Virus record (IMG/VR): IMGVR_UViG_3300025264_002059
Coordinates: 1-30,828 of that record
Length of the DNA stretch: 30,828 nt
Direction: 5' to 3' (one strand)
Source: a virus
The notes under the pieces are model-generated. The model had not been told where the DNA came from. It ran no database searches and saw nothing but the letters and a program-made list of their open reading frames with translations. Positions 1-30,828 of the stretch are shown in pieces. Position 1 is the first letter of the stretch. The number at the start of each line of letters is the position of its first letter. The translations under genes were made by a program, and so were the position numbers.

Positions 1-29
1 ATGTTGGAGACAACAAGGAAACCCATAAC

Positions 30-713
30 ATGGCAATTGCTCGCCTGTTTGAAAAGATTGGTGAGCATCTACAAGCATTTTCAGTGCGTACTGATTGCTT
101 TGTCCCCGGTCCTCCTACACTGTCTGCTGTCAAGCATCATCACAACATGTTTGTCCGTTTGTGCAACTTAATTGACACAAATACAAAGCCAGATAACATG
201 GAAAGACTTGAAGCTCATCATATCACACATGAGCGTAGAGCTTTCAAGATTTATCCGATTCGTTATTTCGATGTCAAGAATGACTACTGCCGTCGATGGA
301 TCGAGCTTTGTCTTCAGGGCTTGAGTGATATGGCTCAGCTTTCTGAGAATACTTGGGCCAATGACTGGAGTGTCCAGACTGGCAAAGAGATGAAAAAGCT
401 TTTCCGTGAAGCTTACCGTCTTATGGCTGTTGAGTTGTTTAGGGTTCCCGTCATTGAAGCTCACTCAGTGTTTGATGAAGAAAACTCCTTCTATCTGACA
501 AAAGAGCATTTCGATGGTTATGATGTCAGTCATATTCCAACAATCGAGTGGATTAAGCATCCTGCTCTCGGTAGCGAATTCACAGAAGACGAACTTCGTC
601 CAATTTCAACTCCTAACGTTCCGGTGGCACCCGGTGTTGCAGAGAACGAAGGCAATACGCCCCAGCGTGAGCTAGAGCGTAGAATGCAAGGTGGCGGCGA
701 AGTAGTCAACTAG
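30..713 (+). CDS. Hypothetical protein, possibly continuing left of the window
   Basis: I do not recognise this 227-residue protein. The ATG has AAGGA 10 bases upstream, so it is a credible start, but the frame stays open to the first base of the window and the real gene could begin further left. The protein is soluble-looking, with a helical middle rich in Trp, His and Glu (about residues 60-140) and a Pro/Gly/Asn-rich tail (about 190-227) that looks disordered. No signal peptide, membrane segment or catalytic motif is visible. It is followed by a strong terminator, so it seems to be the last gene of the upstream transcription unit. A structural or assembly role is possible but is only inference from its position. 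Confidence 0.7.
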   Translation: MAIARLFEKIGEHLQAFSVRTDCFVPGPPTLSAVKHHHNMFVRLCNLIDTNTKPDNMERLEAHHITHERRAFKIYPIRYFDVKNDYCRRWIELCLQGLSDMAQLSENTWANDWSVQTGKEMKKLFREAYRLMAVELFRVPVIEAHSVFDEENSFYLTKEHFDGYDVSHIPTIEWIKHPALGSEFTEDELRPISTPNVPVAPGVAENEGNTPQRELERRMQGGGEVVN

Positions 714-731
714 CGTGTCAATTATCCAGCT

Positions 732-776
732 AGGGGGTCTGGGGTAGATAAAACAAAACCCCCTTTTTATTCTTTT
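732..776 (+). terminator. Rho-independent terminator after the first gene
   Basis: AGGGGGT (732-738) can pair with ACCCCCT (758-764). The stem is followed at once by a T-rich run (764-768, then more T to 776). The loop is about 19 bases. It lies 19 bases after the stop of the upstream gene and 24 bases before the protease gene, which fits a boundary between transcription units. It is the clearest terminator in the window. Confidence 0.75.
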
Positions 777-799
777 ACAAGACATTAAGGAAGGAATCG

Positions 800-1741
800 A
801 TGAAAAAAGCAATCTTGAGTTCTATTCTACTTCTTCTTATATTCTCCGCTCCCTTGCTAGGGAATGACAAACAGCTTTACCAACACCTACAAGATGTATC
901 TGTTACGGTAAAGTCTGGCTTCGGAGAAGGTTCTGGAGTAATTTTTACTCGAACCATTCCCATTACTAAAATTCAACCACCCGAACTAGGTAAACCTCTT
1001 ACGGTAAAGGTAAACTTCGTGTGGACAGCGGCTCATGTTGTAGATGGTCTCCGTTCCGTTAGGACAACAATCAAGGATGGGCGATCAGTAAAGATTGTTG
1101 AATTTAAAGATGCTCAAATCGTCCAAGAATTAGTCGAAGATGGCCGTCGTGTTGGTGAGTTCAAGATGGAAGCCAAGGTTATCAAATATAGCGATTCCGA
1201 AAACGGGGAAGACTTGGCCCTTCTAATGATTAGGAAGAAGGGTTTTATTGACAAGTCAGTCACCTTCTTTAAGGCTGAAGGTAAACCTGTGCCTATTGGT
1301 ACTGAATTATATCATGTAGGCTCATTATTAGGACAAACTGGCTCAAATTCGATGACGCGAGGAATTTGTTCTCAAGTTGGAAGAGTTCTTGACTTGGGGG
1401 CGGGTGGTGGTGTAATATTTGACCAGACAACCGTTACGGCTTTCCCCGGATCAAGCGGGGGTGGAGTTTTTCTCAGCGAGAGGTCTGGCAAAGATGCGGG
1501 TCAGTACGTTGGAATGCTTGTCAGAGGCGCTGGAGAAACATTCAACCTAATTGTTCCAATTCGTAGGATGCGAGCTTATGCTGAAAAAGAAGGCATCTTG
1601 TGGGCTATCGATTCAGATCATCCCGTCCCTGCCCTAAAAGAAATTACGGAGTTGTCAATTGAAGGTGGATCATCAAAGAACAAAACCGGAAAGAGTATCT
1701 TGACCAAAGATAGTGTCAAGTTTCCCACGCTACTTAAATAA
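800..1741 (+). CDS. Exported trypsin-like serine protease
   Basis: A 313-residue protein of the chymotrypsin/trypsin (S1) fold. Residues 1-21 form a classical signal peptide: two lysines, a Leu/Ile-rich core, then a small-residue cleavage region ending LLGN. The catalytic triad is visible: His79 in TAAHVVD, Asp138 in GEDLALL and Ser219 in FPGSSGGG, which replaces the usual GDSGG. The order and spacing fit HtrA/S1 relatives, but no PDZ domain follows; the last 50 or so residues are polar. The start has AAGGAAGGA just upstream. Downstream are a small membrane protein and a thioredoxin-like protein. Inference: it acts in the host envelope or outside the cell. A head-maturation protease is less likely because of the signal peptide. 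Confidence 0.87.
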   Translation: MKKAILSSILLLLIFSAPLLGNDKQLYQHLQDVSVTVKSGFGEGSGVIFTRTIPITKIQPPELGKPLTVKVNFVWTAAHVVDGLRSVRTTIKDGRSVKIVEFKDAQIVQELVEDGRRVGEFKMEAKVIKYSDSENGEDLALLMIRKKGFIDKSVTFFKAEGKPVPIGTELYHVGSLLGQTGSNSMTRGICSQVGRVLDLGAGGGVIFDQTTVTAFPGSSGGGVFLSERSGKDAGQYVGMLVRGAGETFNLIVPIRRMRAYAEKEGILWAIDSDHPVPALKEITELSIEGGSSKNKTGKSILTKDSVKFPTLLK

Positions 1742-1750
1742 AGGATAGCA

Positions 1751-1978
1751 ATGTTTAAGAAGATTTTTGATTGGTACATGGAACAAAAAATGAGTTACAT
1801 ACTGTTATCTATCTACCTTGTGGCGGCTATTACGGCGACCCTCGGTATACCGGGGCGTGAAGGATTGGTTCTTTGGGCTTGGGGCACTGGAGCAACTTTA
1901 ATACTCGGTCCTTGGATGTGGTCCCTTAATAGGATTAACAAACAAACGACAGGAAAGAATCTCTGGGACAATGGATAA
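1751..1978 (+). CDS. Small two-helix membrane protein
   Basis: A 75-residue protein with two hydrophobic stretches, about residues 14-32 and 38-58, separated by a short GIPGREG turn and flanked by basic and polar ends. AAAGGA precedes the start. The gene begins 9 bases after the protease stop and overlaps the thioredoxin-like gene by 8 bases, so the three are probably co-translated. I recognise no family. A hairpin membrane topology is inferred; a holin-like role cannot be excluded, but no endolysin is seen nearby. Confidence 0.65.
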   Translation: MFKKIFDWYMEQKMSYILLSIYLVAAITATLGIPGREGLVLWAWGTGATLILGPWMWSLNRINKQTTGKNLWDNG

Positions 1979-2282
1979 AAAAGATCTTCAGGTAGTAGTT
2001 TTTGTAACTAGCTGGTGTCCTCATTGCAAGAACATGAAAGATTCTGTGTGGACTGACCAGACCGTTCTTGAGTCGGTTAAGCCATATTTCGAAGGCATAC
2101 CAGCTATTGTCCCGGTTGATAAACCCGGAAATGAATACTTATCTCAGCAGTTTAATATTGAAGTGTTTCCAACCGTAGTCATTATGGACGAATCTCGTAA
2201 GGTACTTAGACGTGCAAAAAACATGACTAAAGAAGAAACCATAAAGTTTTTGGAAGAAACTGATAACGATGACAATCAGTAA
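1971..2282 (+). CDS. Thioredoxin-like protein
   Basis: A 103-residue single-domain thioredoxin fold. The active site is WCPHC (Trp15, Cys16, Cys19) at the end of the first strand, and the conserved cis-proline follows in VFPTVVI (Pro67). CPHC is the motif of DsbA-type oxidases and some phage thioredoxins rather than the CGPC of housekeeping thioredoxin. There is no signal peptide, so it should act in the cytoplasm unless exported otherwise. It overlaps the membrane-protein gene upstream and the epimerase gene downstream by 14 bases. It could supply electrons to the phage class II ribonucleotide reductase, which uses a C-terminal cysteine pair; that link is inference. Confidence 0.85.
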   Translation: MDKKDLQVVVFVTSWCPHCKNMKDSVWTDQTVLESVKPYFEGIPAIVPVDKPGNEYLSQQFNIEVFPTVVIMDESRKVLRRAKNMTKEETIKFLEETDNDDNQ

Positions 2283-3261
2283 ACACGATAGCGTGCTAAT
2301 TACCGGCGGAAAGGGCTTTTTGGGCCGAAGGCTTTACAGATCGCTAAATGAGGCTGGCTACAGTCGCCTCACAGCGGTAGGGGGCACTCAAGATGGTATT
2401 GATCTAGGCGAAGATGCTCACATAGGTTGGATGTTTGATATGTACCGTCCTGATGTAGTAATCCATCTTGCCGCTAGAGTGGGTGGAATCGGAGCCAACA
2501 TGAAATACCCCGGAGGTTTTCTGTATGAAAATCTTAACATGGGTATCAAGATGATCGAAGAAGCTCGCCAGTGGGAATGCAAAAAATTCATCATGACAGG
2601 AACGGTATGCTCTTATCCTAAATACTGCCCTGTCCCTTTTAAAGAAGAAGACATATGGAATGGATATCCAGAAGAAACTAATGCTCCTTATGGCATAGCA
2701 AAGAAAACGCTAATGGAAATGCTACAGGCGTACCATAGCCAGTTTGGAATGAACACTGTTAATTTAATACCTACCAACATGTATGGACCGGGAGATAATT
2801 ACGATCCTAGAGCCAGTCATGTCATACCAGCCATTATGTCTCGCGTGGCTCATGCTAAGAAAAACAACGATCCTGAGTTAGAGGTATGGGGTTCTGGTGA
2901 AGCCAGTAGAGAATTTCTATTTGTTGAAGACTGCGCAAAAGCTATCCAGCTTGCTATGGAAAATCACGATGACGATCCCTCGCCAGTCAATATAGGAACC
3001 GGTGAAGAAACTAAGATCAAAGACATGATCGAAACAATGTGTGAAATAATGGAATATGACGGAGAGCTTGTGTGGAACGATAGAAAACCTGACGGTCAGC
3101 CAAGAAGATGTCTAGACGTTACAAAAGCAAAAGAAAAATTTGGGTTCACAGCCTCTACTTCTCTCAGAAAAGGTCTAGAAATAACTGTCGAGTGGTTTAA
3201 CCGGCATATGTCCCCGTACAAGAAGACGCTAAGAGAGCTTCCCCCTACGGAAATCTACTGA
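2269..3261 (+). CDS. fcl: GDP-L-fucose synthase-like NAD(P)-dependent epimerase/reductase
   Basis: A 330-residue short-chain dehydrogenase of the extended type. The nucleotide-binding loop TGGKGFLG is at residues 12-19 and the catalytic YxxxK at Tyr141/Lys145. The region HLAARVGGIGAN (67-78) is typical of GDP-fucose synthase (Fcl/WcaG). Thr112 and Cys114 in TGTVCSYP, and His184 in SHVIPA, align with the Ser107/Cys109/His179 set of the E. coli enzyme. The expected reaction is GDP-4-keto-6-deoxymannose to GDP-L-fucose. The partner GDP-mannose 4,6-dehydratase is not in the window, so the substrate must come from the host or another phage gene. It starts the sugar cluster; its TGA overlaps the next ATG by one base. 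Confidence 0.85.
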   Translation: MTISKHDSVLITGGKGFLGRRLYRSLNEAGYSRLTAVGGTQDGIDLGEDAHIGWMFDMYRPDVVIHLAARVGGIGANMKYPGGFLYENLNMGIKMIEEARQWECKKFIMTGTVCSYPKYCPVPFKEEDIWNGYPEETNAPYGIAKKTLMEMLQAYHSQFGMNTVNLIPTNMYGPGDNYDPRASHVIPAIMSRVAHAKKNNDPELEVWGSGEASREFLFVEDCAKAIQLAMENHDDDPSPVNIGTGEETKIKDMIETMCEIMEYDGELVWNDRKPDGQPRRCLDVTKAKEKFGFTASTSLRKGLEITVEWFNRHMSPYKKTLRELPPTEIY

Positions 3262-4124
3262 TGATTACCACCCTAATTCTTTCTGAAAACAACGCTGTTA
3301 GACTTCACCTACTCTTAGAGAGTCTCCATTTAAACGGCGGTAACTTATTTGACATAACCGTTTTATACAGAGCCTCTTCCGAAAAATTTTTTGCAGGATA
3401 CGAGAAAGCGTCTACCTACTTTAACCTTAAAAATCAATACGAGCATATCTTTCCAACCAGATGGATAGAAATGAGCGACCTTCCTGTCGCAAAAAATATG
3501 ATATCATGCCTCAAGGAAGCAAGAGAATTAGTATGCATTTTTAATGATGAGAATATTTTATTCAAAAACCCACCATCTTATGATTCTATAAAAACCCTTT
3601 TTGATGAACACAATCCTCTAACCTTGTCTTTACGGTTGGGTAACAATACTATTATCCAAAATCCTTATAGTCGAGATAGATATTTTGCCGAAATCCCTTC
3701 AGAGGGTGACTTCGTTTTGGATCAGTTCTTAGTATGGGATGCCGCTGAGATAACACCGTATACAAATTTTGGTATACCATTTTCAATTAACGGACATGTT
3801 TACAAAAACGAACACTTGGCAAAGATTTTAGATCAATCGACCTCTTCCAATTTGGAAGAATTAGAATCAGAAGTCCAGCCACTTTTTTATCAAGGGTCAT
3901 CTTCTGGTTTACCTACTAAAATGTCTTGTCTCGAATATAGTGCCGTGATACATAACTCTTCGCAAAAAATTTCAGACGAAAGCGGTAGCAACTTAGGGAT
4001 TAGCTTGGAAGATCTTAATGAAAGATACCTTCAGTCACAAACCATAGACTTAGACTACATTCCTTTTGAGCATATTTCTATGCCCTTTGAACACTTTGTT
4101 CTAAGGTTCCACAATGCAAATTAG
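3261..4124 (+). CDS. Probable glycosyltransferase (GT-A-like)
   Basis: A 287-residue protein without an unambiguous family motif. The N-terminus (TTLILSENNAVRLHLLLESL) resembles the first strand and helix of family 2-type glycosyltransferases. VCIFNDENILF (residues 91-101) sits where the metal-binding DxD-type motif would be expected, with Asp96 and Glu97 as candidate ligands. The LSLRLGNN segment around residue 125 recalls hypothetical sugar-transfer proteins. There is no signal peptide or membrane helix. It overlaps the acetyltransferase gene by 11 bases and follows the GDP-fucose-synthase-like gene, which supports a role in attaching sugars to a surface or virion polymer. The assignment rests on weak sequence likeness plus context. 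Confidence 0.5.
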   Translation: MITTLILSENNAVRLHLLLESLHLNGGNLFDITVLYRASSEKFFAGYEKASTYFNLKNQYEHIFPTRWIEMSDLPVAKNMISCLKEARELVCIFNDENILFKNPPSYDSIKTLFDEHNPLTLSLRLGNNTIIQNPYSRDRYFAEIPSEGDFVLDQFLVWDAAEITPYTNFGIPFSINGHVYKNEHLAKILDQSTSSNLEELESEVQPLFYQGSSSGLPTKMSCLEYSAVIHNSSQKISDESGSNLGISLEDLNERYLQSQTIDLDYIPFEHISMPFEHFVLRFHNAN

Positions 4125-4560
4125 AAGAATAGAAAGAGATGATTTAGACGAGCACTATTTAAATCTGAGAAGCCAACTAAGCCCTCTTCCACACGATTCC
4201 TGTAATGCCAATTTTGACAAAATATGGTCAACTTTTGTTAACGATAGTAATCACCATGTTATAGTCGCAGTACAAAAAATCTATGACTCTCCGAAATACG
4301 CTAATCTCGTTGTGGGGACGGGATCGTTGTTAATTGAACGGAAATTAACTGGCACAATTGCGGGTCGCATCGAAGATGTAGTAATTTTACAGGAATACAG
4401 AAAGTGTGGCATGGGGACCGCCATAATCGATGGGCTTATCGATATAGCGACACAGGAAAAATGCTACAAAATCATTTTACACTGTTCCGACAAAAATATA
4501 CCGTTCTACAACAGGCTTGGTTTTCTTAAAGTAGACAACGGAATGAAGCTAGTACTATGA
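4114..4560 (+). CDS. GNAT acetyltransferase, resembling glucosamine-6-phosphate N-acetyltransferase (GNA1)
   Basis: A 148-residue GNAT protein, the usual length of GNA1. The acetyl-CoA-binding loop is RKCGMG (96-101). Several GNA1 landmarks are present: VGTGSLLIERK (68-78), the RIEDVV strand (85-90) before the CoA loop, CYKIILHCSDKNIPFY (117-132) and the closing FYNRLGF (131-137). GNA1 makes N-acetylglucosamine-6-phosphate from glucosamine-6-phosphate and acetyl-CoA. Bacteria normally use GlmM/GlmU instead, so a GNA1-type enzyme here is unusual. Neighbours on both sides look sugar-related. A different amino-sugar acceptor is possible. Confidence 0.8.
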   Translation: MQIRRIERDDLDEHYLNLRSQLSPLPHDSCNANFDKIWSTFVNDSNHHVIVAVQKIYDSPKYANLVVGTGSLLIERKLTGTIAGRIEDVVILQEYRKCGMGTAIIDGLIDIATQEKCYKIILHCSDKNIPFYNRLGFLKVDNGMKLVL

Positions 4561-5471
4561 AAATCATTTGCACCACGGTTGTCAGAGCAGCCTCTCAGGG
4601 CGATGTCCACGGTGGATTGTATGTTATCGATATGGATTCTGAAGAGGTTGTACATCATTTTCCTTATGCAGAAGATTTTATCAATGACAATGAACGTGGG
4701 GGAGAACGAGGGTTAAGGGGCCTAGCCGTTCTAGACGATAGGATTATTGTTGCAGATTCTTCCGGGCTAATGGAATTAGACAGAGACAATTTTAAAATTA
4801 CCAACAGGATTCAGGATGATAACATATTTAAATCAATACATGAGATATGTTTTTTCGATGGGAATCTGTGGATAACTTCGACAGCATACGATAAGATCGT
4901 TGCAATGGATCTTAATTTTAAACTGCGCGGTATTTGGGAGGTAATAGGAGAAGACGGAGAAGACCGTAAAATTTTAACCGACTTAAAGCCCAGCAATCCC
5001 ACGCCGCCTAAAACCGAAGACAAATATCACATTAACTCTATTTCCAGTAACAATGGTAGAGTAGTTTTTTCTGGATTGATTACGCATTTACACTCTGCCA
5101 CAAACATGGATGTTGTTGCTTCTATGCCCGTCATAGACAACGAAAAAAGTTTTCAGCACAACTTTTATGAATACGAAGATTTATGCCTTGTCAACCTTAC
5201 AACTTTTGGATACGTGGGAATTATCAAAAAAGACTCCCCAAAGATCAACTACGTCGCAATCCCCAAGTCCAAAAAGGTGAAATACTCTGCTGACCAGATA
5301 GCCGCTAATAACTGGAATCGTGGATTGGCTCGCAAAGACAACTATATTCTCATCGGTACTTCACCAGCCAGAATACTTTTATATAACATGGATACCGTCA
5401 GGATAGAAAAAGAAATACAGCTTGAGGAAGATGTAAGACACTGTATTCACGGATTAGAGATATTGGAGTAA
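4557..5471 (+). CDS. Beta-propeller-like protein of unknown function
   Basis: A 304-residue protein that begins in an ATGA overlap with the acetyltransferase. It contains repeated short beta-strand blocks of the kind GGLYVIDMDSEEVV, RGLAVLDDRIIVADSSGLMELD, HEICFFDGNLWITSTAYDKIVAMD and INSISSNNGRVVFSG. These are spaced about 45-60 residues apart, as in the blades of SMP-30/NHL/DUF4915-like propellers. No signal peptide or catalytic motif is evident. Proteins of this look occur with glycosyltransferases in capsule and O-antigen loci, and it closes the sugar group here. The precise role is unknown; the fold call is inference from repeat spacing. Confidence 0.6.
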   Translation: MKIICTTVVRAASQGDVHGGLYVIDMDSEEVVHHFPYAEDFINDNERGGERGLRGLAVLDDRIIVADSSGLMELDRDNFKITNRIQDDNIFKSIHEICFFDGNLWITSTAYDKIVAMDLNFKLRGIWEVIGEDGEDRKILTDLKPSNPTPPKTEDKYHINSISSNNGRVVFSGLITHLHSATNMDVVASMPVIDNEKSFQHNFYEYEDLCLVNLTTFGYVGIIKKDSPKINYVAIPKSKKVKYSADQIAANNWNRGLARKDNYILIGTSPARILLYNMDTVRIEKEIQLEEDVRHCIHGLEILE

Positions 5472-5473
5472 AG

Positions 5474-5689
5474 ATGAAACTAGATGAAAAAAAGGTAAGT
5501 AGGAGCAAGGCCGAGTTATTGAAAATTGACGACAAAACTACAGCGCTGGTTTTGCCGGAAAATTTTGACGGTCTCGAAAACGGAAACGGGTTTCGCAAAA
5601 TGATTGCATATGCGATTCATTCAAAATATATTTGGGTTCATTCAGACTTTAGGTTAAAGCATGGGAAAAACAGTAAGAAAAAAAAGTAA
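5474..5689 (+). CDS. Small hypothetical protein
   Basis: A 71-residue protein beginning 3 bases after the previous stop. It is lysine-rich at both ends, with a mixed alpha/beta-looking centre (TTALVLPENFDG, then FRKMIAYAIHSKYIWVHSDF) and a KKKK terminus. No known motif was recognised. It overlaps the start of a very basic short frame (5661-5765). It is in the same orientation and phasing as the rest of the operon, which is the main reason to accept it as a gene. Confidence 0.5.
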   Translation: MKLDEKKVSRSKAELLKIDDKTTALVLPENFDGLENGNGFRKMIAYAIHSKYIWVHSDFRLKHGKNSKKKK

Positions 5690-5765
5690 GCGAGACAAGA
5701 AGAAGCTAAAGAAGGAGCGTCGTTCAAGGAAAGAAAAACGTGAAAACGCATATAACATGGGATGA
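5661..5765 (+). CDS. Very short, highly basic protein (34 residues)
   Basis: ATG at 5661 opens a 34-residue frame beginning MGKTVRKKSKRDKKKLKKER and ending NAYNMG before TGA at 5763-5765. More than half of its residues are Lys or Arg. It overlaps the end of the previous gene by 29 bases and the start of dCMP deaminase by 26 bases. AGG at 5651-5653 could act as a weak ribosome binding site. Small basic proteins opening MGKTVR- or similar are, from memory, common in T4-related and environmental phages. It could bind nucleic acid. An A-rich stretch could also give this composition by chance. Confidence 0.4.
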   Translation: MGKTVRKKSKRDKKKLKKERRSRKEKRENAYNMG

Positions 5766-6225
5766 TTACTTCATGGGTCTGGCCTATTATGCCTCTATTA
5801 GAAGCCATGACGATCAAACCAAGGTTGGTTGTGTGATCGTTAGCGACAAGAGAGTAATTAGTATGGGCTACAATGGTTTCTGTAAAGGTGTCGATGACAG
5901 CGACCTTCCCACCGTAAGACCCAATAAATATCCGTTTATGGTTCACGCGGAGGAAAACGCTGTTAGCAACATGCTGATCAATCCTCCGTCACTAAAGCAA
6001 GTATATGTTACACACATGCCCTGCAATAGATGCGCTAAACTTCTATGGCAAAACGATATCCACGACTGGCATATCCCCGAGGGCTGCAAGGCTCACGGAT
6101 ATTCAAAAGAAGACGAAATTGTTTACCGACATCTGATAGACAACGGGCTTCAAATATCCTATGTCAACCCAGACCTGTCTTACTTGAACAGACTGACGGA
6201 TAAGGGAAAACCTTTGAGTCATTAG
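5740..6225 (+). CDS. Deoxycytidylate (dCMP) deaminase
   Basis: A 161-residue enzyme of the zinc-dependent cytidine/deoxycytidylate deaminase family, converting dCMP to dUMP for thymidylate synthesis. The zinc and proton-shuttle motif is HAEE (His69, Glu71) and the second zinc motif is PCNRC (Cys95, Cys98). The opening TWDDYFMGLAYYASIRSHD and the TKVGCVIV strand are typical of ComEB/dCMP deaminases. The start is GTG with AAGGAAA about 7 bases upstream; the next in-frame ATG (codon 12) would cut into the first helix. Its product feeds ThyX, encoded 12 kb downstream. Confidence 0.92.
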   Translation: MKTHITWDDYFMGLAYYASIRSHDDQTKVGCVIVSDKRVISMGYNGFCKGVDDSDLPTVRPNKYPFMVHAEENAVSNMLINPPSLKQVYVTHMPCNRCAKLLWQNDIHDWHIPEGCKAHGYSKEDEIVYRHLIDNGLQISYVNPDLSYLNRLTDKGKPLSH

Positions 6226-6244
6226 CTCATATTTAGTGTATAAT
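6214..6244 (+). promoter_or_regulatory. Candidate sigma-70-type promoter
   Basis: The 91 bases between the dCMP deaminase stop and the nuclease start hold TATAAT (6239-6244), a perfect -10 box, with TTGAGT (6214-6219) upstream as a 4- or 5-of-6 match to TTGACA. The 19-base spacing is longer than ideal. Just downstream are a sequence fitting the loose DnaA-box consensus (TTATTCACA, 6263-6271) and a short hairpin, CACCC (6278-6282) with GGGTG (6288-6292). The promoter would drive the nuclease, ribonucleotide reductase and following genes. Confidence 0.4.
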
Positions 6245-6316
6245 ACTACATGTCGACAAGAGTTATTCACAACGGCCCACCCCCTCTGGGTGAAGAAGAA
6301 AAGAGAGTCAACGAAG

Positions 6317-6679
6317 ATGAAGCAGCCACCGATAGGAATTACAACCAAAGGATCTGTCGTCAATGTTGTTGACGGCGATACGTTGGACGTAGAAGTAACA
6401 AGAACTATCAGAGTGAGACTTAAAGATTGTTGGTGTCCTGAAACAAGAACCAGAGATTTAGAAGAAAAGAAAAAGGGGCTAGCGGCCAAGGCTCATTTAA
6501 ATGGGCTTTTAGAAGACAGCAAAGATGTAGTTTTATTTATCCCGGCAGATTCAGACGGTGACATAAAAGACGTGTTCACTCTGAATCGAGTGCTGGGATA
6601 TATTTTTATAGATTCCGAAAATGTCTCGTCCAGAATGGTCACAGATGGACATGCAACCATAAGAAAAGAAAAAAAGTAG
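6317..6679 (+). CDS. Staphylococcal-nuclease-like (thermonuclease) protein
   Basis: With the ATG at 6317 the protein has 120 residues, a single SNase (OB-fold) domain without signal peptide. A GTG at 6236 would add 27 residues unlike the family and overlap the likely promoter, so I prefer the internal ATG. Active-site equivalents are present: VVDGDTL (Asp19, Asp21), VRLKD (Arg34, Asp37), CPET (Glu42) and NRVLGYIFID (Arg91, matching Arg87 of the Staphylococcus enzyme). The family cuts DNA and RNA with calcium. Lacking a secretion signal, it should act inside the cell, for example on host nucleic acid. It stands directly before ribonucleotide reductase, so it could supply nucleotides for reuse; this is inference. 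Confidence 0.82.
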   Translation: MKQPPIGITTKGSVVNVVDGDTLDVEVTRTIRVRLKDCWCPETRTRDLEEKKKGLAAKAHLNGLLEDSKDVVLFIPADSDGDIKDVFTLNRVLGYIFIDSENVSSRMVTDGHATIRKEKK

Positions 6680-6686
6680 GAAGAAA

Positions 6687-8870
6687 ATGTCATTGAACGA
6701 ATTGCAAAATTACACGTTTGTTAGTAAGTACGCGAGATGGATTCCAGAAAAGAAAAGAAGAGAAACTTGGAAAGAGTCAGTTGATAGAGTAAAAAATATG
6801 ATGTATGCTAAATATCCCGAAGTGAACGGGGAAATAGAATGGGCATACGATCTAATGCACAAGAAACGTGTGCTAGGCTCTCAAAGAGCTTTACAGTTTG
6901 GAGGAAAGCCAATCTTTAAGCACCATGCTAGAGTCTACAACTGCATTGCTTCTTATGTAGACAGGCCAAGATTCTTTCAAGAATGTATGTATCTTTTACT
7001 ATGCGGGTGTGGCGTAGGATTTTCGGTTCAAAAACACCACGTAAAGAAGCTACCAAATATTATTATCAAAAAGAACGGTACAAAAAAATATACAATACCC
7101 GATACTATTGAGGGGTGGTCTGACGCAATTGGCGTTTTGGTTAGTAGCTACTTTGTTGATGACAAACTGTTTCCTGAATACGAAGGAAAGAACGTAAACT
7201 TTGATTTTTCTGAAATCAGACCCGCTGGATCTTATCTTAGTTCCAGTTCGGGAAAAGCTCCCGGCCCAGAGCCACTTAAAAAAGCACTCACTAATATTAA
7301 GAAGGTTTTAGACAGGGCTATAAAAGAATCGGAATTCGGCATAAAGAAATTGGAGCCAATACATGTCTACGACATTGTTATGCACGCTGCTGATGCTGTT
7401 ATCTCTGGTGGTGTACGCAGAAGTGCTACGATCTGTGTTTTTTCTCCAGATGACCAAGACATGGCGATGGCGAAGACTGGTAACTGGTTTCACGATAATC
7501 CTCAACGTGGCCGTTCTAACAATTCTGCTTTACTCCTACGTGATAAAACCACTCCTAAACAGTTCTCCGGGTTGATGCAGTCAGTAAAGGAGTTTGGAGA
7601 GCCGGGTTTTGTGTGGTCAGATTCCACAGAGTTAATTGTGAACCCGTGTGTGGAGATTGGGTTGTATCCTGTTGATGAAGAAACAGGTAAGACAGGATGG
7701 CAAGCATGTAATCTCAGTACCATTAATTGTGCAAAAGTTAACACCAAGAAAGAATTTTTTGAATCTTGTCGCGCTGCTGCAATTATTGGAACGCTTCAGG
7801 CCGGTTTTACTGATTTACCATATTTAGGAGAGATCAGCGAGAGAATTTTCCGACGAGAAGCCCTATTGGGCGTTTCCATGACCGGGATTATGGAACAGCA
7901 CGAGCTTTGTCTCGATCCTGAAATCCAAAAAGAAGGCGCTAGGGTTATCAAAAAAACAAACAAGGAATTTGCTGCTAAGATCGGAATCAATCCGGCGGCT
8001 AGAACTACTTGTGTCAAACCTGAAGGCACTGCCAGTTGCATCCTTGGTACTAGTAGCGGCATACATCCCCATCATGCTAAGCGTTATATACGACGTGTAC
8101 AAGCTAACAAGATGGAGAATATTTATCAGCACTTCAGGAAAACAAACGAAAGAGCTTGTGAAGAATCAGTTTGGTCAACTAATGGCACAGACGACGTAAT
8201 CTCTTTCTGTATAGAAGTACCAGATGGGTCAAAGCTGAAGAATAAAATTGGAGCCATAGGTCTTCTAGAATATGTTAAAAGCACTCAGAAAAATTGGGTA
8301 ATGGGAGGTAGGAATGAGAGTCTTTGCGTTCAACCCTTTCTACAACACAATGTCTCCAATACTATCAATGTAAAGCCCGAAGAATGGGAAGAGGTAGAAA
8401 AGTTTATCTACAAGAATCGTAAATTTTTCTGCGGCGTGTCTCTGCTTCCTGTGAGCGGAGACAAAGATTACCCTCAAGCCCCATTCACCACGGTCTATCT
8501 CCCCAGTGAAATGGTGTCTCATTACGGAGACGGAGCCGTGTTTGTCAGCGGCCTGATTGAAGTTGCTCTCAATTTATGGGAAGATAACCTATGGGCCGCT
8601 TGCGATGCCATAATTGGGCTTGGCGATAAAATAAAAGGCAACGGTAAAAAGATTTGGCAAAAAAGATGTCAAAAATTTGCCGACAAATATATGGACGGAG
8701 ACGTTAAGCGATTAACCTACTGCATGAAAGATGTTTATAACTGGAAAGAATGGGTTGACGTAAAGCGATCATATAAGCCTGTAGAATACACAACATGTAT
8801 CGAGGAGCATGATAATACTAAACCAGAACAAGAACTAGCTTGCGCTGGAGGAATGTGTGAAATCATCTAA
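6687..8870 (+). CDS. nrdJ: Adenosylcobalamin-dependent (class II) ribonucleotide reductase
   Basis: A 727-residue enzyme close in length and motif order to the monomeric ribonucleoside-triphosphate reductase of Lactobacillus leichmannii. Visible landmarks are Cys86 (YNCIA) and Cys341 (ACNLSTIN) as the redox pair, and the active-site loop NPCVEIG with Asn319, the radical-bearing Cys321 and Glu323. GGVRRSATIC (241-250) and a C-terminal CAGGMC pair (Cys719, Cys724), which accepts electrons from thioredoxin, are also present. No small subunit (NrdB) gene is present, as expected for class II. AGGAAG lies just before the ATG. It reduces ribonucleotides to deoxyribonucleotides and needs vitamin B12 from the host or medium, but no oxygen. 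It heads the nucleotide module with dUTPase and PhoH. Confidence 0.93.
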   Translation: MSLNELQNYTFVSKYARWIPEKKRRETWKESVDRVKNMMYAKYPEVNGEIEWAYDLMHKKRVLGSQRALQFGGKPIFKHHARVYNCIASYVDRPRFFQECMYLLLCGCGVGFSVQKHHVKKLPNIIIKKNGTKKYTIPDTIEGWSDAIGVLVSSYFVDDKLFPEYEGKNVNFDFSEIRPAGSYLSSSSGKAPGPEPLKKALTNIKKVLDRAIKESEFGIKKLEPIHVYDIVMHAADAVISGGVRRSATICVFSPDDQDMAMAKTGNWFHDNPQRGRSNNSALLLRDKTTPKQFSGLMQSVKEFGEPGFVWSDSTELIVNPCVEIGLYPVDEETGKTGWQACNLSTINCAKVNTKKEFFESCRAAAIIGTLQAGFTDLPYLGEISERIFRREALLGVSMTGIMEQHELCLDPEIQKEGARVIKKTNKEFAAKIGINPAARTTCVKPEGTASCILGTSSGIHPHHAKRYIRRVQANKMENIYQHFRKTNERACEESVWSTNGTDDVISFCIEVPDGSKLKNKIGAIGLLEYVKSTQKNWVMGGRNESLCVQPFLQHNVSNTINVKPEEWEEVEKFIYKNRKFFCGVSLLPVSGDKDYPQAPFTTVYLPSEMVSHYGDGAVFVSGLIEVALNLWEDNLWAACDAIIGLGDKIKGNGKKIWQKRCQKFADKYMDGDVKRLTYCMKDVYNWKEWVDVKRSYKPVEYTTCIEEHDNTKPEQELACAGGMCEII

Positions 8871-8895
8871 TGGAATTTTAAAGGAGCAACAACGG

Positions 8896-9342
8896 ATGGC
8901 GATTTCATCGGAAATAGGCGGGATAGAAGTTCAAAAGTTAAGTCCAAATGCCAGAATACCCACCAAGGCAACTTCCATGGACGCAGGGTTTGACCTGTAC
9001 GCCTCGATGGTAGGGGCTACAATTTTAGCCCCTCAAGAAGTTAAATTGATCCCAACCGGAATAGCCATGGCTCTACCTAGGGGCTATGCTGGACTTATCT
9101 GGGACAGATCTTCAATGGGCGTAAAGGGTATACATAGGTTTGCTGGAGTAGTGGACGCTGGATATAGAGGAGAAATCAAAGTTTGTCTGTATAATAGTAA
9201 TGACCGTCCCTATCGATTGAATTCAGGGGACAGGATAGCTCAAATTCTAATCCAAAAAGTGAACGATTTTTATTTGCGGGAAGTGGAAAACCTGAATAAA
9301 ACCGATAGAGGAGGCGGCGGTTTCGGTTCATCAGGTATATAA
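8896..9342 (+). CDS. dut: Deoxyuridine triphosphatase (dUTPase)
   Basis: Starting at ATG 8896, which has AAGGAG 9 bases upstream, the protein has 148 residues, normal for trimeric dUTPases. A GTG at 8857 would overlap the reductase gene and lacks a comparable site. All five motifs are seen in order: MDAGFDLYA, WDRSSMGVKGI, AGVVDAGYRGEIK with the catalytic Asp, GDRIAQILI, and the glycine-rich RGGGGFGSSG tail that closes over the substrate. It hydrolyses dUTP to dUMP and pyrophosphate, keeping uracil out of DNA and supplying dUMP to ThyX. One base separates it from PhoH. Confidence 0.95.
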   Translation: MAISSEIGGIEVQKLSPNARIPTKATSMDAGFDLYASMVGATILAPQEVKLIPTGIAMALPRGYAGLIWDRSSMGVKGIHRFAGVVDAGYRGEIKVCLYNSNDRPYRLNSGDRIAQILIQKVNDFYLREVENLNKTDRGGGGFGSSGI

Positions 9343-9343
9343 T

Positions 9344-9994
9344 ATGCGAAGAAAAAAGTCTGTAGGTAGACAACTCAAGCCAAAAACGGAGAATCAAGCA
9401 GAATACATCAGATCCATGGTTGAATCTGATGTTACAATATGTATTGGCCCGGCAGGAACCGGCAAAACAACACTTGCTGTAGGGCTTGCTTGTCAGTACC
9501 TTCTGGAAAACAAGGTGAATAAAATTATAATTACCCGACCAGTGGTAGAATCTGGTAAGGGATTAGGATTTTTACCCGGAACTTTTCAGGATAAAATACA
9601 TCCTTATCTAGTGCCCATCTTTGATGAGATGAATTTGTACTTGTCAAAAGAGACCGCTGAAAAATGGCTAAGGGAAAAACGTGTAGAAATTTGTCCTTTG
9701 GAGTATATGCGAGGGAGAAATTTTCATGACTCCTTCATCATATTAGATGAGGCACAAAACGCCACATACAAACAAATAAAAATGCTAATTACAAGAATGG
9801 GTTCTAGATCCAAGTGTGTGATTAACGGCGATATAGAACAGACCGATTTGCCAGTTAGCATTAGCGGGGCTTTAGAAGAGTGTGTAGACAGGCTTGAAAA
9901 CCTCAAGGGTGTCAGTATCGTGGAACTATACCGGTGTGACATAATCAGAAACAAAATTATATCAAGCATCTTAGAGAGATTAGAAGATGACTGA
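9344..9994 (+). CDS. phoH: PhoH-like P-loop ATPase
   Basis: A 216-residue protein made of the PhoH ATPase domain alone, the usual form in phages. Walker A is GPAGTGKT (35-42) and Walker B is FIILDEAQNA (131-140), followed by KMLITRMGSRSKCVINGD, which carries the family sensor region. The segment ITRPVVESGKGLGFLPG is also characteristic. The biochemical role of phage PhoH is unsettled: proposals include RNA or DNA helicase activity and a phosphate-stress link. It is common in marine and freshwater phages. It overlaps the next gene by 8 bases. Confidence 0.92.
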   Translation: MRRKKSVGRQLKPKTENQAEYIRSMVESDVTICIGPAGTGKTTLAVGLACQYLLENKVNKIIITRPVVESGKGLGFLPGTFQDKIHPYLVPIFDEMNLYLSKETAEKWLREKRVEICPLEYMRGRNFHDSFIILDEAQNATYKQIKMLITRMGSRSKCVINGDIEQTDLPVSISGALEECVDRLENLKGVSIVELYRCDIIRNKIISSILERLEDD

Positions 9995-10313
9995 ACTGAT
10001 AGCAAAACGAGACCATAAGTTTTACTTTGCTGTAATGTGGCTAGCTATCGGCATAATTTCTTCAATCGATTTATACTGGGCTGTTAAAAATCAACACATA
10101 ATGCTTTATTATGAGCAGAATCCTATTGGCAGATACTTAATAAGGCAAGATGATGGAGATGTCGCATTATTTATGGGTACAAAAATGGCTGGAACAATTC
10201 TGGCTCTAGGGTTTCTGATTTTCTTATATCACCACAAAAGACTTTATGCTTGGTTAAGCATAATATTTCTAACGATAGCACAATTTCTTTTGTTATTCTA
10301 TCTAGGACAATAA
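9987..10313 (+). CDS. Membrane protein with about three helices
   Basis: A 108-residue protein with hydrophobic stretches at about residues 13-32, 60-80 and 84-106. The first two are separated by a polar segment (YEQNPIGRYLIRQDDGD). The last two are joined by a short basic loop, HHKRLYAW. No family was recognised with confidence; the NPIGRYLI segment recalls small DUF5658-like membrane proteins. It overlaps PhoH by 8 bases and ends 1 base before the zinc-ribbon gene. Location in the host inner membrane is inferred. Confidence 0.65.
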   Translation: MTELIAKRDHKFYFAVMWLAIGIISSIDLYWAVKNQHIMLYYEQNPIGRYLIRQDDGDVALFMGTKMAGTILALGFLIFLYHHKRLYAWLSIIFLTIAQFLLLFYLGQ

Positions 10314-10314
10314 A

Positions 10315-10680
10315 ATGCCGGAATATGCATACAGGTGTTTGGCTTGCGAACATACATTTTCTGATGTTATACCAATGAAACAGTACAAAAAAAGAAGAAA
10401 GTGTCCGTCTTGTAAGAAACATAAACTATCGCGAATCTTGGGCAGCTTTACGTCTTTTGTAAGAGCGGAGCCTACAACGCTGGGTCAGTTAGCTGAACGC
10501 AATACCCAAAAATTCGGAAAATACGAGTTAGACGAGAAAAAACGGCAACAAGCGAAGGGCAAAAATGTTGACAAAAAGGGCCAGCCTTGGTATCATAAAG
10601 ATGGGGAAGCGTCTCAAAATGAAGTCTTCAAAATGACTCCCGAGCAAAAAAAGAGATATATTCAAGAAGGTAAAAAATGA
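10315..10680 (+). CDS. FmdB-type zinc-ribbon protein
   Basis: A 121-residue protein whose first 45 residues match the FmdB-type zinc ribbon: MPEYAYRCLACEHTF with Cys8 and Cys11, then RKCPSC with Cys30 and Cys33. The rest is a charged, lysine-rich, probably flexible extension ending in a helix (MTPEQKKRYIQEGKK). Such proteins are frequent in phages and are presumed to bind nucleic acid or proteins; the exact role is unknown. It overlaps the next gene, another cysteine-rich protein, by an ATGA junction. Confidence 0.75.
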   Translation: MPEYAYRCLACEHTFSDVIPMKQYKKRRKCPSCKKHKLSRILGSFTSFVRAEPTTLGQLAERNTQKFGKYELDEKKRQQAKGKNVDKKGQPWYHKDGEASQNEVFKMTPEQKKRYIQEGKK

Positions 10681-10964
10681 GTGAGCAGGAGCCTACTGAA
10701 AGCGGACTGGAGGATTTGGGACACGAATTTATCAAATGCGTATCCTGCGAATCTGAACATGTTGACATATGGAAAACTAAAGAATCAAACAGAATAACAA
10801 CGGTAAAAGTAATCTGCGAAAACGAAGGGTGCGGCGGATCGAGTCCTACTAGAGAAATCATTGGAGAGTTTTATATCGGTTGTACGGAATCGAGTCAACT
10901 TGTCAGTATAGATCAAGATACTGAAGATTATGTAGAAATACACTGTAAATCTATAGAGGTTTAA
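10677..10964 (+). CDS. Small cysteine-rich, probably zinc-binding protein
   Basis: A 95-residue acidic protein. Cys21 and Cys24 (IKCVSCES) plus Cys48 and Cys53 (ICENEGCGG) are spaced like a zinc ribbon or knuckle; two further cysteines (in YIGCTES and IHCKS) lie in the C-terminal half. No family was recognised. The ATGA overlap with the FmdB-like gene suggests coordinated production of the two small metal-binding proteins. Confidence 0.6.
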   Translation: MSEQEPTESGLEDLGHEFIKCVSCESEHVDIWKTKESNRITTVKVICENEGCGGSSPTREIIGEFYIGCTESSQLVSIDQDTEDYVEIHCKSIEV

Positions 10965-10965
10965 C

Positions 10966-11295
10966 ATGGTAGATAAACACGAAGATTTCGGAGAGACTTC
11001 TAGGGAGATAAACCGTAGATATATCTTAGGCAGCGGTAAAGAAGTAGATAAAGAAACTCAACAGGTTTGTGCGAAGATGCACATTCTTATCGATAACGGA
11101 AAGCATACCAATTTTTGCTACGTTAAATTCTTCAGGGGCAAAATGTTTGACCCCCAAGGAATCGATGCAACAAAAATAAGGCTTGCCGAGTTCAAAAGGG
11201 TTAAAGAAAATATATTTAACCTCTACTTCAATTACCTAAAAACCAAAAACGGGGAGTCCCTTATCAGAGCAGAAAGAGAGTATATACATGTCTAA
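10966..11295 (+). CDS. Hypothetical protein
   Basis: A 109-residue protein that I do not recognise. It has a charged N-terminus (VDKHEDFGETSREINRRYIL), a central beta-rich region (VCAKMHILIDNGKHTNFCYVKFF) and a helical C-terminal half ending RAEREYIHV. There is no membrane segment or catalytic signature. It starts 1 base after the preceding stop and overlaps the next gene by 8 bases. Confidence 0.6.
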   Translation: MVDKHEDFGETSREINRRYILGSGKEVDKETQQVCAKMHILIDNGKHTNFCYVKFFRGKMFDPQGIDATKIRLAEFKRVKENIFNLYFNYLKTKNGESLIRAEREYIHV

Positions 11296-11620
11296 AAAAA
11301 GCGGTCCCTTAAATAGGGTTGAGAAATTTTACATAGATAATCATTCTGATAAAGGCGTTAAAGACCTTGCCGAAGAATTAAACAGAAACCAAAAGGTTAT
11401 ATCAAAATACCTAGGAGGCAAACCCGAAAAAGCGACCACGTCTGAGGCTCAAGGCGAAGGCAAGGAAAATGTCATTGCTGGAGAACTGTTCGGCCATAAA
11501 GATGGCAGAGGAGTTACTGTTATGACACCGGCTGCATCAGAACAGGCTGATAGTTTTAAATCCAATGCATTATTAAAAAAATCAGAAAGCTCCTCCTGTA
11601 TACATAGGATTAAAGACTAA
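11288..11620 (+). CDS. Hypothetical protein with N-terminal helix-turn-helix-like segment
   Basis: A 110-residue protein. Residues 8-42 (VEKFYIDNHSDKGVKDLAEELNRNQKVISKYL region) have the pattern of a helix-turn-helix: a helix, a second helix KDLAEEL, a turn at NRN, then QKVISKYL as possible recognition helix. The remainder (about 45-110) is low-complexity, Ser/Gly/Lys-rich and probably disordered, ending in CIHRIKD. It could be a small transcriptional regulator or an adaptor that contacts host RNA polymerase. Neither is shown by the sequence. No DNA target is evident nearby. Confidence 0.55.
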   Translation: MSKKSGPLNRVEKFYIDNHSDKGVKDLAEELNRNQKVISKYLGGKPEKATTSEAQGEGKENVIAGELFGHKDGRGVTVMTPAASEQADSFKSNALLKKSESSSCIHRIKD

Positions 11621-12064
11621 ATGTCTATAAGTATTTCCATCGACGGCTATATCAATCAGTATGCCGACAGCAATCCTATCTGGATAGCTACTTTATCTGA
11701 CGGTACTACTGTTTATCAGGACGACGACAGACCCGGTGAAGAGCCGAGCAGCGCATGGGAAAGATTGGGAGCGCATTGCAAAGAGAACAACCTCTACATC
11801 ACCGGCATGAAAATCAAAAACCGTTCACATATTGAGGTTGTCGGAGAGGGCGGTGACGGCTATTATTTTTGTAAGTGCGCCGGAAAATATATGTTCGGAG
11901 ACACAACCAACCATTCTTTTATAGTTGGGGTGTTAGAAAATGACGAGCTACGAGTCAGACACTGGAATCTGCCAGAAATAATACCAGAACAATTTGAGAC
12001 CAGAAACCCCACCGAAGCAGGGGCTTGCTTGATTGCCAAAAATAAATCATATGAAGAAGTATAA
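11621..12064 (+). CDS. Hypothetical protein
   Basis: A 147-residue protein beginning directly after the preceding stop. The segment WIATLSDGTTVYQDDDRPGEEPSSAWERL (residues 21-49) is distinctive, and I recall similar segments in uncharacterised proteins of environmental phages. The rest alternates short strands (YITGMKIKNRSHIEVV, GYYFCKCAGKYMF, SFIVGVLENDELRVRHW), suggesting a beta-rich fold. No catalytic or metal motif stands out beyond one CKC pair. Function unknown. It overlaps the next gene by 14 bases if that gene uses the ATG at 12051. Confidence 0.6.
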   Translation: MSISISIDGYINQYADSNPIWIATLSDGTTVYQDDDRPGEEPSSAWERLGAHCKENNLYITGMKIKNRSHIEVVGEGGDGYYFCKCAGKYMFGDTTNHSFIVGVLENDELRVRHWNLPEIIPEQFETRNPTEAGACLIAKNKSYEEV

Positions 12065-12470
12065 ACACGTTACGACTGGACAAGAATGCGATGCCGCTCA
12101 ATACATAGCGGAGATGGTTTTATTGAGAGAGGCAGAAAAGGCAAATGAAGGTACTCCAGCCTTCAAATTGTGGAATACCACAAAATGGAAGAACAAATTC
12201 AGAAGTCAGGTGACAAAAGCGTACCAGCTTCTTAAGAAGTATGACGAAATCGCTATCATAAATGCTCTCAAGTCACCAAAGGGTAGCTGGATGTATTCAC
12301 TACGTCTAAAAGCGCTGGAGAATATAATCAAATACGAGCAGATAAAGGTAGATAAAGAAAAAGATCGTGAAATTGTACCTAAAAAGTACGTGATAGAAGA
12401 AGCTGCTCCTCCACGAAAACCGTTTGGCAGAAAAAGTACGATTCAGAAACTGAGGGATTTAGATGGCTAA
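12051..12470 (+). CDS. Hypothetical basic protein upstream of the recombinase
   Basis: With ATG 12051 the protein has 139 residues; a TTG at 12033 would add only six. It is basic and mostly helical, with TTKWKNKFRSQVTKAYQLLKKYDE followed by AIINALKSPKGSWMYSLRLKAL, a pattern that could suit DNA or protein binding. The tail is Pro/Lys/Arg-rich (VIEEAAPPRKPFGRKSTIQKL). I do not recognise the family. It overlaps the RecA-like gene by 8 bases, so it may be an accessory factor in recombination or replication; that is inference from position. Confidence 0.6.
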   Translation: MKKYKHVTTGQECDAAQYIAEMVLLREAEKANEGTPAFKLWNTTKWKNKFRSQVTKAYQLLKKYDEIAIINALKSPKGSWMYSLRLKALENIIKYEQIKVDKEKDREIVPKKYVIEEAAPPRKPFGRKSTIQKLRDLDG

Positions 12471-13548
12471 AGCTGTAGCTGAAATGCTGAATGATGACAC
12501 AACAAAAGAAATTATCAAAAAATATGGACACGTAGTACGGAGTGGATTAGAGGTTTTTGAAGAAAGATCTAATCTGCAAATCATTCCTGTTAGCCCTGCT
12601 TTAGATTTGGCTCTGGGTGGCGGGATACAAGAAGGGGGATGGGTTACCTTCACTGGCGATCCCAAAAGTGGAAAAACAACAACAGCCCTTCAGTTCGCCG
12701 CCACTTGCCAGCAGGAAAAATACGGTTCTAAACCGGTAATATATCTTGATGCAGAGGGAAGGTTAAAATCAATAAACCTTACGGGTATCCATGGACTAGA
12801 TATTGAAAAAATGAAGATTGTTGGCACTGTGGATGAACCCATGAGTGCAGAACAATTCCTTAATATTGCCGAATTTTATATCAAAAATACCCCCGGCTGT
12901 GTATTGATAGTAGACTCCATTTCAGCGCTTATCCCAGAAAAGGAATTGATTGATGATGTTAATGCCCAATATCGCCCATCTCTTCCCAAGCTTCTAAAAA
13001 ACTGGTGCAAAAAATTAGGTGGTATTGTACCAAGACAAAAAGCTATTGTAATTATGATTACGCATTTAATTGCAAACACTTCTGGCTTTGGCAAGAGTAA
13101 AGTACCTGATGGTGGCCGTGGGATTCAATATCAAACAGACAACATATTAGAAATAAAATATATAAAGCCGTGGGTATCTGGGGGTAAGCAAATTGGACAA
13201 ATGATTCATTGGCAAATTAAGACTTCCGCCGCAGGAGGCTTTCCCGGCAGCGAAGCTCAGGGATGGCTTAAATACGGTCTAGGAATCGACAAAACCCAAG
13301 AGTTGTTTATAATGGCGGTAGATTTAGATTTAATAGCTAAAGCTGGAGCTTGGTACACCTGTAATTACCTTCTTGAAGATAGCGACAGGGTTAAAGATTT
13401 ACTTATAGCCAACGACATAGATGTAGAAGATGAAAAGGAAGTAAAGTCATTTTTTCAATTTCAAGGGCAAGATAAGGTTGCTGCTTTTTTAAGCAGTAAT
13501 CCTACCACCTTAGAAATCCTCGAAGAAGAAATAAAGAGCATGCTGTGA
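12463..13548 (+). CDS. RecA/UvsX-like recombinase
   Basis: A 361-residue RecA-fold ATPase. Walker A is GDPKSGKT (65-72). The catalytic glutamate lies in YLDAEGRL (Glu98), like DAEHAL of RecA. Walker B is CVLIVDSISALIP with Asp151. The following ITHLIANTSGFGKSKVPDGGRG covers the sensor and the L2 DNA-binding loop region. It should polymerise on single-stranded DNA and drive strand exchange for recombination-dependent replication and repair. The next two genes encode a nuclease and a possible mediator, forming a recombination block ahead of helicase and primase. Whether RecA- or UvsX-type is closer cannot be settled by eye, so I give no symbol. Confidence 0.9.
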   Translation: MAKAVAEMLNDDTTKEIIKKYGHVVRSGLEVFEERSNLQIIPVSPALDLALGGGIQEGGWVTFTGDPKSGKTTTALQFAATCQQEKYGSKPVIYLDAEGRLKSINLTGIHGLDIEKMKIVGTVDEPMSAEQFLNIAEFYIKNTPGCVLIVDSISALIPEKELIDDVNAQYRPSLPKLLKNWCKKLGGIVPRQKAIVIMITHLIANTSGFGKSKVPDGGRGIQYQTDNILEIKYIKPWVSGGKQIGQMIHWQIKTSAAGGFPGSEAQGWLKYGLGIDKTQELFIMAVDLDLIAKAGAWYTCNYLLEDSDRVKDLLIANDIDVEDEKEVKSFFQFQGQDKVAAFLSSNPTTLEILEEEIKSML

Positions 13549-13964
13549 AAGTTACAGGATTCGATGGCCGGGAGAGAGAATGGAAACTTGTAAGAAAAAC
13601 TGCTAGACACAACAAAAGAAAATGCTCCAGTCTTCACAAAAGAGCCAGAGCCGTCTTGCGTGAACTCTTCCCGCGTACTATAATTCTAGAGGAAGTCCAT
13701 CTTCCCGGTAGCGCCACGCTGACACGATCTTCAACGCTATTTGCAGATTTTTACGTTCCGTCACGCAAACTTCTCGTAGAGGTTCACGGCAGACAGCATT
13801 ACGAATTTAACGAATTTTACCATAAGACTAAACGAGGTTTTCAGAAAGCCAAGGCTAGAGACAGAGATAAAATCAGATGGTGCGATTTAAACGAGATCGA
13901 TATTGTTGTATTGAGTCACGAAGGTGAAGACGATGAATGGAAAAGGTCAATTCTCAACCGATAG
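13545..13964 (+). CDS. PD-(D/E)XK endonuclease of the Vsr/DUF559-like type
   Basis: A 139-residue nuclease starting at GTG in a GTGA overlap with the recombinase stop. No other start codon suits the fold. The catalytic core is visible as Glu50 (ILEEV), Asp68 in LFADFYVP and Glu79 in LLVEVHGRQHY, with a following helix rich in Lys/Arg (HKTKRGFQKAKARDRDKIRW). This arrangement matches very-short-patch-repair endonucleases and DUF559/DUF2726 relatives. The N-terminal 35 residues are strongly basic. Because it is coupled to the recombinase, a role in processing recombination intermediates is attractive. A free-standing homing endonuclease of the Vsr-like group is the main alternative. Confidence 0.72.
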   Translation: MKVTGFDGREREWKLVRKTARHNKRKCSSLHKRARAVLRELFPRTIILEEVHLPGSATLTRSSTLFADFYVPSRKLLVEVHGRQHYEFNEFYHKTKRGFQKAKARDRDKIRWCDLNEIDIVVLSHEGEDDEWKRSILNR

Positions 13965-14412
13965 CTTTGAATATTTTGTTGACTCTTTAGATAACTATAT
14001 CTCAGGAGAACAAATATATTCCATTCAGATAAATCCAGAAGTTGAAACCATTATCAATTTAGAAAGTGTAGAATTAGAATCTTTAACCCCCGAAGAATGC
14101 TGCGAAAAGGCTTATGTTCTTTATGGTTATTGTCATTATGTTCAGTCCGTTTCTAATCAGCATATCGTAAAACTAAATTGGTGTGAAAAACAACTGAACA
14201 TGATCGTTTCAAAACAGGCGAGCCAGTTTGATAAATACATGAAGTGGGAACAAAAATATTACACCGTTATAGACAATGACGAATTTGCCAAGAAGTTATT
14301 TGAAGTTAAGTTGGCCGCTGAAAGCAGAGTTATGTGGCTCGACAACAAAGTAAGAGACCTTAGAAGAATGGCAGACTCATTATTAGAGCTTAGTAGGAGA
14401 AAAAGTGGATGA
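13933..14412 (+). CDS. Hypothetical protein, possible UvsY-like recombination mediator
   Basis: A protein of about 159 residues from ATG 13933, with AAGG 8 bases upstream; a GTG at 13924 would add three residues. The N-terminal third is acidic. The C-terminal two thirds are long helices rich in Lys, Glu, Gln and aromatic residues (NWCEKQLNMIVSKQASQFDKYMKWEQKYY, then KLAAESRVMWLDNKVRDLRRMADSLLELSRR). Length, helical build and position after a RecA/UvsX-like gene recall UvsY, which loads UvsX onto SSB-coated DNA. No motif proves this. It overlaps the nuclease gene by 32 bases and the next gene by an ATGA junction. Confidence 0.5.
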   Translation: MNGKGQFSTDSFEYFVDSLDNYISGEQIYSIQINPEVETIINLESVELESLTPEECCEKAYVLYGYCHYVQSVSNQHIVKLNWCEKQLNMIVSKQASQFDKYMKWEQKYYTVIDNDEFAKKLFEVKLAAESRVMWLDNKVRDLRRMADSLLELSRRKSG

Positions 14413-14834
14413 TTAGCCCGTTAGAAAAAATGAGAGTTGGCATAGAGACCAATGACATGGATCTTATTCGAGTAGCATTTGAGGAATTAACGGGAGAGGT
14501 AACAACCAGTCCGAAAAACCCACCAACTACGGAAGACCCACCTATGAATAAAAACGACTTTAGTGACTTTGTTGCTTCTGCTCAGTCATCCGATCCTACA
14601 ACAAAATCTAGAGTGGCTAAAACCGCGCCGGTTGTTGGAGGTGATAACACCTTCACAGACGAAGGAACAGATTCTAAGGATATAGAGACTCCACAAATCG
14701 CTCTTTCGCCTCGAAATAGACCCGCTTCCGTAACAGTGGAAATACTGTGTCATAAATGTGGTAAAACAGAAAAGGTTGCCCAAAGTCTCGTACAGGGTGA
14801 ATTCCACGTTTGCGGAAAATGCGCTAGAAAATAA
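14409..14834 (+). CDS. Hypothetical protein with disordered middle and C-terminal zinc ribbon
   Basis: A 141-residue protein. The first 35 residues are helical. Residues about 35-105 are rich in Pro, Thr, Ser and Asp and look disordered. The end forms a zinc ribbon, CHKCGKTEKVAQSLVQGEFHVCGKC, with four cysteines in CxxC...CxxC pattern. No family was recognised. It lies between the possible mediator and the helicase with no gap, so an accessory role in replication or recombination is plausible; a zinc ribbon on a flexible tether often serves in protein or nucleic-acid binding. Confidence 0.6.
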   Translation: MISPLEKMRVGIETNDMDLIRVAFEELTGEVTTSPKNPPTTEDPPMNKNDFSDFVASAQSSDPTTKSRVAKTAPVVGGDNTFTDEGTDSKDIETPQIALSPRNRPASVTVEILCHKCGKTEKVAQSLVQGEFHVCGKCARK

Positions 14835-14835
14835 A

Positions 14836-16293
14836 ATGGCAAGCCAAATAAACAACTCGGCGTCTGAAAAAGCGGTACTAGCCGGTCTTTTAAACCACGG
14901 GGTGGATGCGTATATCGACGTAGACGATATAATTAATGTAAACACCTTTGACTTTGAACAAAATCAAATACTTTATGCCTGTATAGAAAAAGCTCTAGAA
15001 GGTAGTTCCAGCGTGGACCTACCTTCTCTTCTTAGCGTTGCTAAAGATTTAGGGCTAGACTCTATTATAGAAGAAGAGGTTGCTTTGGATGATATCAAAG
15101 CACTCTTTAAAACGGATATTGATTTAAACAATGTTAGGAAGCACGCGGTTAAGCTAAAAAAATTAGAAATAGCTAGAGACATAAAAGGCAAAGTAAAACA
15201 AATCATTTCTGATGTTTCTGATGTTACGGGTGATGAATCCATAGATGAGATACTTAACATTGCTGAGTCACCTATTTTTGCTTTATCCGCAACACTAAAC
15301 GGATCGGTAGAAGATAAACCGATTACTCTCGGAAAAGAAGTCTCTGAATATATCTCTCATGTAGAAGAGAATCCTTCGGCCTTTTTGGGCTTGACTAGCG
15401 GTTTTGTTAGGTTTGATGAGGCGATAGGCGGTGGGTTTAGAAGGAAGTGTGTAGACCTAATTGCTGCACGTCCCAAAGTGGGTAAAAGTATGTTTGCTGA
15501 TAATGTGGCTATACATATATCCGAGAAATTAAACGTTCCCGTTTTAGTTCTAGATACGGAAATGTCGAAAGAAGATCACTTCAATCGCGTTCTTGCTAAT
15601 TTTAGTGGTGTGAATATTAATGATATAGCCAGTGGTAAATTTGCGGAAAGTGTTTGTGAAAAAGAAAAGGTCTATAAAGCTGTAGAAAGATTTGATAAAA
15701 TTCCCATCGACTATATAAGCATTGCTGGGAAGCCTTTTGAAGAAACCCTATCAGTCATGCGAAGATGGTTATTCAAAAATGTCGGATATGACGATAATGG
15801 CCGAATCAAAGACTGTATGATTATATACGATTATCTTAAACTTATGGACTCCGGGCAAATTAGTGACAGCCTCAAGGAATATCAAGTCTTAGGTTTTCAC
15901 ATTACGCAACTTCACAATTTTTGTGTTCAGTACGACTGCCCGTGTCTAAGCTTTGTTCAGTTAAACCGGGATGGGATTACTAAAGAATCTACTGATGTCG
16001 TAAGTGGCTCTGACAGGTTGGTATGGCTATGTAGCAGCTTTAGTATTTTTAAGAAAAAATCCGACGAGGAAATTGCAGAAGACCAAGGGGAAAACGGAAA
16101 TAGAAAATTGGTTCCTATTGTTACACGGCACGGTGCTGGTTTAGACGATTATGATTATATCAATATCGCAATGCTTGGAGAGACAGCGAAGATTATAGAA
16201 AAACCCACCAGAAATGAGATCAAATTCGATTACCAAAAGCAGCAGTCTGGATTTGAAGTCGATGATTTTGATAACGAAGAAAGTCCCTTTTAA
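14836..16293 (+). CDS. dnaB: DnaB-like replicative DNA helicase
   Basis: From ATG 14836 the protein has 485 residues, typical of DnaB. An upstream in-frame start at 14758 would lie inside the previous zinc ribbon and add non-family sequence. Residues 5-110 have the N-terminal DnaB domain pattern (SASEKAVLAGLL, then QNQILYACIEKAL). The RecA-type motor follows, with LTSGFVRFDEAIGGGFRR, Walker A ARPKVGKS (211-218), DTEMS (240-244), Walker B CMIIYDYLKLMD (Asp332) and FVQLNR (373-378). It should unwind DNA 5' to 3' as a hexamer at the fork. It ends at the ATG of the primase (one-base overlap). No separate helicase loader was recognised. Confidence 0.9.
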   Translation: MASQINNSASEKAVLAGLLNHGVDAYIDVDDIINVNTFDFEQNQILYACIEKALEGSSSVDLPSLLSVAKDLGLDSIIEEEVALDDIKALFKTDIDLNNVRKHAVKLKKLEIARDIKGKVKQIISDVSDVTGDESIDEILNIAESPIFALSATLNGSVEDKPITLGKEVSEYISHVEENPSAFLGLTSGFVRFDEAIGGGFRRKCVDLIAARPKVGKSMFADNVAIHISEKLNVPVLVLDTEMSKEDHFNRVLANFSGVNINDIASGKFAESVCEKEKVYKAVERFDKIPIDYISIAGKPFEETLSVMRRWLFKNVGYDDNGRIKDCMIIYDYLKLMDSGQISDSLKEYQVLGFHITQLHNFCVQYDCPCLSFVQLNRDGITKESTDVVSGSDRLVWLCSSFSIFKKKSDEEIAEDQGENGNRKLVPIVTRHGAGLDDYDYINIAMLGETAKIIEKPTRNEIKFDYQKQQSGFEVDDFDNEESPF

Positions 16294-17333
16294 TGAAAAA
16301 AGAAGAACTCGCAGTTTTGTCACATAAAGTTGCATTGAGAATGGAGGATTTATTGGACCTCTTCGGGGTCGAATATTTCCGTCAGTATGACAGAATAACC
16401 TGCGTGTGTCCTATACACGAAGGCGCAGATAACCCACAAGCGTTTACCATTACAATGGAAGACAAATACTTTGGATGCTGGAGATGCTGGACCCACGGGT
16501 GTGAAGAAAAATTTCTGCATACCCCCATAGGCTTGATAAGGGGTTTGCTAAGCTCCAGAAAAGGTAAGGAAGTTTCGTTTCAAAAAGCCGTTAATTTTTC
16601 CTTAGAGTTTGTGTCTAGCTCTATAGAGGATTTAGCAAAAGAAAGTCACGATTTCAAAGTCGAGAAAGTCACTACCCCGTCAGACCCCTTAAAAAACCGA
16701 CATATTCCCGACAACGCAATATCCAGAAAAACAGTAAGAAATTCTTTAGCCAGACCGGTAAAATATTATTTGAACAGAGGTTATTCGGAAGATACTCTGG
16801 ATAAATTTGATGTAGGTATCTGCAATGATCCCTCAAAGCAAATGAATGGAAGAATAGTTGTCCCGGTGTATGACGACAATCATGAGTATATGGTCGGCTG
16901 CGTAGGTAGAACACAAAGTGAAATCAGTAATGGATTTAAGTGGGTAAACTCTAAAAATTTCAACTCTGGTTTATATCTATATGGATATTGGCTCGCCAAA
17001 GATAAAATTCGAGAAACCAAAACCGTTATTCTCGTGGAAGGCCAAGGGGATGTATGGCGGCTATACGAAGCTGGCATCGGAAACGCTGTCGGAATGTTTG
17101 GATCGAGCCTTAGTGATGGTCAGGCTAGAATTTTAGAAACATCCGGGGCTTTTAACGTTGTTGTTCTGACTGATAATGATGACGCTGGAGCAAAGGCTAA
17201 ACAATCTGTAGGCAAAAAATGCGAGAGGTTATTTCATCTGGTGTTTCCTGAATTTTCCAAAGAGGATATAGGTGAAATGTCTGTTGATGAAATAGAAACA
17301 ATAATTAAGCCACAATTAACGGGAATGATCTAA
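16293..17333 (+). CDS. DnaG-like DNA primase
   Basis: A 346-residue primase, shorter than bacterial DnaG (about 580). It has the two core parts: an N-terminal zinc-binding domain with CVCPIHEG (Cys39, His42) and CWRC (Cys62, Cys65), and a Toprim domain with ILVEGQGD (Glu249) and LTDNDDAG (Asp294, Asp296). Between them GRIVVPVYDD and VNSKNFNSG belong to the RNA-polymerase core region. No helicase domain or long C-terminal helicase-binding domain is present, as expected since helicase is the preceding gene. It makes RNA primers for lagging-strand synthesis. It ends 1 base before the dNMP kinase gene. Confidence 0.9.
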   Translation: MKKEELAVLSHKVALRMEDLLDLFGVEYFRQYDRITCVCPIHEGADNPQAFTITMEDKYFGCWRCWTHGCEEKFLHTPIGLIRGLLSSRKGKEVSFQKAVNFSLEFVSSSIEDLAKESHDFKVEKVTTPSDPLKNRHIPDNAISRKTVRNSLARPVKYYLNRGYSEDTLDKFDVGICNDPSKQMNGRIVVPVYDDNHEYMVGCVGRTQSEISNGFKWVNSKNFNSGLYLYGYWLAKDKIRETKTVILVEGQGDVWRLYEAGIGNAVGMFGSSLSDGQARILETSGAFNVVVLTDNDDAGAKAKQSVGKKCERLFHLVFPEFSKEDIGEMSVDEIETIIKPQLTGMI

Positions 17334-17334
17334 A

Positions 17335-18102
17335 ATGGAACAAAAAATACTTGGAATCTCTGGCGCGAAGCAAAGCGGAAAAACTACTACTAGTAATTTT
17401 CTACATGGCTATCAGTTACGTTTTTATGACATCGTTGAAAAGTTCATGATGGATGAAGAGGGAAATCTACTTGTAAACACAAAAGGCATTGACGAAAAGG
17501 GCGAGGAAATTGAAGGCATGGGAATCATGGACATAGAGAGGCAAGATGATGATTTTTGCGAATTCGCAGCGGGTCACATCTGGCCATGTGTTAGATCATT
17601 CAGTTTCGCTGATCCCTTAAAATCAATATCCATGCAATTGTTTGGTCTTACTAGAAGCCAATGCTTCGGTACAGATAAAGATAAGAATTCTTCAACAGAT
17701 ATACCGTGGAAAAATATGCCCGGAAAATCTAGATCCAAGAAGAATATGACAGCTAGAGAATTTCTACAATGTTTTGGCACAGATGTTTGTAGAAAAATTA
17801 AGCCGGATATTTGGACATCTTCGTGTATTTCACGCATCAGAATGAGCCAAACCGAATTGGCAATCGTTCCAGATTGCAGATTCCCTAACGAAGTAGAGGC
17901 TATAAAAGAAGCTGGCGGCAAGGTTGTTCGTCTAACCAGAAGCCCTTACAGCGACCCTCACGTAAGCGAAAACGCCCTAACAAACGATTATGAGGGGTTT
18001 GACTGTATAATCGATAACAAAAATTTAGACATGCACGAGTCTAACATCGCCATACTTAACATCTTAAAAAACTGGGAATGGTTACAGGTAAAGGCTGGTT
18101 AA
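17335..18102 (+). CDS. Deoxynucleoside monophosphate kinase (T4 gp1-like)
   Basis: A 255-residue P-loop kinase. ILGISGAKQSGKTTT carries Walker A (Gly10 to Thr17). SFADPLKSISMQLFGL, TAREFLQCFGTDVCRKI and IVPDCRFPNEVEAIKEAGGKVVRLTR match T4 gene 1 kinase landmarks, including the lid arginines. The T4 enzyme phosphorylates several dNMPs, including dTMP and dGMP. It would convert the dTMP from ThyX to dTDP, with host kinases finishing the step. The gene lies 1 base after the primase gene and 1 base before the cupin gene, in the DNA-metabolism operon. Confidence 0.9.
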   Translation: MEQKILGISGAKQSGKTTTSNFLHGYQLRFYDIVEKFMMDEEGNLLVNTKGIDEKGEEIEGMGIMDIERQDDDFCEFAAGHIWPCVRSFSFADPLKSISMQLFGLTRSQCFGTDKDKNSSTDIPWKNMPGKSRSKKNMTAREFLQCFGTDVCRKIKPDIWTSSCISRIRMSQTELAIVPDCRFPNEVEAIKEAGGKVVRLTRSPYSDPHVSENALTNDYEGFDCIIDNKNLDMHESNIAILNILKNWEWLQVKAG

Positions 18103-18103
18103 T

Positions 18104-18475
18104 ATGATTAAAACGAAAACCGTAGAAAAACCTTGGGGTTGTTATACCGACTATTATAGAACTGATTCTGTAGTATTCAAACGTATAGTAGTTAACCCCG
18201 GCGAGGAATTATCATATCAACTCCACCACAAAAGAGAGGAATTTTGGTATGTCCTTAGTGGAAACGGTATGCTAAGGCTTAACAGTTCAAACTGGTATGT
18301 CAGACCGGGTATGTCGTTTCACATTAAGACGAATGAATCTCATCAGCTTATAAATAACGGCGATGAAAAAATTGTAGTCTTTGAGATGCAGTTTGGAACA
18401 TGTCTAGAGGATGACATTGTAAGATTGGAGGACAAATATGGACGGCAAGGTGAATCTGGTATGGGCGACTCCTGA
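18104..18475 (+). CDS. Stand-alone mannose-6-phosphate-isomerase-type cupin
   Basis: A 123-residue protein matching the C-terminal cupin domain of ManC/type II phosphomannose isomerase: EKPWGCY near the start, a cupin core with [22 protein letters not shown] (metal-binding His and Glu), and the closing [13 protein letters not shown]. As an isolated domain it may interconvert fructose-6-phosphate and mannose-6-phosphate, the first step toward GDP-mannose and GDP-fucose. Its place among DNA-metabolism genes is odd, because the other sugar genes are 13 kb upstream or 7 kb downstream. It overlaps ThyX by 38 bases. Confidence 0.82.
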
Positions 18476-19073
18476 AGCAGAAAAAGTTATAGGGTATTGC
18501 GCTAGAGTCAGCAACTCCAAAAACCAAAAAAATCCAAAAGTGTCCGGGCTGTTGAAGTTTTGTATTAAACACGGTCACTGGTCTATTTTTGAGATGGCCA
18601 ACATGACTGTTGAAATAAATACAACCAGAGGCATAGCCGCCCAGATTCTTAGACACCGGAGTTTTTCTTTCCAAGAATTTAGTCAGCGATACGCCGAGAT
18701 GGAGGGATTTGAGTACATCTGTCCTAGAAGACAAGACACAAAGAATCGTCAAAACTCTTGGGACGACCTTGAAGAAGATGACAAGACGTGGTTTGAATAT
18801 ACCCACAAGAAGGTTCAAGACGCCACTAGTGACTTTTATAAAGAAGCACTGGAGAGGGGGATCGCAAAAGAAAGTGCAAGGTTCTTGCTTCCTATGAGCG
18901 TTAAGACTAGAATGTATATGAATGGTACGACACGTAGCTGGATTCACTACATACAACTCAGAACCGATAAGTCTACACAAAAGGAACACAGAGGTATTGC
19001 AGAAGCCGTCAAGAACATTTTTATCGAACAGTTTCCTATCACCTCAGAAGCTTTAGGATGGAAAAATGAATAA
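18438..19073 (+). CDS. thyX: FAD-dependent thymidylate synthase
   Basis: A 211-residue ThyX. The signature RHRX7S is present as [11 protein letters not shown] (72-82), followed by [16 protein letters not shown] and [30 protein letters not shown] cover the remaining substrate-binding region. It makes dTMP from dUMP with methylene-tetrahydrofolate and reduced FAD, needing no separate dihydrofolate reductase. The start is set by GGAGG at 18427-18431, 6 bases before ATG, inside the end of the cupin gene. dUMP is supplied by dCMP deaminase and dUTPase in this window. Confidence 0.95.
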
Positions 19074-19590
19074 TCGCGTACAAATCAAGCTACCGAAAGA
19101 AAAGCTTGAAGAAGCTATTTATATCGCCAAACAGAGAGACCTGAAAAAAGAAAAATTTGGCTCAAAGAGTTATAATAACAGTTATCGAAGTTCAGAAGAT
19201 GTACATATCGTAGGCGCGATTGGAGAAGCCGCTGTAGCCCATCTCTTCGGCGTAGAAATAGATAAAACTATTTTTCATGACCGAGGGGACGCAGGGGTCG
19301 ATAATAAAGTAGAGTCCTATGGGAACATCGAGGTAAAGACTACCACGTACTGGAAAAACCCCTACCTAAGAGTACCCGCCTACAGACCAAACAAAGACAT
19401 CGACCACTATGTTTTGTGCTATGTTGACAAAAGGGATTATTCCAATGTTTGGGTGATCGGCATCGCAAAAAGAGAAGACGTGGTCAATAGACCTAAGAGG
19501 AAGCTGTGCAAAGATGGACCGCTCAACTATATCTTGGAAGAAAGTGAGCTAGAAAAAATAGATGTTAATTTGTTACCATCGAAGCAGTAG
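19066..19590 (+). CDS. Predicted PD-(D/E)XK nuclease
   Basis: A 174-residue protein with a compact restriction-nuclease-like core. Glu54 lies in [14 protein letters not shown], Asp79 in DAGVDNKV, and Glu89/Lys91 in NIEVKTTTY, giving the D...ExK arrangement of the superfamily. A further strand, [25 protein letters not shown], follows as in many family members. It overlaps ThyX by 8 bases and the next nuclease gene by 29. It may process DNA in replication, repair or host DNA breakdown; the specific substrate is not shown. Confidence 0.72.
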
Positions 19591-20563
19591 CCTTGGGACT
19601 CTGGACTTCTGCGAACAGAAGTATTTCCTAGAGTACAACTTGTCGTTTAAAGACAAAACAAACCCAAAGGCTTTAATGGGAACCGTTGTCCATAAAGCTT
19701 TGCAAGTTTTAGGGGATAAGAAGCTCTGTATTAACAGGGGAAATAAAAGCTTTACGGATGACGAATTAGGGAGGCTTACTCTTAAAGATTGTGATGATTT
19801 AGAAAAAATTACCACCAAGGCGTTCAAGTATTATACAAAACATCAACCGGAAGTCAAGCTAGGAAAACCTGAATTAACAAAGTGTGTCAAATGGGTCAAC
19901 AAGGCCGTGGAGTATAACGACGGCCTCCTCGATCCTCGAAATCAAGATGTTTTTGCTACGGAGCAGTATTTCGATATAGAAATTAAGAAGCCATGGGCTA
20001 AGTATTGTTATGATATCGGAGGAGAAAAGATTGAAGGATATCTATCCATCAAGGGAACGGTGGACCTAATTGTAAGGCACGACGAAAAATACCATGAAAT
20101 TCTTGACTACAAGACTGGAAAACGCATTAATTGGGCAACGGGGGAAGAAAAAACGCTGGAGTCGTTACAGAGCGATACACAGTTGTTACTGTATTATTAC
20201 GCCCTTAAAAATTTGTACCCTGAATATGATTTTGGCGTTAGTATTTTTTATATCAACGCTGGTGGCTTGTTTTCTATGTGTTTCGAAGATAAGGATTACG
20301 TCAAGGCTGAAAACATACTCAAACAAAAATTTCAATACATACGAAATGTAAAAAGGCCAAACTTACTGTCTGATGAAAATAAACACTGGAAGTGTCAAAA
20401 GCTTTGTAAATTTAGCGAGCAGTACAAAGACACGGGCAAAAGTTTATGTCAGTTTATAAGGGATGAAGTCAAAGTAAAGGGCATTAGCAAAGTTGTTTTA
20501 GAATACGGTGATTTGAACAAGCTTTCCAGTTATGGAAGCGGTGGAGGAAAATTGAAAAAATGA
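19562..20563 (+). CDS. RecB/Cas4-like PD-(D/E)XK exonuclease with probable iron-sulfur cluster
   Basis: A 333-residue nuclease of the RecB-like type. The opening [20 protein letters not shown] matches the first helix of AddB/Cas4 proteins. GTVVHKAL carries His44, GTVDLI Asp168, LDYKTGK Asp182/Lys184, and SDTQLLLYYYAL the motif with Gln206. Four cysteines (Cys17 near the N-terminus; Cys278, Cys282 and Cys296 near the C-terminus) are placed like the 4Fe-4S cluster ligands of Cas4 and AddB. It probably resects DNA ends. It overlaps the upstream nuclease gene by 29 bases and the polymerase gene by an ATGA junction. No CRISPR array or other cas gene is seen. Confidence 0.85.
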   Translation: MLICYHRSSSLGTLDFCEQKYFLEYNLSFKDKTNPKALMGTVVHKALQVLGDKKLCINRGNKSFTDDELGRLTLKDCDDLEKITTKAFKYYTKHQPEVKLGKPELTKCVKWVNKAVEYNDGLLDPRNQDVFATEQYFDIEIKKPWAKYCYDIGGEKIEGYLSIKGTVDLIVRHDEKYHEILDYKTGKRINWATGEEKTLESLQSDTQLLLYYYALKNLYPEYDFGVSIFYINAGGLFSMCFEDKDYVKAENILKQKFQYIRNVKRPNLLSDENKHWKCQKLCKFSEQYKDTGKSLCQFIRDEVKVKGISKVVLEYGDLNKLSSYGSGGGKLKK

Positions 20564-22467
20564 GTTGGGTTCCCTTACATATGCACACGCATTATAGCCT
20601 TCTAGACGGTCTTTCCAAACCCTCACAGGTTGCAAATTGTTGCTCCGAATTTGGGTATAACGCCTGTGCGATAACAGACCATGGGACTATTTCTGGCGCT
20701 GTTGCTTTCACTCAAGCGATGCAGAAAAAAAGTATCAAGCCGATCATAGGGTGTGAATTTTATCTAAGCCAACAGTCCTGCAAGATCCAAGACAAAAGCA
20801 ATAGACAGTTAAGTCACTTAGTTGTCTTGGCTAAGAATCATCAGGGGTGGCTAAATTTAATTCAAGCAACATCCAGAAGTAACGATGAGGATATTTTCTA
20901 TTTTAAACCCCGGTTAGACTTGGAGACGCTTGGGGAATATACGAATGGCAACCTGATTGCTTTTAGTGGACATCTCGGCAGTGATTTAGCCAATATCATC
21001 TTTTCAGATTATAAATCTGCATATAAAGCCTCTACAGAAGCAGAGGTTAAGGAACATGTTGATCCAGACTGGGAATTAAAAGTTCTTAATAAGGCAAACT
21101 TGTATAAGGATATCTTTGGTAAAGAGAACTTTCTTATCGAGATTCAGTGTATCGATGAAGAAAATTCCCCAGCAGCCAAGCTGGTAGCACAGGGGTTACG
21201 ATACGTTGCCAAAAAATATCACATACCTACGGTAGCTACAGCAGACTCACACTATCCAACCAAAGCTGACGCTTCCGACCACACGATTTTGCTCTGTTCG
21301 GCAATGAAGACAACCCTAAGAGGGATTAAGAAAAAAATAGCTGACAACGAGGACGTGGGGTTTTCTGGTTTTTTGAAGTCTAACAATTTTCATATCCCTT
21401 CTCCAGAAGAAATGAAGGCGTTACACACAGAAGCAGAACTGGAAAACACTGTTATGGTTTCTGATATGTGCGAAGAATATAACATATTAAACGCCCCCAC
21501 CCTGCCTAAATTTGCTTGCCCAAACTCCTCGAAAGAAGAGGATCACTTGAAGCAGCTATGCCGAGATGGATGGCGTGACACTTTGTTGAACAAAGGGAAA
21601 TTAACAGATGAAAACACGCAGGTTTATCTGGATAGGGTCACTAAAGAGCTAGATGTCATAAGCGATGCAAACCTTTCAGGATATTTTTTGATCGTTAAGG
21701 ATATCGTAGATGAGGTTAGGCGTCGAGACTGGCTTCCGGGTCCGGGTAGAGGGTCTGCTGCTGGCTGCTTAGTTTCTTACTTGATAGGTATTACCCAAGT
21801 TGATCCAATAGAGCATGGATTATTATTTGAACGATTTTATAACGTGGGTAGAAACACCGCTGATCACGTCTCGCTTCCCGATATTGATATTGATGTTCCT
21901 GCCACAAAACGAGACGAAATAATTGACTATATAAGAGAAAAGTACGACCCTAAAAAGGTCGGGCAGATGGTTACGTTTGGTAGATTACAGGGGCGCAGCG
22001 CGCTGAAGGAAGTGCTAAGAATGAATGAGGCTTGCTCGTTTGATGAGATGAACACAATCACCAAAAGCCTACCACACGAACATGAAATCTCAGACCTACT
22101 AGCAGACATGGATAATCCTTCGGTTATTCGCTGGACCTTAATAAATCAACCGGATTCTTTACGGGATTATTGCAGAATCAACGATCAAGGAGAATTGGAA
22201 GGTGACTATTCTAAACTCTTTGAACAGGCTATGCGAATCGAGGGAACTTTTAAATCTCAAGGGAAACATGCCGCAGGTGTGATCATTTCTCTACATAACC
22301 TCAGTGAGGTTTGTCCCATGGTCAGAAACAAGAAGGGGTCTGAAAAAATAGCCGGTATGGAAATGAACGATCTTGAAGCAATGGGGCATGTTAAGTTTGA
22401 TGTACTCGGCGTTTCTTTGTTAGATAAAATCATGGGAATCAGTAAACAGGTTAATGAAAGAAACTAA
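20560..22467 (+). CDS. dnaE: DNA polymerase III alpha subunit, N-terminal half (PHP and palm)
   Basis: A 635-residue protein equal to the first half of bacterial DnaE. The PHP domain (1-280) has apparently intact metal ligands: MHTHYS (His9, His11), TDHG (Asp40, His41), CEF (Glu66), SGHLG (His138) and ADSHYP (Asp229, His231). The palm follows with GPGRGSAAGCLVSYLIG (394-410), the catalytic pair in SLPDIDIDVP (Asp441, Asp443) and the third aspartate in VKFDVLG (Asp614, equal to E. coli Asp555). The protein stops 21 residues after that point at TAA, where full-length DnaE continues for about 520 residues. The missing part is encoded at 23375-24961. GGAGG lies 12 bases before the ATG. C-family polymerases are uncommon in phages, which mostly use A or B families. 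Confidence 0.92.
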   Translation: MSWVPLHMHTHYSLLDGLSKPSQVANCCSEFGYNACAITDHGTISGAVAFTQAMQKKSIKPIIGCEFYLSQQSCKIQDKSNRQLSHLVVLAKNHQGWLNLIQATSRSNDEDIFYFKPRLDLETLGEYTNGNLIAFSGHLGSDLANIIFSDYKSAYKASTEAEVKEHVDPDWELKVLNKANLYKDIFGKENFLIEIQCIDEENSPAAKLVAQGLRYVAKKYHIPTVATADSHYPTKADASDHTILLCSAMKTTLRGIKKKIADNEDVGFSGFLKSNNFHIPSPEEMKALHTEAELENTVMVSDMCEEYNILNAPTLPKFACPNSSKEEDHLKQLCRDGWRDTLLNKGKLTDENTQVYLDRVTKELDVISDANLSGYFLIVKDIVDEVRRRDWLPGPGRGSAAGCLVSYLIGITQVDPIEHGLLFERFYNVGRNTADHVSLPDIDIDVPATKRDEIIDYIREKYDPKKVGQMVTFGRLQGRSALKEVLRMNEACSFDEMNTITKSLPHEHEISDLLADMDNPSVIRWTLINQPDSLRDYCRINDQGELEGDYSKLFEQAMRIEGTFKSQGKHAAGVIISLHNLSEVCPMVRNKKGSEKIAGMEMNDLEAMGHVKFDVLGVSLLDKIMGISKQVNERN

Positions 22468-22715
22468 TGTCAACAACATATAGAGAATTTATTGAAAACG
22501 AGATCTATAACGGGAGACATGTGGATTATAGAGGTGTGTCTATATGTTGTATTAACGATTTTTATGAGTTAAAAACTGGCAAAATTAAATATCAGGTTCA
22601 TTGTGACGATATTAAAAATAAGTTCAGTCACTTGTATAGCAATTTGTACACTGCTATAGATAAGTTCATGTCAATTAGACGAAACCTAATGCGTTATAAA
22701 GGAGCTAGTCATTAA
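22467..22715 (+). CDS. Small hypothetical protein between the polymerase halves
   Basis: An 82-residue protein beginning in a TAATG overlap with the first polymerase half. It looks folded: TYREFIENEIYNG, then beta segments VDYRGVSICCINDFYELK and KIKYQVHCDD, then a helical end, LYSNLYTAIDKFMSIRRNLMR. It contains no intein splice motif, no homing-endonuclease motif (LAGLIDADG, GIY-YIG, HNH) and no known domain that I recognise. Its position invites the idea of a polymerase accessory peptide that bridges the two halves or the exonuclease. It could equally be an unrelated small gene. Its last bases hold the ribosome binding site of the exonuclease. Confidence 0.6.
   Translation: MSTTYREFIENEIYNGRHVDYRGVSICCINDFYELKTGKIKYQVHCDDIKNKFSHLYSNLYTAIDKFMSIRRNLMRYKGASH
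22698..22715 (+). promoter_or_regulatory. Ribosome binding site and ATT start overlapping a stop codon
   Basis: AAAGGAG (22698-22704) lies 6 bases upstream of ATT (22711-22713). The ATT shares its last T with the TAA stop (22713-22715) of the 82-residue gene, giving an ATTAA junction analogous to ATGA. In the exonuclease frame the upstream stop is TAA at 22687-22689, and no ATG, GTG or TTG occurs between it and the first catalytic motif, so ATT is the best-placed start. Confidence 0.65.
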
Positions 22716-23394
22716 TTTTCACGATATTATAGTATTTGACTTTGAAACTGGCAGTCGCAACCCCTCTAAAACTCAGCCTACACAAATCGCAGCAGTTGCG
22801 ATCCATGGCAGAAAGCTAACTATTCAGCCAAACGGCTATTTTAATAGCGAAATGAGACCTATTCTTGACGACGAGAAAGCAATAGAAAAAGGCTTCGATC
22901 CCCTAGAAGACGAGGCTTTGGATATTACTCGAAAAACAAGGGCTGCTTTAGCCAAGGCTCCGTCTCCCAAAACGGTTTGGAATAAGTTTGGCAACTTCGT
23001 AAACAAGTATAATTGGAAAAAGACGCCGTATTTTGCGCCTATAGCTTCTGGTTATAATATCAATGGATTTGATATGATTATTGTGGACAGGATGTGTGAA
23101 CAATTTGGTCCTTACGATAAAGAGCGAGGACAACAAACTCTATTCAATAAGATTCATAAGATAGATGTCATGCCGTTGGTGTGGGGATGGCTTGAAAATA
23201 ATAAGGATATCAGGTCTTTAAGTTTAGATTCTCTCAGGGACTATTTTGGAATGTCTAAAGATAATGCTCATGATGCATTACAAGACGTAAAAGACACTGC
23301 TAACTTATTGATTCGGTTTTTAAAAATGCAACGTAAATTTGCATCCAAAGTACAATTTGAAAAGGCTTTTGCTGATGGATCAAAAGAACTTTAA
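22711..23394 (+). CDS. DEDDh 3'-5' exonuclease (proofreading, epsilon-like), ATT start
   Basis: From ATT 22711 the protein has 227 residues. Exo I is IIVFDFETGS (Asp10, Glu12), Exo II lies in ASGYNINGFDMII (Asp121), and Exo III is AHDALQDVKDT (His187, Asp192), the DEDDh pattern of DnaQ/epsilon. The first in-frame ATG, at 22852, would delete Asp10 and Glu12 and leave a dead enzyme, so it cannot be the functional start. A TAA at 22687-22689 bounds the frame upstream. The insert between Exo I and Exo II is longer than in DnaQ (about 110 residues) and recalls exonuclease I or RNase T relatives. Lying between the two halves of the replicative polymerase, it is the obvious proofreader for it. Confidence 0.85.
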   Translation: MNFHDIIVFDFETGSRNPSKTQPTQIAAVAIHGRKLTIQPNGYFNSEMRPILDDEKAIEKGFDPLEDEALDITRKTRAALAKAPSPKTVWNKFGNFVNKYNWKKTPYFAPIASGYNINGFDMIIVDRMCEQFGPYDKERGQQTLFNKIHKIDVMPLVWGWLENNKDIRSLSLDSLRDYFGMSKDNAHDALQDVKDTANLLIRFLKMQRKFASKVQFEKAFADGSKEL

Positions 23395-24961
23395 TATTGA
23401 CGATTTAGACTATACCGACCAGCAAACATGGGATTTAATTTGTGCTGGTAGAACTAAAGGCGTATATCAACTAGAGAGCAACCTAGGTAAATCTTGGGCC
23501 AAGCGGGTCAGGCCGAAGAATATTGAAGAATTAGCTGCTTTGGTAGCCCTCATTAGGCCGGGATGCTTAAAAGCTATCGTCGATGGTAAGTCTATGACCC
23601 AGCACTATGTTGATAGGAAACACGGTCAGGAAGAAACTACCTATGTTCACGAATCTTTAGAGCCAATCTTGAAGAGCACACAGGGGGTGCTTGTTTATCA
23701 AGAACAATCCATGGAAATTGCTCAGAAAATTGCGGGGTTCAATCTGGAGGAAGCGGACAACCTGAGAAAAGCTATCGGTAAAAAACAGGCTGATCTAATG
23801 GCTCGGATTAAGAAAAGGTTTATTGAGGGAGCAGTTAATGAATCTATTGTTTCTAGAGAAGCAGCGGAGGAGATATTTGGATGGATCGAAAAATCCAGTC
23901 GCTATGCTTTTAATAAGTCTCATGCTGTTTCCTATGCTATTTGTGGCTATTGGTCTGCTTATGCTAAAGCGCATTATCCACTAGAGTTTTACGCCAATTA
24001 TCTCAAACACGCAAAAAATAAACCAGACCCACAGCAAGAAGTCAAAGAGTTAGTATCTGATGCTAAGATGAGTGAAATTCATGTTCAGCCCCCATCTATC
24101 GATAAACTGAATGAAGAAACCGAAATAATCAATCAAAAAATTCATTTCGGATTGAAGGACTTAAAGTCCATAGGAAACAATCAAATTAACAAGCTAAAAT
24201 TAGCCCTGTCCGAAGAAAACGATGCGTGTGATAATATCTCAGGTTGGACGTGGTACGAATTTCTGGTTAAACTGTCACACAAAATTAATTCCTCAACAGT
24301 AGTCGCTATGATTTCCGTAGGAATGTTTGGACATACTAAAATTAGTAGGAATAAGATGCTGGACGAGTTTGACACATGGGAAAAATTAACAGCCAAAGAA
24401 AGAGATTGGGTATCTTCTCAACATGAAAAATGGGACACCCTGACTAAAGCAATGAAAATGCTTGCTCCCAAAAAGAAGGAGGGTGGGGGCACTTTTAACG
24501 ATGCTAGAAGCCAAATTGTCAAAGACCTCACTTTGCATCTCGATAATCCCGCGTATTCTCTAGACGATACTCCCGACTGGGTTGCCCAGACAGAACAGCA
24601 ATATTTAGGGGTTTCTATTACCTACTCTAGAGTAGACTCATGTGATACTAGCTCTGCCAATACTACATGTAAGGAATTCGTTAACGGCGGTAGGAAATCG
24701 GCAGCTTTAGCTGTATCAATTAATGCGGTTAGAAACTACACAGTTAAAAAGGGAAAGATGAAGGGAGAAGACATGGCTTTTCTAGAGGTAGAAGATCACA
24801 GTAGCCCCTTGGATAATGTCGTGATTTTCCCCGAAAATTTGGAAAAGTATAAGAACCTTCTCTACGAGGGCAATACCGTCCTGTTATCGGGAAACAGGTC
24901 TAAAAAAGAAGGACAGAGAAACAATGATAGCTTGGTTATAGAGAGGGTGCGGCAGATTTAG
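23375..24961 (+). CDS. dnaE: DNA polymerase III alpha subunit, C-terminal half (fingers to OB domain)
   Basis: From ATG 23375, with AAAGG about 10 bases upstream, the protein has 528 residues; a TTG at 23339 adds 12 residues foreign to DnaE. It takes up exactly where the first half ends. TKGVYQLES (27-35), ALIRPGCL (58-65), YVDRKHG (78-84), VLVYQEQSME and YAFNKSHAVSYA (177-188) are standard DnaE landmarks from the fingers onward. The last 85 or so residues form the OB-like domain (FLEVEDHSSPLDNVVIFPENLEKY, then NTVLLSGNRSKKEGQ). No clear beta-clamp-binding pentapeptide was spotted. The two halves sum to 1163 residues, about the 1160 of E. coli DnaE. It overlaps the exonuclease gene by 20 bases. 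Confidence 0.9.
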   Translation: MDQKNFNIDDLDYTDQQTWDLICAGRTKGVYQLESNLGKSWAKRVRPKNIEELAALVALIRPGCLKAIVDGKSMTQHYVDRKHGQEETTYVHESLEPILKSTQGVLVYQEQSMEIAQKIAGFNLEEADNLRKAIGKKQADLMARIKKRFIEGAVNESIVSREAAEEIFGWIEKSSRYAFNKSHAVSYAICGYWSAYAKAHYPLEFYANYLKHAKNKPDPQQEVKELVSDAKMSEIHVQPPSIDKLNEETEIINQKIHFGLKDLKSIGNNQINKLKLALSEENDACDNISGWTWYEFLVKLSHKINSSTVVAMISVGMFGHTKISRNKMLDEFDTWEKLTAKERDWVSSQHEKWDTLTKAMKMLAPKKKEGGGTFNDARSQIVKDLTLHLDNPAYSLDDTPDWVAQTEQQYLGVSITYSRVDSCDTSSANTTCKEFVNGGRKSAALAVSINAVRNYTVKKGKMKGEDMAFLEVEDHSSPLDNVVIFPENLEKYKNLLYEGNTVLLSGNRSKKEGQRNNDSLVIERVRQI

Positions 24962-25025
24962 TGCAAAAACCCCTACGAAGTAGTATTTTTAAGTAGTTAC
25001 TTGTAAAAAATTGGAGGATCTCGTA
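24962..25025 (+). promoter_or_regulatory. Intergenic leader with repeats upstream of SSB
   Basis: One of the few real gaps (64 bases). It holds a short hairpin CTAC-GAA-GTAG (24973-24983) followed by TATTTTT, a perfect inverted repeat AAGTA-GT-TACTT (24991-25002), and two direct copies of AAGTAGT (24978-24984 and 24991-24997). GGAGG at 25013-25017 is the SSB ribosome binding site. The four-pair stem is weak for a terminator. The repeats could be an operator or a promoter element for the SSB-sigma-glycosyltransferase run. No convincing -35/-10 pair was found. Confidence 0.35.
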
Positions 25026-25427
25026 ATGAACAACATCACAAATGATTGTCGTTTTCTAGGAAGACTCGTTTCCGATCCAAATCTAATTAAGACTAAAAAT
25101 GATGTGGATCTGGTTACTTTTACACTAGCGATTCCTGAATATCGTAAGGAAAGAACCGGAGAGAAAAAAAGAAATGTGAGCTATTTTGATTTTGAAGCTT
25201 GGGATACCGGGGCTACTACTATTGCTAAATATACACGAAAAGGGGACGAAATTTTTGTCCACGCTTCTGCTAGACCAAATAACTGGACAGACAAGGCTGG
25301 TCGAAAAAACTATCAGGTAAAGTTCAGAGTGAAGGAATTTAAACTGTTCAATTATCATAGCGACGACAAAGAGACTGGAGACGCCCAAGAAGAAGAAGTA
25401 ACTCAGGAGGAGTTTAATACTGTGTAA
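25026..25427 (+). CDS. ssb: Single-stranded DNA-binding protein
   Basis: From ATG 25026, 8 bases after GGAGG, the protein has 133 residues; a TTG at 25011 lies on the binding site itself and is rejected. The OB fold shows the usual SSB order: NDCRFLGRLVSDPNL, VTFTLAIPEY, NVSYFDFEAWDTGATTIAKYTRKGDEIFVHASARPNNW, then YQVKFRVKEFKLF. The acidic tail is EEEVTQEEFNTV and lacks the DDDIPF ending with which E. coli SSB recruits host partners, so it may prefer phage proteins. Abundant SSB is consistent with the strong ribosome binding site and the leader upstream. Confidence 0.88.
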   Translation: MNNITNDCRFLGRLVSDPNLIKTKNDVDLVTFTLAIPEYRKERTGEKKRNVSYFDFEAWDTGATTIAKYTRKGDEIFVHASARPNNWTDKAGRKNYQVKFRVKEFKLFNYHSDDKETGDAQEEEVTQEEFNTV

Positions 25428-25943
25428 ATGAACAACTCTAGCAAAAAATATCAATCTCAATCCGAGCTTGAGGAACAGTTAATACTAAAGCATTACGGGT
25501 TAGCTGTTTCTCAAGCTCTTAGATTTATTGGCAATGATAAACAGCTTCTTGAAGATTACATTCAAGTGGGTTTAATAGGATTATTGAAAGCGGTAAGAAA
25601 ATACGACGAAAACCGATCCAAATTCTCCACGTTTGCTACAACATGTATAAAAAACGAGCTTATAAACTTTGTCAATCGATCACTCAAACGAGACAAAAAG
25701 GTTAACGTGATTTATAACAGTGATCTTCTTTCAACCCTTTCTGAAAAGTATGCTACCGATCCAACAGACTGTTTTGAAACCATTAATGACTTGTTCACAG
25801 AAGAACAAAGGTTTATCATCACAAAAAAAATTCAAAACATTCCCGATGAAGAAATATCTCAAGCAATCGGTTGTTCCAACGTTGCTCTCAAGGACAAGAT
25901 AAGAGATATAATCGGTACGATTAAAGGATCTTATGCGCGATAG
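25428..25943 (+). CDS. Sigma-70-family RNA polymerase sigma factor (phage-type)
   Basis: A 171-residue protein starting directly after the SSB stop. Residues 42-80, LEDYIQVGLIGLLKAVRKYDENRSKFSTFATTCIKNEL, are a clear sigma region 2, including the core-binding helix and the -10-recognition part. Residues 124-162 (TEEQRFIITKKIQNIPDEEISQAIGCSNVALKDKIRDII) have the layout of region 4 with a helix-turn-helix, but match less well. Region 1.1 and region 3 are absent or minimal, as in small phage and sporulation sigma factors. It probably redirects host RNA polymerase to a class of phage promoters. The glycosyltransferase run follows with an 11-base overlap. Confidence 0.85.
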   Translation: MNNSSKKYQSQSELEEQLILKHYGLAVSQALRFIGNDKQLLEDYIQVGLIGLLKAVRKYDENRSKFSTFATTCIKNELINFVNRSLKRDKKVNVIYNSDLLSTLSEKYATDPTDCFETINDLFTEEQRFIITKKIQNIPDEEISQAIGCSNVALKDKIRDIIGTIKGSYAR

Positions 25944-27576
25944 AAAAAAGAAAATTTTACTTTGCTGTGAAGCCACCTATCTGAACACTGGCTATGCTAC
26001 TTATGGTAGGGAACTCATGAAGCGCCTCTACCAGAGTGGGAAATACGAATTGGCTGAATTTGCTAGCTACGGTGAGGCTGATGATCCTAGGGCAAATACC
26101 ATACCTTGGAAATTCTATCCCAATGCTCCAGATCAAAACAATCCAGCACAGGTTGAAGAATACCATAGCAATGGGACCAATCAATTTGGAGAGTGGAGAT
26201 TTGAAAGCGTACTTTTGGATTTCAAGCCTGATATAGTATTTGATATACGAGACTTTTGGATGGTGGATTTTCAAGAGAGGTCACCGTTCAGAAAATTCTT
26301 TCATTGGGTGGTCATGCCAGCCGTAGATGCTTTTCCACAAAATGAACAGTGGTTAGCTACATATGCTAATGCTGACGGAGTTTTTAGCTATTCAGACTGG
26401 GGATTCGAAACCTTAAGAAACGAAAGCAATAATAAAATTAATTGCCTTGGGTCCGCGCCGCCCTCCGCAGATGCGGCCTATAAACCGGTTGCCGATAAAG
26501 ATCAACACAGGATATCCATGGGATTCGAGCCGGATATTAAGATCATCGGGACTGTAATGCGAAACCAGAGGAGAAAATTGTTTCCCGATTTGTTTGAAAC
26601 ATTCAGAAAGTTTCTAGATATGTCGGGAAGAAATGACGTATATTTATATTGTCATACTAGCTATCCAGATGTAGGATGGGATATTCCCAAGCTTATTAAT
26701 CAACACGGTCTATCGTCCAAGACAATTTTTACATACGTATGTATGGACTGCAAGCGAGCCTTTCCAGCATTTTTTTCTGACGCAAGAACACAATGCGCGA
26801 TTTGCGGAAGCAGCAGGGCGGGGCTGTCAAGCGTGCAGAAAGGGGTGTCATACGAGTTCCTGTCTTCAATTATGAACCTGTTTGACCTTTATATTCAATA
26901 CGCAAACAGCGAAGGATTTGGTCTTCCTCAAGTAGAAGCCGCTGCCTGTGGTGTACCAGTAATGTCTGTAGATTATTCTGCAATGTCTAGCGTGATCAGA
27001 AAACTACAAGGGGAACCGCTAAAAATCAAAGGCTTGTATCAAGAATTAGAAACAGGGTGCAACAGGGCCGTTCCAGACAATGATTATTCAGCATTAAAAA
27101 TAAAGGAGTTTTTTGATCTCACAAGCGAAGAAGCTAATCAAAAAGGGGTTATTTGCAACGAAATGTTTCTGAAACATTATCAATGGGACATTACCGCAAA
27201 AATATGGTCTGATTATTTTGACAGTGTAGAAATTAAACCCGAGGAGGAGACGTGGATGTCACCCCCTAGAGTATACTCTCCGAGCAGAGAAATCCCCACT
27301 GATATCAGCCCTAAAGAGTATGTTAAGTGGCTTATGGTAAACGTTCTATGTGAACCAGACCGTTTGAATTCATATATGGAATCTAGATTGATACGAGATC
27401 TAAATTACGGGTTTCATATGGAGGGAACCGGTGGTATGTATTTTAACGAAGACGCGATGCAGTTTACTCGACCACAATTTGAGCCATTCGACAGAGAAAC
27501 CGCTTACGATTGCATGCTAGATCTTTGTCTCAGAAGAAATATTTGGGAGCAAAAAAGAATTGAGATGATAGGATGA
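25933..27576 (+). CDS. GT-B glycosyltransferase (group 1-like) with embedded zinc ribbon
   Basis: A 547-residue protein. The N-terminal Rossmann half opens KILLCCEATYLNTGYATYGREL. The second half carries the GT4-type motif SEGFGLPQVEAAACGVPV with Glu327 and Glu335 in EX7E spacing. Unusually, between the two is FTYVCMDCKRAFPAFF...TQCAICGSS, a four-cysteine zinc ribbon (Cys270, Cys273, Cys288, Cys291). The last 110 or so residues (EIPTDISPKEYVKWLMVNVLCEPDR onward) are an extra domain with no recognised family. The donor and acceptor are unknown; virion protein or surface decoration is a reasonable inference. It overlaps the next glycosyltransferase by four bases. Confidence 0.83.
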   Translation: MRDRKKKILLCCEATYLNTGYATYGRELMKRLYQSGKYELAEFASYGEADDPRANTIPWKFYPNAPDQNNPAQVEEYHSNGTNQFGEWRFESVLLDFKPDIVFDIRDFWMVDFQERSPFRKFFHWVVMPAVDAFPQNEQWLATYANADGVFSYSDWGFETLRNESNNKINCLGSAPPSADAAYKPVADKDQHRISMGFEPDIKIIGTVMRNQRRKLFPDLFETFRKFLDMSGRNDVYLYCHTSYPDVGWDIPKLINQHGLSSKTIFTYVCMDCKRAFPAFFSDARTQCAICGSSRAGLSSVQKGVSYEFLSSIMNLFDLYIQYANSEGFGLPQVEAAACGVPVMSVDYSAMSSVIRKLQGEPLKIKGLYQELETGCNRAVPDNDYSALKIKEFFDLTSEEANQKGVICNEMFLKHYQWDITAKIWSDYFDSVEIKPEEETWMSPPRVYSPSREIPTDISPKEYVKWLMVNVLCEPDRLNSYMESRLIRDLNYGFHMEGTGGMYFNEDAMQFTRPQFEPFDRETAYDCMLDLCLRRNIWEQKRIEMIG

Positions 27577-28706
27577 AGGTACTATATATTGGATGCTATA
27601 GAGACGGAACCGGATGGGCACAAGCTGCCATCGATTACATTTTGTCTATGGATGCTGCTGGCATAGACGTAGTTCCAAGACCTGTCAAGCTTAACGACAG
27701 GCGTGTAGAGCCACCTAGCAGGATTCTTGAGTTAGAAAAAAAGAGCGATAGAGGTTGTGACATCTGTATTCAGCATGTATTGCCTCATATGTTAGATTAT
27801 AACGGGAGGTTTAAAAAGAACATAATTTTGTACGCTACGGAAACCGATAACTTCAAAAGATCTATCTGGGCCGAAAGAATTAACCAAATGGATGAGGCGT
27901 GGGTTATCAACAATGAGATGAAAATATGTTCAGAGGGAAGTGGTGTTACAATCCCGATAAAAGTTATTCCTCATGCATGCGATGTCGCTAAGTTTAAAAA
28001 AGAATACGAAAAAATAGATATTCCCAACTCAGAAGAAAATTTCGTATTCTATACGATAGGAGAGTTTACTCGTCGTAAAAATTTATCAACTCTCGTTAGA
28101 GCTTTTCATACTGAATTTTCTCCAGAAGAACCCGTATCAATTATGATTAAAACTAATCAGTACGGAACATCTCCAGAAGTTTGCAGAAATCAAGTTCGTG
28201 AAATGTGTCTCAATGTTAAAACCGGATTAAAACTTTATCCGTCTACAGATGATTATATAGAGGATCTAATTATAACAGATTATCTACAAGAAGAAATTGT
28301 CATGAGCCTTCATCAATCTTGTGACTGTTTTGTTATGCCCAGCTATGGAGAAGCGTGGTGCATACCAGCATTTGATGCTATGGGATTTGGTAATACTCCT
28401 ATTTGCACAGACGTTGGTGGGATGACAGATTTTCTCGACGGCGGTGGAGGTATTTTAGTTAAGGGGAGATACGAGCCTGTGTTCGGCATGGTCGATACTT
28501 TCAATGATCTGTATACAGCAGGAGAAAATTGGAAATCTATAGATCCCGCCTCCTTGCAAAAAGCAATGAGACGTGTTTATAATTTATGGAAGGCTGACGA
28601 TCAGAAATATCACAACATGAGACAGCGTGGTATATCATCTGTAGAAAATTTCTCTCACAGGAACATAGGTAACCTAGTAAGGTCAATCTTAGAAGATGTC
28701 AATTAG
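27573..28706 (+). CDS. GT-B glycosyltransferase (group 1-like)
   Basis: A 377-residue protein beginning in an ATGA overlap. The N-terminus MKVLYIGCYRDGTGWAQAAID fits the glycine-rich acceptor-side loop of GT4 enzymes. The C-terminal half has YTIGEFTRRKNLSTLVRAF, typical of the donor-side domain, and MPSYGEAWCIPAFDAMGFGNTPI. In that motif Glu260 is followed by Asp268, so the usual EX7E reads EX7D. TDVGGMTDFLDGGGGILV follows. It overlaps the next gene by 11 bases and is probably made together with its neighbours. Sugar and target are not shown by the sequence. Confidence 0.85.
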   Translation: MKVLYIGCYRDGTGWAQAAIDYILSMDAAGIDVVPRPVKLNDRRVEPPSRILELEKKSDRGCDICIQHVLPHMLDYNGRFKKNIILYATETDNFKRSIWAERINQMDEAWVINNEMKICSEGSGVTIPIKVIPHACDVAKFKKEYEKIDIPNSEENFVFYTIGEFTRRKNLSTLVRAFHTEFSPEEPVSIMIKTNQYGTSPEVCRNQVREMCLNVKTGLKLYPSTDDYIEDLIITDYLQEEIVMSLHQSCDCFVMPSYGEAWCIPAFDAMGFGNTPICTDVGGMTDFLDGGGGILVKGRYEPVFGMVDTFNDLYTAGENWKSIDPASLQKAMRRVYNLWKADDQKYHNMRQRGISSVENFSHRNIGNLVRSILEDVN

Positions 28707-29712
28707 TCCAGTATCATCTATAACCAGATCCGCTACAAGGCTTGATAACGAGCCTTTGAATATCTTAACCTTTCCTACCCATGAAAGGTATGAGACAGGT
28801 CTGTGTAAAACTGGGCATAATTTTTATGCCTACAGGGGAGAAGGCATAAAAGATTGGAATTCTGACTATGCGGAACTTCCTGATAATTATTGCCTACTAA
28901 ATCCAGATCTAGAGGCAAAGCAGATTCCATTATTTTTAGATTTTGACTTGGTATTGTCTCAAAATAAATTTGGACAATTTCAAATCGCTGAAAAAATAGC
29001 TAGTATGCTACATTTGCCCTTAGTAAGCTTAGAACATACCTTACCAATGCCCGAATGGGATTTATTAACCAGAGAAGCTTTAAAACAAATGAGAGGCCAC
29101 ATTAATTTATTCATCTCTGGCTACAGTATCGGTGAATGGGGATGGGATAAAAAAGACGACACTTTTGTTATACATCATGGAGTAGATACAAATCTATTCA
29201 AACCTTCTGATATAGAAAGAGAAAATCATATTCTGTCAGTAGTTAATGACTGGATTAATAGAGATTGGTGCTGCGGATTTTATTCATGGCAAAGAATGAC
29301 AACAAACCTCCCGACTAAAGTTGTGGGCGATACTCCGAGCCTGTCTGAGCCAGCATCAAGCATTGAAGAGTTAGTTAAGGACTATGCTTCAAGCAGAATA
29401 TTTCTTAACACTTCGACTATTTCGCCGGTGCCCACCTCCCTCTTGGAGGCTATGGCTTGCGAATGCGCGATTGTATCAACAGCAACCTGCATGATTCCTG
29501 AGATTATCGAACATGGAGTTAACGGTTTTATAAGTAACAACGAACATGAACTAAGAGAGCATCTAGTCACCCTTCTTAACGACGAAGACCTTTCGACTAA
29601 AATGGGCAAGAGAGCCAGACAAACCGTTCTAGAAAAATTTTCAGAGAAGAAATTTGTGGAAACGTGGAAGGGCGTTTTAAACAGAGCATCTGAGTGTTTC
29701 TTTAAGGGGTAA
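28696..29712 (+). CDS. GT-B glycosyltransferase (group 1-like), divergent
   Basis: A 338-residue protein. FVIHHGVDTNLFKPSD marks the hinge between GT-B halves, and PTSLLEAMACECAIVSTATCMIPEIIEHGVNGFI matches the donor-binding part of GT4 enzymes. The first glutamate of EX7E is replaced: the segment reads TSTISPVPTSLLEAMAC, with only the second Glu kept. Either donor binding differs or the enzyme is weak. The N-terminal half is divergent, with LPLVSLEHTLPMPEWDLL recalling glycosyltransferases of phage and cell-surface clusters. It ends 2 bases before the methyltransferase-like gene. Confidence 0.8.
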   Translation: MSISPVSSITRSATRLDNEPLNILTFPTHERYETGLCKTGHNFYAYRGEGIKDWNSDYAELPDNYCLLNPDLEAKQIPLFLDFDLVLSQNKFGQFQIAEKIASMLHLPLVSLEHTLPMPEWDLLTREALKQMRGHINLFISGYSIGEWGWDKKDDTFVIHHGVDTNLFKPSDIERENHILSVVNDWINRDWCCGFYSWQRMTTNLPTKVVGDTPSLSEPASSIEELVKDYASSRIFLNTSTISPVPTSLLEAMACECAIVSTATCMIPEIIEHGVNGFISNNEHELREHLVTLLNDEDLSTKMGKRARQTVLEKFSEKKFVETWKGVLNRASECFFKG

Positions 29713-29714
29713 AA

Positions 29715-30194
29715 ATGAAGATTAATATAACCATAGGATCTTCCCATTTTATTAACGGCTACCTAAATATAGATCCTATCACAGGACAAGATGTAGAGGG
29801 AGCCGAAGCAATCAGGGCGGATGTAAGAAATCTAGATAATTTAGCTATGGATTCTGAATGTAACGAAATTATCGCAGAAGATATTCTCGATTATTTGGAA
29901 AAAGAAGACGCTAGAGCAGCCTTATCAAACTGGGTGAGTAAATTGCGACACGGGGGAAAAATCATAGTTGGTGGGACAGATATCTATGAAACTTGTAAAC
30001 AATTTTATCACAGAGTGATCCCTCTTGATGAATTCAATAGAATTATCCATGGCACGTTAGAAAATCCTTGGGAAGTCAAGCTGAGTCACAGCACACTCTT
30101 TGAATTGGAAACAGAATTAAAAAGGCTCGGTATAAAAATTCTGAAGAAACGGATTAATGGGTTAAATATGATAATAGAGGGAGAGCGTCCATGA
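29715..30194 (+). CDS. Methyltransferase-like protein (class I fold), probably degenerate
   Basis: A 159-residue protein resembling SAM-dependent methyltransferases found beside glycosyltransferases. ITIGSSHFINGYLNIDPI stands in for the GxGxx SAM loop and its acidic end, EAIRADVRNLD follows, then NEIIAEDILDYLEKEDARAALSNWVSKLRHGGKIIVGGTDI, the post-motif strand and helix. The canonical glycine-rich SAM loop is weak (IGSSHF), so SAM binding is uncertain. It could be an active sugar or protein methyltransferase or an inactive relative. It ends in an ATGA overlap with the last gene. Confidence 0.6.
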   Translation: MKINITIGSSHFINGYLNIDPITGQDVEGAEAIRADVRNLDNLAMDSECNEIIAEDILDYLEKEDARAALSNWVSKLRHGGKIIVGGTDIYETCKQFYHRVIPLDEFNRIIHGTLENPWEVKLSHSTLFELETELKRLGIKILKKRINGLNMIIEGERP

Positions 30195-30828
30195 CCGATA
30201 TAGACAGTAAACACATTCATTACGATGATGATGGTAAAGAATATATTGACGACGTAGATGGTATGGGATATGGATGGACAACCCCATGCGCCGAATGTAT
30301 TTTCGCTAAATACGGCGGTGAAACCCAAACGGGGTGCGGTTTTGGAAGATTGGATAAATTTAAAGAGCGAAATATTGAAATCGTACCCGCTTTTGACTTA
30401 GAGAAAGAGTTTTTTGTTGTTAAATCTTTTTGCAATGCGTTCAGAGGGGAAGCATGGGGGGAGCAATATAAAAAAGAAGAACACGTAGATCAAGTAAAAA
30501 AAGAATACGAAATGCGACTTCATTACATAATTATTGTCGGAGGAGACAGAGATGAAGGTTTCGTAGTTGATGATGAATACATCGACAATCAAATGAACGG
30601 ATTAGACAAAACAGCATGGTCTGTTTTCAACCAAAGTATCCCTGCTGCTACTGCTATAATAGTTAATAACTCTAATGTGCCACAATTTGATATATATCAT
30701 AAGGCACATGAAGTTTTTGACAAAACACACGTAAAATTCTACATCCTAGATATGGGTGACGGATCTGATGATTATGATTGTATTGATGAGGCATTCTCAA
30801 ATGTTGGAAACGGATATTATGCCGTATT
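30191..30828 (+). CDS. Cysteine-cluster protein with glycosyltransferase-like domain, cut by the window end
   Basis: ATG 30191 opens a frame that runs to the window end without a stop (212 codons visible). The first 25 residues are acidic. Four cysteines follow: PCAEC (Cys33, Cys36), TGCGFGRLDKF (Cys49) and SFCNAF (Cys81), which could bind zinc or an iron-sulfur cluster. From about residue 110, MRLHYIIIVGGDRDEGFVVDD and TAWSVFNQSIPAATAIIVNNS resemble the first strands of a family 2-type GT-A glycosyltransferase. The start overlaps the upstream stop as ATGA. Its function and total length cannot be judged from the visible part. Confidence 0.6.
   Translation, partial: MTDIDSKHIHYDDDGKEYIDDVDGMGYGWTTPCAECIFAKYGGETQTGCGFGRLDKFKERNIEIVPAFDLEKEFFVVKSFCNAFRGEAWGEQYKKEEHVDQVKKEYEMRLHYIIIVGGDRDEGFVVDDEYIDNQMNGLDKTAWSVFNQSIPAATAIIVNNSNVPQFDIYHKAHEVFDKTHVKFYILDMGDGSDDYDCIDEAFSNVGNGYYAV

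Follow-up and report, generated by a model that had tools for sequence, protein, structure and literature searches.

Can a replicative DNA polymerase of the DnaE type work as two separate polypeptides, encoded by two genes with a proofreading exonuclease gene lying between them? This question is raised by a locus in the window (the whole 30,828-nt stretch of viral DNA analysed here). To our knowledge, cellular family C replicases are single chains, or are rejoined into one in cyanobacteria. Open reading frames and profile matches gave the following features of the locus:

19562..20563, plus strand: PD-(D/E)XK nuclease, upstream neighbour, its place conserved in relatives (Pfam PDDEXK_1, 4.7e-19)
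20560..22467, plus strand: DnaE N half, 635 aa (Pfam PHP, 1.9e-37; DNA_pol3_alpha, 5.2e-67)
21880..21888, plus strand: codons of catalytic Asp441 and Asp443 (PDIDID), aligned with Taq Pol III alpha 463/465
22399..22401, plus strand: codon of catalytic Asp614 (KFDVLG), equivalent to E. coli Asp555, read from the sequence
22467..22715, plus strand: 82-aa ORF (S82), small alpha/beta domain (AF2 pLDDT, 89.8)
22699..22705, plus strand: AAAGGAG, Shine-Dalgarno-like site for the exonuclease, read from the sequence
22711..23394, plus strand: DEDDh 3'-5' exonuclease, 227 aa, probable ATT start (Pfam RNase_T, 3.3e-14, residues 7-200)
23375..24961, plus strand: DnaE C half, 528 aa (Pfam DNA_pol3_finger, 1.4e-49; HHH_6, 1e-06)
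25011..25427, plus strand: single-strand binding protein (SSB), downstream neighbour, its place conserved in relatives (Pfam SSB, 9.7e-19)

The N half contains the PHP domain, the palm (GPGRGS, PDIDID, and KFDVLG), and the thumb, as assigned with profiles and by alignment with the Taq and E. coli enzymes; all three catalytic Asp residues are invariant in the alignment of N halves. The C half, for which the start ATG 23375 was preferred over the mechanical ORF start TTG 23339, contains the fingers, a helix-hairpin-helix (HhH), and an OB fold, with the finger motifs and FNKSH conserved among the aligned C halves. Modelled alone, it gave a confident structure (AF2 pLDDT, 89.6; pTM, 0.82), whose top matches in a Foldseek search were Pol III alpha chains. 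The domains of a family C DnaE and the three catalytic Asp residues are thus present in order, but over two chains and not in a single polypeptide. The break directly follows the third catalytic Asp, where the palm meets the fingers. On PHROG 405 (DNA polymerase, 1190 positions), the N and C halves cover 42-617 and 623-1078, respectively; in the alignment with Taq alpha, residue 631 is the last one covered by the N profile and 633 the first one covered by the C profile, and therefore no residues are missing at the break. The N half and S82 overlap by 1 nt (TAATG), S82 and the exonuclease by 5 nt, and the exonuclease and the C half by 20 nt. An earlier note, made from the sequence alone, had described an alpha subunit divided right after Asp614 into parts totalling 1163 residues with all landmarks in order, and an 82-residue gene and a DEDDh exonuclease between them in one co-directional overlapping run; the frames and domain matches agree with this description, the N chain ending 21 residues after that Asp. 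The C half stops after the OB fold, near residue 1060-1070 of E. coli alpha; the alignment to E. coli alpha, which ends at the OB fold near 1055, shows no counterpart of its C-terminal tau-binding domain, so that the domain content appears to fall short of that of the complete E. coli enzyme. Nor did the alignment reveal an evident internal clamp motif in the C half, where divergence could mask one.

The exonuclease also matched phrog_192, 'DNA polymerase exonuclease subunit' (3.9e-23), and its residues D10, E12, D121, H187, and D192, which form the DEDDh set in the RNase_T fold, are invariant in the alignment of relatives. The mechanical ORF start is ATG 22852, with DFET (DEDDh motif I) located upstream of it; because motif I would be lost with this start, the start was moved upstream, near 22711. 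It is probably the ATT at 22711, behind AAAGGAG, the relatives having ATG at the same residue. This rare ATT start is common to the near-identical loci L002 and L003, and ATG is found in other relatives. The C-terminal tail of the exonuclease (KVQFEKAF) is conserved, its pattern F-x-x-[AS]-F being kept across most of the clade (e.g. in the L002 exonuclease, 7337-8017), and is perhaps a docking motif for the polymerase or a clamp. Of 173 loci, 121 have the exonuclease stop overlapping the C-half start, and in 152 the two are no more than 30 nt apart. The prevalence of this overlap points to translational coupling, not splicing.

The earlier note had proposed a comparison with related phage contigs. 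A first scan of IMG/VR with the C half as query gave 15 loci, in which N, exonuclease, C, and SSB follow in that order wherever the contig reaches, and further scans with profiles and diverged members raised the number of split loci to 246, 174 of them distinct in sequence, taken as the best-scoring loci of each scan and classified by script. The outcome of the comparison was positive: all 174 distinct loci are broken at the same point and have the exonuclease gene in the middle, and no intact gene is present among them. The conjecture that the exonuclease is tied to the split polymerase was likewise borne out, at the level of a conserved neighbour, by the same 174 loci. When a sequence of an intact lineage served as the control query, the same classifier called 48 loci intact and none split, and is therefore able to detect intact genes. 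Since only the best-scoring loci were sampled, a more distant intact sister lineage could exist. Two of the loci, L002 and L003, come from other metagenomes and are the same locus as that of the window. The named DnaE phages examined have intact genes, with the sole exception of Bacillus phage vB_BauM_KLEB27-3. A scan of GTDB contigs gave only distant Actinobacteria loci, mostly with a single-frame DnaE, and the closest cultured phages by terminase share only 23% identity. Bacteroides phages DAC16-23 and SJC03, which match the exonuclease, were considered as cultured members and rejected, DAC19 having no DnaE beside the exonuclease.

Several variations were found within the halves. In 47 of 172 distinct loci (the L044-L096 subclade, e.g. 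L044, 2258-3835), the central part of the PHP domain is missing from the N half, and the PHP domain of this subclade is probably inactive. A CxC...C head precedes the conserved finger sequence in 85 of 174 distinct C halves (CGC...C, e.g. at 7863 in L007 and at 7905 in L012) versus none of the 19 intact proteins examined; it is possible that this head forms a zinc site at the break. Since it occurs on deep branches, the head may have been added early at the new N terminus and have disappeared from the window's subclade. In L261 (2222-4113), five overlapping frames make up the N half, which looks like the product of frameshift sequencing errors.

A tree built from 46 representatives of the split loci plus 13 outgroups recovered the split clade as monophyletic (SH-aLRT/UFBoot, 100/100 with IQ-TREE, used in place of FastTree, which gave a modest support of 0.42-0.98), with a stem of about 0.95 substitutions per site. 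The patristic distances of N and C are concordant (Mantel r, 0.81; best of 999 permutations, 0.18), which fits a single old break followed by joint inheritance of the two halves. Values of dN/dS are 0.005-0.12 for N, exonuclease, and C in nine close pairs, wherever dS was estimable and changes were seen, indicating that the three genes are under strong purifying selection.

The gene between the N half and the exonuclease is variable. A homologue of S82 is present at this junction in 53 of the 174 loci, a small ORF of 59-72 aa with no relation to S82 in 59, other genes, uracil-DNA glycosylase among them, in 35, and nothing in 27. The junction between the exonuclease and the C half is tight in most loci, and some have an Endonuclease VII-like ORF or a methyltransferase there. 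S82 itself has no Pfam or PHROG match, and its fold gave no match at E <= 0.001 in the PDB and viral models. Since S82 is replaced or missing in relatives, only the exonuclease qualifies as a conserved partner; the suggestion that the 82-residue protein is also a built-in partner is accordingly not sustained.

If the halves were joined after all, the joining could take place in the protein or in the RNA. A split intein might rejoin them covalently after translation, as in cyanobacterial DnaE, and split-intein-like ends do occur within the clade: the N half is broken again between PGRG and SAAG, with Int-N-like and Int-C-like ends, in L050 (570-3337, with a 291-aa nuclease-like ORF between its N pieces) and L061 (1337-3308), and the C half is broken between FNK and SHS, with intein-like ends, in L290 (7792-10784, with a 309-aa DUF559 nuclease-like ORF between its C pieces), L145, L146, and L291-L293. 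The latter break has a fractured-gene layout adjoining the cyanobacterial DnaE intein site. At the break shared by the whole clade, however, the N tail after KFDxLG has just 12-40 residues (240 loci), leaving no room for an Int-N, the C half starts 6-55 residues ahead of the first conserved Trp, and in the window the N half terminates with LLDKIMGISKQVNERN and the C half opens with MDQKNFNIDDLDYTDQQTWDL, both being ordinary DnaE sequence. An intein at the conserved break was ruled out by these tail lengths, and we consider covalent rejoining extremely unlikely. Splicing of the message, with N and C as exons of one gene and the middle as a self-splicing intron carrying the exonuclease, has an apparent precedent in KLEB27-3 (L186), whose DnaE is annotated as two genes with an HNH gene between them, in a probable group I intron (RF00028; a weak match, E of 0.004, under the gathering score). 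The KLEB27-3 break is 30-40 residues away from that of the window, and its DnaE branches with intact DnaE and is therefore an independent event. In contrast, the window has no match to Rfam introns at the gathering or a relaxed threshold, in a search of limited sensitivity that gave the weak match in L186 and none in L242, which is interrupted by a LAGLIDADG gene. Furthermore, the middle varies from ~650 to >4000 nt and is filled by unrelated genes, the N stop and the C start are codons of their own overlapping with the neighbours, and the exonuclease is not a homing enzyme. Neither the continuous frame nor the intron removal that the earlier note had named as counter-evidence was encountered, and an intron origin of the layout is in our judgement very improbable. 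The LAGLIDADG-type ORF of L242 (2396-3244) interrupts the N half at PDIDID, as is also seen in L244-L246, L248, L249, and L252.

The locus could instead be real but dispensable, a decaying or accessory polymerase in phages that replicate with the host Pol III or an unseen phage polymerase. Such a view might draw on the loss of the middle of the PHP domain in one subclade, as described above, and on the fact that the 20 related contigs surveyed for another polymerase (84-244 kb) are not known to be complete, so that another polymerase could be encoded in the part of the genome that they lack. Against it, neither PolA, PolB, nor an intact DnaE was found in these 20 contigs; a second polymerase elsewhere in the genome, as envisaged in the earlier note, thus did not come to light. 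DnaE was found only at the split locus in 19 of them, the remaining one (G013) carrying two split copies; one contig (G003) has no N half because it begins inside the locus. The catalytic residues are invariant, the layout is conserved throughout a deep clade, and dN/dS is low in all three genes. The surroundings are also those of a replication gene cluster (helicase, primase, SSB, recombinase, RNR, and ThyX), and a dispensable locus therefore appears improbable to us. In the window, positions 6687-19073 encode a ribonucleotide reductase, a UvsX-like recombinase, a DnaB helicase, a primase, a dNMP kinase, and ThyX. A 206-kb contig, IMGVR_UViG_3300024358_000009, has two split-polymerase loci (L288 and L291) with N halves 88% alike, one of the C halves being broken, and is either chimeric or has the locus in duplicate. 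None of the 20 large contigs gave a match to a bacterial-type clamp, so processivity would depend on the clamp of the host or on one that escaped recognition; the search for a T4-type clamp (PF02916) was uninformative, its positive control giving no match. As to a sequencing or assembly artefact, the window is indeed a metagenome contig, but the same structure in 174 distinct loci from many metagenomes leads us to reject an assembly error, to which we attach practically no probability.

Comparison with known polymerases places the layout among several partial likenesses. Cyanobacterial DnaE is also made in two pieces, which are encoded far apart in the genome; it is broken at the FNKSH region, and a split intein joins the pieces again. 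The present break is located about 180 residues upstream of that region and leaves no room for an intein. In Firmicutes, PolC likewise links a family C polymerase to a DEDDh exonuclease, which is embedded in the PHP domain of a single uninterrupted chain, whereas the genes are separate here and the exonuclease is outside the PHP domain; PolC matches the N and C halves weakly. The earlier note was right that neither of these two systems matches the locus, but overlooked the precedents of split phage polymerases. In T4, the exonuclease is within the same chain as the polymerase. In the T4-like Aeromonas phages 25 and 44RR, the replicative polymerase is encoded by two adjacent genes (43A and 43B; PMC2988022), as in the present locus, and the 43A and 43B products of phage 25 co-purify with polymerase activity; the split NrdA of Aeh1 is also active (PMC2988022). 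These genes are associated with homing endonucleases, as are the polymerase genes of several relatives described here. The Aeromonas enzymes, however, belong to family B and not family C, have a seg homing endonuclease or an untranslated spacer between the two genes instead of a proofreading gene, and are split in a few related phages, with no report of fixation in a deep clade such as that found here. The N/C break of the window contains no free-standing homing endonuclease, and in some relatives the Endonuclease VII-like ORF is at the exonuclease/C junction. In the group 2.2 jumbo phages, a minimal Pol III alpha is encoded in two distant genes alongside PolB (Iyer et al. 2021, PMC7824862). 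Common to these phages and the present clade is a family C polymerase made as two stand-alone proteins; the group 2.2 proteins comprise only the catalytic core, divided between the NTP-binding and Mg/template-binding subdomains, and their genes are far apart, whereas the polymerase described here extends from PHP to OB with a palm/fingers break, its genes being adjacent and co-directional with the exonuclease between them and no PolB in the 20 contigs. Fractured genes, with split inteins and a free-standing endonuclease, have a similar look inside several relatives, not at the conserved N/C break. The N-exonuclease-C layout itself was not found in the open-access literature searched. Split phage polymerases are therefore already known, and the layout with the exonuclease between the halves is not shared by those precedents.

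Given the established layout, its conservation, the intact motifs, the purifying selection, and the lack of another polymerase in the long relatives, we regard it as highly likely that this locus encodes the replicative polymerase used by a large lineage of uncultured phages, and that this enzyme is permanently made as two chains that assemble non-covalently with an exonuclease proofreader. In the proposed working of this two-chain enzyme, N, exonuclease, and C would be translated off one message by coupled initiation; the N half (PHP-palm-thumb) and the C half (fingers-HhH-OB) would pair non-covalently to form one active site, and the exonuclease would dock on their complex as an epsilon-like proofreader. 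A more specific proposal, that the exonuclease or the CGC...C head clamps the catalytic halves together in a three-chain replicase core fixed in a deep lineage and unlike the described family C enzymes, is speculative and in our view rather unlikely. The further breaks in relatives (L050, L061, L145/L290, and L242) indicate that the polymerase gene is a recurrent target of homing elements, and the conserved break may itself go back to an attack of this kind. An ancestral homing-type insertion probably made the break and later disappeared or gave way to other sequence, so that the exonuclease gene now separates the halves.

The split may have practical consequences: such polymerase halves may be wrongly annotated as fragments in viral metagenomes, and the natural split point could be useful for biochemistry, split-enzyme work, and studies of exonuclease coupling. 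If the reading of a two-chain polymerase is true, a whole phage clade has relied on a two-part replicase since one ancient event, and the covalent link between palm and fingers would be dispensable.
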